The position numbers and the translations under genes are program-made. Below, in pieces: positions 1 through 64,000 of a stretch of DNA of 64,000 bases. Below the pieces are notes generated by a model. It did not search any database, was not told the origin of the DNA, and saw nothing but the letters and a program-made list of their open reading frames with translations. Every line of letters starts with the position of its first letter. The stretch's first letter is position 1. The stretch comes from Enterobacter sp. R4-368 (lineage in GTDB: Bacteria; Pseudomonadota; Gammaproteobacteria; Enterobacterales; Enterobacteriaceae). The DNA is taken from the NCBI RefSeq assembly GCF_000410515.1, contig NC_021500.1, positions 2,170,001 to 2,234,000 on the forward strand. The letters are read 5' to 3'.

Positions 1-47
1 GCCAGCGATTCAGAGGTAACAGAGAATGAATCGTCAGTTGTGCTCAT
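1..47 (-). CDS. 5' end of a leftward gene, product unknown (partial)
   Basis: An ATG at 47 reads leftward off the window edge as MSTTDDSFSVTSESLA. A good Shine-Dalgarno (AAGGGG) sits about 7 nt upstream on the minus strand. Only 15-16 residues are visible, so the product cannot be identified. It is divergent from a CitA/DpiB-type two-component system. In that family the divergent neighbour is often the target di- or tricarboxylate transporter, so a transporter is a reasonable guess from context only. Confidence 0.6.
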   Translation of the reverse strand, partial: MSTTDDSFSVTSESL

Positions 48-147
48 AATTAAGCCCCTTGGTTATTTTGTGCCTGTAGAGTAAAGGGCTAAATGCGTAC
101 TTTATGTGAGGAATAGCATATTAAAACCGGAGTTTTAATGGCTCCTA

Positions 148-214
148 TGGTTTTTATGGTTTCTTTTATTTTGTGTGATTTACGCCTTAATTATTGGCGT
201 GGTTTTTATGGTTT
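148..214. promoter_or_regulatory. Candidate operator: exact 15-bp motif repeated 52 bp apart
   Basis: The 15-mer tggtttttatggttt occurs exactly at 148-162 and 200-214, in the same orientation and about five helical turns apart. It lies in the AT-rich divergent region (48-382) between the leftward partial gene and the sensor kinase. Two in-phase direct repeats here suggest binding sites for the response regulator encoded at 2010-2702. That assignment is inference; the repeats themselves are seen. I see nothing else recognisable in 48-382. Confidence 0.5.
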
Positions 215-382
215 TTTTAAATAGAAACACAAGTTAATAACATTTCCAAAAAAGAATATTTAACAGACCATTTTTCCGCTTCAGCGCTGGCTGTGCAAGG
301 GATCACAAGTTTCCAGTAAACTGCGTACGCGTGCGCAAAAAGATGCTACATTGGCGCTTTGCTGGCTGCTGTGCGAACCGTC

Positions 383-2020
383 ATGAAAGTCTCTTTCCAA
401 ATCAAACTTTTTATTTCGCTGGTGCTTTTTTTCTCCGGTTTGTTCGTTCTGCTTGGCGTTTATTATTATAAGGATGTCGGCCGTCAGCTATATCAGGAAA
501 TGAGTGCCCGGGCAAAAATACAGGCTGAGGAAATAGCGATTATTCCGAATTTACGCCAATCGGTTGCCAATAAAGATATTCGAGCCATCGCGCAATTTAT
601 GCATAAAGTGGTGGCGCATAGCGACGCAAGCTTTATTGTTATTGGCGATGACAAAGGCCTGCATTTATTTCATTCAGTCCATTCTGATGTGGTCGGAAAA
701 ACATTAGTGGGTGACGATAATACCGAGGTGTTGCACGGGAAAAGCATCACCACTATCCGCAAAGGCGGGCTGGGTATTTCGTTACGTAGTAAAGCGCCGA
801 TTTTTGATGATGCCGGGCGCGTTATCGGGATTGTGTCAGTGGGGTATCTGACCAGTTATCTCGATACCATCACGCTCGGTAAAGTGATCAACATTTTTAT
901 TGCCGCTGTATTGCTGCTGGCAGCGCTGTTTATTTTTTCCTGGTTCTTTACCCGCAGCATTAAAAAACAGATCTTCTCCCTTGAGCCGCGGGAGATTGGC
1001 CTGCTGGTGCGCCAACAAAAAGCGATGATGGAATCGATCTACGAAGGGGTGATTGCGATTGACAGCGAACTGCACATTGAAGTGATCAATCAGGCCGCAC
1101 GCAAACTTCTGGGGTTAAGCCAGCCGACGCGCGAGCTGCGCGGGCAAACTATCGATGAAGTCATTGCCCCGGTGCCGTTTTTTGACCGTTCGATGATGCT
1201 GGAAAACGACACGCATGATGAGATTTGCCGTTTTAATCAGTTAACGGTGATTGCCAGCCGGGTACGCATCATGCTGGAGAATAAATTGCAGGGTTGGGTG
1301 ATTACCTTTCGCGATCGCAACGAGATAGACACGCTGAGCGCGCAACTCAGCCAGGTGAAGCGCTACGTTGATAACCTGCGCATTATGCGCCATGAGCAAC
1401 TCAACCGCATGAACACGCTCTCTGGCCTGCTGCATATGGAGCGCTACGATGAAGCCGTGCGCTACATTCAGGCGCAGTCAGAGCATGCGCAGGAGTTGCT
1501 GGATTTTATCTCTTCGCGCTTTAGCTCACCCACGCTGTGCGGTTTGCTGCTGGGGAAAGCGGCGCGCGCCCGTGAAAAAGGTGTCGAACTGGCCTTTGAT
1601 CCGCTGTGTCAGATGGACAGAGCCTGCCGGTTGTTGGGTGAAGCGGAGCTTATCTCCATCATCGGTAATCTGTTGGATAACGCGATTGAAGCAACCCAGC
1701 GAGCCACGCTGCCTCACGAACCGGTTGAAGTGCTGATTTTGCTGAACGAACGGGAGTTGATTATTGAAGTGGCGGATCGCGGTATCGGCATTGATCCGGC
1801 GATTCGCGATCATATTTTTGAACGCGGGATGACCACCAAGCGCAGTGGCGATCATGGCATTGGTCTGTACCTGATCGCCAGCTATGTCACGCAGGTGGGC
1901 GGATCGATTGAAGTCTCCGCTAACACGCCTCGCGGCACAATTTTCTCTTTGTTTATTCCTGAAACGGGTAACGTACCGCGTCCCGTGCCGACCCTGGAAG
2001 ATCAGAATTATGCAACATGA
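383..2020 (+). CDS. CitA/DpiB/DcuS-family sensor histidine kinase
   Basis: Membrane sensor kinase of the citrate/C4-dicarboxylate family, about 545 aa. Visible in order: a first membrane helix (about residues 7-27), a periplasmic PAS-like sensor domain with the family segment APIFDDAGRVIGIVSVGYL, a second helix (about 170-191), a cytoplasmic PAS domain (MESIYEGVIAIDS...), the H-box RIMRHEQLNRMNTL with phospho-acceptor His about 337, and a HATPase domain with NLLDNAIEAT, DRGIGIDP and HGIGLYLIASYV. The sensor and tail look more like CitA/DpiB than DcuS. I chose the ATG at 383; an in-frame TTG at 359 is possible, and neither has a strong Shine-Dalgarno. The gene overlaps the downstream regulator by 11 nt, so the two are translationally linked. 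The ligand is probably a carboxylate (citrate, malate or similar) but cannot be read from sequence. Confidence 0.88.
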   Translation: MKVSFQIKLFISLVLFFSGLFVLLGVYYYKDVGRQLYQEMSARAKIQAEEIAIIPNLRQSVANKDIRAIAQFMHKVVAHSDASFIVIGDDKGLHLFHSVHSDVVGKTLVGDDNTEVLHGKSITTIRKGGLGISLRSKAPIFDDAGRVIGIVSVGYLTSYLDTITLGKVINIFIAAVLLLAALFIFSWFFTRSIKKQIFSLEPREIGLLVRQQKAMMESIYEGVIAIDSELHIEVINQAARKLLGLSQPTRELRGQTIDEVIAPVPFFDRSMMLENDTHDEICRFNQLTVIASRVRIMLENKLQGWVITFRDRNEIDTLSAQLSQVKRYVDNLRIMRHEQLNRMNTLSGLLHMERYDEAVRYIQAQSEHAQELLDFISSRFSSPTLCGLLLGKAARAREKGVELAFDPLCQMDRACRLLGEAELISIIGNLLDNAIEATQRATLPHEPVEVLILLNERELIIEVADRGIGIDPAIRDHIFERGMTTKRSGDHGIGLYLIASYVTQVGGSIEVSANTPRGTIFSLFIPETGNVPRPVPTLEDQNYAT

Positions 2021-2702
2021 ACTGATAGACGTGCTGATAGTAGAAGATGAAAACACGCTTGCGCAGCTTAATGCGGAACTGGTCAGCAAACACCCGCGCC
2101 TGCGCCTGGTTGGTATTGCCTCGTCGCTTGCCGAAGCCCGCGAGTTATTGAGCAACATGCAGCCGCAGTTAGTGTTACTGGATAACTATTTGCCGGATGG
2201 CAAAGGCATTACCCTTATTAACGATCCGCAGATTATTCGCGCGAACTGCTCGGTGATTTTTATTACCGCCGCCAGCGATATGGACACCTGTAGCCAGGCG
2301 ATCCGCAATGGCGCGTTCGACTATATCCTCAAACCCGTGTCGTGGAAGCGGCTGAGCCAGTCGCTTGAGCGCTTTGTGCAATTCGCCGAGCAGCAACGCG
2401 TGTGGAAAATTGTCGACCAGCAGAACGTGGACTCACTTTACCAGTTACAGGCAAAAAATTTCCGCCAGGATAACGGCAGTAAAGGCATTGAAGAGAGTAC
2501 GCTGGCGCTGATTCAGAAACTGTTTGCCGACGAGATCGCGCGCTGTTTTTCCGTCGATGAAGTGGTGAGCGAAACGGGGTTGAGCAAAACCACCACCCGG
2601 CGCTATCTGGAACACTGCGTGGAAGCCGGGTTTCTGGCGGTGGAGATGCAGTACGGGAAAATTGGCCACCCGAGGCGCATGTACCGCCGGGTGGCTGCGT
2701 GA
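2010..2702 (+). CDS. CitB/DpiA/DcuR-family response regulator
   Basis: Partner of the upstream kinase, 230 aa. The N-terminal receiver domain shows the acidic pair in LIVEDE, phospho-acceptor Asp58 in LLDNYLPDGKG, the switch Thr/Ser in FITAASDMD and Lys in DYILKPVSW. The C-terminal part carries an HTH (SVDEVVSETGLSKTTTRRYL) and the family ending GKIGHPRRMYR. I chose the ATG at 2010, which overlaps the kinase stop; an upstream in-frame start at 1884 would only add residues read from inside the kinase gene. It probably regulates the divergent gene at 1-47 and its own operon through the repeated motif at 148-214. Confidence 0.88.
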   Translation: MQHELIDVLIVEDENTLAQLNAELVSKHPRLRLVGIASSLAEARELLSNMQPQLVLLDNYLPDGKGITLINDPQIIRANCSVIFITAASDMDTCSQAIRNGAFDYILKPVSWKRLSQSLERFVQFAEQQRVWKIVDQQNVDSLYQLQAKNFRQDNGSKGIEESTLALIQKLFADEIARCFSVDEVVSETGLSKTTTRRYLEHCVEAGFLAVEMQYGKIGHPRRMYRRVAA

Positions 2703-2706
2703 GATG

Positions 2707-2731
2707 GCCCCTCACCGTGCGGTTGAGGGGC
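2707..2731. terminator. Hairpin between convergent genes
   Basis: An 8-bp stem (GCCCCTCA / TGAGGGGC) with a 9-nt loop lies in the 35-bp gap between the convergent regulator and speC genes. There is no clear T-tract on either side, so it is a plausible but weak bidirectional terminator. Confidence 0.5.
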
Positions 2732-2737
2732 TAAAGT

Positions 2738-4873
2738 CTACTTCAGTACATAGCCGTACAGGCGTTTGATGCCGTCGGTGTCGGTCTCGGAATAAACGCC
2801 CTGTAGCTCCGGTGAAAAGCCCGGCAGCAGATTGACGCCCTCTTCCAGCGCGAGGAAATAGCGCTGCACCGCTCCGCCCCACACTTCTCCCGGCACCACG
2901 CAGAGCACGCCCGGCGGATAGGGCAGCGCACCTTCGGCGGCGATGCGCCCTTCCGCCATACTGATGCGCACCAGCTCAACATTGCCGCGAATAAACTCAC
3001 TGTTTGCATCCTGCGGGTTCATCACGACCGCTGGCAGGCTGGCTTTGCGGAACATTGCTTTTTGCAGATCTTTTACGTCAAAACTCACATACAGATCGTG
3101 CATCTCCTGGCACAGCTCACGCAGCGTATAGTCGCGATAACGCACCGGATATTTATTAAAGATGGTTGGCAGCACATCGGCCAGCGGCGTGTCATCTTCA
3201 ATATGTTGTTCGAACTGGGCGAGCATCGCTACCAGCTGCGCCATCTTCTCGGCGCTTTCGGCTGGCGTCAGCAGGAACAGGATCGAGTTGAGATCGCACT
3301 TCTCCGGCACAATGCCATTTTCACGCAGGTAATGCGCCAGAATGGTGGCCGGAATACCAAACTCGGTATATTCGCCCGTTTCCACATCGATGCCTGGCGT
3401 GGTCAACAGCAGCTTGCAGGGATCAACAAAATATTGCTCGTGCGCATAACCTTCAAAACCGTGCCATTTATCACCCGGCTCAAAGCTGAAGAAGCGCCGC
3501 TCGCGGGCGATCACTTCCGTCGGGTGATCCTGCCACGGCCGTCCGGCGATCTCCGGCGGTACAAAGGGTTTGATCATTTTACAGTTCGCGATGATCGCTT
3601 TGCGCGCTTCAATACCCAGCGCCACACATTCTGCCCACAGCCGTCGTCCGCTCTCGCCCTGATGGATCTTGGCATTCACGTCCAGCGCGGCAAACAGCGG
3701 ATAAAACGGGCTGGTTGACGCATGTAGCATAAAGGCATTGTTCAGCCGCTTATGCGGGCAAAAACGTGTCTGTCCGCGCAGATGGTTATCTTTTTTGTGG
3801 ATCTGCGAGGTTTGTGAGAACCCGGCCTGCTGCTTATGCACCGACTGGGTGACAAAAATGCCCGGATCATTCTCGTTTAGCTCCAGCAGCAGCGGCGAGC
3901 AGTCGGCCATCATCGGGATAAATTGCTCATACCCTACCCACGCCGAATCAAACAAAATGTAGTCGCACAAACTGCCGATCTTGTCGATCACCTGCCGTGC
4001 GTTGTAGATCGTGCCGTCGTAAGTCCCAAGCTGGATCACCGCCAGACGGAACGGGCGCGGCTGGTCTGCCTTTTCCGGCGCGACTTCGCGGATCAGCTCG
4101 CGCAGATAACCCTCATCAAAGCAGTGATCGTCAATGCCACCAATAAAACCAAACGGGTTACGCGCCGCTTCCAGATAGACCGGCGTTGCACCGGCCTGGA
4201 TCAACGCACCATGATGGTTGGATTTATGGTTATTACGATCGAACAGCACCAGATCGCCCCGCGTTAGCAGCGCATTGGTCACCACTTTGTTGGCGGCAGA
4301 AGTGCCGTTCAATACAAAATAGGTTTTGTCGGCATTGAACACCTTCGCGGCAAACTTCTGCGCGTGCTTGGCCGAACCTTCGTGGATCAGTAAATCGCCA
4401 AGCTTGACGTCGGCGTTGCACATGTCGGCGCGAAAAACGTTCTCGCCGAAGAATTCGTAAAACTGGCGGCCCGCCGGGTGCTTTTTAAAGAACTCGCCGT
4501 GCTGATGACCGGGGCAGGCAAACGTGCTGTTGTCCATTTCGACATACTGGCGCAGCGTATCGAAAAATGGCGGCAACAGATTGTCTTCATAGTCACAGGC
4601 GGCGGTTTCAAGCTCCAGCCAGTCCTGATCTTTACCGCCGATCACCGCTGTCACGCCCTGCGGCGCACTCTCCGGCTCTTGAGTGAACAAAAAAACCGGC
4701 AGGTTAAACCCCGTCCGTTTGAGTAACGCAAGAATGCCGCTGCGACTCTCCGCTAATGTCATGACGACTGCCGCCACATCCGTAAAATCGGTACTGTCCA
4801 GCGTCACCACTTCGCGGTGGGTGGAAAGCGCAGATATCAGCTCGCGGCTGACGGCAATTTTCATTGATTTCAT
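2738..4873 (-). CDS. speC: Ornithine decarboxylase, constitutive type
   Basis: PLP-dependent decarboxylase that converts ornithine to putrescine in polyamine synthesis; cytoplasmic. The 711 aa equal the length of E. coli SpeC, and the protein can be followed along it almost throughout: FACPGHQHG, the FDRNNHKSNHHGA segment, the PLP-binding Lys in SVHKQQAGFSQTSQIHK, and the C-terminal PYPPGVLCVVPGEVWGG block. I chose the ATG at 4873 (MKSMKIAV, matching the E. coli MKSM start) over an in-frame GTG at 4879. In E. coli the neighbours are nupG and yqgA; here yqgA is retained, but a two-component system occupies the nupG side. The inducible paralogue SpeF and lysine/arginine decarboxylases share the fold, but the close match and the yqgA-pheV context favour SpeC. 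Confidence 0.96.
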   Translation of the reverse strand: MKSMKIAVSRELISALSTHREVVTLDSTDFTDVAAVVMTLAESRSGILALLKRTGFNLPVFLFTQEPESAPQGVTAVIGGKDQDWLELETAACDYEDNLLPPFFDTLRQYVEMDNSTFACPGHQHGEFFKKHPAGRQFYEFFGENVFRADMCNADVKLGDLLIHEGSAKHAQKFAAKVFNADKTYFVLNGTSAANKVVTNALLTRGDLVLFDRNNHKSNHHGALIQAGATPVYLEAARNPFGFIGGIDDHCFDEGYLRELIREVAPEKADQPRPFRLAVIQLGTYDGTIYNARQVIDKIGSLCDYILFDSAWVGYEQFIPMMADCSPLLLELNENDPGIFVTQSVHKQQAGFSQTSQIHKKDNHLRGQTRFCPHKRLNNAFMLHASTSPFYPLFAALDVNAKIHQGESGRRLWAECVALGIEARKAIIANCKMIKPFVPPEIAGRPWQDHPTEVIARERRFFSFEPGDKWHGFEGYAHEQYFVDPCKLLLTTPGIDVETGEYTEFGIPATILAHYLRENGIVPEKCDLNSILFLLTPAESAEKMAQLVAMLAQFEQHIEDDTPLADVLPTIFNKYPVRYRDYTLRELCQEMHDLYVSFDVKDLQKAMFRKASLPAVVMNPQDANSEFIRGNVELVRISMAEGRIAAEGALPYPPGVLCVVPGEVWGGAVQRYFLALEEGVNLLPGFSPELQGVYSETDTDGIKRLYGYVLK

Positions 4874-5272
4874 AAGCACGAATACCCGTTTCAGGGGAGT
4901 AAAAGACCCCGGACAAAGCAGTTGCTTCGCCCAACGAACGTGTCTGACTGGAACCAGCTCCGACCGCCAGACATCAGTAAAAGCAGACAGCTTCTGATCT
5001 TACTGTTGTCCTACAGTGAGCGTGCGTTAACCTCACCGCATGGTGAGTGAAGTATGGGGGAAAATGATACGGGTGCGCGAAGGCATGCAGGTGCAAAATG
5101 CGTGACAAACAGCAGTCATATGCGTCATCTGGCGGCTCCCGTAAGGCGGAATAAAATTCGCGCAATCATGTCACCTTTCCTAAAGAGGCGCAACCAGGCC
5201 GGACGTGGTCGCGCATAAAAATGCTATTCTACGCGGCATATTATTCAGTTATGTGAAACACAGGAGTGACTC
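4874..5272. promoter_or_regulatory. Divergent speC-yqgA intergenic region with a candidate extended -10
   Basis: This 399-bp gap carries the divergent promoters of speC and yqgA. The best element I can point to is an extended -10 (TGC then TATTCT, 5222-5230) about 43 bp before the yqgA GTG, with no convincing -35. No small gene is evident. Confidence 0.35.
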
Positions 5273-5989
5273 GTGCTTATCGGTCCTTTTATTAACGCCG
5301 CTGCGGTATTAATTGGCGGCACCCTTGGCGCGTTGCTCAGCCACCGCCTCCCCGAGCGTATCCGTTCCTCCATGCCTTCGATTTTCGGCCTTGCATCGCT
5401 GGGTATCGGTATTTTGCTGGTGATCAAATGCGTGAATTTGCCGGTGATGGTGCTCGCCACGCTTGTCGGTACGCTGATTGGCGAGCTTTGTTACGTCGAG
5501 CGCGGTATCAGCGGTGGTGTTAACGCGCTACGTAACCTGCTGCAAAAACGCAAAGATGGTGATGCCAACAGTGCTCACGAGTCGTTTATTCAGAGCCTGG
5601 TGGCAATCATTATTCTGTTCTGTGCCAGCGGCACCGGGATTTTTGGCGCCATGCGTGAAGGGATGACCGGCGATCCAAGTATTCTTATCGCCAAAGCTTT
5701 TCTCGATTTCTTTACCGCCGTGATTTTCGCTACTTCACTCGGTTTTGCTGTCGCGATGATTTCCGTGCCGATGCTGATTATCCAGCTTACCCTCGCCACC
5801 TGCGCAACGCTGATCCTGCCGCTGACCACGCCCGCAATGATGGGCGATTTCACCGCCGTAGGCGGCATTCTGCTGCTGGCGACCGGGTTGCGCATCTGCG
5901 GCATTAAGATGTTTGCCGTGGCGAATATGCTGCCCGCGCTGGTGATCGCGATGCCGATTTCTGCCCTGTGGACAGCATTTTTTGCCTGA
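5273..5989 (+). CDS. yqgA: DUF554 family inner-membrane protein YqgA
   Basis: Very hydrophobic 238-aa protein of the DUF554 family with about six or seven predicted membrane segments, beginning MLIGPFINAAAVLIGGTLGA. The family is a predicted transport-type membrane protein whose substrate is not established to my knowledge. The GTG start at 5273 follows a good Shine-Dalgarno (CAGGAG). Gene order speC-yqgA-pheV is as in E. coli, which supports the name. No domain other than the DUF is visible. Confidence 0.9.
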   Translation: MLIGPFINAAAVLIGGTLGALLSHRLPERIRSSMPSIFGLASLGIGILLVIKCVNLPVMVLATLVGTLIGELCYVERGISGGVNALRNLLQKRKDGDANSAHESFIQSLVAIIILFCASGTGIFGAMREGMTGDPSILIAKAFLDFFTAVIFATSLGFAVAMISVPMLIIQLTLATCATLILPLTTPAMMGDFTAVGGILLLATGLRICGIKMFAVANMLPALVIAMPISALWTAFFA

Positions 5990-6055
5990 GCGAACGTGCA
6001 TTATGCACAAAGTGGTGATAGATTGTGCAGTCCGCAACGAATTGAAGAAATTTCG

Positions 6056-6084
6056 TTGACGGAGCGCGGCGAATCAGGTTTAAT
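6056..6084 (+). promoter_or_regulatory. tRNA-Phe promoter
   Basis: A -35 TTGACG (6056-6061) and -10 TTTAAT (6079-6084) are separated by 17 bp, followed by a GC-rich discriminator (GCGCCCC) just before the tRNA at 6095. This is the classic stable-RNA promoter layout under stringent control. Confidence 0.75.
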
Positions 6085-6094
6085 GCGCCCCGTT

Positions 6095-6170
6095 GCCCGG
6101 ATAGCTCAGTCGGTAGAGCAGGGGATTGAAAATCCCCGTGTCCTTGGTTCGATTCCGAGTCCGGGCACCA
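6095..6170 (+). tRNA. pheV: tRNA-Phe (GAA)
   Basis: A 76-nt tRNA with an encoded CCA end. Acceptor stem GCCCGGA / TCCGGGC, D-loop AGCTCAGTCGGTAGAGC, anticodon GAA at 6128-6130, T-loop GGTTCGATTCC. As far as I can recall it is base-for-base the E. coli sequence. Its position after yqgA identifies it as the pheV locus, a well-known integration hot spot in enterobacteria. I found no second copy of its 3' end in the window that would mark an att site. Confidence 0.97.
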
Positions 6171-6181
6171 CTAATTTAAAG

Positions 6182-6206
6182 AACCCGCCCAAAAGGCGGG
6201 TTTTTG
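6182..6206 (+). terminator. Rho-independent terminator after tRNA-Phe
   Basis: The stem ACCCGCC / GGCGGGT with an AAAA-containing loop, followed by TTTTT (6201-6205), lies 12 nt beyond the tRNA 3' end. Confidence 0.9.
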
Positions 6207-6452
6207 CTTTTGGGGATACGGGCTCTCCATCGAACTGCGTTCGATTATTCGCTGCGAACCTCACGCTCCATTCAGAACTGATAATGCAAAGCACGTTGGA
6301 TAAAGGACGCGCCCCTGCCTTTTAAGAACGATCGTTAAAAGTTGTCGAATAACACCGAAATCTGTGCCAGGATTTTGTCGCGAAAAAACACGCTCGCAGG
6401 GCGTTCAGTCACGCTCCTGCGAACAGTATGAAACTGAAGGAAAGGTTAAATC

Positions 6453-6563
6453 ATGCATACATTAGGGTTTATCATCGGGGCAGCACTGGTTACCTTTATT
6501 TATATGGCGCTGAAAAAAAAGCGTAATACGAAAGCGGATAACGCAACGAAAAAACAGGATTAA
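6453..6563 (+). CDS. Small one-helix membrane protein, 36 aa
   Basis: ATG at 6453, TAA at 6561-6563. It has a strong Shine-Dalgarno (AAGGAAAGG) about 9 nt upstream. The product is a hydrophobic helix (about residues 4-20, LGFIIGAALVTFIYMAL) followed by a very basic, polar tail (KKKRNTKADNATKKQD). This is the usual architecture of small inner-membrane proteins with the tail in the cytoplasm. It lies between the pheV terminator and the T6SS locus, with no partner gene. The function is unknown to me. Confidence 0.6.
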   Translation: MHTLGFIIGAALVTFIYMALKKKRNTKADNATKKQD

Positions 6564-6866
6564 CCAGAAGGTTCCCGTAACACCGCACAGCCATAATCAG
6601 TAACAATTGCTGTGTTACGGTGCGCAAATAGGTTTATAAAAAATCACTGCGAATATAAATAGCCCCACCTGAATTCCCTGCGCTTTTTGAACTCCTGGTC
6701 AAACTGCCCCAGCCCCAAAATCAGTGCAGCAGCCCATCAGATCCAACTCATTATCAACCCCGGGTAAAAGGTCGCTCTTGTTACACCGCACTTAAACGTT
6801 GCCAAATATGGCGCAACCTTCTGCATGGAGAGTCGGCCATCATACTCCTCACCAAAAGTCGTTGCC
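6564..6866. other. Intergenic region with an inverted repeat
   Basis: No gene recognised. An inverted repeat CCGTAACAC (6575-6583) / GTGTTACGG (6612-6620) could act as a terminator-like hairpin after the small membrane protein gene, though without a T-tract. A related string (GTTACACCGCAC) recurs near 6780, close to the end of the T6SS locus, where island and core DNA may have been joined. Confidence 0.3.
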
Positions 6867-8306
6867 TTAATCGTTCAGGGGGCTGGGATTTACCGCTTGT
6901 TCGCGCAGCAACTTCGTTACAGGTGCGCTGTTTTTCATCTGCCCCAGTGTATAAATCTGTGCCCGGAGATGCTGTTCCAGTTGCCGGATAAGTTGCTGAC
7001 GCAGAGGAGAACCGACGGGCAATAAATTAATCTGACGAAGCTGTTCCTCCGTCGGTTCAGTCTGCTGAAAGCTAGTCATCATGCCAAAGACGGATGACTT
7101 CAGCTCACTGACCGTCATGTATTTACCCTTGTGCCCATCCAGCCCACTCAGCCGGTTACTCAGTTGCTGTAACTTCGTCATCCCCTGATGCCAGCCACTC
7201 AAATTTTCTGTCGGTACGCTGGCTGCGTTCAACTGCCGAAACCACCGTTGTGCCAGTGGTTTCGCCTGTTCAGGCCAGAGCGACTGCGCCTGCTCGACCA
7301 GTTGACGGCTGTAGTCAATATTCCAGTCCGGTGGCAACTGACCTAAGCGCACGAGCTGCTGCTGCGTAGCTGTGAACATGGTTTGCGGTATGGAAGCGTG
7401 CTGACGCAGCGTATCAAGTTGCGCGGGCGTGAGTATTGCAGGAAAAGGTGCCAGCGATGCAGCAAGCTGAGTCTGTAACGGGTCAACTTGATGCAAGGCA
7501 TGCCAGCCCCACACCGTCGCCGCACTTATTATCAGCATGGTCCACATCCCGGCAGCAAAAGGTTTCCACTTTTTTACCTGTACCGGTATCGCCGTCAGTA
7601 CATCCACGTTCGGCTGATGTTCGGGATGGGCAACATAAACCCAATTTACCGTGTTGGCCGGTTCGCGCTTTTCGGTAACAGGAATACCCGGCAGAGCATC
7701 GCTTAATATTCCGGCGCTATTCATTACTGGCGCAGGCAGCACGATACCAGCCTGAATAGTTGCACCAGAGTCGGATGCGCCGTCACTATTTTCCAGCCGA
7801 ACAGCACTGTTATGTATCATCGATCGCAACGTATCGAGCTGGCTCAGATGTTTTAACTCCAGGCGCTGTAGCACCGCGCCGAGACTCGTTAGCAGTTGTT
7901 CCGCCCGGTATAGCTGGCTGAGATCGCTGTAGTTCAGCGGTAGCGTACGCATCCGTTGCTGCAGGCGCTGACTCAGATTACAGAGGATTTCCATGCGGGC
8001 GTGTACAGGCTGCGGCCAGAGCACTCCCCACTGATGGCTTATCAGGGCCTCCAGTATTGCCAGCCCTTCATTCAGACCGAATAATCCGGCCAGTTGAGTC
8101 CGGGCAAGCGTATACCAGGCGGCCGTTTGCAATTCCACGCCATTTTGCTCAAACAATGAGAGACAGAGTTTTTCTACATACCGCCAGTTCACGTCCGGGC
8201 GCGCCGGATGGGTCAGTTTGCTCAACTCATCGCGCAGGATGGCATAATCCGCAAGAGTACGCGGGTCGCAACCGGTTTTGATTTTACGGGGGGAAATGTC
8301 ATTCAT
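6867..8306 (-). CDS. TssA-like TagA/VasL-type T6SS protein (ImpA_N + membrane anchor + VasL)
   Basis: Accessory T6SS component, 479 aa, last gene of the locus. The N-terminal ImpA_N-type region (about residues 20-170, including LTHPARPDVNW and ISHQWGVLWPQPVHAR) is shared with TssA. It is followed by a low-complexity linker, one hydrophobic segment (about 250-272, WKPFAAGMWTMLIISAATVW) and a C-terminal VasL-type domain. In enteroaggregative E. coli the protein of this architecture (TagA) holds the extended sheath at the opposite membrane; that role is inferred here from domain order. It is distinct from the true TssA at 19616-21226. Confidence 0.8.
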   Translation of the reverse strand: MNDISPRKIKTGCDPRTLADYAILRDELSKLTHPARPDVNWRYVEKLCLSLFEQNGVELQTAAWYTLARTQLAGLFGLNEGLAILEALISHQWGVLWPQPVHARMEILCNLSQRLQQRMRTLPLNYSDLSQLYRAEQLLTSLGAVLQRLELKHLSQLDTLRSMIHNSAVRLENSDGASDSGATIQAGIVLPAPVMNSAGILSDALPGIPVTEKREPANTVNWVYVAHPEHQPNVDVLTAIPVQVKKWKPFAAGMWTMLIISAATVWGWHALHQVDPLQTQLAASLAPFPAILTPAQLDTLRQHASIPQTMFTATQQQLVRLGQLPPDWNIDYSRQLVEQAQSLWPEQAKPLAQRWFRQLNAASVPTENLSGWHQGMTKLQQLSNRLSGLDGHKGKYMTVSELKSSVFGMMTSFQQTEPTEEQLRQINLLPVGSPLRQQLIRQLEQHLRAQIYTLGQMKNSAPVTKLLREQAVNPSPLND

Positions 8307-8682
8307 GACCAGGTATCCATCTGATGGGTCTACAACGGTGGAAGATTATTGTTTATACAGCTTCGTTTTCTGCATGTTCGAAATATTGCGGATACTGTTG
8401 TACTGCCAGATCAGCACTATAAAACCCAGGATGCAGCAACACCTTTATAAACGGTGTCTGCCAGTTTAATTAACGAAGTAATACGCGCCTGCGGACTGGA
8501 GGCGATGAGTCTCTTTTATAAAAGAAATTGAACGATGAGTATTATCTCAGGCGCACCATTAAGATATTAATTACGCTAACAATGTCTTACCCTTGCATAT
8601 TATTGCGGCTTTATTGAATAAAAGATAATGATGCTGTGTCGGCACATAGATTCTGAGTAAAAATATCCCCAACCCTAAATCC
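8307..8682. other. AT-rich gap with a 14-bp palindrome
   Basis: A 376-bp gap between tssE and the VasL-like gene in an otherwise tight operon. No coding remnant is convincing on either strand. A perfect palindrome TCTTTTATAAAAGA lies at 8512-8525. It may hold a secondary promoter for the last gene or be deletion scar. Confidence 0.3.
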
Positions 8683-9132
8683 TTATAATTTATCTGTCTC
8701 ATCAAGATACTGCTGTTGTTTAAGATGACGAAGCAAAACACGCCCCTCAGGCATAAACACTGTGCCATAGCGTACCAGGCCAATACCATTAAGTTCAGCA
8801 TCAATGGCGTAGCGCAGTTCACCGGGGATTTCCTGATCGAGAAGCACAACGGTTATTTTTTTCAGGCGCGGCTCGTATTTGAGTAGCACGTCAGAAAATA
8901 CCTGCAACAACTGGTGAGCAGTACCCGGCATACCCTGAAGAATTTTTGTCATATCCGGTAATCCATAATCCGGCAGATGCTTCAGCGTCCCGGCGCGACA
9001 ATTGAGGATACGTTGCATATTATCGAGCACAGACAAAATTGCCTGGTTTTGTTCATTGACCTGATGGAGATCAAGCCCGCCGGTGAAATTACCGTAAAGC
9101 GTTTCATATAATGAAGGTGAACTATTTGCCAT
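8683..9132 (-). CDS. tssE: T6SS baseplate protein TssE (gp25-like)
   Basis: 149 aa, the usual TssE length, with the gpW/gp25 pattern: SLYETLYGNF near the N-terminus, NMQRILNCRAGTLKHLPDYGLPDM in the middle, and a conserved end with EPRLKKITV and LRYAIDAEL. TssE forms the baseplate wedge with TssF, TssG and TssK and is needed to nucleate the sheath. It is displaced from tssF/tssG by the vgrG1 cargo module. The start at 9132 has only a weak Shine-Dalgarno. Confidence 0.93.
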   Translation of the reverse strand: MANSSPSLYETLYGNFTGGLDLHQVNEQNQAILSVLDNMQRILNCRAGTLKHLPDYGLPDMTKILQGMPGTAHQLLQVFSDVLLKYEPRLKKITVVLLDQEIPGELRYAIDAELNGIGLVRYGTVFMPEGRVLLRHLKQQQYLDETDKL

Positions 9133-9222
9133 GTTTATTATTAATTACCTATGATATTTAATAAATTAAATTTTATCTTCAGAAAATTTTTTCATTCGGA
9201 TAGTGAATTCCTTCCCCCCTCG

Positions 9223-9522
9223 TTAAACTATTAGAAAAAGTCTCCAGTATACATCTAACCAAAACGCCATATCGCCTTGCAAACTACCATAACAACCCCA
9301 ATTCCTATCTGGAAATACATTTTCTGGTGCTGGTAGCTCTAAGCCTTTTTCACAAAGGCAGGCGATAAAGTTATTATCATTGGCGATCAATATTACAATG
9401 ACCTGTGCAAATTCTTTAAATTTATAGAAAATGAGGGTTTTACCATGATCGGCAAAGGTATTTTTCTCTTCCGTTAAACTTCCGCAAAATAATCCAATCA
9501 CTTGCTCAACGGCTGATAGTTC
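9223..9522 (-). pseudogene. Probable truncated immunity-like or hypothetical gene
   Basis: An open frame without a convincing start (only an in-frame GTG at 9501; the frame opens at a stop about 9523) encodes about 100 residues that look like genuine globular protein: GKTLIFYKFKEF, NFIACLCEKGLELPAPENVFP and GDMAFWLDVYWRLFL. It has no Shine-Dalgarno. It sits where a further immunity gene would be expected, just after the lipase-like effector. I read it as the 3' remnant of a decayed cargo or immunity gene. Family not recognised. Confidence 0.45.
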
Positions 9523-9688
9523 TTATGGCTTTATCATAAATCAAGTCGAAAAAGCATATACATTGTCTTTCTCCAGAGATAAAAATGAATGGATATAACG
9601 ATGCATTTTTGAAATGGCGTTAAATTGTGCAACAGGAATTCATTCAGCAACACAATATTTTTTCCAAAAAAAAATCAATATATTACTT

Positions 9689-9835
9689 TTAATTAATGTA
9701 ACCCGCCGCACTGGCTGCACAAAAGTGCCCTGCAGCTCTCAATATTCTCCTGCCACTGGCCCATGTAAACATCGCTTCCAGGCCAGTCTCACTTCCGGGT
9801 TGATTTACAGTTGTAGCCGCTTGATGGCGAGAAAG
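9689..9835 (-). pseudogene. Frameshifted C-terminal tail of the Tle-like effector
   Basis: In the +1 frame relative to the effector, about 45 residues read RHQAATTVNQPGSETGLEAM and onward, ending AAGYIN before a stop at 9689. The composition is protein-like and fits the C-terminus expected of this family, whereas the effector frame here gives a short Ser/Lys tail. The frames can be joined near 9828-9835 by a single-base change. Confidence 0.5.
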
Positions 9836-11666
9836 CCTGACAATGGCCAGGCGTGGCGCTGGCGTCGGGCAAAAAAGACTCCACTTCGGGACGTTCCATC
9901 GAACGAATAACAAGAAAATCCTGCGAAATCGCTGCACCTCTTTCCACTGTTTGAATATCGTGAACAAACCAGGCATACATTTCAGGCGGCGCTGTATCTT
10001 CAGGAAAAGGTTGTGGCTGGTTCAGAAAAGCAGCATGCGCATAATCGAGGAATCGTCTCGCTCTCCTCAATGCCGGTCCATAGACATCAGGTGCGATCAG
10101 GAGGCGTTTATCATCAAGATTGCCTTCCATGCTGTTTCTCATTTTTACTGCAGCGTCATGGATATCTTCCAGCCATCCCCAGTTTTTATGCAACACATCA
10201 AGTTCATTCTGATAGCGACCAGCCGTAACTCTGGACTGCGGTGAAATACCGAGTAACCCGGCGGATGCACCAGCTAAAGCCAAAGAATCCCCGCGCTGTT
10301 TTTCATACTTAATACATTCACTACGGTATTGATAATATTGTCGTCCCAGCCACTCGATATAACTATCCAGATGATGGTTTTGCGCATCGACATCGACGGA
10401 TTTAAAAGGGATGGCTTGCTGATAAACTTGGGTCCACTGAGCGACAGACTTGTTATTAACGTTATCCTGCATAACGAAATAGGCAGCAACATCAGTATCA
10501 GTTTGATCGAGCGTACGTAAGTCTGGAAAAGGAACCCCGGCCATGGTTGCTGCACGATACATCCGGTGTAATGCAACCCGACAGAGTTCCGCGCTCGGTT
10601 TTTGTTCATTCGGTTTCAGGCCACCACCTACATCCTCTGAACTGCCGGGTAGCAACTCTTCCTGATGTTTATCATTACTCCCCCCCAGGCAATAAAGGCT
10701 ACGCCAGGGGCGATTTTCATGAGCAGCGACCAGATGCAGTGCATTTTTAACCGTAACGGGTAATGCAGACTCCTGATCAATAGATTTATCACCCAGTAAA
10801 ACACTGATACCTTTTACAGGCCCACCAAATGCTGATACAAACCAGCCGACACCATTATTATTACTGGCAGGTGTATGCCGGGCACAGTCAAACAAACCAG
10901 CAAAAACAATATCTACGGGAATGTTTTGATAGAAGTATTTCTCGCCCTGTTTCTGAAAAATATCAGCTAACAACATATCGATAAATTTGCGTGCGAGAGT
11001 TGCACCGAGATCGTAGCCATAAAAAGACATGGAAATTAATTTAATGGGTACCGGACTATTAACTTTAGCTTGCTCAAAAAAACGCTCAAAGCGAGCCTTT
11101 GCAGAATTTATCCGGGTATCGACTCCCGTAACTAACATATCGGCAATAACGGGATTGTCACGCAACCAAGGGGTTGCCTCGATACTGACTTTCTTTACTG
11201 CATTTTTAGCAGTATCACTCGTCAGTTTTTTCCACTCAGCGGGAGTAATTAGTTTTTTCCCTGAATCTTTTAGGATCTCCCACCAATTGCCCCCCTTAAT
11301 TAACTCTTTGCCAATATCTTTCGCCATGTCTTTGGGTTGATCCTTGAGATCATCCAGCACAGAGCTTTGAGCAACATCCATAATCGTGTGAATCTTCTCA
11401 GCCAACTCCTCATTAAATGGCGTTCCAAGACCTGATAAATAAAATTTATTATGAGTATTTAGCGTGGTATCTTGCTTCTTTTCAGGAAATGCTCTAAATA
11501 AGCGCGCCACATTGCTAAGGCGTTGCTCTGATGCATCCTGATCAATATTGCGGTGAATCCCATCAAAAAAGAAACCAACATGCCAGGTACGTGAACAATT
11601 TCCCAGCCCGGCATCCTCTGCCTGTTGCGCCCGGTTCGCAGCTGCAATAATGCTTTCGATATCCAT
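9789..11666 (-). CDS. DUF2235 / Tle1-like T6SS lipase effector (probably damaged)
   Basis: 625 aa as read. The N-terminal GFFFDGIHRNID (residues 31-42) is the DUF2235 signature of Tle-type phospholipase effectors. The nucleophile elbow, normally GFSRGA, reads GYDLGA (217-222), and the usual G-x-H-x-DVGGG motif reads GSSEDVGGG (341-349), so the catalytic Ser and His seem absent or moved. The last residues after about position 613 look out of frame: the +1 frame continues to 9689 with plausible family-like sequence (GLEAMFTWASGRRILRAAG). Its ATG overlaps the stop of the DUF3304 gene as TGATG, so it is translationally coupled. Upstream DUF4123 and VgrG1 mark it as VgrG1-delivered cargo. Whether the product is active is doubtful. 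Confidence 0.75.
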   Translation of the reverse strand: MDIESIIAAANRAQQAEDAGLGNCSRTWHVGFFFDGIHRNIDQDASEQRLSNVARLFRAFPEKKQDTTLNTHNKFYLSGLGTPFNEELAEKIHTIMDVAQSSVLDDLKDQPKDMAKDIGKELIKGGNWWEILKDSGKKLITPAEWKKLTSDTAKNAVKKVSIEATPWLRDNPVIADMLVTGVDTRINSAKARFERFFEQAKVNSPVPIKLISMSFYGYDLGATLARKFIDMLLADIFQKQGEKYFYQNIPVDIVFAGLFDCARHTPASNNNGVGWFVSAFGGPVKGISVLLGDKSIDQESALPVTVKNALHLVAAHENRPWRSLYCLGGSNDKHQEELLPGSSEDVGGGLKPNEQKPSAELCRVALHRMYRAATMAGVPFPDLRTLDQTDTDVAAYFVMQDNVNNKSVAQWTQVYQQAIPFKSVDVDAQNHHLDSYIEWLGRQYYQYRSECIKYEKQRGDSLALAGASAGLLGISPQSRVTAGRYQNELDVLHKNWGWLEDIHDAAVKMRNSMEGNLDDKRLLIAPDVYGPALRRARRFLDYAHAAFLNQPQPFPEDTAPPEMYAWFVHDIQTVERGAAISQDFLVIRSMERPEVESFLPDASATPGHCQAFSPSSGYNCKSTRK

Positions 11667-12187
11667 CAGTTGTGCTCCTGCTTTACAGCTTTTCCGGGAA
11701 TATCGGGACGTTTTTCATAAGGCGACCAGGCATTATCACTCCAGCCCAGCAGAACTTTATCTCCGGGTAAAAAGTGAACATGCAGATCATTCTCCCCCCA
11801 CTTTCGTTCCGGTAATGGCATCACGACACGTCGAGTTTCCCTGCGCATTCCAGCATTGTATTGAGCCCGGGTTGTACTCAACGTCCAGATAACTTCGGCC
11901 GTCTTCCCGCTGATACTGCCGCAGCAAGTAGCACCACCACCACCATGGGCAAAGGCATTCGCCCCTCCCACACCATTAACACTAAATCCCAGAATTGGCC
12001 GGTCAATTTCACTGTGAATAATTAGCGTGACCGGCCCGACTGGCGGCCCCCAGATTGACGCCCAGACAATACAGGCACCGTAAATAATAAAAGGCGCAAT
12101 CAGCGCTGCCCAAATCCATTTTCCCCAACGGGCATAGCCGCGATTTACAGCGTTATCAACCTTGCTGAACAGTTCAAATAATCCCAT
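11666..12187 (-). CDS. DUF3304-like membrane-anchored putative immunity protein, copy A
   Basis: 173 aa with one N-terminal membrane helix (about residues 24-45, IWAALIAPFIIYGACIVWAS) and a periplasmic domain (GFSVNGVGGANAFAHGGGGATCCG...). This resembles DUF3304 proteins found next to Tle-type effectors. It is translationally coupled to the effector (TGATG overlap). The location suggests it protects the cell from the lipase in the periplasm; this is inferred from position and topology. It is nearly identical to copy B at 12433-12954 except for a patch at residues 103-117. Confidence 0.7.
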   Translation of the reverse strand: MGLFELFSKVDNAVNRGYARWGKWIWAALIAPFIIYGACIVWASIWGPPVGPVTLIIHSEIDRPILGFSVNGVGGANAFAHGGGGATCCGSISGKTAEVIWTLSTTRAQYNAGMRRETRRVVMPLPERKWGENDLHVHFLPGDKVLLGWSDNAWSPYEKRPDIPGKAVKQEHN

Positions 12188-12311
12188 TCTTTATATTCCA
12201 TTTTTATCAAACACCCTGAGCTTGCTGTTTTATATATCTGTGTGGGTATCAGGACTATTAATCCTTATAGCAAGTCAACACGTCTGCCAGCGACCACGCT
12301 CAACTGATAAC
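12188..12311 (-). pseudogene. Degenerate duplicate of the DUF4123 3' end
   Basis: The block around 12276-12308 (caacacgtctgccagcgacc and onward) matches the last codons of the DUF4123 gene at 13043-13075, at the 767-bp offset of the tandem duplication. The rest has diverged. Confidence 0.7.
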
Positions 12312-12433
12312 GCATCCAAATTACTATTGCGGTGAAGAGCATCAACAGGCCACATACTTGAATTATTTCCCAACCCGGCATCCTCTGCCTGTTGCGCCCG
12401 GTTCGCAGCTGCAATAATGCTTTCGATATCCAT
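12312..12433 (-). pseudogene. Truncated duplicate of the Tle effector 5' end
   Basis: From an ATG at 12433, directly overlapping the stop of DUF3304 copy B, the frame reads MDIESIIAAANRAQQAEDAG, identical to the intact effector. It then diverges and runs into the duplicated DUF4123 tail at 12311. A 12-bp deletion and many substitutions separate it from 11533-11666. It is a dead 5' stub. Confidence 0.8.
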
Positions 12434-12954
12434 CAGTTGTGCTCCTGCTTTACAGCTTTTCCGGGAATATCGGGACGTTTTTCATAAGGTGACCAGGCAT
12501 TATCACTCCAGCCCAGCAGAACTTTATCTCCGGGTAAAAAGTGAACATGCAAATCGTTCTCCCCCCACTTTCGTTCCGGTAATGGCATCACGACACGACG
12601 CTTTTCCAGGCGCATCCCTTTGAGATACTGTTCATGGGTGATGTCCAGCGTCCAGATAACTTCGGCCGTCTTCCCGCTGATACTGCCGCAGCAAGTAGCA
12701 CCACCACCACCATGGGCAAAGGCATTCGCCCCTCCCACACCATTAACACTAAATCCCAGAATTGGCCGGTCAATTTCACTGTGAATAATTAGCGTGACCG
12801 GCCCGACTGGCGGCCCCCAGACTGACGCCCAGACAATACAGGCACCGTAAATAATAAAAGGCGCGATCAGCGCTGCCCAAATCCATTTTCCCCAACGGGC
12901 ATAGCCGCGATTTACAGCGTTATCAACCTTGCTGAACAGTTTAAATAATCCCAT
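12433..12954 (-). CDS. DUF3304-like putative immunity protein, copy B
   Basis: 173 aa, nearly identical to copy A, with the same membrane helix and Gly-rich GGANAFAHGGGGATCCG segment. Differences are single residues near the N-terminus plus one concentrated patch (about residues 103-117: LDITHEQYLKGMRLEKR here, LSTTRAQYNAGMRRETR in copy A). It is followed by the dead Tle stub, so it is an orphan immunity gene. It may widen protection to related lipases or simply be a by-product of the duplication. Confidence 0.7.
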   Translation of the reverse strand: MGLFKLFSKVDNAVNRGYARWGKWIWAALIAPFIIYGACIVWASVWGPPVGPVTLIIHSEIDRPILGFSVNGVGGANAFAHGGGGATCCGSISGKTAEVIWTLDITHEQYLKGMRLEKRRVVMPLPERKWGENDLHVHFLPGDKVLLGWSDNAWSPYEKRPDIPGKAVKQEHN

Positions 12955-13015
12955 TCTTTATATTCCATTTTTACCCAGTACCCAGTGTTTTCCGGTTTTA
13001 TATATGCATGGGTAT

Positions 13016-13843
13016 TCAGGGCTTTTCATCCATATGGTTAGCCAACACGTCTGCCAGCGACCGCGCTCCACTGATAACATTCGGTAATACAGCTTTGAGC
13101 GAATCTGATTCCAGCTTAGCCTTTCCACCATTGAGGTAATAAAGCGCATAGACTTTCTGATCCACCGGGGTAAACAGCCCTGCCGTTTCACTCTTCTTCA
13201 GCGCTTTTATCACCATCGAATGCTGTACGCATGGTGGAAACGCCTTGCTGGTCGGCATTTTCTGCCATTCGTTCAGCACGCTGGTCACTTCATGTTTATC
13301 CGCTATTTGCTGCCAGGTGACTTTCCCGAGCCGGATAACATGATCTTCTGGATATGCAATTTCAGAGGCAGTAATGCTGAGCAACTGCCACTGCGTTTCA
13401 CCAGGTAACCACCATTTCGTGATACCGCGGAACAGATAAGCGTGCCAGTCATGGTCTGCACACTGTGCGAGTATGGTAATAACATGGCTGGCGTAGAAGC
13501 GCACCAGTGCCGCCGTTCCTTCGGGCGACACGATGGTACATCCTCGGGACAACTGCACGGCCAGCGAAGGTGGATAGCGGGTTGAGATAATCACAGCAAC
13601 ACAACCTGGCAATGTATCCAGATAACCCTTTAAGTGCTCTTGATCATTCAATTCCAGCAGCCAGGGGCCATAGTTCTGAAACTCCATCAACTGTGGGTGG
13701 ATATACAGCGAATGCAGCCTGTTTTGATGTTGCGATTTAAATCTCAGAAAATCCGCCTCCGGCTGTGCACCAGCTTCAAACAGCAGGCAGAGGTTCTCCT
13801 CACTTTTAACAGGTAATGCCGCCAACAGCTCAGTGGTATCCAT
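13016..13843 (-). CDS. DUF4123 adaptor (VgrG-effector chaperone)
   Basis: 275-aa protein of the DUF4123 (Tap/TEC) type: LCLLFEAGAQPEADFL and an acidic/aromatic segment (GPWLLELNDQEHL) near the N-terminus, then HDWHAYLFRGITKWWLPG. DUF4123 proteins load a specific effector onto the tip of the VgrG spike and usually sit between vgrG and the effector, as here. It starts 2 nt after the vgrG1 stop. Its likely client is the Tle-like protein downstream. The substrate is inferred from gene order. Confidence 0.85.
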   Translation of the reverse strand: MDTTELLAALPVKSEENLCLLFEAGAQPEADFLRFKSQHQNRLHSLYIHPQLMEFQNYGPWLLELNDQEHLKGYLDTLPGCVAVIISTRYPPSLAVQLSRGCTIVSPEGTAALVRFYASHVITILAQCADHDWHAYLFRGITKWWLPGETQWQLLSITASEIAYPEDHVIRLGKVTWQQIADKHEVTSVLNEWQKMPTSKAFPPCVQHSMVIKALKKSETAGLFTPVDQKVYALYYLNGGKAKLESDSLKAVLPNVISGARSLADVLANHMDEKP

Positions 13844-13845
13844 CT

Positions 13846-16182
13846 TTAGGCTCCCTGCACTATGGCATCATTAGCCTGAATGGCTTTTAACAGGCACGGA
13901 ATACATATTTTATCCATTATCGTCGGACTAATTTCCGGGAAATCCATTGGCTGTGCTGCAGGCACGGTATGATGCGTCCGCTTTATCCTCCGCGTATAGG
14001 TCATATCCGTGCCGTACTCTACCTTCCCGTTGTCGATGACGAGATAGCTGCCGCCGCCGATCAGCGTCACCTTCTTCTTACCGGCGAACAGTATGTCGCT
14101 CGCTGATATCAGGCTCAGCTTTTGTTCTGCGGATAAGTGCATTGCGCCGTTCTGTGCCTGGATCTGCACCGGACCTTCGCTGGCGTTCAGCGTCAGTGAA
14201 CCCGTTCGTGCGAACAGACCGACACCTTCTCCGGCCAGAATTGCCGCATTCCCCATCGCTCCGCTGCTGAAATCTCCCCCCGCGTTCACTGCCACATTCT
14301 GACCAGCAGCCAGTTGCAGATGTTCGCCGCTGGTGAAGGCCACGCCTTGCGGGCCATGGGAATGAATCATCCCGTTCAGCGGTTTCAGGCGCTGGTCGAA
14401 CATCGCTTTCTGGCTGGCAATATCGGCTTCAAGTGCCTGCGCCTGCTCTGCGGCAGCGGCCAGAGCTTTCAGTTGCTGCAGGCAGACGTCGATTTCTTTC
14501 AGCGCCGTTTCCATGTCCAGCACCTCCCCCACCGCCTTCTGCTGACCGTCAGCGGTGATAAACAGTCCTTTCGCCACGCGGATGACGCCGTATTCATCCG
14601 TTCTGAGTTCAAAACCGGAGCCCCGCTGTTTGCTCTGCTCATCAGAGATATGGCCCTGGTTGAGCTGTGTGTCGCCGAATGGCGTAGTGAGTGCAATATG
14701 TTCCTGCCCACGCAGGTCTTCCATTCGTAGCTCGTTGCCTGCTGCCGTGCGCAGGATGTTCTGGCTGCGGTTATCGCGGGTGACGATGTCCTGATGTTCT
14801 GAATCGTGGAAGGCGTGGGCAATATACGGGCGGTCGATATCACCGTCTTCATAGGCAATTCCAACTTCCGTGCCGTCAGTCAGCGGCGTGTGCCAGCCGT
14901 AAGTGTCGCCGGAACAGGGCTTCGCCTGGCGTATCCACAGGTAGTTGTAGCCCGGCTCCGCATCTTCGCGGCTGAAGTCCATCTTCACCCGGTAACGGCC
15001 CTGATTGTCCAGCCAGGCATAGATATCGCCCTGCTCCCGGCTTTCAATACGCGCCGGCAACGTGCCGTGGATGTGTGGCCGGGGTTCCTCCTGTGGCCGG
15101 AAGCAGAACTGTTCGCTGTACGGCATTCCCCATACTGACACATGCAAGCGCGTGTCGCGGGCGGCGCGATAGGTGATAAGCGTCATCAGCATGCCGTCTT
15201 TCAGGTCGTTAAGGTTGCTGCCGTCTGCTTCCAGCACCATACCCGGCATCAACCCGACGGCGTTGCTGAACAGGTGCAGCCTGGTCGATTTATTCAGTTC
15301 GCGTTCGTGGTGAAGTCGGGCATAAAACGCCCCGCTTTCCGTTTCCGGTTCGATGGCGCTGTCTTCGCCCACTTCAAGAAATGGCCCGGCGTAGCGGTAG
15401 TGTACACCGATGGTGGTGGCATTGTTTCTGACGCTGACAGCAGAATCCATCGGCGTGCCTGCCTTGCGGTAGTTGTAGTCCCGCGTACGCACCATCCCGG
15501 TCACCGTGTTATGCCAGGTGCGCAGACCCCATACCGATTCGGCCGCACCGTCATATAACGCAGACGGTTCTTCGTACGGCAAATGCTGACCATACTGGTA
15601 GAACTGTTGACCGTCGGCAAAGGTCACCGTGTCCAGCCCGGTGACATCATTCCCCCCGGTACAGAACCAGATACCGACTTCTGAAAGAATTCGCCGGATA
15701 AATTGCAGGTCACTTTCACGCCACTGAGTGATGAGCTCGCGCTGCGGATAACGCTTCTGCAGACGAAACTCAACATCCGCACCTTCCAGACCATGATTAC
15801 GCAGCACCTGTGCCACCAGCTCCGGTACGGAAAGGTTCTGGTATACCGCACAGCGCCGGGTATGCGAAAGCAGCGCAAGGCGGGATGAGAGCGTCACGCT
15901 GTAGTACGTCTGGTCAACGGTCGAACCCAGCCATTCAAACGCCGTGATCACGCCGTGGACTTTCCGCCCGCTGAGCATGCGCAGCGTGGCGTATTTCAGC
16001 AGTACATCGTCTGCCGCCACATCGCTTTGCGACGTGGTGAACTCAATGCGCCATTTCGATGGCGCACTCAGCGCCTCACGCCCGTAAAAATTCAGCACGT
16101 CGGGTTTTACCCGGCTGTCATTTATCTCAAGCGTGTAGCGGGTTTGCCCGTCGAACAGTGCCAGCCAGTTATCCTTCGCCAT
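13846..16182 (-). CDS. vgrG: VgrG spike protein (TssI), first copy
   Basis: About 778 aa: gp27-like N-terminus (RELITQWRESDLQFIRRILSEVGIWF), gp5/OB region (ARIESREQGDIYAWLDNQGRYRVK), the T6SS-Vgr segment (RGSGFELRTDEYGVIRVAKG), and a DUF2345-type beta-helix (GVAFTSGEHLQLAAGQNV). A short extra C-terminal tail ends with a CIPC pair. I chose the ATG at 16182 because AAGGAG lies 8 nt upstream; an in-frame GTG at 16191 would overlap tssJ. It is followed directly by DUF4123 and the Tle-like effector, forming one cargo module. No enzymatic extension is recognisable in the tail. Confidence 0.95.
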   Translation of the reverse strand: MAKDNWLALFDGQTRYTLEINDSRVKPDVLNFYGREALSAPSKWRIEFTTSQSDVAADDVLLKYATLRMLSGRKVHGVITAFEWLGSTVDQTYYSVTLSSRLALLSHTRRCAVYQNLSVPELVAQVLRNHGLEGADVEFRLQKRYPQRELITQWRESDLQFIRRILSEVGIWFCTGGNDVTGLDTVTFADGQQFYQYGQHLPYEEPSALYDGAAESVWGLRTWHNTVTGMVRTRDYNYRKAGTPMDSAVSVRNNATTIGVHYRYAGPFLEVGEDSAIEPETESGAFYARLHHERELNKSTRLHLFSNAVGLMPGMVLEADGSNLNDLKDGMLMTLITYRAARDTRLHVSVWGMPYSEQFCFRPQEEPRPHIHGTLPARIESREQGDIYAWLDNQGRYRVKMDFSREDAEPGYNYLWIRQAKPCSGDTYGWHTPLTDGTEVGIAYEDGDIDRPYIAHAFHDSEHQDIVTRDNRSQNILRTAAGNELRMEDLRGQEHIALTTPFGDTQLNQGHISDEQSKQRGSGFELRTDEYGVIRVAKGLFITADGQQKAVGEVLDMETALKEIDVCLQQLKALAAAAEQAQALEADIASQKAMFDQRLKPLNGMIHSHGPQGVAFTSGEHLQLAAGQNVAVNAGGDFSSGAMGNAAILAGEGVGLFARTGSLTLNASEGPVQIQAQNGAMHLSAEQKLSLISASDILFAGKKKVTLIGGGSYLVIDNGKVEYGTDMTYTRRIKRTHHTVPAAQPMDFPEISPTIMDKICIPCLLKAIQANDAIVQGA

Positions 16183-16187
16183 GGTTG

Positions 16188-16712
16188 TCACTCCTTAACA
16201 GGAATCAGCGTCAGGAATCCGCTACCCAGTTCAATGGTGCGAGGTTTGTCCGGGTCGAGGTCATCGCGGCTCAGCACCAGCCGCCAGGTGTTGTTTTTCA
16301 AATCCGGGCGGTTGAATAACCCGATAACCGCGACATATTGCGCCTCTTCATCCATCGGCATATTGAGCATCACGCTGCCTTTGGGCATCACCAGCAGGGA
16401 TTTGCTCGCCACAATATCCTCCTTTAGCACCGTATCGGCTTCACGCAGCAGCATCTGGTAGTCGGCGGCATCCACCTTCTGGCGTTCCCTTAGCTGGTAG
16501 ACACGAACCATCGTCGCCAGCGGCGTTTGCGCCTCATCGGCATTGACTCCCGAGCGCGGTTCAAAATCGAGATGCAACACCTTAATCTTTTTGTAGAAGA
16601 TAGATTTGGTCATGCTGGCCGCACCATCGGAGACGGCCTGCGTCAGGCCACAACCGGACAGCAGACAACTGAGAGCGAGCAGAACAACCTGTCGTAGAAA
16701 AACGGATGTCAT
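16188..16712 (-). CDS. tssJ: T6SS outer-membrane lipoprotein TssJ
   Basis: 174 aa with a lipoprotein signal: hydrophobic stretch then lipobox LLSGC with Cys21 as the lipidated residue. The transthyretin-like body includes RVYQLRERQKVDAADY, typical of TssJ/SciN. TssJ anchors the TssL-TssM complex to the outer membrane. It lies between tssG and vgrG1, which starts 5 nt after its stop. Confidence 0.93.
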   Translation of the reverse strand: MTSVFLRQVVLLALSCLLSGCGLTQAVSDGAASMTKSIFYKKIKVLHLDFEPRSGVNADEAQTPLATMVRVYQLRERQKVDAADYQMLLREADTVLKEDIVASKSLLVMPKGSVMLNMPMDEEAQYVAVIGLFNRPDLKNNTWRLVLSRDDLDPDKPRTIELGSGFLTLIPVKE

Positions 16713-16744
16713 GCAGAGATTCCTTTCAGAATAAAACAGCAGAA

Positions 16745-17824
16745 TTAGTCAAAACGGTAACCGCCATCCTGTGCGGGATGTAAGGGTTGGCAATCCAGCC
16801 CCTCATAGCACCCCAGGCTGACGGTCAGATTGCGGCGCTTGCCGGGTTTGTCGCGTTTCAAGCCCAGAATGCCGGTACGGCCAAGCTGGATGCGGTGCTT
16901 TTGCCCGAGACGCGGTTCTGGCAAGACACCCACCGGCACAGTCAGGCGCAAGCGCACATCAGAGCGATAGCCCAGATATACACGCAGCAGCACCATCAGA
17001 TCGGTGTGTAGCTGGCCACCCGGAAGCCAGCCTTCGGCTTCGAACGGGTTACTGGTTGCCAGCTTTAGCAGAATACGGCTGCAGGCCTCTTTGCCGGTTT
17101 TTCCGAGCGTGGCGCGCTGTGACAGGGAAACTCGATTTCCTTTCCCCAGCCCACTGCGCTGAGCCACCTGCACTTTGATAGGGTCCGGGCTGATGATCGT
17201 TGCGGTGGTATGCGGGGCCAGCAGGCTAACCAGTTGCCGAATACCTTCCGCATTGCGGGTTGGCAGCCGCATCGCCCCGAGCAGTGCCAGAAAACGGGAA
17301 ACCGGGGTAGCCACCTGTTCAGCCGTACCGGGGATCCCCAGGCCCACCAGCCCCAGCAGGCATTGCGACGTCTCATCGCTGCCGCCTGCTTCAAAGGTCG
17401 CCGGGTAGGCGTATTTACGCCATATTCGGTAGTACTGGGTGGTGATGCGGTGGCTAAAGATATCGAGAAAGGCCGTGGTGGCTTCATACCCTTCCCGCCG
17501 CTGGGCGATATCATCCAGATAAGCGGTCGGTAGCGGCGAATCCACGCCGTACATTCCAAGAAAGGTCGTGCGGACCGTCGGTGGCAAATATGGATGTTCT
17601 TCATCCGTCTCAACGGTGTGTAATTCGCTGGCCGGAAACCCCATTCCCGGCCAGGGGCGAAAGCGCACCGGGTCGGCAGTGGGTTTGTCGGCGGTACCCA
17701 GTAATGGTGCGTCGGGATTCTCCTGCTCCAGCAACTGGCAGAACCGGTAGAAGTTAACCCGCCAGATATCCTCGCCCAGTTTTTCCGTCAGCCCGGCACC
17801 TGCTGGCTGTGATTCTCTTTCCAT
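16745..17824 (-). CDS. tssG: T6SS baseplate protein TssG
   Basis: 359 aa, typical TssG length. Hallmarks: VNFYRFCQLLEQ near the N-terminus, PVRFRPWPGMGFPASEL, LPPTVRTTFLGMYGVDSPLP, and RITTQYYRIWRKYAY. It forms the baseplate wedge with TssE, TssF and TssK. Its start lies 37 nt inside the 3' end of tssF, a tight overlap that suggests coupled translation. Confidence 0.95.
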   Translation of the reverse strand: MERESQPAGAGLTEKLGEDIWRVNFYRFCQLLEQENPDAPLLGTADKPTADPVRFRPWPGMGFPASELHTVETDEEHPYLPPTVRTTFLGMYGVDSPLPTAYLDDIAQRREGYEATTAFLDIFSHRITTQYYRIWRKYAYPATFEAGGSDETSQCLLGLVGLGIPGTAEQVATPVSRFLALLGAMRLPTRNAEGIRQLVSLLAPHTTATIISPDPIKVQVAQRSGLGKGNRVSLSQRATLGKTGKEACSRILLKLATSNPFEAEGWLPGGQLHTDLMVLLRVYLGYRSDVRLRLTVPVGVLPEPRLGQKHRIQLGRTGILGLKRDKPGKRRNLTVSLGCYEGLDCQPLHPAQDGGYRFD

Positions 17825-19557
17825 CGCAGTCGTTTCCCTGTCGGTTGCAGCACCAGCGTGAGCTGATTGAAGAGGTGAACATCGGCATACAGCGCAAAGA
17901 AGCGGTGCAGCATTTCACCAAACAGATTCACATCCCCCTCGCCGGCAAAGTTGTCGGCATTAAGCGTGATTTCAATCTCGACGCCGCGCAGCATGTAGCC
18001 ACGTTCAAAACGGCGCACCAGCGTATGCTTCACCGCCACAATGGCTTCCAGACGGCGTCGGTTCATCTCATCATCGGTCCAGTCATACAGCGCCAGCGTG
18101 CCGCGCAGCACTTCCGGGTTATCCATCATGCTCAGAAAGCTGGATCCCAGATGACTCATCACCCGCCAGTGGAAGCGATCATTTGCTGGCGGATAAAGTG
18201 GCAATGTTGGCGCGCAGAGATTCCGCACCTTCACCGCCACTTTTCCGGCTTTCACTACCCGGTCGAGCAGTGTGCTTTCCAGCGCCTTGCGGGGCAGTTG
18301 CCCGTTAGTGCCAGTGATACGAATGGAGAGCGATTCCGGCTTTTCAGCGAGCTGCTCCATCTCAAACGAACGGCCGCCGAGAATAAGCCAGGTGTCATAC
18401 AGCCCGGACGGGCCACGTTTCACGCGGGTGTGGAAATAGCGCTCCGGCGCGTCAAAGCGCATCATGCCGCCGCGATGGCGGAAGCTGGTGAACGGTACGT
18501 AAGGGTGTTTGCCATTTTTTACCGCGCCGTGAATATTATCGACGCTGTAGATTTCCGTGTGGCCGTCCTGCACACGCAGCGGGCGCAGCAGGTATTCGTT
18601 TTCCAAAGGGTCGATGGTCAGCGGGTCGGCTTCCAGCGTAAAAAGATTAATCACCGGCGCGCAATGCAGGCGGAAATTTTCGGTTTCAAACGGCATATCG
18701 GACGGCCAGCCGCCATCTAGCACGATGTCGGTTTCAAACCAGGTGGTATCCTGGTTGAGCCCAATCAACTCCAGCCCACGCAGCTCGACAAACATAAACT
18801 TCTGCCGGAAGCTGAAATACTCCAGCAGTAGCTGGTAGCCACTGAACGCAGAGTCGCCTTTCGGCCACAGACGCTCACTATCTTCGAAGCCCATCGGCTT
18901 ACACCAACCGTCAAAGCGGATGCGCTCGGTGCGGGCCGCAACGTGACGGGCGTAAATCGCATGCACCCGGCGGGTCAGCGCCAGATGCAACGCGGATGCC
19001 ACCGGGCTTTCGGCATCAAGGTAGAGGGCAACTTTATCAATGCCACTTTTGGCCCACTCCACCCTGCTGGCACACTCAAAACGCAGGCGAATGGCGGCAC
19101 GCCCGTCAGGCTCGGTCTGCAAACGGGCATCTGCCAGATGAATCGGCTGCAGGGTGATATCCCGGGTCGCGCGGTACTGGCAGATGGTCTTGTCAGGACC
19201 AACCGGACGCGACAGCACCGGGAAGCCTTCAGGCAGAATTTCAGCCTGTTTAAGCTGCTGCCATTCCGGTTCGAACGCCACTACGGAGAGTGACGGAATG
19301 GTGCGCATATAGTGCGGCCAGAGCAGGCTCACCAGCCCTTCGGTCAGCTCAGGCAGATCATCGTCGAGCTTTTCACGCAGGCGTCCCATCAGGAAGGCAA
19401 ACCCTTCGAACAGGCGCTCGACGTACGGGTCGCGGGCACCGGCTTTATCCAGATTGAGCATGGCTGCGCGATCGGGATGGGCGCGGGCAAATTCTTTACC
19501 GGCTTCGCGCAGGTAACGCATCTCTGCTTCGTAATAGCGCAGGGTTAAATCATCCAT
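17788..19557 (-). CDS. tssF: T6SS baseplate protein TssF
   Basis: 589 aa. The start is a textbook TssF N-terminus (LTLRYYEAEMRYLREAGKEF, then AHPDRAAML and DPYVERLFEGFAFLMGRL). Other family segments are LLWPHYMRTIPSLSVVAFEP and the C-terminal GYMLRGVEIEITLNADNFAG. It is the largest baseplate wedge protein. It lies between tssA and tssG, overlapping tssG. Confidence 0.95.
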   Translation of the reverse strand: MDDLTLRYYEAEMRYLREAGKEFARAHPDRAAMLNLDKAGARDPYVERLFEGFAFLMGRLREKLDDDLPELTEGLVSLLWPHYMRTIPSLSVVAFEPEWQQLKQAEILPEGFPVLSRPVGPDKTICQYRATRDITLQPIHLADARLQTEPDGRAAIRLRFECASRVEWAKSGIDKVALYLDAESPVASALHLALTRRVHAIYARHVAARTERIRFDGWCKPMGFEDSERLWPKGDSAFSGYQLLLEYFSFRQKFMFVELRGLELIGLNQDTTWFETDIVLDGGWPSDMPFETENFRLHCAPVINLFTLEADPLTIDPLENEYLLRPLRVQDGHTEIYSVDNIHGAVKNGKHPYVPFTSFRHRGGMMRFDAPERYFHTRVKRGPSGLYDTWLILGGRSFEMEQLAEKPESLSIRITGTNGQLPRKALESTLLDRVVKAGKVAVKVRNLCAPTLPLYPPANDRFHWRVMSHLGSSFLSMMDNPEVLRGTLALYDWTDDEMNRRRLEAIVAVKHTLVRRFERGYMLRGVEIEITLNADNFAGEGDVNLFGEMLHRFFALYADVHLFNQLTLVLQPTGKRLRWKENHSQQVPG

Positions 19558-19615
19558 GCACGTTTTCCCTGAAAGTTGTGGTAGTCAAAAAAAGAGAGAA
19601 TTACATGCCGCTTTT

Positions 19616-21226
19616 TCAGCCGCACAGCACCATCGCCCGGGCGGGATCGATAGCAATGAGGCCAGCCAGCAGCTCGTCCATTTCAGGGGCGAGGCGGGTT
19701 TTATCGCTTTCGCTACGCCCCGCTTTCAGGCGTAACAGCTTCAGGCGGCGCGCCTGCACCTCAAACAGCAGCGCAGGCTCCCAGTCGTTAAGCGTCAGCT
19801 GTGGTGCGCTACTGGTGAGTTCACCGAGCAGGTGGAGTGCCATTTCATTGCGTCCGAACTGTTCGGCAACACGGGCCATCAGCAGACGCAACAACCAGCG
19901 GCTACGGGGAGATTCCATGCCAGAGCGATGCTGAAGCCAACCTAGCGCAGCCTCCGGGCCGTCGCGGTCCCCCTTTTCCATCGCCTCGGCTTCCAGCGCG
20001 AGAATGTCATCTGGTTGCCCGCCGCTGGCAACCGCGGCGGGTTGATTGCCAAACCCCGGCATATCATCGTTCACCTTCTCAGCAATCCAGATCAGCGTTA
20101 CTTCATCAGCAAACGGCGTGCCGTCACTCCAGGAGAGCTGTTCGAGGCCATGCAAACGGGCCAGCAGCAGCTTCAGATCGCTAAGGATATAGTCCGCCCA
20201 GCTATCCCATGGTTGTCCGGCGCGGGTCAGCCCTTGCCAGAGATACCATTGCAGATCGAGCCAGAAGCGGTTCCCCCCTTCGCAGAACATGGTGCTGGCC
20301 TGCTCCACCAGTTCCGTCCAGTTCTGCTGCAGATACAGGCGCTTCAGCTGCGCGCGATAATCCGGTTTGGGTGGTGAAAGACGGGTACGACCACTGGCAT
20401 CCAGAGCCGGGATTTGCCCCACAGTATCCCAGCGAACCACTTTCATCAGCCGGTGTGACGCCAGCCAGCCATCCTGCTGATCGGCCAGCCAGCGGGAGAG
20501 CACTTTTGACTGGCTTAAAAATTCCCCCTCAGACGTAACAACCATGTCCGGGGCGGACTGCCTGACCGTTGAAACAGGCGTACTTTCGTCTGTGCTGGTA
20601 GTTTGCGACATTAAGCCATCCAGCCCGCCGGAGCCTGCCAGACGGATTTCCAGCGCGCGGGATAAACCGTCGAGAGAGGGGCGTTCGCCCTCCGGCCAGT
20701 TTTCCAGTTGGCTATCCAGCAAACTCATCACGGCTGCCGTCTGCGAGGTTTGCTCCCGGTTGGCATCCGGCCATAGTGAAAGCGCGTCCTGCACCTTTGT
20801 ACTGTTTAGCCACTCAAGCGCAGATTTGCGTGCATTGGGGCGAAGCGGATAACAGTGCTCACCGTAGCGGGTCAGTATCGCCGCCAGCAGTTGCAGCCCC
20901 TGACACAGGCCGGTCTCACCTTCCTTTTGCAGACGGGCGAAGATATACCAGGTGACCACCCTTAAGTCGCGGGCGGTGTGACAGAGTATTTTTTCAGCCA
21001 GCTGGCAAAGCGTTTCCGGATCGGTGCCAGAAAGTTTGTTGATTTCCTCGCGCATCAACTGGAAATCGTCGTCATAGGCAGGGTCTTCCCCCGCCCCGTC
21101 ACTGCCCGTTAATGGCTTGAGCCAGTTATCCCATTGTGACAGGCTGGCCTGCTGATGGACGAGCAGCGCTGACTGCTGCGCTTCGTCGGGAACACACAGC
21201 GCCAGCAGCGCTTTTGCAGTAGCCAT
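19616..21226 (-). CDS. tssA: T6SS TssA (ImpA_N domain, long C-terminus)
   Basis: 536 aa. The N-terminal ImpA_N region includes DLRVVTWYIFARLQKEGETGL and ILTRYGEHCYPLRPNARKSALEWL; the C-terminal part has SPRSRWLLRLLMARVAEQFGRNEMALHLLGEL, typical of the long TssA/VasJ class. TssA primes and caps the growing sheath. No membrane helix is present, unlike the TagA/VasL-like protein at 6867-8306. It abuts tssM with no gap. Its C-terminus contains no recognisable enzymatic motif. Confidence 0.9.
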   Translation of the reverse strand: MATAKALLALCVPDEAQQSALLVHQQASLSQWDNWLKPLTGSDGAGEDPAYDDDFQLMREEINKLSGTDPETLCQLAEKILCHTARDLRVVTWYIFARLQKEGETGLCQGLQLLAAILTRYGEHCYPLRPNARKSALEWLNSTKVQDALSLWPDANREQTSQTAAVMSLLDSQLENWPEGERPSLDGLSRALEIRLAGSGGLDGLMSQTTSTDESTPVSTVRQSAPDMVVTSEGEFLSQSKVLSRWLADQQDGWLASHRLMKVVRWDTVGQIPALDASGRTRLSPPKPDYRAQLKRLYLQQNWTELVEQASTMFCEGGNRFWLDLQWYLWQGLTRAGQPWDSWADYILSDLKLLLARLHGLEQLSWSDGTPFADEVTLIWIAEKVNDDMPGFGNQPAAVASGGQPDDILALEAEAMEKGDRDGPEAALGWLQHRSGMESPRSRWLLRLLMARVAEQFGRNEMALHLLGELTSSAPQLTLNDWEPALLFEVQARRLKLLRLKAGRSESDKTRLAPEMDELLAGLIAIDPARAMVLCG

Positions 21227-24200
21227 CTATTCTCCCTCCGTGGCTGCCAGCGGGTTATTCACGGTATCCGCACTTACCGCGAAGATAGATTGCGGCAAGT
21301 GGAAACCCTGCAGCTTCAGTAGTGCCAGGGGGCCATCCCCCAGTTCGCTGCGCAGGATAAATTTAAGCGGGCTGCCATCCGGCGTGCGCCACACCAGTTG
21401 CGTACGACTGCTGTCGAGCGGCGTCATCAGCGCTTTATCGAGCAAACGGATAAAGCCCCAGTTTCCCTGATAGTGCTCAAAGAGGCGCATTTCCGTGTTC
21501 ACGCTTCTCCAGCTCAGATCCACACCCGGATACCAGGTATTTCCCGGCCAGGTGAAGCTCTGCCAGCTTTCCATCTGGTTGAAGTAATCAAGATTCTGAC
21601 CGTCCAGCGTCAATTGCATCCGTGCAACATCACGTGAAGGGCGGGCCATCAGTTCAAAATGCACACCCGCATCTCCCTGCGCGAAAATAATGTCGGAAAT
21701 ATCTGCCAGTTGGTTGATAGCCGTCAGGAAGGCGGGGTTGACGGCCATCCCCTGGCTTGCAGAAGGATCGACCACCCAGTGGCTGCCTTCCTGATGCAGG
21801 ATCCCGCCGAGGTTGGTTTTGAGGAATGCCGCAATATACCCGGAATCACCACGCACGAACTGCGCCAGCAAGGGAAGTGAGGCATCGCTTCCTGTGGCTT
21901 TAAACGGGTAACGTCCGGCAAACGCCGTGTTCCACTGCGACACAATCGTGCTCTGCCAGCGGGCATTCAGACTGTCTGCCGCCGGGGCCAGCACCTGGCG
22001 CCAGGCCAAATCCAGCGGCTGCACAAACAGCGCCTGAGCAAAACCGTTCCACTCCTGCCCAAGGCTTGCCGCCACCAGACCGCCGTAATCACGGGTATCC
22101 GTCAGATCGATGGCCTTGCCCTGAAAGACCGTCTGCGCCAGCATCTGCGCCATCGCTTGCGGATCAGGTGCGCTGGTAACCTGCTGCAGTTTGAGGCGCA
22201 CCTGCGTCACTCGCGCCAGCCACGACTGGAAACTGAGATTACCGTTAGCGCCCGTGCCGTCTTTCCCTGCCATCAGGCCGTTCAGTGGTTCAAACACGCC
22301 ATCCAGCGGCCCTTTGGGCCCCTGAGCCTGTTCGATAAACTGTTGCGCATTCTTTTTACTCGCGACCAGCTTTTTCGCCGAGTCAACCAGTGAATCGGCA
22401 AGCCGCTCGCCTTCGGCACCGGTCTGTCCCTGCCAGGCCAGCGTGTTCATCAGCGCCACCAGCGGTGACTGACGCACATCCGCCAGCAGGTTAAGCTGGG
22501 CAATCGCTTCGGACAGCGATTCGGCCTCATGCCACTGAATGCTGTTGGCCATGTTCAGCCAGGCATTACCGAAATCGGTAAAGTAGCGCTCAGTCAGGCG
22601 CTGCTCCAGCGCTTCCGGCGAGATATCGCTCCCGGCCTGATGAGTCTTATCGGTCAGCACCCAGTCGATTTCCGCGCGGCGGGTTTTCACCACTTCATCA
22701 ATAGCACCCTCGACCTGCTCTTCCCATGCCTGGCGGGTAAACATGCCCGGCACAACTTCGGCGGTAGAAAATAGGGTCGATGCGTCGGTATCACCTGTCA
22801 TATCTGCCAGTGTTAAGTCCGGCCAGTTGCGGGCGATGCGCTGCAGCATCTCCTGATACAGACCAGACTCCGCATTACGCTGCCCAATTTGTTTGAGCAG
22901 AATCTGACGTACGGTGCCAACCAGGTCTGCATCCGGCTTAATTTTCCACTCCGGGTGCGCGGGCAGGTTCTGGGCATAGAACCCGAGCAGTTTGGGGGCC
23001 AGCGTCTGCCAGACGCTGTCGCTAACGCCAGTGCGTGTCGGCCAGGTTTTCAGCATGTTTGCAGCAAACCACGGCGCATCCGCTTTATCCGGACGTGCCA
23101 GCATCAGATAGCCCTTGAGAAGGTTATAGGTCTTTTGGGCAGCGGTTGTACGTGCATCACTGGCTGGGGGGAGTCGCACAAACGCGGTCAGTTGACGGCG
23201 GAGCTCATCAGCCAGCGCATCGCGCATCAGCGCCTGGTTGTTGCGGGCATACAGTGGCCAGAGGGAATTCAGTGTTTCACGGTCCTGATTCAGACCAAAG
23301 CGGGTATACCAGGGCGCGCCGTGGGCTTGCCTGTCCTGCAAACGGGCAATGGCCTGCTGCAGAATGAGCTGATTACGCAGGCGTTCCGTCAACGGTTGCT
23401 TTGTATCGGCGGCAACGCGCGCGGTTTCCTGGGCCTGATAAATCTGGGCACGGTTCACGGTCAGGGAAAGCAGTGTTCCTGCCCCCCACAGCAGAACCAC
23501 TGCCAGCAACATCAGAGGGAGAACACGCCGCCAGTGGAAACCGATTTTGCGGGCCTGAACATGCAGACAATCCTCTTCCAGCGCCTGCCAGGCCGGGTGG
23601 CTCAGACGCGCGTGCGGCAACGTGGAGGTTGCTGGCAGCACAGGGCTGAACATGACCCCGCGCAGGCGGTAAGGTGCCGGGCCGGTCATCAGGCTGGTCA
23701 GCAAGGGGGTTAACTGTTGCTTAAGACGTCCGCGCAGCTGAACGGATAACTGCAGAAGCCAGTCGTGGCGGGTATTACGCAGCAACACCTGTATACCCAC
23801 ACGGCGCAAACGAGAAGAAAGTGTCGTCAGTGACTCAATAGCGGCTTCTGGTGCAGCCCCCGGCCCGAAGAATGTGCCGGTCGCCGGCACACCCTCGCCT
23901 TCCTGACTCCACGCCTCCTCACGGATAAACCACAGCCAGACCGGAGCCTGCCAGCCAATCAACACATCACCTTTCTGACGGCTGCGAACGAGCGAATCCA
24001 GCGCAGCGGCATCCGGAAGTTGCGCGCAGTCCATTACATGCACAATGCCGTCTATCGGCTGCTGAGGGCGCACCTTATTCAGCGCGTCAACAAATTCTGG
24101 CTCCTGCTCAGCTTTTGCCAGCCCGGCATGGATCAGAACAGTGCCGTCATTTTCCTGCCAGTGGTCACGCTTGAGCCCCGGAACCACTTTTTCAATATGG

Positions 24201-24607
24201 TCATCGGTACCCTGAACCAGCAGCAGGCGGACTTTAGATTTCCAGCGGCGGCCGTAGCGCAGACGGAGGTGATCGGTGAGTTCTACACTATCGAAAAAGC
24301 CCTTCTCACCTTGATCATGGAGAACGAGTGAAGTCTGATGTCCGGTAGACTCTCTTTTATTTTCCTCGAAAGCCGCCCTGACCCCCGTTTTTCCTGCGCG
24401 CTCAAACAGTCGTTCGGTCACCCAACCGATGAGGCCAATGATGAGAATTGAAACCAGACTCCATATAAGCAATTGGGTATCATCAAGCGGGCCGATGCCA
24501 GTCCAGCTCGACATTTTTTCTGGCCAAGCCATAAACAGGTACACAAAAATGGCGATGAAAAAAATAAGGGTGAGTACGATGCTCCCGATAAGTGTTTTTA
24601 CTTTCAC
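21227..24607 (-). CDS. tssM: T6SS inner-membrane protein TssM (IcmF)
   Basis: 1126 aa with two N-terminal membrane helices (about residues 7-29 and 45-64), a cytoplasmic domain and a third helix near 370-390 (VLPLMLLAVVLLWGAG), then a long periplasmic region with the IcmF pattern. It bridges TssL and TssJ in the trans-envelope complex. The nucleotide-binding P-loop present in many IcmF proteins is not visible; the equivalent stretch reads VRLLLVQGTDDHIEK. It starts with GTG at 24607, which overlaps the stop of the previous gene by 4 nt. Confidence 0.95.
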   Translation of the reverse strand: MKVKTLIGSIVLTLIFFIAIFVYLFMAWPEKMSSWTGIGPLDDTQLLIWSLVSILIIGLIGWVTERLFERAGKTGVRAAFEENKRESTGHQTSLVLHDQGEKGFFDSVELTDHLRLRYGRRWKSKVRLLLVQGTDDHIEKVVPGLKRDHWQENDGTVLIHAGLAKAEQEPEFVDALNKVRPQQPIDGIVHVMDCAQLPDAAALDSLVRSRQKGDVLIGWQAPVWLWFIREEAWSQEGEGVPATGTFFGPGAAPEAAIESLTTLSSRLRRVGIQVLLRNTRHDWLLQLSVQLRGRLKQQLTPLLTSLMTGPAPYRLRGVMFSPVLPATSTLPHARLSHPAWQALEEDCLHVQARKIGFHWRRVLPLMLLAVVLLWGAGTLLSLTVNRAQIYQAQETARVAADTKQPLTERLRNQLILQQAIARLQDRQAHGAPWYTRFGLNQDRETLNSLWPLYARNNQALMRDALADELRRQLTAFVRLPPASDARTTAAQKTYNLLKGYLMLARPDKADAPWFAANMLKTWPTRTGVSDSVWQTLAPKLLGFYAQNLPAHPEWKIKPDADLVGTVRQILLKQIGQRNAESGLYQEMLQRIARNWPDLTLADMTGDTDASTLFSTAEVVPGMFTRQAWEEQVEGAIDEVVKTRRAEIDWVLTDKTHQAGSDISPEALEQRLTERYFTDFGNAWLNMANSIQWHEAESLSEAIAQLNLLADVRQSPLVALMNTLAWQGQTGAEGERLADSLVDSAKKLVASKKNAQQFIEQAQGPKGPLDGVFEPLNGLMAGKDGTGANGNLSFQSWLARVTQVRLKLQQVTSAPDPQAMAQMLAQTVFQGKAIDLTDTRDYGGLVAASLGQEWNGFAQALFVQPLDLAWRQVLAPAADSLNARWQSTIVSQWNTAFAGRYPFKATGSDASLPLLAQFVRGDSGYIAAFLKTNLGGILHQEGSHWVVDPSASQGMAVNPAFLTAINQLADISDIIFAQGDAGVHFELMARPSRDVARMQLTLDGQNLDYFNQMESWQSFTWPGNTWYPGVDLSWRSVNTEMRLFEHYQGNWGFIRLLDKALMTPLDSSRTQLVWRTPDGSPLKFILRSELGDGPLALLKLQGFHLPQSIFAVSADTVNNPLAATEGE

Positions 24608-25803
24608 AATGTGCCCTGTCGTGTCCCTGTATCATCTCCGGGTGTAACACCGGCAATCCAGATGTCATTTGTATCCGTTCCTACGGCTATTACTTGCGCC
24701 GCTCCCGAGCGAGCGACAAGTGAGGATATGGCCACGGCAAGCCAGGGGGCGCTAACACCTCCATAACCGATGAAATCATCTATGTTTTTGTGATCTTCCG
24801 TCATATCGAGAGATAAGTTATTTTCCGCACACGCAGAATACCACTCAACATCTTGTGAGAAATTCAATCCCGTAATACAACTACCCTTAACCTCTTCTGG
24901 TAATAATTGACTCCAGATCAGTGCCCGTGAGAGTGTTTTCGTCAGAGAATCATTTTTGTATCTTTCAGGTCGGTGTAATTGCACGGCATCAGGAATATCC
25001 GAGTGCTTTCTGTTTAACATTAATATTAATGTTATTGCTTCACCCTCACCTTCTCTGGGGGCTTGACGTATCTCTGCGCTAATAGATAAAAGTAATGATG
25101 GTTTACGCCAAGTATTATCAAGCCAACTGTCGAGTGCTTCAAATCCATTATTCTTTAATAAAATGAAAGAACGTCCGGTCTCTGACGAGATAAGCTCTAA
25201 AGCAATTGGCAGTGCATCAGGGAGCTCCGGCGTATCAAAATCAGCTATCAGCCAACAAGTAATGTCCGATGGGATTTTTGCGAGTACAGGCTTAATTTGC
25301 ATAATAAGTGTTTTAATGGCTTCGCAGAATTCGGCCGATTGACATTCTTCAAATCCAGGCAATTTTGAATGGCGGACATAGTTTCCACCTCTTGTTTTTT
25401 GTACTTGAATGATCGGATAAGAAGATTGTATTGCAGAAAGTATTTTGTCTGTTCTGCTTCCAGACTGCGTTGTTACACCTGAAGCAATAAGCCATGCAAA
25501 ACGCTGCCCACGTAAAATTTCTTCATTCCAGAGCACCTTGCGATTAGCATTCCAGGACTCAGCCCAAACCTGGTCTGTTTTATATGCGATACGGCGCAGG
25601 CCAAAAAACATTCCCCATAAACAAAGAGGAAGGCCAAGCGCAGTAAACCAGAAAACAAGTCCCTCTTTCGCACCAGTCCAAAATAAAAAAGACAGCACAC
25701 AACCTACAATCAACAGAAATATCAATAACCCTGACCATTTACGTGTATCAGGGCGATGAACTTTGGGGATTGCCGCAGGGACTTCATCGAGAAACACCGG
25801 CAT
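24604..25803 (-). CDS. T6SS-associated two-helix membrane protein of unknown function
   Basis: About 399 aa. Two closely spaced membrane helices lie near the N-terminus (WSGLLIFLLIVGCVLSFLFW, then LVFWFTALGLPLCLWGMFF), followed by a roughly 320-residue soluble domain. Start: ATG at 25803 with a GGGGAAGG Shine-Dalgarno inside the end of the PAAR gene; an earlier start at 25860 would overlap PAAR heavily. Its stop overlaps the tssM start, so it is probably a co-translated partner of the membrane complex. I recognise no known domain. The C-terminal part is moderately AT-rich like the adjacent cargo genes. Confidence 0.75.
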   Translation of the reverse strand: MPVFLDEVPAAIPKVHRPDTRKWSGLLIFLLIVGCVLSFLFWTGAKEGLVFWFTALGLPLCLWGMFFGLRRIAYKTDQVWAESWNANRKVLWNEEILRGQRFAWLIASGVTTQSGSRTDKILSAIQSSYPIIQVQKTRGGNYVRHSKLPGFEECQSAEFCEAIKTLIMQIKPVLAKIPSDITCWLIADFDTPELPDALPIALELISSETGRSFILLKNNGFEALDSWLDNTWRKPSLLLSISAEIRQAPREGEGEAITLILMLNRKHSDIPDAVQLHRPERYKNDSLTKTLSRALIWSQLLPEEVKGSCITGLNFSQDVEWYSACAENNLSLDMTEDHKNIDDFIGYGGVSAPWLAVAISSLVARSGAAQVIAVGTDTNDIWIAGVTPGDDTGTRQGTL

Positions 25804-25805
25804 AG

Positions 25806-26069
25806 TTATGCTACCTTCCCCGCCGAAAATGAACTGATCAGCGTACAACCACATCCACATTTATGGCCATGGAACGCAACAGGAACTCCCTGATCAAGAT
25901 AGTCTGGATTTCCCTCAACAATTGTCGTAGGCCCATGACCCTCTTTTGGGCATGAAACCTTATCGCCTTTACGTGCCACGCCAATGCCGCCAAACTTCAT
26001 CGTGCAGGATCCTGTTAACACAGCGCCACCATGCGTGGTTTTATCACCAATACGAACGATTGCTAACAT
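25806..26069 (-). CDS. PAAR-domain spike tip protein
   Basis: 87 aa, the whole protein being one PAAR domain: RIGDKTTHGGAVLTGS, then GIGVARKGDKVSCPKEGHGP, and a C-terminal HGHKCGCGCTLI Cys/His cluster that binds a metal at the tip. PAAR sharpens the VgrG spike and can carry effectors. It has no toxin extension here. A good Shine-Dalgarno (AGGA) precedes the ATG. The 331-bp AT-rich gap upstream suggests its own promoter. Confidence 0.95.
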   Translation of the reverse strand: MLAIVRIGDKTTHGGAVLTGSCTMKFGGIGVARKGDKVSCPKEGHGPTTIVEGNPDYLDQGVPVAFHGHKCGCGCTLISSFSAGKVA

Positions 26070-26400
26070 AGATATATATTCCTAAATTACATCTGTGGTT
26101 TCACTTAACAAATAAGAACTATGAACCCACTGATTTATCCTGTAATTGAATGCATAACTCTTATATTGATATAATCGACATTATAATTTTTTAGTCGTCA
26201 ACTCGTACTATTTCGTACTATCAAGATTATTATCCCTACATTTTAAATTAAAATTTATTGCTTAAGTATATTTAGAGTTAAAAATAATTAGTAAATTAAA
26301 CCACTTAACAAAAAACAATCATCACAATAACCAATCTAAATTACCGAATCAATCATCATAAAATTAATAATACTGATACAAAACAACAGCCATGGACATG
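26070..26400. other. AT-rich intergenic region before PAAR
   Basis: 331 bp of very AT-rich DNA with no open frame worth calling. A short tandem repeat (cgtactatttcgtactatc, about 26202-26220) is visible. It probably carries a promoter for PAAR-tssM and is a likely boundary of the horizontally acquired cargo genes upstream. Confidence 0.4.
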
Positions 26401-27252
26401 TTAATACTGCGCCTCAACTAACACATGTAAATTTGTCCCTGTGTTATTCTTATTAAAATAGTAACTAGTGGTTTCGGAATCCATCACAACCAATATCTTT
26501 AATCTGTCGTTATCAATCCATTTATAATCAACAGAAGAACCATTAGCTTTATAGCTATTGTTATCGTTAGGTAAAATTTTACTTAGTTTACCAGATGCGT
26601 TCTCATCAAATGAAATAACTTCCTGATAAGACTCGTTTATGCCCATATTGTCAAATATACAAACATACTCAGATGTACCATCAAATTGGCTTTCAACATT
26701 TCTATTATGACAATATTTACCCCAATTATTATTTAAATACAAAGCATTATCTTGAGATGCAATGACATTGCTCTGTTTATAAAAAACAACATAATCCTGA
26801 TCGGTAACAAACAAATTACTCCCAACTTTTACAATTGCATCATAAGGAACTGGACACTCTTTACCAGGAAACAATGATGTAATTTCATAAACATCTTCTG
26901 GGAATTGAATGTTTTCATATTTGAACAACACGCTATACATATTTACGGTCTTAGCCGACATGAAGTATGAAAGAGTGCTTTTCTTCAACTTAACATATTC
27001 CATGGAACATATATTTTTATTTTCTAGGAAATCATTGGTTATTATTAACCTCTTATTTCCAATATTCAAAATGGATTTATTGTAAATCATATTAAGATGA
27101 TTGACGGTGTAAGTATTGTGCTTACCAAAAAGATCACGCTCTGATATTTTATCAAACACCCAACGAGTTTCTTTTATATCATCATCTGAGTGCGCAATAC
27201 CTGATAGCAATGATATCAATAACAAATAGACTAAATAAATTCGATTACACAT
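26401..27252 (-). CDS. Secreted protein of unknown family, candidate immunity protein
   Basis: 283 aa. A signal peptide (MCNRIYLVYLLLISLLSGIAHS, cleavage near SGIAHS) directs it to the periplasm. The mature part is polar, Asn/Tyr-rich and AT-rich in DNA, with no domain I recognise. I chose the ATG at 27252 because GAGGG lies 5 nt upstream; ATG 27264 is also possible. It starts 16 nt after the stop of the lysozyme-like effector. A periplasmic protein directly behind a peptidoglycan hydrolase effector is the standard place for its immunity protein. That role is inferred. Confidence 0.65.
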   Translation of the reverse strand: MCNRIYLVYLLLISLLSGIAHSDDDIKETRWVFDKISERDLFGKHNTYTVNHLNMIYNKSILNIGNKRLIITNDFLENKNICSMEYVKLKKSTLSYFMSAKTVNMYSVLFKYENIQFPEDVYEITSLFPGKECPVPYDAIVKVGSNLFVTDQDYVVFYKQSNVIASQDNALYLNNNWGKYCHNRNVESQFDGTSEYVCIFDNMGINESYQEVISFDENASGKLSKILPNDNNSYKANGSSVDYKWIDNDRLKILVVMDSETTSYYFNKNNTGTNLHVLVEAQY

Positions 27253-27268
27253 ATTTACCCTCATAAAA

Positions 27269-30200
27269 TTAATGCGATGAATCATAAATATTGTGCAAAA
27301 ATAAATTTTGCTCTGACCGCCGCCTTGTGACAAGACCGCTAAGGCCACCATTTGTGATATCAAGAAATTCGGCCGAAGCCCCTTCATAATCTGCTTGATT
27401 GAGTTTTGAATTTAGCAATGGTGCCTTTCGCATACTACCCATGTTAAAAAGCAGACTCACTAAGGCATCAAATTCGTGCTGGAACAGATCAACATCAATC
27501 GTATTTTTGAGTTCAGCAACATAGCCAGAGACTCTCACATCGAATAATTCATCTGCTCTAGAAATCGTTATTCCGTTTTTAAATTCACCTGGTAATATAA
27601 TATCTTCACATTTTTCCCTGGCGATCAAATGCCCATATCCGATAGTACAAAACCCTTCCGAATCATTATATGCTTTAAGCTCAAAGGACTCCCATCCTTT
27701 GATGAAGGCTTTCCCTTCATTTGATAATGTTAAATTTTTGATAGAAATTCTTTGACCATTTTCTGCATGCACTTCTTCAAATGTGTTTTTATACCCCTCC
27801 ATTAATATACCAATAGGATCTCGTAGGTCATCACGACGTAGAAATGGCGGATTTGGTGTATTATTAGGCGGTGGCAATTCTCCGCTTCCCGGATAGTATT
27901 CAAAATGAAGCATATAGACTACTTGGCCTGGGATAATATTCGGATGTTGGCCTGTTGATGGATTAATCATTAAACCTGTTTTAGCGAGTACTGTACCTTG
28001 CATTACATGTTGGCCAGCATGAACAAGGATACTACGAGGATCAACTTCACCATATCTAATGAAAAAATGCTGGCCATTCTCAGTCGTATGTTCAACGGTA
28101 ATCTGCCAAGTTCCATAATAGTAGTGAGAAATATTTCTGATTAAGCCATTGCTTACGGCAACAATTTCTGTAGATGGACCTGTATATAAATCTCGGGCAG
28201 CATGCTTCCTGGTACCATTCGAACGACTTCGCCCAAAAATCGCCTGTGACGCATTACTGTCACTTAATGACGCGGCCCAATAATATCGTTTCCAAATACC
28301 TTCGATATCATTTTTAGGTTTTATTTTAAGAGGAAAAATGACTTCCTTATTCTTATTTTGAGATATTGCGAATAAAAATTCCACCGGATGCATATGCCAC
28401 GGATCAGCTACCATCCCGGAGACCTGCTTCATCCAATTCATCTTCTCGAGAAAGCTTTCTGTATAGGCTTTCCATACCGCCAGAGACGGATCCGTATTCA
28501 GTGTATCCAGATACCTTTTCCAGTAGGTATCGTCCTTTCCGTAATACCATTCACTGGGGTGCCTGACGATAATGCGGTGGAGATGATCGCGGTAAGACGG
28601 GTTATGCACTGCCTGCAAATACTCTTGCTCAGAATAGATGCCGTCATTACTGGAGTCGATCTGCTTGAGAAGACGATTGTAATTATACTGGTTCATCGCC
28701 CGGCTACTGTCTGTTTCATTCTGCGCGGCTTGATAAAGTTGTTTAAGGACCCCTTTTACAACGTTGTCAGGATGATGAATGCCATCTATCAGGTCGAAGC
28801 TTTCTGGTGCCTTATCCAGCGTGACAAATCCCAGTGAAGCCAGGTCGAACTGTGCCACTTTTTTCACATCACTCGCGGCCATCCAGCCGCCTTCTGGCCT
28901 TATCTGGTAATACGCTGCACTGGTATTATCCGTCAGCACCTTTCCATCAGCATCCACACCCGGCACTTTTGAACGAGTCAGTACTCCGGGTGCACGGCTT
29001 TTTCGCCCAGTGCTCATCATTTTACCCGACGCATCCGGCATAAATAATGCAGCCCCTTCTGCATAGTTCAGGTACGCAGGATCATCTTCCCCAGTTTTAT
29101 CGGGGTTGGTCAGAAAGGTCGGTAGCTTATTGTCCGGACTCAGACATTCAATATGCACCTGGTAACGTGAACGTTTGCCGTTTTCTTCCGGCAACTCGTA
29201 AAAACCAAGATGGCCTATGCAGTCTCCGGCACTAATAGCCACAGGCGTTTCAGGGGCCACAACTTCGCCGTATTTTCCCTGCCCCTGTGACTGTGTACCC
29301 TTTGCGATCAGATTGCTATTATCCGAAACGACCCAGACCCGGTCCCCTTTTTTTAATCTCCCATTATCCCTCTCCAGGGTGACAAGGCTGAAAATACGAT
29401 TATCAGTTTGTCGGGTAAATGAGGTGATGCCCGGATCAACCGTGACAGGAAAATCTTTTGGCAGCGTACTCCGATCAGCTCCTGCACTTACATCCTCAGT
29501 GCTGAAATAAGCTTTCAGAACCGCACTGGTTTTATAACTCTGCTCATTGCCGGTTCCTGCATGATAGGCGGGTGAACATTTTTTCCACCAAGAAGGCTGT
29601 GTAGCCTTACCGGAAAGTGGTTTCAGCCAGCCCCTGTCGGATACCGTCCAGACTTTATCACCAGCAGACAGTGAGCCAGTATCATTCATGACCCTCACCT
29701 CACAGAACTGGCGGCGATAATGGCCTGGATGTGCAGAAGTCATTAGCTTGTCACTCAACTCCACCTGAGTACCTGCAGGTAACGAGCCCTTTGCCGTCCC
29801 CTTATTTACCTGCTCCGGGGTGGTGTAATATGACTGACCTTTCGCTGTCTCCCGGAGATTGATATCAGCCTGGCCGTAAGCAGCGACAGGAGCCAGATTC
29901 ATATAAAGCGTATGGAACGTCAGTCCGCCGGATGCATTTTCCCCTGGCTGGATGTAGTGTTTGACCAGTACAAATGAGGTTGAGAAGTAAAGTTTATCTC
30001 CACGCCACGCAATAAAGTCGTAATCCTCACAGACGCGATATGCCACAATTTCACCGTCAGCCATACATCTGACCGCCTGTGCACCGTCATAAGGCTTGTT
30101 TACATAGTTCAGTTCCGAAGGATTGCTACCGGTCAACGCGCACCACGGGGCGCTGGCATCAGTAATATGAATGCCACCATGCCACATACCCTGACTGCCG

Positions 30201-30319
30201 ACCAGATAAAGACCTGAGCTCTCAGAGCCCAGGAGACTTAACAGTTCTTCCGCATCTCCGAATGCCTTACCTTTTCCATTGGCAGGTATCGGGAAGGTGA
30301 TTTTTGGTATTAAAGCCAT
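27269..30319 (-). CDS. Multidomain peptidoglycan hydrolase effector (M23-like + T4-lysozyme-like GH24)
   Basis: 1016 aa. The N-terminal part (about 1-420) is M23-like (WHGGIHITD at 46-54 and QVHIEC) with inserted SH3-like segments (AGDKVWTVSDRGW, KGDRVWVVSD). A second M23-like domain (about 690-815) has HAARD (His706, Asp710) and MLHFEYY (His805), but the usual catalytic first His of HxH is Met803. The C-terminal domain (about 865-1016) is a T4-type lysozyme: Glu877, Asp886 and Thr892 have exactly the spacing of T4 lysozyme Glu11-Asp20-Thr26, within ESFELKAYNDSEGFCTIG. It follows vgrG2 by 14 nt, so it is probably VgrG2-delivered and cuts the glycan chain of rival cells. GC content falls towards the 3' end. 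Strong Shine-Dalgarno (GGGAGGAAAG). Confidence 0.85.
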   Translation of the reverse strand: MALIPKITFPIPANGKGKAFGDAEELLSLLGSESSGLYLVGSQGMWHGGIHITDASAPWCALTGSNPSELNYVNKPYDGAQAVRCMADGEIVAYRVCEDYDFIAWRGDKLYFSTSFVLVKHYIQPGENASGGLTFHTLYMNLAPVAAYGQADINLRETAKGQSYYTTPEQVNKGTAKGSLPAGTQVELSDKLMTSAHPGHYRRQFCEVRVMNDTGSLSAGDKVWTVSDRGWLKPLSGKATQPSWWKKCSPAYHAGTGNEQSYKTSAVLKAYFSTEDVSAGADRSTLPKDFPVTVDPGITSFTRQTDNRIFSLVTLERDNGRLKKGDRVWVVSDNSNLIAKGTQSQGQGKYGEVVAPETPVAISAGDCIGHLGFYELPEENGKRSRYQVHIECLSPDNKLPTFLTNPDKTGEDDPAYLNYAEGAALFMPDASGKMMSTGRKSRAPGVLTRSKVPGVDADGKVLTDNTSAAYYQIRPEGGWMAASDVKKVAQFDLASLGFVTLDKAPESFDLIDGIHHPDNVVKGVLKQLYQAAQNETDSSRAMNQYNYNRLLKQIDSSNDGIYSEQEYLQAVHNPSYRDHLHRIIVRHPSEWYYGKDDTYWKRYLDTLNTDPSLAVWKAYTESFLEKMNWMKQVSGMVADPWHMHPVEFLFAISQNKNKEVIFPLKIKPKNDIEGIWKRYYWAASLSDSNASQAIFGRSRSNGTRKHAARDLYTGPSTEIVAVSNGLIRNISHYYYGTWQITVEHTTENGQHFFIRYGEVDPRSILVHAGQHVMQGTVLAKTGLMINPSTGQHPNIIPGQVVYMLHFEYYPGSGELPPPNNTPNPPFLRRDDLRDPIGILMEGYKNTFEEVHAENGQRISIKNLTLSNEGKAFIKGWESFELKAYNDSEGFCTIGYGHLIAREKCEDIILPGEFKNGITISRADELFDVRVSGYVAELKNTIDVDLFQHEFDALVSLLFNMGSMRKAPLLNSKLNQADYEGASAEFLDITNGGLSGLVTRRRSEQNLFLHNIYDSSH

Positions 30320-30333
30320 CGCTTTCCTCCCTG

Positions 30334-32691
30334 TTATTCACTGGCCCATTTGGCTGAATTTTTCCCGGTAACACTAATATCGGTTTTTTTAAAATCTGGG
30401 GTTTCAGCGGGAATGGTCTTCCCTGTTCCAGGGACAAGATAATTCGAAGCCCTGGTAATAAAGTCCCCCTTTGTTCCATGCTCAATTCCGCTTTCGCTTA
30501 GTTTCAGGTAGGAACCACCACCGTTCAGCGTCAGGGTTTTCGGAGTGCTGATGGTGATTTCATCTTTACTGCTGGTGATCGTGAACTGCTGGTCAGCGCT
30601 CATCTCGAGTGTGCTGTACTGGGCGCGTATTTCTACGTTGCCCTGATTCGCAATGACCTTCGCCCCACCTTTATGGGCAAATAGCCCCAAAGATTGTTCA
30701 GCACTCACCGTGACATTTTTCATTGCTCCGATATCGACATGCTGCCCTGCGGTAAGCATGGTATTTTTCGTGCTGGTCAGTTGCAGATGCTCACCAGAGG
30801 TAAGGGCAATTCCTTGCGGAGCAGAAGCCAGTACCACGGCAGACTGCAAATCTTTCAGGCGCTTCTGGAGCAAATTGTTCTGCGTTTGAATATCACATGT
30901 CAGGGCTTTCGCCTGTTCAGCAGCGCCGTTCAGCGCCTGCATCTCGCTGTTGGCCTGAATAATCTGGCTGACCGCCGGATTCATCTCCAGCACTTGCCCC
31001 TGGCCTTTGGCCTGCGCATCCGCTGTCAGGTAAATCCCACGGGCAGCACGCACGGCACCAAACTCATCGGTGCGTAGCTCAAAACCCGCACCGCGCTTTT
31101 CGCGTTGGGCATCAACCAGATGGCCGATATTGAGCTGGGTTTTGCCGAACTCCGTCGCAAGCTTGATGTGCTCTTGCTGGCGCTTATCTTCCATGCGGAG
31201 TTTATTGTTCGCAGGCGTTCGCAGAACGTTTCGCGTGTGGTTATCGTTAGTGACGTGATCCGGGTGTTCAGAATCGTGCTGGGCATGGGCAATATACGGA
31301 CGGTCAGGGTCCCCCGCATCGAACATCACCGAAACTTCGGTGCCGTCGAGCAACGGCGCGTGGAAACCGTAATTGTCTCCGGCATACGGTTTCGCCATAC
31401 GCAGCCACAGATAGGCATAACCCTGTTCGCTGTCGCTGCGATCGAAATTCAGTTTCGTGCGATAGCGGCCCTGATTGTCCAGCCAGGCATAGGTATCGCC
31501 TTTCTCGGTGCTCTCCACACGAGCAGGCAATGTACCGGCAATCACCGGGCGACGATGAAGCTGCGGGCGATAACACACGGCCTCGCTGTAAGGGATGCCG
31601 GTAAAGGTCATCTTAAAACTTTGCTTACGCGAACCACGGCTTTGCACACCGGTGATAACAATGCCGCCTTTCAGGTTGGCAGGAAGCGCCCCCTGCGGTT
31701 CAAGTACTTCGCCCGGCACCAGCACCGGGCTGGTTGTTTTACCAGTGACTTTCTGCTGCGCATTCAGAATACGTTCATGACGCAAACGGGCATAGTACGC
31801 CCCACTCTCCGGGGTTTCGATATCGCCTTTGCTCAGAAAAGGCTCTGCGTAGTGATACACCTCACCCGTGGTGATGCCATCCGTGGTACTGACAGACGCA
31901 GAACTGTCCTGTGGCGTCAGCGCCTCGCGGTAGTTGTAATCACGGTTGGCTACGCTTTCTGACACCACCTGATGGCCGGTTTTAATATCCCATACGCAGA
32001 GCTGCCCGTTATCGTTGGTTCGTGATGGAGGGATGAGCGGCAGCGTTACACCAAACTGATACTGCTCCGGGCTGTCCTGGAAAACCACCACATCCTGTTC
32101 GAGGCGGGCATCCATTTCAAAGCGCCAGAAGATGCCGACTTCGGCCAGTAAACGCTGCACAAATTCGAGGTCGGTTTCACGCCACTGGGTGATCAGTTCA
32201 CGTGCCGGATAATCCTGCGTCAGACGGAACTCAAAATCAGCCCCTTCCAGCCCGTGGAAACGCAGGATCTTCTCCACGACTTCAACAACGGACTGATTAA
32301 GGTAAATCTCGCTGCGCTTTGTGTACTGCAACAGCGCGATGCGCGGCACAATTTTCAGCGTATACCAGGTTTCATCGGCAGACGTCGAAAGACGCTGGAA
32401 TGTCTGCACGACGCCATAGACAGTACGCAATGGCGTGGCTGGCATACCGTTATACAGTGGAACCTGGAGCGTGAAGGATGCCGGTTTAAGCAGCATGCTG
32501 TCGCTGGCGATATCGCTTTCAGTACAGGTCACTTTAACGGTGTAGTGCCACGGTTCGCTGAGTTTTTCTTCTGCCTTAAAATTGAAGACATCCAGAAAGT
32601 GCGGGCAGTCGTGAACGACCAGCTTATAGCGAGACATACCCAGTAATGTGTCGATTTTTTCCTTCGCCGGGGTAATTACGGAATCACTCAT
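30334..32691 (-). CDS. vgrG: VgrG spike protein (TssI), second copy
   Basis: 785 aa with the same architecture as VgrG1: RELITQWRETDLEFVQRLLAEVGIFW, ARVESTEKGDTYAWLDNQGRYRTK, the T6SS-Vgr segment RGAGFELRTDEFGAVRAARG and a DUF2345-type beta-helix (GIALTSGEHLQLTSTKNT). The two VgrGs resemble each other in the core but differ at both ends, as expected for carriers of different cargo. ATG at 32691 with GGAG upstream. The next gene is the GH24 effector. Confidence 0.95.
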   Translation of the reverse strand: MSDSVITPAKEKIDTLLGMSRYKLVVHDCPHFLDVFNFKAEEKLSEPWHYTVKVTCTESDIASDSMLLKPASFTLQVPLYNGMPATPLRTVYGVVQTFQRLSTSADETWYTLKIVPRIALLQYTKRSEIYLNQSVVEVVEKILRFHGLEGADFEFRLTQDYPARELITQWRETDLEFVQRLLAEVGIFWRFEMDARLEQDVVVFQDSPEQYQFGVTLPLIPPSRTNDNGQLCVWDIKTGHQVVSESVANRDYNYREALTPQDSSASVSTTDGITTGEVYHYAEPFLSKGDIETPESGAYYARLRHERILNAQQKVTGKTTSPVLVPGEVLEPQGALPANLKGGIVITGVQSRGSRKQSFKMTFTGIPYSEAVCYRPQLHRRPVIAGTLPARVESTEKGDTYAWLDNQGRYRTKLNFDRSDSEQGYAYLWLRMAKPYAGDNYGFHAPLLDGTEVSVMFDAGDPDRPYIAHAQHDSEHPDHVTNDNHTRNVLRTPANNKLRMEDKRQQEHIKLATEFGKTQLNIGHLVDAQREKRGAGFELRTDEFGAVRAARGIYLTADAQAKGQGQVLEMNPAVSQIIQANSEMQALNGAAEQAKALTCDIQTQNNLLQKRLKDLQSAVVLASAPQGIALTSGEHLQLTSTKNTMLTAGQHVDIGAMKNVTVSAEQSLGLFAHKGGAKVIANQGNVEIRAQYSTLEMSADQQFTITSSKDEITISTPKTLTLNGGGSYLKLSESGIEHGTKGDFITRASNYLVPGTGKTIPAETPDFKKTDISVTGKNSAKWASE

Positions 32692-32763
32692 TCTTTTACT
32701 CCTCTCTCCCGCACTTTCTCTGTAGGCAATATCTACGTAAATAAATGACGTGAATTAAAATCT

Positions 32764-33579
32764 TTACTCATTATCGCCAGTTAAATAGGTAATTCTTTCA
32801 TTAGTCATTTTGGTCTGGCACTGATAAATATTCACCCGCTGCTGCATAGGAATTGTTTCCGCTTTGCCATCTGGAATTTTTCCGCATTTCGCCACTTTGT
32901 TATTAACCCATGCAATCTGTTCTTTCTTCATTGAATTTCGTACTGAGTCAGGTAATTCTTTCCATACAGCATTCAGTTCACGATCGGCGCTTGCATAGGC
33001 AGACTGTGCTAACTTCAACGAACTCTGCGAAAGCGTACTAATAATCTGGTCTTTATTTACTGCCAGTACGCTCATATTGAACATAGCCGCAGAAACGTCA
33101 GTCCAGTTAAAATTACTAAAAAGAATATCTTTATTATTATCAGCAAGTTTGGCCACATAGGTAGCACCGTTCCAAGTAACGCCGCTGTTGTTTACCTTTC
33201 CATTATCACCCGTGACATATTGCAAATAATGAGGAGCCTTGCTTACAACATCCAGCGTATCTTGTGGAATTTTAATTGAAATCGTCGCACTGCAATCCAG
33301 ACCATCACTCCCTGAACCTGATGTTGAGACATTTGTAAGTTCGACTTTCATGCTATTCAACATATTCTGGTAAACGGAAACTGGCTTATCGTAATTAAAC
33401 CGACTTTTTGTGATAAAACTGCTCTGCAACATACCCGATGCCTCATCCTTGATATATCCGGCAAGCGCTTTTACTGCATCATCTCTGCCACATTTAAAAT
33501 CGTTTGAATCAAATAATCCGGCATTAGCTGCATTAGAAAACGCTGCAACAACGGTTAATAACGCCATTTTTTTAAACAT
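32764..33579 (-). CDS. Secreted lysozyme-inhibitor LprI/DUF1311-type protein
   Basis: 271 aa with a clear signal peptide (cleavage about 20/21, ANA|GLF). The N-terminal 170 residues are unassigned, with Cys pairs. The C-terminal part matches the LprI/DUF1311 pattern (SADRELNAVWKELPDSVRNS, then KKEQIAWVNNKVAKC, then YQCQTKMTNERITYL). LprI of Mycobacterium inhibits lysozyme. Between clpV and vgrG2, 2.4 kb from a T6SS lysozyme effector, it may provide periplasmic protection against muramidases. Shine-Dalgarno AAGGGAA. The role is inferred; the domain match is by eye. Confidence 0.7.
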   Translation of the reverse strand: MFKKMALLTVVAAFSNAANAGLFDSNDFKCGRDDAVKALAGYIKDEASGMLQSSFITKSRFNYDKPVSVYQNMLNSMKVELTNVSTSGSGSDGLDCSATISIKIPQDTLDVVSKAPHYLQYVTGDNGKVNNSGVTWNGATYVAKLADNNKDILFSNFNWTDVSAAMFNMSVLAVNKDQIISTLSQSSLKLAQSAYASADRELNAVWKELPDSVRNSMKKEQIAWVNNKVAKCGKIPDGKAETIPMQQRVNIYQCQTKMTNERITYLTGDNE

Positions 33580-33630
33580 TTTTTAATTCCCTTTTTTAGA
33601 TACTCATTGAGTTTTGTAGATGCTTATCGC

Positions 33631-36270
33631 TTACCTGACACCAAACACCAGTTCAATGCCCTCGTCCTCACTCCAGCCAAACGTCAGCATTTTCGGTTTC
33701 TGCCTCGCGGCCATATGGGTAAGCAACTGCTGGCTCAGAACCGGCAGAATTTGCTGGTTGAGTAAGCTATCGACGTTGCGCGCGCCCGTATCCGGCAGCA
33801 GACAGGCGGCGGTCAGGGCGTCATACAGCGCCTCGTCAATGTTAGTGATCAGACCGTAATGGCGATACAGACGTTTGCTCACCTGGGTGAGTTTCATTTC
33901 CACGATGGTGCGCATAGCAGCATGCGCCAGCGGACGGTAAATCACCGTCTGGAAGCGGGCGAGCAGCGCAGGCTGGAAATGGTCACGCAGGATCGGGCGC
34001 AACAGCTCGTGCAGATCGCCTTCGCTGGCTTCCGGCTGTTCATCAAGCCGTTGCATCAGGTGGTCGCTGCCGAGGTTCGAGGTCATCAGAATAACGGTGT
34101 TGCGAAAGTCGATTTCGCGGCCTTCGCCGTCGCGCATAAACCCGCGGTCGAAAACCTGATAGAACAGGTTCATCACGTCACGGTGGGCTTTCTCCACTTC
34201 ATCCAGCAGCACCACGCTGTACGGCCGCTTGCGCACCGCTTCGGTCAGGATACCGCCCTGACCGTAACCGACGTAGCCCGGAGGCGATCCTTTCAACTGG
34301 GAAACCGTGTGCGGCTCCTGGTATTCGGACAGGTTGATGGTAATCAGCGACTTTTCGCCGCCGTAGAGCACATCGGCGAGCGCCAGTGCCGTTTCGGTTT
34401 TACCCACGCCGCTCGGGCCAACCAACAGGAACACGCCCTGCGGACCGTTCCCGGAAGTGAGGCCTGTTTTCGCCGCCCGCAGGCGTTGCGCGATGGCGGT
34501 AAGCGCGACATCCTGCCCGACCACACGTTTGCTGATTTCATTTTCCAGGCTCAGCAGTTCGGTCTGCTCGTCTTTCATCAGAGATGACAACGGCACCCCC
34601 GTCCAGTCGGCAATGACGTTAGCGACGGTACGTACATCCACATCCACGGAGAGCAGCGGATTGTTGTGCTGGATGCCGCTCAGCTCCTGCTGCAGCGTGC
34701 AGATTTCACTCTGGCGGGAGATATCCTGGCGGCTCGCCAGCAGTTGTTCGGTGAGTTCCAGCTCCTGACCGTACCGGATCTCCAGTTCGTCGAGTTCAGC
34801 CCTCAGCCGCACGTCTTCCTGCTCAAGCGCCGCCAGGCGTTCACCGGGGCTCTGATTACCGACTGCGGTATCTTCCAGCAGCGCCTGCTTCTCCATGTCC
34901 AGCGCTGTAATTTGCGAGCGAAGACGGGTCAGCCGTTCCGGCACGGTGTCGAGGCTCATGCGCACGCGGGCGCTGGCGGTATCGAGGAGATCAACGGCTT
35001 TGTCCGGCAGCTGACGGCCTGTCAGATAACGGCGGGAAAGCGTCACAGCGGCGCGCACCGCATCGTCCGTGATATGCACGTTATGGTGCCCGGCGTAGCG
35101 GGATTTCAGGCCACGCAGCATCAGGCAGGCGGTGTCGTCGTCGGGCTCATCCACTTTCACCATCTGAAAGCGGCGTTCCAGCGCGGCGTCACGCTCGAAG
35201 TATTGTTTGTATTCAGACCAGGTGGTCGCGGCAATTGTTCGTAATTCGCCACGTGCCAGCGCCGGTTTCAGCAGATTCGCCGCATCCGCGCCACCTGCCT
35301 GGTTGCCCGCGCCAATGATGGTGTGCGCTTCGTCGATAAACAGCAGAATCGGCACCGGCGACTGCTGTACGGCGTCGATAACGTTTTTCAGGCGCTGTTC
35401 GAATTCTCCCTTCACACCTGCGCCCGCCTGTAACAACCCAAGATCGAGGGTGCGCAGAACGACAGGTTTGAGCGATTCAGGCACGTTGCCTTCGGCAATG
35501 CGCAGCGCGAGGCCTTCAACCAGTGCGGTTTTTCCGACTCCGGGCTCGCCGACCAGAATCGGGTTGTTTTTACGACGTCGGGAGAGGATATCCACCATCT
35601 GGCGGATTTCAGTGTCACGACCAAACACCGGGTCGATTTTGCCCGCTTTCGCTTTGGCGGTGACATCAAGGGTGAATTTATCCAGCGCGTTCTGCAGCGC
35701 CGCACTCAGTTCGCCCTCTTTTACCTCTGCCCCCACAGGGCGGCCGACCATTTCAATATCGCCACTGTAGCTCTGGGTCAGTTCTGCTTCCTGCTGCACG
35801 TCCGGGCGTTCGTCAGACTGCGCATCCAGCAGCGGGCGAAGGCGCTCCAGCTGGCTCTGGCCCAGCGTCAGCAGGGGCCACAGACCATCACAATGAATCA
35901 GCGTCGGGCTTTCAACCAGCGCAATCAGCAGATGCAGGCTGCGGATTTTTTCTTCGTCCTGCAATGACGCTATCATCCATGCCTGTTTCAGCAGCGTGTT
36001 GAGAGAGCTCGCCAGCTGTGGCCGGCTGCGTACCGATCGCGGAAGCCTGTCCAGCCAGTCCAGCAGCGCCTGCCACATACTGTCCATATCCCACTCGTAG
36101 CGACGCGCCAGCACCGTCAGGTCACCTTCGCCCTGCTCCAGCAGTTTCAGCAGCCAGTGTTCCGGCAGAATTTCCGCATGGGCGCGGGTCTGGCACAGGG
36201 AGGCCGCCCCTTCCAGCGCACAGGCGCAGTAAGGATTAAGGCGACGTAACAGGGCGGCTGAGTTTTCCAT
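33631..36270 (-). CDS. clpV: T6SS ATPase ClpV (TssH)
   Basis: 879 aa AAA+ disaggregase that recycles contracted TssB-TssC sheath. Two ATPase modules are visible: Walker A GEPGVGKTALVEG with LLFIDEAHTIIGAG in the first, and GPSGVGKTETALALADVLYG with VVLLDEVEKAH in the second, with the ClpB-type coiled-coil middle region between. The N-terminal domain lacks strict ClpB similarity, as is normal for ClpV. It lies between hcp and the LprI-like gene. Confidence 0.96.
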   Translation of the reverse strand: MENSAALLRRLNPYCACALEGAASLCQTRAHAEILPEHWLLKLLEQGEGDLTVLARRYEWDMDSMWQALLDWLDRLPRSVRSRPQLASSLNTLLKQAWMIASLQDEEKIRSLHLLIALVESPTLIHCDGLWPLLTLGQSQLERLRPLLDAQSDERPDVQQEAELTQSYSGDIEMVGRPVGAEVKEGELSAALQNALDKFTLDVTAKAKAGKIDPVFGRDTEIRQMVDILSRRRKNNPILVGEPGVGKTALVEGLALRIAEGNVPESLKPVVLRTLDLGLLQAGAGVKGEFEQRLKNVIDAVQQSPVPILLFIDEAHTIIGAGNQAGGADAANLLKPALARGELRTIAATTWSEYKQYFERDAALERRFQMVKVDEPDDDTACLMLRGLKSRYAGHHNVHITDDAVRAAVTLSRRYLTGRQLPDKAVDLLDTASARVRMSLDTVPERLTRLRSQITALDMEKQALLEDTAVGNQSPGERLAALEQEDVRLRAELDELEIRYGQELELTEQLLASRQDISRQSEICTLQQELSGIQHNNPLLSVDVDVRTVANVIADWTGVPLSSLMKDEQTELLSLENEISKRVVGQDVALTAIAQRLRAAKTGLTSGNGPQGVFLLVGPSGVGKTETALALADVLYGGEKSLITINLSEYQEPHTVSQLKGSPPGYVGYGQGGILTEAVRKRPYSVVLLDEVEKAHRDVMNLFYQVFDRGFMRDGEGREIDFRNTVILMTSNLGSDHLMQRLDEQPEASEGDLHELLRPILRDHFQPALLARFQTVIYRPLAHAAMRTIVEMKLTQVSKRLYRHYGLITNIDEALYDALTAACLLPDTGARNVDSLLNQQILPVLSQQLLTHMAARQKPKMLTFGWSEDEGIELVFGVR

Positions 36271-36416
36271 TTTTTTCTCTCTTAGGTTGTGCCGGGTACG
36301 CTACCGCCCATCGCTTTCCCTTTTGACAGGGAACCCAAAGCGCATCAGGTCAGGCAGGCAGATTGTGTGGTTCTTTGCTGAAAACCCGGGGCGGCAGATA
36401 TTCAGCAAAAAAGAGA

Positions 36417-36442
36417 AAGCGGACAGGGGGGACTGTCCGCTT
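36417..36442 (-). terminator. Strong hairpin after hcp
   Basis: A perfect 10-bp stem (AAGCGGACAG / CTGTCCGCTT) with a 6-nt loop, followed on the minus strand by TTTCTCTTTTTT. It lies just after the hcp stop and upstream of clpV, so it should attenuate transcription and allow more Hcp than downstream proteins. Confidence 0.85.
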
Positions 36443-36447
36443 GCTAC

Positions 36448-36939
36448 TTACGCGGTGGCGCGTTCGTTCCAGGAATCGGAATGAATGATGTTGCCGTCTT
36501 TGTAGGTCCAGGTGATTTTTTCGTAGCGCAGTTCGATCTGTTCGAGGTGGTTGTGCTTCTCGTAAGAAGGATCTTTGATGTCGTGCATCACCGGATTCAC
36601 TTTCACCACTTTCACGTTTTCCAGAGTGGTGTTGAAGTACTCCACTTCCTGACCCGCGTCGTTGATTTTGTACCACTTGAATTCAGCAGACTTCAGGGTC
36701 TGGCCGGTCGTCACCGCCTTGTACAGATACGGGCTGGAAGAATCGATTTCCTTCGTAAACAGGAACGGGGTGTGGATACGGGTACCGGTCAGCTTGCCGG
36801 TGTTGTTGTCCGTCGGGATGTACAGGTTGTGCTGCTGTGCAACGACTTCGATGCTGCCTTCGCGATCCTGGACATCCACAGACCCTTTAATGTCCGCGCC
36901 GCCGTCATCTTTCAGCCAAAGGTAAACGGGAATTGCCAT
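36448..36939 (-). CDS. hcp: T6SS tube protein Hcp (TssD)
   Basis: 163 aa, the usual Hcp size: MAIPVYLWLKDDGGADIKGS start, then HTPFLFTKEIDSSSPYLYKAVTTG and the NTTLENVKVVKVNPVMHDIKD segment. Hcp hexamers stack into the inner tube. No C-terminal toxin extension. GGAG Shine-Dalgarno. The terminator-like hairpin directly downstream suggests high expression. Confidence 0.96.
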   Translation of the reverse strand: MAIPVYLWLKDDGGADIKGSVDVQDREGSIEVVAQQHNLYIPTDNNTGKLTGTRIHTPFLFTKEIDSSSPYLYKAVTTGQTLKSAEFKWYKINDAGQEVEYFNTTLENVKVVKVNPVMHDIKDPSYEKHNHLEQIELRYEKITWTYKDGNIIHSDSWNERATA

Positions 36940-36953
36940 TGGATTTACTCCAT

Positions 36954-38621
36954 TTAGTGTTGAGAAACGTCATCATCCTGTGATGACGCTGAGGGTTTGC
37001 CCGGTAGCTGGCAGGCATCGACCTGCGGTACCAGACTGATTTCGACACGGCGGTTGAGCGCACGGCCTTCCGTGGTGTCATTAGTTGCAATGGGGCGACG
37101 TTGACCGTAGCCCTGCACCGCAAAACAGCTTTCCGGCACATCACCGGTGTCGCGCATCCAGTCACGTACCGCTTCGGCGCGCTTCATGGAGAGCGTCTGG
37201 TTAAGCCCAGGATTGCCGGTGTTATCGGTATGCCCGGACACGACAATCAGCCAGCCGGGTTTGGCTTTGATGCCTACCAGGGAGTTGACCAGCAGTTTGG
37301 TAGAGCCTGGCCTAAGGTCGGACATACCCGAGTCGAATAGCGACATGCTGTCGAGGCGGATAATCTTCGGCACCGCTTTTGACTTTGGCGGTGGCGGTGG
37401 TGGAACCCACGTATCAATGGCCTGCTGAACGCTGAGCCACAAACGCTCGCCCGGATAGAGTCCCAGACCGTAACGCTGCGGCTCGCCCTGGCGCTGCCAG
37501 CGTTCCAGCAGCAAGGCATCCTGTTGCAGGGCCTGTAGTGACTGGGCTTTCGGTGCGTAGTGCGTCATCGGAATGGCGTACCAGCGCTGCAGATCGGCAG
37601 CGATCCGCCCGATAAGGGACTGGTTATGTAGCACGGACAGACCAAGCGCGCTGACCATGCAAAACAGCAGGAACATCACCACACGACGCCCGGTTTTCCC
37701 GTCCTGAAGAGGCATGGCATAAGGTGCAAGTAACGGCAAAACCGGATCGGCAAAATGCCACAGCGCCGGATACGTTGAGCTGGAAGCCGGGGGTAAGAGC
37801 CTGGAATGGCGAAACAACCACTGCGGCCAGATGGCACCGGCCTCAGTACGGACAGCCCCACTGCGCACAACCACCGCAAACGGCGTGACAACCGGACACA
37901 GCCTGTCCGCTTTCGTCAGTTCATCCATCACCACCTGTTGCAGCAAGCTAATGGCATGCGACAGATACGGCAGACGGGTCACGTTTTCAGGCAGAGTCCG
38001 CCACGCCTCCAGCGTCTGCACTGGTTCATCCGTCGGGCAGACCAGCGGCGTTTTACCGCGAATCACGATCCACGGTGTTTCCGGTCCGGAAAACTCACCA
38101 ACCAGCACGACAGGTGGCAAATAGCCGGAAAGATTTTTCAGCTGCTTTATCTGCTGACGCAGTTCCTTCAGAGAAACACGCAGTCGCCCTTCATCTTTGT
38201 GCAAATCTGGCAGGCAGCGAAACATCACCACCAGTTGCCCGGCCATACGGGGTTCACGCGCGAGTAAACGCTCAGCAAATGTGCTTAGCTGATCCGTTGC
38301 CCCCACTTTCAGATAGCAGCCCTGCGCTGTGGTGCGGCATACATCCTCGACAAACAGTTCGTCGTCGATATCGCCGCATACCAGTAAAACCGGACCGGTG
38401 AAACCGGCTGGCGGAGAAACACCCTCATCAACGTGCTGCCCGACAGGCTGCTGGCGACTGTATCGGCGACGCATCAGCAACAGCGCCACCATGCTCCCTG
38501 TCAGCGTCAGCACACCGTTGACCGGCACAGAGAAATTCAGAAAACCCCAAATCACCCAGAGCGCGGCGGCCAGACAAATCAGCACCGGAAACGCAGCCCG
38601 TGACAGTGCAGATTTTCGCAT
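36954..38621 (-). CDS. T6SS OmpA-family peptidoglycan-binding protein (TagL-like)
   Basis: About 555 aa. Two N-terminal membrane helices, a large middle domain (VLLVCGDIDDELFVEDVC), a further helix (VVMFLLFCMVSALGLSVL, about residue 308), and a C-terminal OmpA-like domain (WLIVVSGHTDNTGNPGLNQTLSMKRAEAV and ending near ALNRRVEISL). It probably ties the TssJLM complex to peptidoglycan. The ATG at 38621 overlaps the tssL stop as TGATG; a longer frame up to 38726 would run inside tssL. Together with the separate DotU protein it does the job of a one-piece evolved TssL. Confidence 0.85.
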   Translation of the reverse strand: MRKSALSRAAFPVLICLAAALWVIWGFLNFSVPVNGVLTLTGSMVALLLMRRRYSRQQPVGQHVDEGVSPPAGFTGPVLLVCGDIDDELFVEDVCRTTAQGCYLKVGATDQLSTFAERLLAREPRMAGQLVVMFRCLPDLHKDEGRLRVSLKELRQQIKQLKNLSGYLPPVVLVGEFSGPETPWIVIRGKTPLVCPTDEPVQTLEAWRTLPENVTRLPYLSHAISLLQQVVMDELTKADRLCPVVTPFAVVVRSGAVRTEAGAIWPQWLFRHSRLLPPASSSTYPALWHFADPVLPLLAPYAMPLQDGKTGRRVVMFLLFCMVSALGLSVLHNQSLIGRIAADLQRWYAIPMTHYAPKAQSLQALQQDALLLERWQRQGEPQRYGLGLYPGERLWLSVQQAIDTWVPPPPPPKSKAVPKIIRLDSMSLFDSGMSDLRPGSTKLLVNSLVGIKAKPGWLIVVSGHTDNTGNPGLNQTLSMKRAEAVRDWMRDTGDVPESCFAVQGYGQRRPIATNDTTEGRALNRRVEISLVPQVDACQLPGKPSASSQDDDVSQH

Positions 38622-39346
38622 CAGCGCAACTCCGGTAATTGCTGGCGCAGAAGATCCTTCAACCACAGGTGACCGCCAGCCCAGACCAGTGCAGTGACAA
38701 GTGCCGCCAGGATTATCCAGAACCATACGGAGCGCAGAATGTTGTAGCGGCGCTTACCGGTTTTCTGTACGACCAGATCAACGCTAGTCTCCAGCGGTGG
38801 TACGCGCTCATTAAGAGCGGCAATCACCTCTTCTCGCTGGGTCTGTCCGGCACCAGAGAAGGCAAACTGCCCCTGGAACCCCAACGCAAGAACACGCTGG
38901 TAGCAAGTCAGCACCGCAGGAACCGGTGACGGCTGACGCAGCACTTCCGCAATGCGGTCATATAAAGCACCACCCGCACGCAGCGAGCCAAAGTAACGGG
39001 CCTGCAACGGCGCTGCGCGCCAGGCTTTGATGCCTTCGTCCATGTCAGCCTTCTGCGGTGCCACTGTTGCAGATTCAGAGTCCGACGAATCCGCCTCTGT
39101 TCCAGCAGGCACAGATTTACGGTTCATCACCGCTTCATCCAGCAGGGCACACTGCGCATAGGTAATATGTGCGATGCTCTCGCTGTCGTAACCAGCGTGC
39201 TCCAGCGCTTCGCGTACACTCTCCACCTGGGCACAACAGTTTTTATAGAGCGCCTTGCCATCCGGCGCTCTGGCGGCGTGACGCAGTTGAGACACGGTGA
39301 GCCAGGAGTCCGCCATCAGGTCGTCGATATCGATATCCTTTCTCAT
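38621..39346 (-). CDS. tssL: T6SS inner-membrane protein TssL (DotU/IcmH)
   Basis: 241 aa. Cytoplasmic DotU domain (AQCALLDEAVM; FGSLRAGGALYDRI; CYQRVLALGFQGQF) then one C-terminal membrane helix (SVWFWIILAALVTALVWAGG) and a short periplasmic tail. It recruits the baseplate to TssM. It overlaps tssK upstream (4 nt) and the OmpA-like gene downstream (1 nt). Confidence 0.95.
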   Translation of the reverse strand: MRKDIDIDDLMADSWLTVSQLRHAARAPDGKALYKNCCAQVESVREALEHAGYDSESIAHITYAQCALLDEAVMNRKSVPAGTEADSSDSESATVAPQKADMDEGIKAWRAAPLQARYFGSLRAGGALYDRIAEVLRQPSPVPAVLTCYQRVLALGFQGQFAFSGAGQTQREEVIAALNERVPPLETSVDLVVQKTGKRRYNILRSVWFWIILAALVTALVWAGGHLWLKDLLRQQLPELR

Positions 39347-40692
39347 GAGCGCAGCACCGCAAACAGTTCAAGTTCAAGCTCGCCCAACAGTGACGGTACG
39401 TAGAACAAGCACACGCCCTGCTCCAGCATCTCCTGCGCCGCACGGCTCTCCATATCCAGCACGAAGTACTGATTTTCCAGGCGCACCGGCAGTGCTGCAG
39501 GAACACGGGTAAGCGGGATAAGACCAATGCCTTCCATTGCCACACTGGTAATCTGGCCCACATCATCCGGGGTACCGGCCATGGCCATTTCGGTAAATTT
39601 CTCGGCTACCTGCCAGGCCGGCAAATTTGAACGGACAGACAGGTAAAAATCGGCTTCTTCGCGCAGACGGATATCGTGCAACACCGCTTTCCAGGTTTGC
39701 TCGTCCAGGCGGGTCATATTCACGGCAACCACGCGCGACGGCAGACTGGCTTCCAGTAGCTCACTGATAAGTTCAAATAACGGCGGGAAGGTGTTTTCCG
39801 GAGCGTGATGGTCATAGCCCGGGATCGCATCCAGATCGCGATCCAGCGAAAACGTCAGCAGGCTGCCGGCAAGTCGCGCCAGCTCTGCCCATACCTGTTC
39901 AGGGTGACGAGCCGGGAAGCGTTCGAACTCAGTCAAAACACGGGCATGCGTATTTAGCGCATTCAGCAACCAGAACAGCGAGACATCGGCAACCGCAAAG
40001 TCTGCCATGCGGTCATTGCTCTCGCGACGCATCGCCATCAGACGCTGGCGTCGGGAACGCAACTGGCGGTTCAGCAGCACCAGACGTTCACGTAACAGGC
40101 TGCTTGCAGAGAACATTGCCATCGGTGGCACAAAGTCCGGATCCTGACGCCAGCCACCCTGCCCATCACGCAACAGACGAGCTACGGCACAGGTCTGCCA
40201 GGCATCGTTACTTTCGTGATCAAAGCGGAACGCGAGATTGAAACGGGCCACGGCCATTGGCTCTTCTTCCTGACCGAATAGATCCTGAACGGCCACCCAC
40301 TCTTCGCGATAGCGCAGCGGACGTTCGGCAGACACTGTTTCCATCTGGACATTAACAATGCCGGGTTGCATCACTGGCAGCGCAATCAGCACGGTCACAC
40401 TCTCCACCTGACCGGAGTCCGGCAGCGCCACTTCTCTCGGCTCAGGCGGTAAATCACTGTTTTGTGTGTCAACCAGTGTGCCATCCGGCAGCCACAGACG
40501 CAGGGTCTGCACCTGCACCCGACCAGACGCGAGAAGGGCGTCATTGAACTCGACTCGCTCAACCCCCCACGGAAAGGGGCTGTAAAGCCGGGATAATCCG
40601 GCACGGGAAAAAGATTCCCACCCGGACTGCTGCTGGAACTGCTGAGGGGCCAGCAAGGCCCCTTCATTCCATAACGGACGATAGATCTTCAT
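39343..40692 (-). CDS. tssK: T6SS baseplate protein TssK
   Basis: 449 aa, typical TssK: MKIYRPLWNEGALLAPQQFQQQ, then a long helical region (RERLVLLNRQLRSRRQRL) and LIPLTRVPAALPVRLENQYF near the end. TssK links the baseplate to the membrane complex. It lies between tssC and tssL. Confidence 0.95.
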   Translation of the reverse strand: MKIYRPLWNEGALLAPQQFQQQSGWESFSRAGLSRLYSPFPWGVERVEFNDALLASGRVQVQTLRLWLPDGTLVDTQNSDLPPEPREVALPDSGQVESVTVLIALPVMQPGIVNVQMETVSAERPLRYREEWVAVQDLFGQEEEPMAVARFNLAFRFDHESNDAWQTCAVARLLRDGQGGWRQDPDFVPPMAMFSASSLLRERLVLLNRQLRSRRQRLMAMRRESNDRMADFAVADVSLFWLLNALNTHARVLTEFERFPARHPEQVWAELARLAGSLLTFSLDRDLDAIPGYDHHAPENTFPPLFELISELLEASLPSRVVAVNMTRLDEQTWKAVLHDIRLREEADFYLSVRSNLPAWQVAEKFTEMAMAGTPDDVGQITSVAMEGIGLIPLTRVPAALPVRLENQYFVLDMESRAAQEMLEQGVCLFYVPSLLGELELELFAVLRS

Positions 40693-40710
40693 CCCTGGTA
40701 TTCCTTCGCC

Positions 40711-42252
40711 TTATGACTTGGCCTTCGGCATCTGGGAAACCAGTGACAGGTTGACGTCCATGCCTTCGACCTGGAAATGCGGGATGGCATAGAGTTTGAC
40801 GCGGAAGAACCCCGGGTTATCGTCAATATCTTCCACCACGACTTTGGCATCACGCAGCGGATGGGAAGCCTGCAGCTCGTCGCCCGGATCGGTCATTTCG
40901 GTGACCAGACTGCGCACCCAGGTGTTCAGCTCCAGTTCCAGTAAACGGCGATCTTTGGTCGTACCGATGTTTTCACGCTGAATAAGCTTCAGATAATGCG
41001 CAATACGCGAGAGCAGGAAGATATACGGCAGGCGCGCATTGATACGGCTATTGGCGGTTGCGTCAGCGGTATCGTACAGCGCCGGTTTCTGCGTGGAGTT
41101 AGCGGAGAAGAAGCAGGCGTAATCACGGTTTTTGTAATACGACAGTGGAATAAAGCCGAGATTTGCGAACTCGAACTCACGCGTTTCCGGGATCATCACT
41201 TCAGAGGGGATTTTTACCTGATTGCCCGTGCCGAGGTCGTAAAGGTGAATAGGCAGATCCTGAACTGCACCGCCCGCCTGCGGGCCACGAATTTGTACAC
41301 ACCAACCGTTATTGATAAAGCTGCGTACCATATTGGCGGCAAAGGCGAACGAGGCGTTGGTCCACAGGTATTTATCGTGATCCGGCCCTTTCACTTGTTC
41401 CACATAATTGAAACTGCGTACCGGCACGGTGTCAGGGCCATATGGCAGGCGGCCAAGCACACGCGGCATCACCAGACCGATATAGCGGGAGTCGTCCGTC
41501 TCGCGAAAGGATTTCCACTTGATGTACTCAGCGCGGTCAAAGTAGTTGCCGATATCTTTTATCGCCGCCACGTCCGCCATCGCGTCCTTGAGGAAAAATT
41601 TCGGCCCCGCAGAGCCGATAAACGGCATGTGGGCAGCGGCAGACACTTTCGAAATATTGCGCAGCAAAGCGACATCCTGCGCAGAAGCATCAAACTCGTA
41701 AGCAGAAATCAGCGCGGCAATGGGCTCGCCACCCGGCGTGTCATATTCATCGATATAAGTGTGTTTGTATAAACCACTCTGAATAATTTCGGGGCTATCT
41801 TCAAAATCCTGGCGCAGATCGTCTTTGGAGAGATCGAGCAGTTCGATTTTGACGTTCTGGCGAAAATCGGTTTTATCCACCAGAGATTTCAGCCCACACC
41901 ACAGACTTTCTACTGCCTGAAACGCCTCATGGTGCATCACCGCATCCAGTTGACGGCTAATCTGGTAATCCAGCTGTGCGATATGGTGATCAATCAAATT
42001 GCGGTCAAGTTTTTCAACTTTCGAACCGGATTTTGTCAGGCATTCCAGGAACACCTGCATCCCTGCGGTCAGACGCTCATCGGCTGTTGCATCCGACATC
42101 GCCTGCGCATCCTGCCAGATATCCAGCGCGCTTAGCGTTGTTACCGGGTTCAGATTGATTTTTTCAAATAAAGAGGCATAGACACCTCCCGCTTGCGTGC
42201 CTTGTAAAACCACGCTTTCGCCTGTGGCGACACTTTCATTTTGTACAGACAT
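40711..42252 (-). CDS. tssC: T6SS sheath large subunit TssC
   Basis: 513 aa. Family signatures: LVDKTDFRQNVKIELLD, FIGSAGPKFF, LVMPRVLGRLPYGPDTVPV, and IFLLSRIAHYLKLIQRENIG. It forms the contractile sheath with TssB. I chose the ATG at 42252 because AAGGA is 6 nt upstream; ATG 42258 is in frame but worse placed. Gap to tssB 38 nt. Confidence 0.96.
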   Translation of the reverse strand: MSVQNESVATGESVVLQGTQAGGVYASLFEKINLNPVTTLSALDIWQDAQAMSDATADERLTAGMQVFLECLTKSGSKVEKLDRNLIDHHIAQLDYQISRQLDAVMHHEAFQAVESLWCGLKSLVDKTDFRQNVKIELLDLSKDDLRQDFEDSPEIIQSGLYKHTYIDEYDTPGGEPIAALISAYEFDASAQDVALLRNISKVSAAAHMPFIGSAGPKFFLKDAMADVAAIKDIGNYFDRAEYIKWKSFRETDDSRYIGLVMPRVLGRLPYGPDTVPVRSFNYVEQVKGPDHDKYLWTNASFAFAANMVRSFINNGWCVQIRGPQAGGAVQDLPIHLYDLGTGNQVKIPSEVMIPETREFEFANLGFIPLSYYKNRDYACFFSANSTQKPALYDTADATANSRINARLPYIFLLSRIAHYLKLIQRENIGTTKDRRLLELELNTWVRSLVTEMTDPGDELQASHPLRDAKVVVEDIDDNPGFFRVKLYAIPHFQVEGMDVNLSLVSQMPKAKS

Positions 42253-42290
42253 CAACATTCCTTATTCATCTGTTAAAACTTCGCCAGCAT

Positions 42291-42788
42291 TTATGGCTGT
42301 TTGGGCGCAAGAGAGGAGAGCTCATCACGCAGTTCTGCGCTGAGAGAGGGGTTAAGAAGAATTTTTTCTAATTCCTTTCGGAAAGTCTGATTATCGAGTA
42401 AGTTCGCTTTCAGATCGCGAAGCAGATTGCGCATTGCCAACATAGCTTTGAGCTGGGGAATTTGGCGGGCAACCTCTTCTGGCGTGAAATCTTTCATATC
42501 GCGGAACGTCAAGCTGATATTCTCTTCGCTACCATTACCCGCCAGGGTATTTTCAACAACAAGGTTAACTTTTGGGGAATAATCAGAAAGAACACTATTA
42601 AAGTTATTTTTATTAACGTTGACTTTAACGCGTTCGCTTAAAGACGCCGTTTCCTGCCCATTACTAAAATCACCCGTCACCAGTAATTTCAACGGTAATT
42701 CTGTTTTTTTCTGTGCTCCGCCCGTATGCAGGTCGAGTTTCAGGTTGATACGTGCTTTCGGTATCTCCCGCTGGAAGCTATCGCTCAT
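42291..42788 (-). CDS. tssB: T6SS sheath small subunit TssB
   Basis: 165 aa: FQREIPKARINLKLDLHTGG, then KLLVTGDFSNGQ and SLTFRDMKDFTPEEVARQIP, typical TssB. Start ATG 42788 with GAGGGAA just upstream; in-frame codons up to 42848 lack support. It is the first gene of the T6SS operon. The 276 bp before it (42789-43064) are AT-rich with no gene and should hold the main T6SS promoter. Confidence 0.95.
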   Translation of the reverse strand: MSDSFQREIPKARINLKLDLHTGGAQKKTELPLKLLVTGDFSNGQETASLSERVKVNVNKNNFNSVLSDYSPKVNLVVENTLAGNGSEENISLTFRDMKDFTPEEVARQIPQLKAMLAMRNLLRDLKANLLDNQTFRKELEKILLNPSLSAELRDELSSLAPKQP

Positions 42789-43064
42789 CGTTCCCTCTCT
42801 GTTTATTGCTTTGTGATATTTGCGCGTAACTATCCCTGCGCATAACACGGCAACAATAAACCAAAACGTTTCATTTTTTCACATCGAATTTTAAAGATTA
42901 GGAATAAATAAAGAAATTTACTTAATTATTAATATTCGGAGTTATTAATTGATGAGCTAATTATCGCACAGCACTTTCCAGATAATATTATTGCTGGTAA
43001 TAAAGCCGCGCAATATTTTCGGAAAGCATTCCTGAATGTATTTTAATTCATCGCTAAAGTTTCT

Positions 43065-43697
43065 TTAACGCTGTTCAAGTTGATAATACGGTACCCGCCG
43101 CGTTGTGCCCGTCAGGCTATCGAATACATCCGTTTCTGCGGTGCTGATCCTCATCCCTTTCTTTCTGAGTCTCGCCACATCGGCGGCCAGCCGCTGAATG
43201 CCAAACCAGAATAACGCATCAAGCGCCGTGACCTGGAGACCCCTCTCCAGCGCCAACTTCAGACGTTCGCGCGGGGCTTTAACCTCTTTGGCGATTTGCT
43301 GGTACGGCGCAGCCGTAACGTTAGTGGGATCAAGGCGACGAATACGATTGGAAAAGCGGTAGCTAAAGGCATCCGGGATAGCGCTTAAATCGCTTTTCAG
43401 ACTGTAAGTACATCCCCAGCGGCTGCCGCTGATAACGGCGGGTTTACGGCTGATTTGCAGCTCGTCGCGCAGGCTGTCAATAAGCTGCGGTGCACGAACC
43501 AGCAACAAACGAAAAGGTAACTCCAGGCTGGTAGCGTAATCCACATTCAACAGTGCAATGCGTAAACGTTCCTGCGCCCCGGCCTGCGTCTGGCGGCACT
43601 CATCCATGACATCTGCCCACTGACGCGCCAGACGCGGCGTTTCATCAACTGCGGTGAAACTATATTTTTCAATCTGATAGTCGATGCGCCCGCTCAT
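43065..43697 (-). CDS. Helix-turn-helix protein of unknown role between T6SS and NRPS
   Basis: 210 aa. The C-terminal third (ERGLQVTALDALFWFGIQRL, then AADVARLRKKGMRISTAETD) resembles the HTH_39-type winged helix seen in phage and mobile-element proteins. The N-terminal 130 residues are of no family I recognise. It is transcribed leftward towards tssB, 276 bp away, and is separated from the NRPS operon by a terminator. It could regulate the T6SS, or be a domesticated mobile-element gene. No recombinase motifs are seen. Confidence 0.65.
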   Translation of the reverse strand: MSGRIDYQIEKYSFTAVDETPRLARQWADVMDECRQTQAGAQERLRIALLNVDYATSLELPFRLLLVRAPQLIDSLRDELQISRKPAVISGSRWGCTYSLKSDLSAIPDAFSYRFSNRIRRLDPTNVTAAPYQQIAKEVKAPRERLKLALERGLQVTALDALFWFGIQRLAADVARLRKKGMRISTAETDVFDSLTGTTRRVPYYQLEQR

Positions 43698-43801
43698 CTC
43701 TGTCTGCCTCTGTTCCCTCGCCTTTTTCCGCGAATCACTTTACCAGCGTGCAAATACAACCGGAAGCAGGAGGCAGCGCGGATCTTTGTTTTTATACGCA
43801 T

Positions 43802-43831
43802 AAATAAAAAACCACCTCATCCGAGGTGGTT
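43802..43831 (-). terminator. Rho-independent terminator of the NRPS operon
   Basis: A 9-bp stem (AACCACCTC / GAGGTGGTT, 43810-43831) followed on the minus strand by TTTTTTATTTA, 28 nt past the NRPS stop. It separates NRPS transcription from the HTH gene and T6SS operon. Confidence 0.9.
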
Positions 43832-43858
43832 CAGGTTTGTTATGAGAAACGGACCCGG

Positions 43859-46800
43859 CTAAGGCTGACTGATCACGGTCGTAATATGATCGGCAAGCGC
43901 GCCCGCGTGCGGCATGGTCAACATAGTCATATGATTTCCTGGGCTCAGCATGGCGGTGAATTGTGTCGCGTATTCACGCCACACCGCCTCGCGCTGTTCC
44001 CGCTCTGCACCATTAGCCTCTTGTGCATTAATGCTATGCAACCTCCCCTGGTAACGCGCGCGGGGAACATAGGAGGTATTGAGGTTTGCGTACAACACAT
44101 GGAAAACACCAGCCAGCAACGAAAGTGGCGTGTTGCGGGTGTAAACCCCCGCCTCAATCAAAAGTTGATGCAAACAGATAAGCCGCTGCTGTGGCGCCAT
44201 TCCCAATAGCGCGTCCTCCGTAATGGGCAGCTCCCGGTTCAGCATCAAATTATAAATGCTGATTAATTTCATCACTGCCCCGAGGTGGCTGACCGGCGGT
44301 TTAGCCCCGGGAGAGCGGCTGTCAATGATAATCAGATCGGCAACCGTCTCCCCTTGCGCCTGTAATTGCAGCGCAATTTCAAAGGCTATCCAGCCGCCAA
44401 AGGAGTGCCCAATAAGGTGATATGGCCCGGAAGGCTGACGTTCACGCATTGCGCTGATGTAATCACGTGCCGTCTCTTCAATTGTCAGATGCGGCATGGT
44501 TTTCACATCGGTGAGCCCGCGTGCCTGCAGCGCATAAACAGGAAGTGTTGCAGGCAAAAGTCCCACCACGTCAAGAAAACTGAATGCGGATGCACCGGCA
44601 CCCGGGATGCAAAATAGTGGCGTTTCGCAATCGGCCCCCTCCTGCATAACAACCACCGGCTGGTAGGAAGATCGGGGGAGCAGGTCTGCCGACATTGTCT
44701 TCGCCAGTTGCGCCAGCAACGGCGGTTGCATAATCGATAAATGCGTCCCACCAATAACATGCAGCGACGAATCGCTGCTTACTGTGCCGTGCCAGCCGCG
44801 CCAGATGTCGTCGCTTTCCTCCAGATTTGCCGTGTAAAGGTTGATGGTGAGATCCGCAGGAATCGGCTGATACCGCAGCCCCAGCGGCCTGATGTACAAC
44901 ACCGTTTCCAGGCGTAACAGCAGATCCTCATAGCTAATATCCTTCGGCAACCAGTTATGTTCGCTGCAAAGATCAAAAACGGCTTGCATATCAAGGGGAC
45001 TTTGCAGCTGTGCCAGTATCGACCTTTCGCTCTCCGGCACATGCATGGATAAGAAATTGACGATCATTTCGTCACGTACTGCCGGCTCGCTGCTCGCGCT
45101 GACATCACGCTTCTGATGCGCAGCCGGATGATAGCTGTCAATCATGCCGATAAAGGCGATCTCTTCCCCGCTTCGTTGCAACTGCAGCGCAATTTCATAA
45201 CTGATAACACCGCCTAAAGACCAGCCCGCAAGGTGGTAAGGTCCATGCGCCTGTACGCGACGGATGGCTTCAATATGGCAGGCGGCCAGCGCTTCCAGCG
45301 ATGCCGGCGGATTCTCTGCGTTATGCAGACCAAGTGCCGAAAGTGCATACACGGGGCGATCGACCCGCAACATCGTAGCCAGAGGCGAATAGACCAGCGG
45401 ATCGCCGGAAGGCTCATGCACCAGAAAAAGCGGCGGCTGTGTACCTTCCCCCCGCAGCACAACAGGATTATCGGCAAAAGGTGATGCGAGTGATTTTTCC
45501 CTGTCCTGAATAAAGCCAGCAAGCTGCGCCAGGGATGGCCTGGCAAAGAGTGTCGCCAGTGAGATAGCCAGCCCAGTTTTTGCCATGCGGTTTAACAGCT
45601 GAACCGCCAGTAAAGAGTGACCACCGAGTTCAAAAAAGTTGTCATGCCGCCCGACCTGCGACAGCCCCAGCAGCTCACACCAGATAGCCGCAAGCATGTT
45701 TTCCACCTCACCAGCCGGGGGTTCATCCCCGCGGGTGACCAGCGCAGCGCGATCCGGTGCGGGCAGCGCCTGACGATCCAGCTTGCCGTTCGGCGTAAGC
45801 GGAAAGCTCTCCAGCGTGACATACGCGGCGGGCAGCATATATTCCGCCAGCGACTGCGCCAGCTGCTGACGCAGTCGTGCAGGCTCCGGCGTGTGGCCGG
45901 GTTCTGCCAGCAGATAGGCGACCAGCCGCTTATCACCCGGCAACTCTTCCCGCGCCATCACCACCGCGTCGCACACACCGTCGCATGCCGTCAGGCAGGC
46001 CTCGATTTCCCCCGGCTCGATGCGGAATCCGCGCAGTTTGACCTGGAAATCATTACGCCCGAGGAACTCAATATTGCCGTCCGGCAGCCAGCGACCGAGG
46101 TCGCCGGTTCTGTACATCCGCTGACCAGGCGTGAACGGGTCCGGCAGGAAACGCTCTGCCGTCAGTTCCGGGCGGTTGAGGTAACCCCGTGCCACGCCGT
46201 TGCCAGCGATATAAAGCTCGCCGCAGATCCCCAGCGGTACTGGCTGACCGTGATCATCGAGGAAATAGATCTGCGTGTTGTCGAGCGGTTTGCCAATGCC
46301 CGGCGTCGCCAGCGTTTTATCAACCACGCACATACTGGCATTGACGGTACACTCCGTCGGCCCGTAGGCGTTAACAAAACGGATCTGCTCAATGTTTTGC
46401 ATGGCCGACCAGGCTGATAACGGGATCGCATCGCCACCGATAATGACAGTACAGGGATAGCCCTCATACGCTTTCTGTAACCCTGCGGCAATCAGCCCCT
46501 GCAACTGAAGGGGCGTGCAATCGATCACATCAACGCGTTGACGGCGCAAGAATGCTAACAGCGCGCCACCCTCTTTACGAACCGCCTCCGGAACGATGAC
46601 CATCGTATGCCCCAACAGTAAGTGCACCCAGCTCTGCACCGAGGCATCAAACACAATGCTGGCATTCATACTCACGCGCGAAGGATGTTGTATACCCAGC
46701 CTCGCCTGTATGGCGCTTTGCATGCTGACAACATTGCGGTGCTCAACCATCACCCCCTTGGGTTTCCCGGTCGAGCCGGAGGTGTAAATCACATACGCCA

Positions 46801-49800
46801 GATGCTCCGCCGTCAGCCCCTGCGGCTCCGGGTTGTGCTCCGCCGCACTGTCCTCCGGCGCCGCATCCGTCAGCACCACCGGCAGCGCGGTATTCAGCGT
46901 CTGCACCAGCGCCCGCTGCGTCACCAGCGCCACCGGGGACGCATCCGCCAGCATATAGCCCAGCCGCCCCGCCGGGTAGGCCGGGTCCAGCGGCACATAT
47001 GCGCCCCCCGCTTTCAGAATGCCCAGTATCGCCACCAGCACATCCGCGCTGCGGGGCAGACACACTGCCACCCGGTCATCCGGGCGCACACCCAGCGCCA
47101 TCAGCCGGTGCGCCAGCCGGTTGGCCCGCCGGTTCAGCGCAGCGTAGCTGAGCGTGATATCGTCGCAGACCACCGCCACCGCCTCCGGCGTGCGCACCAC
47201 CTGCGCCTCAAACAGCCGGTGAACCAGCCCCTCCGCCGGCACCGCCGCCCGCGTGGCGTTAAACGCCACCAGCACCTGGTTGCGCTCCCCTTCGGGCAGC
47301 ACGGGCAGGCTCAGCACCGGGCGCTGCGGCTCATGCGCCAGCGCCGCGCTCAGCGCCGCCAGCGTGGTCAGCAGGTAGCCGAGCTGGCGCTGCGGGTCGA
47401 TGCCGGCCACCGTCTGCGCCGTCAGGATGAACCCCTCCCCGGTGTCATCCACCGAGAACGCCAGCGGGTAGCTGGTCCGCTCTTCCGCTTCCAGCAGCCG
47501 GATACCCTCGCGCACAAGATTGCTGCGCGCCGGGCTGTGGCGGTAATTCAGCAGCGTGCTGAACAGCGGCAGCGGCTGCGGCACCCCGCTGCAGCGCAGC
47601 GCCAGCGCCAGCGGCGCCTGTTCATGCTCACACAGCGCCGCCAGCGCATCCCGCGTGGACAGCACCGCTTCCTGCACTCCCTGACCGGCCAGCGACACCC
47701 GCAGCGGCAGCGTGTTGATGAACATGCCGGGACCGGATTCGCCGCTGTCCCCGGCCTGCAGACGGCCCATCAGCACGGTGCCGAACACCACGTCATCCCG
47801 TCCGCACAGCTGCGCCAGCAGGCGCGCCAGCGCCGTGTGGAACAGCACGCCGGGGCTGACGCCCAGCCGCCGCGCCTGCGCGCGGATATGCCCCGCCAGC
47901 GCGGTATCCAGCGTCTGCCGCGCTTCCCCGCACACCCCGCCGCTTTCCCGCGTGTCGGCAATGTCATACGGTGCGGTCGGGGTGTCAGTATCCGCCAGCC
48001 GGGCGCGGAACCACGCCTCATGCTCACTCTGCGGCACCCGCAGCGTGCGGGCGATAAAGTTGCGGTAGGGCACCGGCACCGCCAGCGCGGCGGCGTTCCC
48101 GTCCAGAATCTGCGTGATTTCATCGCAGACCAGCGCCATCGAGATGTGGTCGCAGACCAGATGATGGAAGTTAAGCGCCAGCAGCCACCGCTGCTGTGCC
48201 GGGTCGTACGCCGTCCGGGCGCTGAACAGCGGGGCGCGGCTGATATCCATGCGCTGACTGTGCGGGCTGGCCTGTGCCCGCAGCTGTCCGGCGATATCCT
48301 GGCCGGTCTGCGGCACAAACGCTGTCACCGGCAGAACGGCCTGACGCCAGACCACCTGCACCGGACGGGACACGCCCTGCCAGCACACCGCGCTGCGCAG
48401 GATGTCGTGGCGGTCTATCACCTGCTGCAGCGCTGCCAGAAACGCCTCCAGCAGCACGCGGGAGTCAAAAGCCAGCAGGCTGCTGAGCAGGTAGGCATCC
48501 CCCTGCGCCTGCAGCAGATGGTGGAACAGAATGCCCTCCTGCAGCGGTGACAGCGGGTAGATGTCCTGCACGTTCGCCGCGCCGCCGTCCACCGTCTCCA
48601 CCACCGCATCAGTCTCCGCCTGCGTCAGGCTGACCAGCGGCAGCATACCGGGCGTGATGGCCCGGCAGTGCGCCGGGATACGTGGCGGCGGAACCGGCGC
48701 TTCTGCTTCCCGGAGGGTGATGCGCTGTGCCATCTCAGCCAGCACCGGGGCGGAGAACGCCCCGCGGATATCCAGCGCCATCCCCTGGCCGCGCAGCCGC
48801 TCCAGCAGGCTCACCACCATCAGCGAATGGCCGCCGAGCTCGAAAAAGTTGTCCTGCCGCCCGACCTGCGACAGCCCCAGCAGTTCGCACCAGATGGCGG
48901 CCAGCGCGGTTTCCACCTCACCGGCCGGAGGTTCATCCCCGCGGGTGACCACCGCCGTGCGATCCGGGGCGGGCAGCGCCTGCCTGTCCAGCTTGCCAGT
49001 GGGCGTGAGCGGGAAGCTCTCCAGCGTGACAAACGCGGCGGGCAGCATGTGCTCTGCCAGCGACTGCGCCAGCTGCTGACGCAGCCGGGCTGGCTCCGGC
49101 GTGTGGCCGGGTTCTGCCAGCAGGTAGGCAACCAGCCGCTTATCGCCTGGCGTGTCTTCCCGCGCCATCACCACCGCGTCGCGCACGCCGTCGCATGCCG
49201 TCAGGCAGGCGCTGATTTCCCCCGGCTCGATGCGGAACCCGCGCAGTTTGACCTGGAAATCGTTGCGTCCGAGAAACTCAATGTTGCCGTCCGGCAGCCA
49301 GCGCCCGAGATCGCCGGTTCTGTACATCCGCTGGCCGGGGGTGAAGGGATCCGGCAGAAAACGTTCTGCCGTCAGCTCAGGCCGGTTCAGGTAACCACGC
49401 GCCACGCTGTCACCGGCGATATAGATCTCACCGCAGATCCCCAGCGGTACCGGCTGGCCGTACTCATCCAGCAGATAAATCTGCGTGTTGGCGATAGGCT
49501 TGCCGATGGGAATTGAGCGATTGCGGTTCACTGCGCCGGGGATGGCATAGGTGGTGATAAACGTCGTGGCTTCGGTCGGACCATAACAGCTTATCAACCG
49601 CTTTGGCTGCTGTTCCGACTGCTGCAGGCGGCTGATTTTCACCGGATCAAGCACGTCCCCGCCGGTCAGCAGATAACGCAACTGCCCGAACACCGGTTTC
49701 AGCACCTCGAGGTATTCGTTAAACAGCCCGACGGTAATCCACAATATGCTGACGTTTTCCCGCAGCAGCACGTCGCGCAACTGGTGTGGATCCTGCAGTG

Positions 49801-51976
49801 TCGACGGCGTGATAATACACAGCCGCGCACCGTTCAGCAGCGCAGACCAGATCTCCCAGACCGAGGCGTCAAAGGCAATATTGGCGCTGTGTGAAAGGCA
49901 GTCCTGTGCGCTGATCCCGGCGGCCTGGTTATTGAGGATAAACTGGCTGACGTTGCGGTGCTCGACCATCACCCCTTTGGGTTTCCCGGTCGAGCCGGAG
50001 GTGTAAATCACATACGCCAGGTGCTCCGGTGTCAGCCCCAACGCCTGCGGATCCGGGTTGTATTCTGCCGCACTGTCCTGCTCCGCTGCCGCATCCGTCA
50101 ACACCACTGGCAGCGCGGTGTCCAGCGTCTGCGCCAGCGCATGCTGCGCCACCAGCGCCACCGGTGCCGCATCCGCCAGCATATAGTTCAGCCGCCCCAC
50201 CGGATACGTTGGATCCATCGGCACATACGCACCGCCCGCTTTCAGAATGCCCAGCATCGCCACTATTGCATCGACGCTGCGCGCCAGGCACACCGCCACC
50301 CGATCATCCGGGCGCACCCCCTGCGCCATCAGCCGGTGCGCCAGCCGGTTGGCCCGGCGGTTCAGCGCATCGTAACTGAGCGAGATATCGTCGCAGACCA
50401 CCGCCACCGCATCCGGGGTGCGCTGCACCTGAGCTTCAAACAGGCTGTGCAGCAGATGCTCGTGCGGTAAAGCTGCCTGAGTAGTGTTAAAACTGACGAT
50501 CAGTTGCTGATACTCGGCTGATGAGAGCATGGGCAGCGCATGCGGAGAGCGGTTCTCATCGTTAGCCATCTCCGTCAGCACCTTAACAAAGTAGCCAACG
50601 AGACGTTCTGCCGTTGCGTGATCGAACAAGTCAGAGGCGTATTCCAGATCGCCTGTCAGCGCACCGGCTGTTTCTTCAAGTGCAAGCGTCAGATCGAAAT
50701 GGGCAGAATGGTGCTGTTGCTCGATTAACGAGAGACTCACACCTGCCAGCGCTGGCTGCTCAGCAGGCGTATTATTGAGCGCTAACATTACCTGAAAGAG
50801 CGGGCTGTGGCTCAAACTGCGCGCAGGTTGAATGGCTTCGACAACCTTATCAAAGGGCAGTGTTTGATGTTCATAAGCCGCAAGCGTTTGTTGGCGAACA
50901 TGCGCCAGTAAATCGCTGACTGTCGGGCAACCGGCGAGATTAACGCGCAAAGCGAGCGTGTTAACAAAAAAGCCAATTAATCCCTCCAGCTGTTGGTGAG
51001 AACGGTTGGCTACCGGGCTGCCAATCACCAGGTCATGCTGGCCACTTAGCCGGCTCAGCACAATCGACCAACCGGCGAGCAGCGTCATAAAAAGCGTGGC
51101 GCCGTGACGCTGGCTCAATGCCTTAAGCGAAGCCACCAGAGGCTCACTAAGGCGCAGTGGAACGTTATTCCCCGTAAAGCTTTGTACATTTGGTCGTGGG
51201 CGATCGGTGGGAAGTGCCAGTAACGCTGGCGCACCTTGTAGATACTGTTTCCAGAAATCGAGTTCTTTCGCCAGGCCCCCTTCCTGAAAATGGCGCTGCT
51301 GCCAGCTTGCGTAGTCAGCATACTGAACGGGCAAGGCGTGCAGAGGATAAGCATGCTGGCCGCAGGCCGCCTGATAGAGATGGCTCAGTTCGCGAACTAA
51401 TACGCCAATCGACCAGCCATCAGAAATAATGTGGTGCTGGGTGAGCAGCAGAATGTGTTCTTCATCGCCGAGTTGTAACAACGCCCCGCGAATAAGGCGG
51501 TCATGGCTCAAATCAAACGGGGTTTTCCGATCCGCTTCATGCAGCGCGGCAATCCGCTGGCAACGCGCCGTTTCACTCAGATTACGCAAGTCGTGGCGCG
51601 TTAAAGCAAAATCCGTATCAGGGGGATCAATATGCTGCCAGGGCTTGCCATCCACCATCACAAAACGTGTGCGTAAACTCTCTTGCCGGGCAATAAGCTG
51701 ATTAAAGGCATCATCAAGCGCCTGATGATTAAGCAACCCTTTGAGATGTAAGGTTGCCGGAATGTGGTATGCCAGGCTGGCGGCAGGATCCAGCTGGCTT
51801 AAAAACCATAAACGCTGCTGGGCGAAGGAGAGCGGTAGCGGTGCCCGCCGATCGGCCAGTGGAATTACGCTTGCCTGGTGAGGCTGAGCCGCTTTACGCG
51901 CCCGCAACAGCGCTTTCATTTTTTGTTCCAGAACGGCACGTTTTAGCGCGTCTACATCCCTTGTATCTTTCGTCAT
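43859..51976 (-). CDS. NRPS, modules 3-4 with tandem thioesterases (C-A-T-E/C-A-T-TE-TE)
   Basis: 2705 aa. Short docking-like N-terminus; C domain with QHHIISDGWS (LCL type); A3 with YTSGSTGKPKG; T3 (GGHSLMV, about residue 1045); a condensation domain with FHHLLQAQGD at its start and FHHLVCDHIS as core, the pattern of dual epimerisation/condensation domains; A4; T4 (GGHSLLA, about 2121); then two thioesterases, with GWSLGG (Ser about 2253) and GHSFGG (Ser about 2525). By-eye specificity codes: A3 D-A-W-W-L-G-C-T-F-K (hydrophobic, Val-like); A4 D-A-Q-D-I-G-A-V-N-K (polar, perhaps Gln or basic; uncertain). Its ATG overlaps the stop of the upstream NRPS by 4 nt, so the two are co-translated. No MbtH-like or exporter gene is seen nearby. 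Confidence 0.92.
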   Translation of the reverse strand: MTKDTRDVDALKRAVLEQKMKALLRARKAAQPHQASVIPLADRRAPLPLSFAQQRLWFLSQLDPAASLAYHIPATLHLKGLLNHQALDDAFNQLIARQESLRTRFVMVDGKPWQHIDPPDTDFALTRHDLRNLSETARCQRIAALHEADRKTPFDLSHDRLIRGALLQLGDEEHILLLTQHHIISDGWSIGVLVRELSHLYQAACGQHAYPLHALPVQYADYASWQQRHFQEGGLAKELDFWKQYLQGAPALLALPTDRPRPNVQSFTGNNVPLRLSEPLVASLKALSQRHGATLFMTLLAGWSIVLSRLSGQHDLVIGSPVANRSHQQLEGLIGFFVNTLALRVNLAGCPTVSDLLAHVRQQTLAAYEHQTLPFDKVVEAIQPARSLSHSPLFQVMLALNNTPAEQPALAGVSLSLIEQQHHSAHFDLTLALEETAGALTGDLEYASDLFDHATAERLVGYFVKVLTEMANDENRSPHALPMLSSAEYQQLIVSFNTTQAALPHEHLLHSLFEAQVQRTPDAVAVVCDDISLSYDALNRRANRLAHRLMAQGVRPDDRVAVCLARSVDAIVAMLGILKAGGAYVPMDPTYPVGRLNYMLADAAPVALVAQHALAQTLDTALPVVLTDAAAEQDSAAEYNPDPQALGLTPEHLAYVIYTSGSTGKPKGVMVEHRNVSQFILNNQAAGISAQDCLSHSANIAFDASVWEIWSALLNGARLCIITPSTLQDPHQLRDVLLRENVSILWITVGLFNEYLEVLKPVFGQLRYLLTGGDVLDPVKISRLQQSEQQPKRLISCYGPTEATTFITTYAIPGAVNRNRSIPIGKPIANTQIYLLDEYGQPVPLGICGEIYIAGDSVARGYLNRPELTAERFLPDPFTPGQRMYRTGDLGRWLPDGNIEFLGRNDFQVKLRGFRIEPGEISACLTACDGVRDAVVMAREDTPGDKRLVAYLLAEPGHTPEPARLRQQLAQSLAEHMLPAAFVTLESFPLTPTGKLDRQALPAPDRTAVVTRGDEPPAGEVETALAAIWCELLGLSQVGRQDNFFELGGHSLMVVSLLERLRGQGMALDIRGAFSAPVLAEMAQRITLREAEAPVPPPRIPAHCRAITPGMLPLVSLTQAETDAVVETVDGGAANVQDIYPLSPLQEGILFHHLLQAQGDAYLLSSLLAFDSRVLLEAFLAALQQVIDRHDILRSAVCWQGVSRPVQVVWRQAVLPVTAFVPQTGQDIAGQLRAQASPHSQRMDISRAPLFSARTAYDPAQQRWLLALNFHHLVCDHISMALVCDEITQILDGNAAALAVPVPYRNFIARTLRVPQSEHEAWFRARLADTDTPTAPYDIADTRESGGVCGEARQTLDTALAGHIRAQARRLGVSPGVLFHTALARLLAQLCGRDDVVFGTVLMGRLQAGDSGESGPGMFINTLPLRVSLAGQGVQEAVLSTRDALAALCEHEQAPLALALRCSGVPQPLPLFSTLLNYRHSPARSNLVREGIRLLEAEERTSYPLAFSVDDTGEGFILTAQTVAGIDPQRQLGYLLTTLAALSAALAHEPQRPVLSLPVLPEGERNQVLVAFNATRAAVPAEGLVHRLFEAQVVRTPEAVAVVCDDITLSYAALNRRANRLAHRLMALGVRPDDRVAVCLPRSADVLVAILGILKAGGAYVPLDPAYPAGRLGYMLADASPVALVTQRALVQTLNTALPVVLTDAAPEDSAAEHNPEPQGLTAEHLAYVIYTSGSTGKPKGVMVEHRNVVSMQSAIQARLGIQHPSRVSMNASIVFDASVQSWVHLLLGHTMVIVPEAVRKEGGALLAFLRRQRVDVIDCTPLQLQGLIAAGLQKAYEGYPCTVIIGGDAIPLSAWSAMQNIEQIRFVNAYGPTECTVNASMCVVDKTLATPGIGKPLDNTQIYFLDDHGQPVPLGICGELYIAGNGVARGYLNRPELTAERFLPDPFTPGQRMYRTGDLGRWLPDGNIEFLGRNDFQVKLRGFRIEPGEIEACLTACDGVCDAVVMAREELPGDKRLVAYLLAEPGHTPEPARLRQQLAQSLAEYMLPAAYVTLESFPLTPNGKLDRQALPAPDRAALVTRGDEPPAGEVENMLAAIWCELLGLSQVGRHDNFFELGGHSLLAVQLLNRMAKTGLAISLATLFARPSLAQLAGFIQDREKSLASPFADNPVVLRGEGTQPPLFLVHEPSGDPLVYSPLATMLRVDRPVYALSALGLHNAENPPASLEALAACHIEAIRRVQAHGPYHLAGWSLGGVISYEIALQLQRSGEEIAFIGMIDSYHPAAHQKRDVSASSEPAVRDEMIVNFLSMHVPESERSILAQLQSPLDMQAVFDLCSEHNWLPKDISYEDLLLRLETVLYIRPLGLRYQPIPADLTINLYTANLEESDDIWRGWHGTVSSDSSLHVIGGTHLSIMQPPLLAQLAKTMSADLLPRSSYQPVVVMQEGADCETPLFCIPGAGASAFSFLDVVGLLPATLPVYALQARGLTDVKTMPHLTIEETARDYISAMRERQPSGPYHLIGHSFGGWIAFEIALQLQAQGETVADLIIIDSRSPGAKPPVSHLGAVMKLISIYNLMLNRELPITEDALLGMAPQQRLICLHQLLIEAGVYTRNTPLSLLAGVFHVLYANLNTSYVPRARYQGRLHSINAQEANGAEREQREAVWREYATQFTAMLSPGNHMTMLTMPHAGALADHITTVISQP
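46735..49405. repeat. 2.7-kb near-identical direct repeat, copy in the downstream NRPS
   Basis: This stretch matches 53328-55998 at a constant offset of 6593 bp with only scattered substitutions. It spans from the middle of one adenylation domain through T, dual E/C and into the first half of the next A domain. The substrate-binding core of each A domain lies outside the repeat and has diverged. Confidence 0.9.
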
Positions 51977-54900
51977 TCGTTGTGTCCTTCACTTATCATC
52001 TTCGCTAACGCTTCCGGTAACATCTCGTCAAGTTCGTGTTGTATGGCGGCTATTTCATCCCCTGCGATGGCCTCTAGTTGTGCAGAAAAAATAGCTTCGG
52101 CTTGATCCTGTAAGGTGGGTGACAGAAAGAGCGTGGAAATGGATACCTCAATGAAAAACTCACTCTGGATCCGACTGATCAGCTGTACCGCCATCAGCGA
52201 ATGACCGCCGAGTTCGAAAAAGTTGTCGTGCCGCCCGACCTGCGACAGCCCCAGCAGCTCACACCAGATAGCCGCCAGCGTGTTTTCCACTTCGCCAACG
52301 GGTGCGTCATCCCCGCGGGTGACCGCTGCTGTGCGATCCGGTGCGGGCAGCGCCTGACGATCCAGCTTGCCGTTCGGCGTGAGCGGAAAACTCTCCAGCG
52401 TGACAAACGCAGCGGGCAGCATATATTCCGCCAGCGACTGCGCCAGCTGCTGACGCAGTCGTGCAGGCTCCGGCGTGTGGCCGGGTTCTGCCAGCAGATA
52501 GGCGACCAGCCGCTTATCACCCGGCAACTCTTCCCGCGCCATCACCACCGCGTCGCGCACACCGTCGCATGCCATCAGGCAGGCCTCGATTTCCCCCGGC
52601 TCGATGCGGAATCCACGCAGTTTGACCTGGAAATCATTGCGCCCGAGGAACTCAATATTGCCGTCCGGCAGCCAGCGCCCGAGGTCGCCGGTTCTGTACA
52701 TCCGCTGACCGGGCGTGAACGGGTCCGGCAGGAAACGCTCTGCCGTCAGTTCCGGGCGGTTGAGGTAACCCCGTGCCACGCTGTTGCCAGCGATATAAAG
52801 CTCACCGCAGATCCCCAGCGGTACTGGCTGTCCGTGCTTGTCCAGAATATAGATCTGTGTGTTGGCGATAGGCTTGCCAATGGGAATTGACCGGTTGCGG
52901 CTTACCGCTGAATCAATGGTATAGGTGGTGACAAAGGTGGTGGTTTCTGTCGGACCGTAGCCGTTTATCAGCCGCTCCGGCTGCTGCGCCCACTGCTGCA
53001 GGCGGCTGATTTTCACCGGATCAAGCACATCCCCGCCAGTCATCAAATAACGCAGTTGCCCGAATACGGGTTTCAGTACCTCAAGGTATTCGTTAAACAG
53101 CCCGACGGTGAGCCACATCACGCTGACCTTTTCCCGCAGCAGCACGTCGCGCAGCTGGTGCGGTTCCTGTAGTGTCGACGGTGTGATAATGCACAATCGC
53201 GCGCCATTCAGCAGCGCAGACCAGATTTCCCAGACCGAGGCGTCAAAGGCAATATTGGCGCAGTGCGCAATACAGTCCTGCGCGCTGATATCGGTGGCCT
53301 GATTATTGAGGATAAACTGGCTGACGTTGCGGTGCTCGATCATCACCCCCTTGGGTTTCCCGGTCGAGCCGGAGGTGTAAATCACATACGCCAGATGCTC
53401 CGCCGTCAGCCCCTGCGGCTCCGGGTTGTGTTCCGCCACACCGTCCTCCGGCTCTGCATCCGTCAGCACCACCGGCAGCGCGGTATTCAGCGTCTGCACC
53501 AGCGCCCGCTGCGTCACCAGCGCCACCGGGGACGCATCCGCCAGCATATAGCCCAGCCGCCCCGCCGGGTAGGCCGGGTCCAGCGGCACATACGCGCCCC
53601 CCGCTTTCAGAATGCCCAGTATCGCCACCAGCACATCCGCGCTGCGGGGCAGACACACCGCCACCCGGTCGTCCGGGCGCACACCCAGCGCCATCAGCCG
53701 GTGCGCCAGCCGGTTGGCCCGGCGGTTCAGCGCAGCGTAGCTGAGCGTGATATCGTCGCAGACCACCGCCACCGCCTCCGGTGTGCGCACCACCTGCGCC
53801 TCAAACAGCCGGTGAACCAGCCCCTCCGCCGGGACCGCCGCCCGCGTGGCGTTAAACGCCACCAGCACCTGGTTGCGCTCCCCTTCGGGCAGCACGGGCA
53901 GGCTCAGCACCGGGCGCTGCGGCTCATGCGCCAGCGCCGCACTCAGCGCCGCCAGCGTGGTCAGCAGGTAGCCGAGCTGGCGCTGCGGGTCGATGCCGGC
54001 CACCGTCTGCGCCGTCAGGATGAACCCCTCCCCGGTGTCATCCACCGAGAACGCCAGCGGGTAGCTGGTCCGCTCTTCCGCTTCCAGCAGCCGGATGCCT
54101 TCACGCACAAGATTGCTGCGCGCCGGGCTGTGGCGGTAATTCAGCAGCGTGCTGAACAGCGGCAGCGGCTGCGGCACCCCGCTGCAGCGCAGCGCCAGCG
54201 CCAGCGGCGCCTGTTCATGCTCACACAGCGCCGCCAGCGCATCCCGCGTGGTCAGCACCGCTTCCTGCACGCCCTGGCCGGCCAGCGACACCCGCAGCGG
54301 CAGCGTGTTGATGAACATGCCGGGACCGGATTCGCCGCTGTCCCCGGCCTGCAGACGGCCCATCAGCACGGTGCCGAACACCACGTCATCCCGGCCGCAC
54401 AGCTGCGCCAGCAGGCGCGCCAGCGCCGTGTGGAACAGCACGCCGGGGCTGACGCCCAGCCGCCGCGCCTGCGCGCGGATATGCCCCGCCAGCGCGGTAT
54501 CCAGCGTCTGCCGCGCTTCCCCGCACACCCCGCCGCTTTCCCGCGTGTCGGCAATGTCATACGGTGCGGTCGGGGTGTCAGTATCCGCCAGCCGGGCGCG
54601 GAACCACGCCTCATGCTCACTCTGCGGCACCCGCAGCGTGCGGGCGATAAAGTTGCGGTAGGGCACCGGCACCGCCAGCGCGGCGGCGTTCCCGTCCAGA
54701 ATCTGCGTGATTTCATCGCAGACCAGCGCCATCGAGATGTGGTCGCAGACCAGATGATGGAAGTTAAGCGCCAGCAGCCACCGCTGCTGTGCCGGGTCGT
54801 ACGCCGTCCGGGCGCTGAACAGCGGGGCGCGGCTGATATCCATGCGCTGACTGTGCGGGCTGGCCTGTGCCCGCAGCTGTCCGGCGATATCCTGGCCGGT

Positions 54901-57900
54901 CTGCGGCACAAACGCCGTCACCGGCAGAACGGCCTGACGCCAGACCACCTGCACCGGACGGGACACGCCCTGCCAGCACACCGCGCTGCGCAGGATGTCG
55001 TGGCGGTCTATCACCTGCTGCAGCGCTGCCAGAAACGCCTCCAGCAGCACGCGGGAGTCAAAAGCCAGCAGGCTGCTGAGCAGGTAGGCATCCCCCTGCG
55101 CCTGCAGCAGATGGTGGAACAGAATGCCCTCCTGCAGCGGTGACAGCGGGTAGATGTCCTGCACGTTCGCCGCGCCGCCGTCCACCGTCTCCACCACCGC
55201 ATCAGTCTCCGCCTGCGTCAGGCTGACCAGCGGCAGCATACCGGGCGTGATGGCCCGGCAGTGCGCCGGGATACGTGGCGGCGGAACCGGCGCTTCTGCT
55301 TCCCGGAGGGTGATGCGCTGTGCCATCTCAGCCAGCACCGGGGCGGAGAACGCCCCGCGGATATCCAGCGCCATCCCCTGGCCGCGCAGCCGCTCCAGCA
55401 GGCTCACCACCATCAGCGAATGGCCGCCGAGCTCGAAAAAGTTGTCCTGCCGCCCGACCTGCGACAGCCCCAGCAGTTCGCACCAGATGGCGGCCAGCGC
55501 GGTTTCCACTTCACCGGCCGGGGGCTCATCCCCGCGGGTGACCACCGCCGTGCGATCCGGGGCGGGCAGCGCCTGCCTGTCCAGCTTGCCGTTCGGGGTA
55601 AGCGGGAAGCTCTCCAGCGTGACAAACGCGGCGGGCAGCATGTGCTCCGCCAGCGACTGCGCCAGCTGCTGACGCAGCCGGGCTGGCTCCGGCGTGTGGC
55701 CGGGTTCTGCCAGCAGGTAGGCGACCAGCCGCTTATCGCCCGGCGTGTCTTCCCGCACCATCACCACCGCGTCGCGCACGCCGTCGCATTCTGTCAGGCA
55801 GGCGCTGATTTCCCCCGGTTCAATGCGGAACCCGCGCAGTTTGACCTGGAAATCGTTGCGCCCGAGAAACTCAATATTGCCGTCCGGCAGCCAGCGCCCG
55901 AGATCGCCGGTTCTGTACATCCGCTGGCCGGGGGTGAAGGGATCCGGCAGAAAACGTTCTGCCGTCAGCTCCGGCCGGTTGAGGTAACCACGCGCCACGC
56001 CGTTACCTGCAATATAGAGTTCGCCCGTCACGCCAAACGGCACCAGTTGACGGTGACTGTCCAGAATGTAGATCCGCAAATCGGAGAGCGGGCCGCCAAT
56101 CAAACTGGCACCATGCGAGGTAATATCTGAAGGCGCTATTTCATACCAGGTGGCATGCACGGTGATTTCCGTGATGCCATACATATTGATAAGCCGCGTA
56201 TTACGGTTTAAGGCGTTGTTAATCCACGGCACCAGAGAACGCATTTCAAGCGCTTCGCCGCCAAAGATAATGCAACGCAGGGTATGTGGAGTTGAGTCCT
56301 GGGCAGCAATTAACTGGCGGAATGCGCTGGGGGTTTGATTGAGTACCGTAACCTGTTCACGGCATAGCAGTGCATAAAGCGTCTGGGGTGAGCGAGCGCA
56401 TGCGGTTGATACCACAATCAACCGCCCGCCTGAGCATAACGCGCCGAATAACTCCCAAACGGAAAAATCAAAAGAGAAAGAGTGGCATAGCGACCAGGTA
56501 TCTTTACTACTAAAGCTAAAAACAGGCTGGCAGACAGTTAAAAGGCGGGTGATATTGCGGTGTTCAACCATCACGCCTTTGGGCTGACCTGTGGAACCGG
56601 AAGTATAAATAACGTAGGCCAGATGGTGCGCCGCCAGGCCGAGAGATAATGGCACAGGATTGCTCTCATCATCTTCGTCAGCAACGGCTGGTAACGGCGC
56701 ATCCATTAATACGGCAGGAGTAGCGCTATTCAGCGTCTGCGCAAGAGCAGAATGGGTGATCAGTGCGGCGGGGGCGGAATCTTCCAGCATGTAATTCAGC
56801 CGTTCGCCCGGATAGACCGGATCCAAAGGAACATAGGCTCCGCCCGCCTTGAGGATACCGAGGATGCCGATCACCATGTCGAGGCCACGCTCCAGACAAA
56901 TAGCCACGCGGTCATTTGGATGAACACCCAGTCTGATGAGCTGATGGGCCAGCCTGTTTGCCCTGCGGTTCAGAGCGTCATAGGTTAATGAGCTCCCCTC
57001 GAAAACGGCAGCGATAGCCTGTGGCGAGTGACGGACTTGTGCTTCAAACATTTCGTGGACTAATAGGTTAGAAGCGCCACTTTCTATAGCATGAGCAGGC
57101 TGCAGCAGTTGCTGGCGCTCATGTGGCGATAAAACCGGTAGGTGAGACACTGGCGTATCAACATTCTGCAACGCGCCTTCCAGTAATACAGCAAGGCGAG
57201 ATTGCATAACCTGAATATCGGCAGGTGTGAAATAGTCGAGGGAATAATTAAACTCAACGCAGACCGATTGGCTCTGTTTATTATTGCTGGTGATGGCGTA
57301 CTGATTAATGGTTATCGCTAAAGGATATTGCGCCCGGTGATGAGGTTTGATGGTTTGTATTATCGCCCCTTCCAGATGAATGTTAACGTCGTAAGGTTCA
57401 TAGGATAACGACATATCAAATACATTCGCCCTGTCGGTATGTTGCTGTTTTTTTATTCTCCGGTTAATTTCCGTAATCGGCAGCCGCTGGTGTTTATAGC
57501 AAATACGTAATTCATCGGCTGCTTTTTGCATTACATCAGAAAAGGAATCCTTATCCGTTAATCTAATGCGAACAGGGATAACAGAGGCATACATTCCCAC
57601 CGCCGCTTTTTGTCGGGCATTTTTTCGATTATGGAGTGGGATACCAAAAACAACATCATCAATGTTTTTTACTCTTTTAAAATAACAGGCAAAAAGGGCA
57701 TACATGAAATGCAATACGGACACCCCATATAAAGAAGCCGCCTGTTCAATGCGCTGAAAAAGGCTTTCCTCAAGCATCCAGCTTACAGGCTCAGGCAGAT
57801 ATGATGCCGGAGTCCGCGCCGTCACCAAAGGCTGGAATAATTGCGGCGGCAATGCCGTATATCGCTCAAGCCAAAAACCCTGGTCTTTGATGCACTGCTT

Positions 57901-58515
57901 CGCACCCAGATAAGCCGCGTCACTGGCCACAAAATCGGCATAGGATAACGATGCGCTTTCAGATAAATGCTCCCCGCGAATTAGACGACTATAATTTTCG
58001 CTCAACTCTGCATTAAGCAGGCTCAGGCTCGTTCCATCGGCAATAATATGGTGACAGCACAGTTGCCAATACCAGCGGTTATTGCCGGCAAAGATTAATG
58101 CGCTGCGCCATAACCTTTCAGCCAAATTAAATGGCTGCGTAAAGTTTAAATTCACATACTGTTCAGCTTCATTTATTGGATTATCCGTTGTCGAAAAATC
58201 CTTAAATTCCATTAATGGCAAAGCGGAAGAGTCAAAATATTGTGCTGGCGACGTACCGGCAACCATACGCAGACGAAATGCATCATGCCGCTTAATGACG
58301 GAATCAAACGCTTTAACTATGATATCGGGAACGATATTGCCATCAATGATCATCACGCTCCCTATATTGTAATTTGTTAATTCAGGATTCAGCGTCTGAG
58401 CGAACCAAATCGCTTGCTGATCTGAACTCAATGGAAATGGCGACGCTGGAAACGCTGTACACTCTTCCGCCACCCATGCACTGTCTAAAAATCTATTATT
58501 GGGAGATATGTCCAT
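51973..58515 (-). CDS. NRPS, modules 1-2 with a starter-type condensation domain (C-A-T-E/C-A-T)
   Basis: About 2180 aa, first enzyme of the assembly line. C1 (about 10-450; HHIIADGTS) opens with FPLSSDQQAIWFAQTLNPEL and resembles starter C domains that attach an acyl group. A1 has the by-eye code D-F-W-N-I-G-M-V-H-K, the published threonine code. T1 (GGHSLMV, about 1030) is followed by a dual E/C domain (FHHLLQAQGD and FHHLVCDHIS), predicting D-(allo)-Thr. A2 code D-A-W-W-M-G-G-T-F-K is Val-like. T2 is at about 2105. The C-terminal helix (AIQHELDEMLPEALAKM) may dock to the next enzyme. I chose ATG 58515 (MDISPNNR); its Shine-Dalgarno is weak and an in-frame start at 58569 is possible. Confidence 0.92.
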   Translation of the reverse strand: MDISPNNRFLDSAWVAEECTAFPASPFPLSSDQQAIWFAQTLNPELTNYNIGSVMIIDGNIVPDIIVKAFDSVIKRHDAFRLRMVAGTSPAQYFDSSALPLMEFKDFSTTDNPINEAEQYVNLNFTQPFNLAERLWRSALIFAGNNRWYWQLCCHHIIADGTSLSLLNAELSENYSRLIRGEHLSESASLSYADFVASDAAYLGAKQCIKDQGFWLERYTALPPQLFQPLVTARTPASYLPEPVSWMLEESLFQRIEQAASLYGVSVLHFMYALFACYFKRVKNIDDVVFGIPLHNRKNARQKAAVGMYASVIPVRIRLTDKDSFSDVMQKAADELRICYKHQRLPITEINRRIKKQQHTDRANVFDMSLSYEPYDVNIHLEGAIIQTIKPHHRAQYPLAITINQYAITSNNKQSQSVCVEFNYSLDYFTPADIQVMQSRLAVLLEGALQNVDTPVSHLPVLSPHERQQLLQPAHAIESGASNLLVHEMFEAQVRHSPQAIAAVFEGSSLTYDALNRRANRLAHQLIRLGVHPNDRVAICLERGLDMVIGILGILKAGGAYVPLDPVYPGERLNYMLEDSAPAALITHSALAQTLNSATPAVLMDAPLPAVADEDDESNPVPLSLGLAAHHLAYVIYTSGSTGQPKGVMVEHRNITRLLTVCQPVFSFSSKDTWSLCHSFSFDFSVWELFGALCSGGRLIVVSTACARSPQTLYALLCREQVTVLNQTPSAFRQLIAAQDSTPHTLRCIIFGGEALEMRSLVPWINNALNRNTRLINMYGITEITVHATWYEIAPSDITSHGASLIGGPLSDLRIYILDSHRQLVPFGVTGELYIAGNGVARGYLNRPELTAERFLPDPFTPGQRMYRTGDLGRWLPDGNIEFLGRNDFQVKLRGFRIEPGEISACLTECDGVRDAVVMVREDTPGDKRLVAYLLAEPGHTPEPARLRQQLAQSLAEHMLPAAFVTLESFPLTPNGKLDRQALPAPDRTAVVTRGDEPPAGEVETALAAIWCELLGLSQVGRQDNFFELGGHSLMVVSLLERLRGQGMALDIRGAFSAPVLAEMAQRITLREAEAPVPPPRIPAHCRAITPGMLPLVSLTQAETDAVVETVDGGAANVQDIYPLSPLQEGILFHHLLQAQGDAYLLSSLLAFDSRVLLEAFLAALQQVIDRHDILRSAVCWQGVSRPVQVVWRQAVLPVTAFVPQTGQDIAGQLRAQASPHSQRMDISRAPLFSARTAYDPAQQRWLLALNFHHLVCDHISMALVCDEITQILDGNAAALAVPVPYRNFIARTLRVPQSEHEAWFRARLADTDTPTAPYDIADTRESGGVCGEARQTLDTALAGHIRAQARRLGVSPGVLFHTALARLLAQLCGRDDVVFGTVLMGRLQAGDSGESGPGMFINTLPLRVSLAGQGVQEAVLTTRDALAALCEHEQAPLALALRCSGVPQPLPLFSTLLNYRHSPARSNLVREGIRLLEAEERTSYPLAFSVDDTGEGFILTAQTVAGIDPQRQLGYLLTTLAALSAALAHEPQRPVLSLPVLPEGERNQVLVAFNATRAAVPAEGLVHRLFEAQVVRTPEAVAVVCDDITLSYAALNRRANRLAHRLMALGVRPDDRVAVCLPRSADVLVAILGILKAGGAYVPLDPAYPAGRLGYMLADASPVALVTQRALVQTLNTALPVVLTDAEPEDGVAEHNPEPQGLTAEHLAYVIYTSGSTGKPKGVMIEHRNVSQFILNNQATDISAQDCIAHCANIAFDASVWEIWSALLNGARLCIITPSTLQEPHQLRDVLLREKVSVMWLTVGLFNEYLEVLKPVFGQLRYLMTGGDVLDPVKISRLQQWAQQPERLINGYGPTETTTFVTTYTIDSAVSRNRSIPIGKPIANTQIYILDKHGQPVPLGICGELYIAGNSVARGYLNRPELTAERFLPDPFTPGQRMYRTGDLGRWLPDGNIEFLGRNDFQVKLRGFRIEPGEIEACLMACDGVRDAVVMAREELPGDKRLVAYLLAEPGHTPEPARLRQQLAQSLAEYMLPAAFVTLESFPLTPNGKLDRQALPAPDRTAAVTRGDDAPVGEVENTLAAIWCELLGLSQVGRHDNFFELGGHSLMAVQLISRIQSEFFIEVSISTLFLSPTLQDQAEAIFSAQLEAIAGDEIAAIQHELDEMLPEALAKMISEGHNE
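53328..55998. repeat. 2.7-kb near-identical direct repeat, copy in the upstream NRPS
   Basis: Partner of 46735-49405. A further, slightly less perfect repeat (about 52240-52840 against 45655-46260, offset about 6584 bp) covers the conserved C-terminal half of the A domains. The repeats are hot spots for recombination and for assembly error. Confidence 0.9.
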
Positions 58516-59321
58516 ATATTCCAACCTAATTAATGAAAGCCAAATCGTCGTAATTAATTGACAGCACACTTATTTCCGCAAAACAGGGCACCATCAAATA
58601 ATATTCCTGATGAATGTTTTATCCTTAAATGAACGGCTAATTATCCACTGTCCCCCTGGATGCTTTGTCGTCAACGCCGTGAACCGTATGAGGTAAAACT
58701 GAATGTGTCTTAACGACAATCCTATCAATTAGTGCAACCGTCCACTCTTAACACCAGATATAGCCATTTTAAAAAAGTACGTAATAATACCGGGGGAAAT
58801 CATTACGTAAGATTGACATCATATAAAATACACCATAAATCAGTCCCATCCGCTCACTCATGGCGTTATTCCCTTGAGATTAAACGATCTGTAGCGAGTA
58901 ATAACCCTTGCAGTTAATAATAAATACCTTTTGCGTCTTTATGGCAAGAAAATATATCACCTTGACAGCACCTCATTGATATATACAACACCATACGCTT
59001 GATAATAAAGATGTTATTATTTTTAATTTGACAAAAAACCGTTTCACATTTGCGTTTATCACTGCAACGAAAAATTCCGAGAAGAGTTTATTTTATTATT
59101 CCGCACAATTATTCATGTAATGGATAGATAAACCACAATATAAAAGAAAGCCTTGATGTTGATGAATGGTAATAGTGCGATTTCCTCAAGATGATTCTCC
59201 ACCATCGCATTCCTGTTAAGAAAGAAATAGGTGACGACGACACCACCTGCGGTACACTGATTGCGTTTGCTGACAACACGTTTACCGATGTACTTACTCG
59301 TTAACTTAATGATAGATAAAT
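58516..59321. promoter_or_regulatory. Long AT-rich divergent region between NRPS and PPTase genes
   Basis: About 800 bp with no convincing gene; a 61-codon open frame at 58732-58917 has no Shine-Dalgarno or protein-like composition. Two TTGACA hexamers (58962-58967 and 59028-59033) face the PPTase but lack well-spaced -10 partners. The length and AT content suggest a silenced or regulated divergent promoter region. No Fur-box-like sequence is evident to me. Confidence 0.4.
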
Positions 59322-60035
59322 ATGTTTACCCCACAACTACGTCATTCCTCTTCTGCTTTCGTGATGCAGTCAGAAACTGGGTGCATCACGCAATTCCCTG
59401 CAATAGCTTACTGTAAGGTCACATTCGACGCGGCCTCTTACCGGGATGCCCTTTTTAGCGAATATGGCATCCCTTTTCCTTCGGTGCTTGATAAAGCGGT
59501 AGTAAAACGGCGCGCGGAGTACCTTGCGGCTCGCTATGCCGCCGGACAATTATTACAAAACGCCGGCTGTGATGGCCATGTGGGTACGTCTTCTGGCCGG
59601 GAGCCCGTCTGGCCTGCGGGCTGGTGCGGCAGCCTTTCTCATACCAGTGGTCACGCTATTGCGATTATTGCGCCGCGTAACGCAGGATTAACGCCAGGCA
59701 TTGATATTGAAATGTTCGACGCAAAGACCATGAGGGAGACGGCGGAGATGTTCACCAGCCCTGAGGAGCGGCGATTACTTGCCGCCTGTGGCTTAGCGTA
59801 TGAAACGGCGTTGCTGATACTATTTTCCGCCAAAGAGAGTCTGTTTAAGGCGCTCTATCCTGAGGTGAAATGTTTTTTCGGTTTTGAAGCGGCGCGAATC
59901 TGTCGTATCGATACTTCGGTACATAGCATTACCCTTGAGCTAACGCAGCCGCTGACGCCTGAGCGCAGACAAGGATGCCAGTTTACTGGTCTGTATCTTA
60001 TCGCGGAAAATCATGTGATGACGCTGATCGCGTAA
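59322..60035 (+). CDS. 4'-phosphopantetheinyl transferase (EntD/Sfp type)
   Basis: 237 aa. It transfers phosphopantetheine from CoA to the Ser of carrier domains. Hallmarks: KRRAEYLAARYAA, GSLSHTSGHAIAI, the metal-binding GIDIEMFD, and FSAKESLFKALYP. It is divergent from the NRPS genes, which need such an enzyme for their four carrier domains. It is EntD-like, but no enterobactin genes are in the window, so it is probably dedicated to this pathway. The ATG at 59322 has a poor Shine-Dalgarno. Confidence 0.9.
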   Translation: MFTPQLRHSSSAFVMQSETGCITQFPAIAYCKVTFDAASYRDALFSEYGIPFPSVLDKAVVKRRAEYLAARYAAGQLLQNAGCDGHVGTSSGREPVWPAGWCGSLSHTSGHAIAIIAPRNAGLTPGIDIEMFDAKTMRETAEMFTSPEERRLLAACGLAYETALLILFSAKESLFKALYPEVKCFFGFEAARICRIDTSVHSITLELTQPLTPERRQGCQFTGLYLIAENHVMTLIA

Positions 60036-60060
60036 GGCAGTGGGCGGGTATCAAATCAGG

Positions 60061-60088
60061 AAAGGCAGCAGCGATTGCCGCTGCCTTT
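60061..60088. terminator. Bidirectional terminator between convergent PPTase and TpsA genes
   Basis: A 9-bp stem (AAAGGCAGC / GCTGCCTTT) with a 10-nt loop, followed by TTTTG on the plus strand; the minus strand has a shorter T-rich tail. It lies between the PPTase stop (60035) and the TpsA stop (60098). Confidence 0.85.
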
Positions 60089-60097
60089 TGTTGCGAC

Positions 60098-63000
60098 TTA
60101 CAGACCCACAATGGTGCCGGTATTGGTGAGCGTATTCGATTCGAGATCAAGGCCGTAAAAACCGCCCAGAACCGCGTCCTTACCGCTGTTGGTGACTTTA
60201 TTTGCGGTCACTTTCGCGGTGCCATAACTCAGCATATTGAGATAGTTATACACGTTACCGTCTGTTTTCACGGTTAATGCATAATCGCTGACAATATTGC
60301 CTCGGTTATTAATATCGTTTACCGCATTAATCCCAATGCTTTGCCCAAGCATATTACTGTTGCTGTTGTTGGTAACATGCCGTTGGGTAGTGAGGGTAAG
60401 GCTGGTTCCCGCCAGGATATCTTTGAAGTTCTCGATACCGTTCAGGGCATTAATCGCCAGCGCGTGATCAGCGGCGATGGTGTTGCGGTTATACAGCACA
60501 CCTTTCAGCACGCTGAAATTCACATCGCCTTTACCGCTGATCCAGCCATAGTTGGTAGTGCTGTTATCCACGCTCAGGTTCAGGTTCTTATCCGAAGCGA
60601 TAACGCCTGTCGCTGTTCCATCTTCCAGCTTACCGTTGCTGTAGTTTTGCAGCGAAGCGGCGCTGATATCGAGATTGCCTGCACTGTAGGTCATCGCATA
60701 GTTATTGTAGAAAGTACCGGCGACCTTAATCAGGGCATTGGCGCCACTCATCAGCATCGCTCGGGTATTATCAAACGTTCCTCTGGACAACAGACTCAAC
60801 GGACCATTTTCGGCAATCATGCTGCTGTTGTTGTTGTAGATGTTCTGCCCGGAAAGCGAAATTCCAGCTTTACCAACCATACCGCCCACATCACTCGCTA
60901 CGCCGAAATACTCACTGTTGCTACGGCCAAAGTTATTACCATCACGGTTTTCGATACTGCCGGCAGCATTGATGGTGAGTGACTTATTTGCCGCAATCAG
61001 CGCCGTGTTGTTATAGACACTTGATCGGGAATCAATGGAGATGTTTTCACCTGCGATTAACCCGTTGTTATTATCCACCGAGTTAGCAACCAGCTTGATA
61101 TCACCCACCAACGAGGTTACCGAACCCCGGTAGTTATCGAAATTGCCCGCCATGATAAGGTCAATATCTGTACCGCCAGCAATCTGTCCATAATCATTAC
61201 GTAACCAGTTCCCGCTAATTCCGACATCGCCAGCAGAGATAATCTTACCGCTATAGTTATCAACCGTTCCTTTTGCCGTCACATTTACATCACCCGTCAG
61301 GGAACGCAGCGTACCGCGGTTATTACCTACATTACTATTAGAGGTAATTGTCAGATCACCTCCTGCCTCAATAAGGGAATTATTGTTGGTGACGTTGTTT
61401 GCGGTAATAGAGATATCACCACCACCCAGCATATAGAGATAGTTATACACATTACCTTTGGTCACAACGCTAATATCGCCATCGCTAACAATATTACCGC
61501 GGTTATTAATATCGTTTACCGCGTTAATCGTTATCCCGTTACCGACCATATTGCTGTTGTTGTTATTTGTCACATGACGCTGCGAATCCAGCGTCAGGCT
61601 GCCACCTGCGGAGATATCTTTAACGTTCTCAATACCGTTCAGGGCACTGATCGCAAGTGACTTATCAGCGGCAATGGTATTGCGGTTATAAAACGCCCCT
61701 TTCACAACATTCAGCGCCACTGCGCCTTTACCACTGATCCAGCCGTAGTTAGTGAAATTGTTGTCCACATTCAGCGTAATATCTTTATCTGAGGTGATAA
61801 AACCTGTGGCGTTATTATCGATAAGCGTACCGTTGCTGTAGTTTTCCAGGGAAACGGTATCGAGTGTGAGGTTGCCTCCACTGTAAATCGTTGCGTAGTT
61901 ATTGTAGAAAGCCCCGCCAGTTTTAATGGCGGTATCAGCCCCGCTGACCATCAGCGCACGCGTGTTATCAATGTTCCCTTTCGCCTGCAGGCTCATTGCC
62001 CCATTTTCTGCAATGATGCGGCTGTTGTTGTTGTAAATATTCTGCCCGGAAATCTCAACGCCGCCTTTACCGATCAAGCCACCGATCTGTTGCGGCATGC
62101 CGAAATAGACGCCAAAGTCATTGCCAAAGCTATTACCATCGCGGTTATCAACATTCCCGCCCGCGTTGATGGTCAGTTTTTTATTGGCTAATACCAGCGA
62201 TCGGGTGGCGTTTACTCCGGCTTTCGCGTCGATGGCGATATTTTGCCCCAACATGAAACCGCCGTGAGTATCTACCGCGTTCGCACTCAGTGAGATATCA
62301 CCTTCTTCCGCACTCACAACGCCAACATAGTTGCTCAGGTTACCGTTGACCGAGACCTCCACACCTTTCTTGCCGCCGATGCCACCGTAGTCATTACGAT
62401 AGGAGTCGCCCTTCACAATCACTTTGCTATTGGAAAGAAGATTGCCGGAATCGTTATTGACCAGCCCCTTGCTGTTTAGCGAAACATCGCCATTTGATGC
62501 GATCTGACCACCGCTGTTATTGATGCTATTAGCATTGATCTCCACACTGGTATCGCCCGCGATGCCTAAGGAGTCGGAACTGACGGTATCCGCTGTTTTG
62601 GTGCTACTGTTGTTAACCGCGCCACCAGCAGCGATTTTGATATGGCCACCAGCAGAGCGGATTAAGCCTTTGTTGTTATCGATGTTGCCAAGGCTGGCAA
62701 TATCCATGTCGCCTGATGTTTCCAGAATACCGCTATTGTTGTTAATCGCTCCGGTATCCAGCCCCAGATAGCCACCATGTATCTGGCCGTTACTGTTATT
62801 TAACGTACCAGTTTTTAAGGTGACAATCCCCGCTTCAATGCCGACATTGTTCCCTTTACCGGCATTGGTAAAGGTATTGTTATTGGTATCGACAGCCAGC
62901 ATACCGCTGGCGGCAATTTTGCCGTTGGTGTTATCAAATGCGCCGCTATTAACGTAGATATCTGCCGTAGTGGAAATCGTACCTGAACGGGCATTAACAA

Positions 63001-63973
63001 TTGCGTTCTTATTGGTATCGAGATAAATAGCACCAGCAGAAGTAATAACGCCCGTAGTGTTATCCAACTTGCCGTTGGTATTAATCTTTGTTGAACCGAT
63101 CGATTGAATCTGCGCATCACTGTTCAGTAGCTGGCCATTGGCATCAATGCTGATGCCGCCAGTACCACCGGCAATAACCCCCTGATTACGCACACCGACA
63201 CCGCTTTCAGTACTGATAAGATTAATTTTGTTCGCGTACATGCCGCCAACTTGCGCAACGTCAACGCTATAGCTGTTACGTGAACCTGACGCAGTGACAG
63301 TGCCGGTCACCTGGCCGTCTGTATTAACGTAGTTATTACCCGCAACAATATTCAGTTCGTCAGCGGTAACTTTCCCGCTAAGCACTACATTGCGTGACAG
63401 AATTTCAGTTGGACTGGCGTTATCCAGTTTACTGATAGTAATGGTACCGCCGTTTACGGAATAACCCGCGAGTTTGTCGTTCTGAATATCTGGCGTACCG
63501 GTGGTCAGCGTGAGTTTATCGGTATTGATCGTACCGCCACCATTAACCGTAATGCCATTGGGGTTGGCGATAATCAACGCGGCTTTATCGCCCGCCACTT
63601 CCATCATGCCGTTGATTGTCGATGCATTTTTGGATGTGACTTCATTGAGAATAACTTTTGCCGACCCGGATGTCAGATTGCTGTTACCCTGGATGGTGCC
63701 GCCCAATACTGTGTTGGATGCTGAACCGCTGTTATTAAAAATAACACCGTTTTTATCGACATTCAGATTGTCCCAGACATTATGTGACAGGCCATTGCTG
63801 TTAGGCTTATTAATATCCACGACCGGCACGCCATTCGCATTATATAGCGTGCCATTTTTCATATTTAAACCAGCGGAATGCGCAGCAGCAGGTAATGCCA
63901 ATATCATTGCTACCGTCAACGGAGCCAACTGAGTTCTCACAAGGCGTTGAACTTTCTTTTCCGGATTAATCAC
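60098..63973 (-). CDS. Filamentous-haemagglutinin-type TpsA exoprotein
   Basis: 1291 aa. Long signal peptide (to about residue 34, LALPAAAHSAG), then the TPS haemagglutination-activity domain (NGVPVVDINKPNSNGLSHN; VAGDKAALIIANPNGITVNG), followed by beta-helix repeats rich in Asn and Gly. Residues from about 440 to the end contain a duplication of roughly 399 aa (DNA period about 1197 bp). There is no VENN motif and no C-terminal toxin; it ends plainly at NTGTIVGL. The GTG start at 63973 has GGGAAG upstream. The partner TpsB transporter is not in the window and may lie further right. It is likely an adhesin; contact-dependent toxin function is not supported. Confidence 0.9.
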   Translation of the reverse strand: MINPEKKVQRLVRTQLAPLTVAMILALPAAAHSAGLNMKNGTLYNANGVPVVDINKPNSNGLSHNVWDNLNVDKNGVIFNNSGSASNTVLGGTIQGNSNLTSGSAKVILNEVTSKNASTINGMMEVAGDKAALIIANPNGITVNGGGTINTDKLTLTTGTPDIQNDKLAGYSVNGGTITISKLDNASPTEILSRNVVLSGKVTADELNIVAGNNYVNTDGQVTGTVTASGSRNSYSVDVAQVGGMYANKINLISTESGVGVRNQGVIAGGTGGISIDANGQLLNSDAQIQSIGSTKINTNGKLDNTTGVITSAGAIYLDTNKNAIVNARSGTISTTADIYVNSGAFDNTNGKIAASGMLAVDTNNNTFTNAGKGNNVGIEAGIVTLKTGTLNNSNGQIHGGYLGLDTGAINNNSGILETSGDMDIASLGNIDNNKGLIRSAGGHIKIAAGGAVNNSSTKTADTVSSDSLGIAGDTSVEINANSINNSGGQIASNGDVSLNSKGLVNNDSGNLLSNSKVIVKGDSYRNDYGGIGGKKGVEVSVNGNLSNYVGVVSAEEGDISLSANAVDTHGGFMLGQNIAIDAKAGVNATRSLVLANKKLTINAGGNVDNRDGNSFGNDFGVYFGMPQQIGGLIGKGGVEISGQNIYNNNSRIIAENGAMSLQAKGNIDNTRALMVSGADTAIKTGGAFYNNYATIYSGGNLTLDTVSLENYSNGTLIDNNATGFITSDKDITLNVDNNFTNYGWISGKGAVALNVVKGAFYNRNTIAADKSLAISALNGIENVKDISAGGSLTLDSQRHVTNNNNSNMVGNGITINAVNDINNRGNIVSDGDISVVTKGNVYNYLYMLGGGDISITANNVTNNNSLIEAGGDLTITSNSNVGNNRGTLRSLTGDVNVTAKGTVDNYSGKIISAGDVGISGNWLRNDYGQIAGGTDIDLIMAGNFDNYRGSVTSLVGDIKLVANSVDNNNGLIAGENISIDSRSSVYNNTALIAANKSLTINAAGSIENRDGNNFGRSNSEYFGVASDVGGMVGKAGISLSGQNIYNNNSSMIAENGPLSLLSRGTFDNTRAMLMSGANALIKVAGTFYNNYAMTYSAGNLDISAASLQNYSNGKLEDGTATGVIASDKNLNLSVDNSTTNYGWISGKGDVNFSVLKGVLYNRNTIAADHALAINALNGIENFKDILAGTSLTLTTQRHVTNNSNSNMLGQSIGINAVNDINNRGNIVSDYALTVKTDGNVYNYLNMLSYGTAKVTANKVTNSGKDAVLGGFYGLDLESNTLTNTGTIVGL
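60160..62560. repeat. Internal duplication in the TpsA gene (period about 1.2 kb)
   Basis: Matching landmarks recur about 1197 bp apart, e.g. gatagttatacac at 60241 and 61438. At protein level the pair shares NAVNDINNRGNIVSD, GQNIYNNNS and NYGWISGKG. The two units have diverged to moderate identity, so this is an old duplication. Confidence 0.75.
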
Positions 63974-64000
63974 GCTTTTGCTTCCCTTTAATTAACTTTC

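Follow-up and report, generated by a model that had tools for sequence, protein, structure and literature searches.

Gene layout, domains and neighbourhood

Two overlapping minus-strand NRPS genes occupy positions 43859-58515 of the window (the whole stretch of 64,000 nucleotides analysed), part of a plant-associated Kosakonia genome. Gene A (51973..58515, minus strand) encodes 2180 aa from its ATG at 58515 with the order starter C-A-T-E/C-A-T, and its longest ORF (51973-58569) would give 2198 aa from a GTG start. Gene B (43859..51976, minus strand, 2705 aa) reads LCL-A-T-E/C-A-T-TE-TE, its start overlapping the gene A stop in the sequence ATGA. Pfam stretches in both genes comprise four Condensation, four AMP-binding, four PP-binding and two thioesterase matches, and the catalytic motifs are kept throughout (HHxxxD in 4/4 C domains, GGHS in 4/4 T domains and GxSxG in 2/2 TE domains), so that ORFs, domains and motifs together confirm the four-module NRPS of the original prediction. 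The whole genome has five Condensation matches, four of them in these two genes; the remaining one belongs to a frame of 1306 aa at C2:4364610, adjoining the sole MbtH match of the genome, and this frame is probably the enterobactin EntF gene.

Motif and code checks were made against excerpts of PMC10531924, PMC1894796, PMC12283262 and PMC7804268. The first domain of gene A is a starter condensation (Cs) domain (57103..58437, minus strand, like all domains below), whose best three solved matches are the RzmA-Cs chains 7c1k, 7c1h and 7c1p, deposited by the RzmA lipoinitiation paper; the match to this rhizomide synthetase is distant (112.6 bits) and concerns that domain alone. According to the same paper, smaller residues at the R148 and Y138 sites allow longer chains, and in our alignment these two positions are Leu and Cys, respectively. 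Both C2 (53830..55167; HHLLQAQGD and HHLVCDH) and the near-identical C4 (47237..48574) combine HH[I/L]xxxxGD near the N-terminus with an HHxxxDH core, signs of dual E/C domains described in the excerpt of PMC10531924. Motifs thus class C2 and C4 as dual E/C domains, their epimerisation activity being predicted, and some E/C domains are epimerisation-inactive according to that excerpt. The best solved matches of C2, McyB and PvdL, do not decide its subtype. C3 (50501..51838) is of LCL type, with HHIISDG and without the E/C mark. Gene B closes with two C-terminal thioesterase domains, TE1 (44693..45433; GWSLG) and TE2 (43877..44620; GHSFG).

The code of A1 (55567..57048), DFWNIGMVHK, is the Thr code given in the excerpt of PMC12283262. 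The same extraction recovers two further codes printed there, DAQDLGVVDK (Glu/Gln) from genome G005 and DAWWLGGTFK (Val set) from the Xenorhabdus locus L003. For A2 (52348..53820; DAWWMGGTFK, Val-like), A3 (48974..50440; DAWWLGCTFK, Val/Ile-like) and A4 (45764..47227; DAQDIGAVNK, Gln/Glu-like, compare DAQDLGVVDK) our literature search returned no paper with the exact code, only DAWWLGGTF having matched (in one paper) among the six codes searched, and these three substrates are therefore called by similarity.

An Sfp/EntD-type phosphopantetheinyl transferase (PPTase) gene identified by Pfam (59322..60035, plus strand) diverges from the NRPS genes; it adjoins the NRPS in 4/4 Kosakonia genomes with a close ortholog and also in G005. 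The AT-rich intergenic region common to both (58516..59321, 36% GC) is alignable in three relatives, and promoter-like sites within 58400-59400 are not above chance (3 found against 4.1 expected). No exporter appears among the six neighbouring genes scanned with Pfam. Adjoining gene B is an ECs1377-family gene with a winged-helix match, beyond which lies a T6SS sheath gene. The ECs1377-family gene could regulate the system, yet it is left outside it because it is present in 15/15 genus genomes, most of them without this NRPS. The Gln/Glu call, the tandem TE pair, the PPTase gene and a long direct repeat between genes A and B are new relative to the original prediction.

Predicted product and its release

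We consider it probable that these genes form an intact-looking, standard lipopeptide NRPS making acyl-D-Thr-L-Val-D-Val/Ile-L-Gln, and that it is a module-number variant, related by recombination, of a two-module acyl-D-Thr-Gln synthetase. Carriers would be primed by the adjacent PPTase, and the starter C domain would join a fatty acyl chain to Thr, a chain that by the RzmA rule should exceed acetyl in length. In module 2 the E/C domain would then epimerise Thr to D and join it to Val, the LCL domain of gene B would add the second Val/Ile, and the E/C domain of module 4 would epimerise this residue before joining it to Gln (or Glu). The previously proposed order acyl, D-Thr, Val-like, D-Val-like, polar residue stands up to the motif and code checks, with the polar residue now best read as Gln or Glu.

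Release by the tandem TE would give either a linear acid or a Thr-O lactone. A syringafactin-like linear lipotetrapeptide acid has in our estimate close to an even chance: the syringafactin system, whose product is linear, likewise has tandem TEs (excerpt of PMC3039948) and a ring via Thr1 would be small, with four residues, but ArfC-Te1 is essential for arthrofactin cyclisation (same excerpt) and the position-1 Thr supplies a hydroxyl. Lactone closure is a guess, as is a surfactant or antimicrobial role. The product itself would be a small, probably surfactant-like Kosakonia lipopeptide, and no report of such a compound was among the papers listed by our literature searches. The lack of a match to a known product noted originally persists within the scope of those searches.

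Among known systems, the Pseudomonas-type lipopeptide synthetases (arthrofactin, viscosin, syringafactin, entolysin) share with the window a starter C domain, dual E/C domains with both histidine marks and a tandem C-terminal TE, the combination of tandem TE and E/C being the Pseudomonas lipopeptide layout (excerpt of PMC3039948). The synthetase of the window differs from them in having only four modules, its Enterobacteriaceae host, the divergent PPTase gene, Thr at position 1 and the lack of an exporter among the six scanned neighbours. Serratia stephensiolide-type lipodepsipeptides have an acyl-Thr start and a Thr-O lactone, with five residues, and are Ser-rich; they would resemble the product predicted here in the acyl-Thr start and differ in their five residues and Ser content. 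The NCBIfam model SolG (solanimycin) matches each protein in two stretches (1622.6 and 1623.4 bits against a cut-off of 2200) and, because the match is split and below the cut-off, we do not read it as product kinship.

Direct repeat and two-module orthologs

Genes A and B share a direct repeat of 2692 bases, 98.3% identical, with copy 1 at 53327..56018 (gene A) and copy 2 at 46734..49425 (gene B), in the same codon register and offset by 6593 bases (window coordinates computed from ORF positions 2552-5243). The two copies differ at 46 sites and enclose unique sequence. They are 1.5% apart, against 8.0-10.6% in the other nine pairs, a closeness suggesting that duplication or conversion took place recently.

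In three further genomes of the genus (K. pseudosacchari, K. quasisacchari and G010) this locus consists of one open frame of 2696-2706 codons, reading starter C-A(Thr)-T-E/C-A(Gln-like)-T-TE-TE. As in the window, it is flanked by a filamentous-haemagglutinin-like gene and the PPTase gene on one side and the ECs1377-family gene on the other. Protein identity is 84-85% to A and 70-72% to B; these orthologs have neither of the Val-like modules, nor a border between genes A and B. A single recombination across the repeat would yield the layout of the relatives, and we propose that homologous recombination over the T1-E/C segment links the two- and four-module forms.

Two modules may have been either gained in the window strain or lost in its relatives, and we assign no polarity because three flanking genes group the genomes differently. 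A tentative reading, somewhat short of an even chance, is that the four-module form is older in the sacchari-like group and that recombination between the repeats removed two modules in the sister species. An in-register repeat of 2.7 kb makes such a deletion mechanistically easy, with a resulting frame about as long as that of the relatives, and the LCL-A(Val) start of gene B resembles a Xenorhabdus LCL-A(Val)-T-TE-TE protein (59% identity). The haemagglutinin-like gene places the window strain 10.3-10.8% from the three two-module genomes, which are 6.9-8.3% from each other, so that one loss in the ancestor of those three could suffice. The ECs1377 gene groups the genomes otherwise, with G010 and K. 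pseudosacchari 2.1% apart and K. quasisacchari 6.5-7.6% from all others. Also against a loss, G005 likewise has Thr beside Gln, the slight divergence of the repeat copies suggests a recent event, and no leftover C-domain match in G007 or G010 is fit to be the LCL domain. The A2-A3 core distance (13.7%) is uninformative on direction, since from species to species the cores of the Gln module vary by 9.3-24.6%. In G005, a PKS third module (L027) was rejected, the 900-residue stretch without an NRPS match consisting of 2695 consecutive N, and that module is left out of the comparison; a separate NRPS is present on C84 of G008.

A bolder reading, which we regard as unlikely, is a metastable two-product line, in which RecA recombination at the repeat would collapse the tetrapeptide synthetase to a working two-module acyl-Thr-Gln form within a population; were it true, conversion would keep the repeats alike and a lipotetrapeptide and a lipodipeptide could come from one and the same strain. 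Less likely still, the two-module genes or the four-module form could be assembly artefacts of the near-identical repeat, as its identity and the draft state of G007 and G008 might suggest, but the G010 frame lies within a 4.9-Mb contig, those of G007 and G008 are inside 657-kb and 293-kb contigs, G007 and G010 hold no stray LCL-like match, and the window copies are told apart by their differing sites and the unique sequence between them.

Module-number variation by recombination, the reading we prefer, chiefly offers a neat example of length change in assembly lines. Microcystin and nodularin synthetases likewise show a two-module difference between related lines, put down to deletion/recombination (excerpt of PMC8097286), and nodularin-from-microcystin module loss is a precedent for this kind of event; their products are unrelated to the one predicted here, and of those two lines the shorter is regarded as derived. 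The type of event (module loss) is known, and the locus provides a clean evolutionary comparison. Two- and four-module forms at one locus, with flanking genes 2-12% apart, could serve as a natural blueprint for in-frame NRPS cut/join points, the in-frame joints lying inside the A and T-E/C segments.

Siderophore genes and base composition

NRPS genes often make siderophores and the EntD model matches the PPTase, below its cut-off (102 vs 169 bits), but a siderophore-like metabolite was rejected as very improbable on domain, MbtH, neighbour and Fur-site checks: a chelating set of the Orn, Ser or Asp type is missing from the codes, no aryl-acid, hydroxamate/hydroxylase or receptor gene occurs among the 18 proteins of the window that were scanned, and a Fur-site scan gave 0 matches at <=3 mismatches (a weak test, chance expectation also being 0), as the original prediction had it for siderophore acid genes, receptor and Fur box.

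Third-position GC (600-base bins) is 0.82-0.90 in the E/C segment of six sequences and 0.36-0.43 over the starter C domain of the five sequences having one. In a search of the class with the E/C segment, only 1/350 genomes other than that of the window passed the 1e-80 threshold, at <=40%, and three Enterobacterales genomes reach 56-61%. Among plasmids, 111 records match, all <60%, the best among the matches listed being at 49-52%, mostly from GC-rich proteobacteria. A recent high-GC foreign donor is thus not supported, the three Enterobacterales genomes being closer, and GC-biased conversion is an alternative source of the high E/C GC.

The NRPS locus and its predicted product

The genome harbouring the window belongs to Kosakonia, with close orthologs found in K. 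quasisacchari and K. pseudosacchari records. Two NRPS genes lie on the minus strand: gene A (51973-58515; ATG start, the longest ORF beginning at GTG 58569) and gene B (43859-51976), whose start overlaps the gene A stop as ATGA. They share an 806-base AT-rich intergenic region with a divergent PPTase gene (59322-60035), on whose far side sits a filamentous-haemagglutinin-like gene; an ECs1377-family gene (winged-helix match) and T6SS genes lie 3′ of gene B. Within the T6SS region, 27269-30319 encodes a 1016-aa protein combining peptidase M23 and phage-lysozyme domains, a possible cell-wall-degrading T6SS effector, and 9789-11666 matches a Tle1-like phospholipase effector.

Pfam domains read C-A-T-C-A-T in gene A and C-A-T-C-A-T-TE-TE in gene B. 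Adenylation codes, extracted by motif anchoring at the residue positions of the Stachelhaus scheme, are DFWNIGMVHK (A1), DAWWMGGTFK (A2), DAWWLGCTFK (A3) and DAQDIGAVNK (A4). The first stands in the Thr section of PMC12283262, modified Thr also being accepted; the others are close, not identical, to codes printed there, which include DAWWLGGTFK, grouped with Val-set codes, and DAQDLGVVDK for Glu and Gln. From these resemblances the predicted substrates of modules 1-4 are Thr, Val, Val/Ile and Gln/Glu.

C2 and C4 both carry HHLLQAQGD and HHLVCDH, two marks forming the signature of dual epimerisation/condensation (E/C) domains (PMC10531924, PMC1894796), and C3 carries HHIISDG without the E/C mark. 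The best solved matches of C2, McyB and PvdL, both leave its subtype undecided. Codes, starter type and the distribution of E/C marks together predict acyl-D-Thr-L-Val-D-Val/Ile-L-Gln, with the caveat that E/C domains can be inactive (PMC10531924).

The best solved matches of the first C domain of gene A are RzmA-Cs chains (PMC7804268), and in our alignment RzmA R148, Y138 and M143 correspond to Leu, Cys and Ala. In RzmA, shorter side chains at 148, and also Y138A, gave longer acyl chains, M143 having little effect alone (PMC7804268); since smaller residues at 148 and 138 act in this direction, we infer that Leu and Cys there disfavour acetyl, fixing no chain length. Both TEs of gene B contain GxSxG. 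Because arthrofactin, which also has two TEs, cannot be cyclised without the first of them, whereas two-TE syringafactin is linear (PMC3039948), the tandem appears compatible with either cyclic or linear release.

Two-module relatives and the direct repeat

Among 15 Kosakonia genomes, the window's own included, close starter C orthologs (at least 87%) occur in four: the window's own, G010, K. pseudosacchari (G007) and K. quasisacchari (G008). G005 has one at 64%, and in the remaining 10 all C-domain matches are weak. The starter C of G010, G007 and G008 opens a single NRPS frame (2706, 2706 and 2696 codons, stop to stop) with only Thr and Gln/Glu-like codes, then T-TE-TE, at the same site and with the same neighbour genes as the window NRPS; that of G010 lies inside a 4.9-Mb contig. 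Protein identity of these frames is 84-85% to gene A and 70-72% to gene B, the 5′ side tracking gene A and the 3′ side gene B.

Genes A and B share a direct repeat of 2692 bases, 98.3% identical (53327-56018 and 46734-49425, respectively; ORF positions 2552-5243 in each), spanning the end of A1, T1, E/C and the beginning of the next A. The copies hold 46 differences, with 11 amino-acid differences over codons 851-1747; across codons 861-1740 they are 1.5% apart (third position 3.8%), and the other nine pairs compared 8.0-10.6% (14.8-18.5%). With 6593 bases from one copy to the corresponding point of the other, a single crossover between them would remove A2-T2-C3-A3-T3 and one E/C, yielding the relatives' layout in frame.

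Two modules may have been gained in the window lineage, in line with the young age of the repeat and with G005, where Thr also stands beside Gln: its locus (L027) has Thr and Gln codes, a 2695-base N run and T-TE-TE after it, apart from the ECs1377 gene, which sits on another contig. Alternatively, the four-module form is older and the relatives lost two modules by recombination between repeats, to which we give somewhat less than an even chance. Such deletion is easy, the first module of gene B has a 59% counterpart in Xenorhabdus, and in the haemagglutinin-like gene the three two-module genomes are set off from the window strain. A different grouping comes from the ECs1377 gene.

A short Xenorhabdus thuongxuanensis contig (L003) reads LCL-A(DAWWLGGTFK)-T-TE-TE, then a 568-codon frame and a further module, with 43% likeness between its C domain and the gene A starter C domain; it is possibly a distant sister of gene B. 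Third-position GC is 0.82-0.90 in the E/C segments of the two repeat copies versus 0.36-0.43 in starter C, likewise in the Kosakonia orthologs measured, and may reflect foreign origin of the E/C segments or conversion between modules with a GC bias. Two alleles about 24% apart exist for the A-core of the Gln-like module (the second A domain in L024, L002 and L001), grouping G010 with K. pseudosacchari and K. quasisacchari with window A4. Their flanks differ by about 8-11%, a pattern that resembles A-subdomain exchange.

At G012 C31:5638-7156 (L076), a 68% PPTase and a 92% ECs1377-family gene lie 178 bases apart with no NRPS, and the other eight neighbour proteins queried gave no match within the 18 kb analysed; the site is empty and its PPTase an orphan. 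Three further Kosakonia genomes (G003, G013 and G014) have a PPTase at 59-61% in other genomic places, close to NRPS frames that are larger and different.

Precedent and wider distribution

Nodularin synthetase is reported to derive from microcystin synthetase by deletion of two modules (PMC8097286), the number by which the Kosakonia forms likewise differ, and a three-module deletion was proposed for syringafactin (PMC3039948). In open-licence literature on Kosakonia NRPS/lipopeptides and on lipotetrapeptides, we recognised the cluster in none of the matches listed, nor any account of it in passages of PMC7744662 and PMC10269543. Hence changes in module number of this kind are known, and the Kosakonia locus adds a clean natural pair to them.

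Across a sample of 394 Enterobacterales genomes, including the window's own and with 2-4 candidates scored per genome, the starter C was found in 6 (1e-60), TE-TE in 5 (1e-60), LCL-A3 in 4 (1e-200) and E/C in 8 (1e-80); at class level, E/C at 1e-80 was found in 2 of 350 genomes, the window's own counted. Three other Enterobacterales genomes (G140, G191 and G300) recur in these searches and have all four parts, 42-61% identical to those of the window and encoded in frames that reach 7601 codons.
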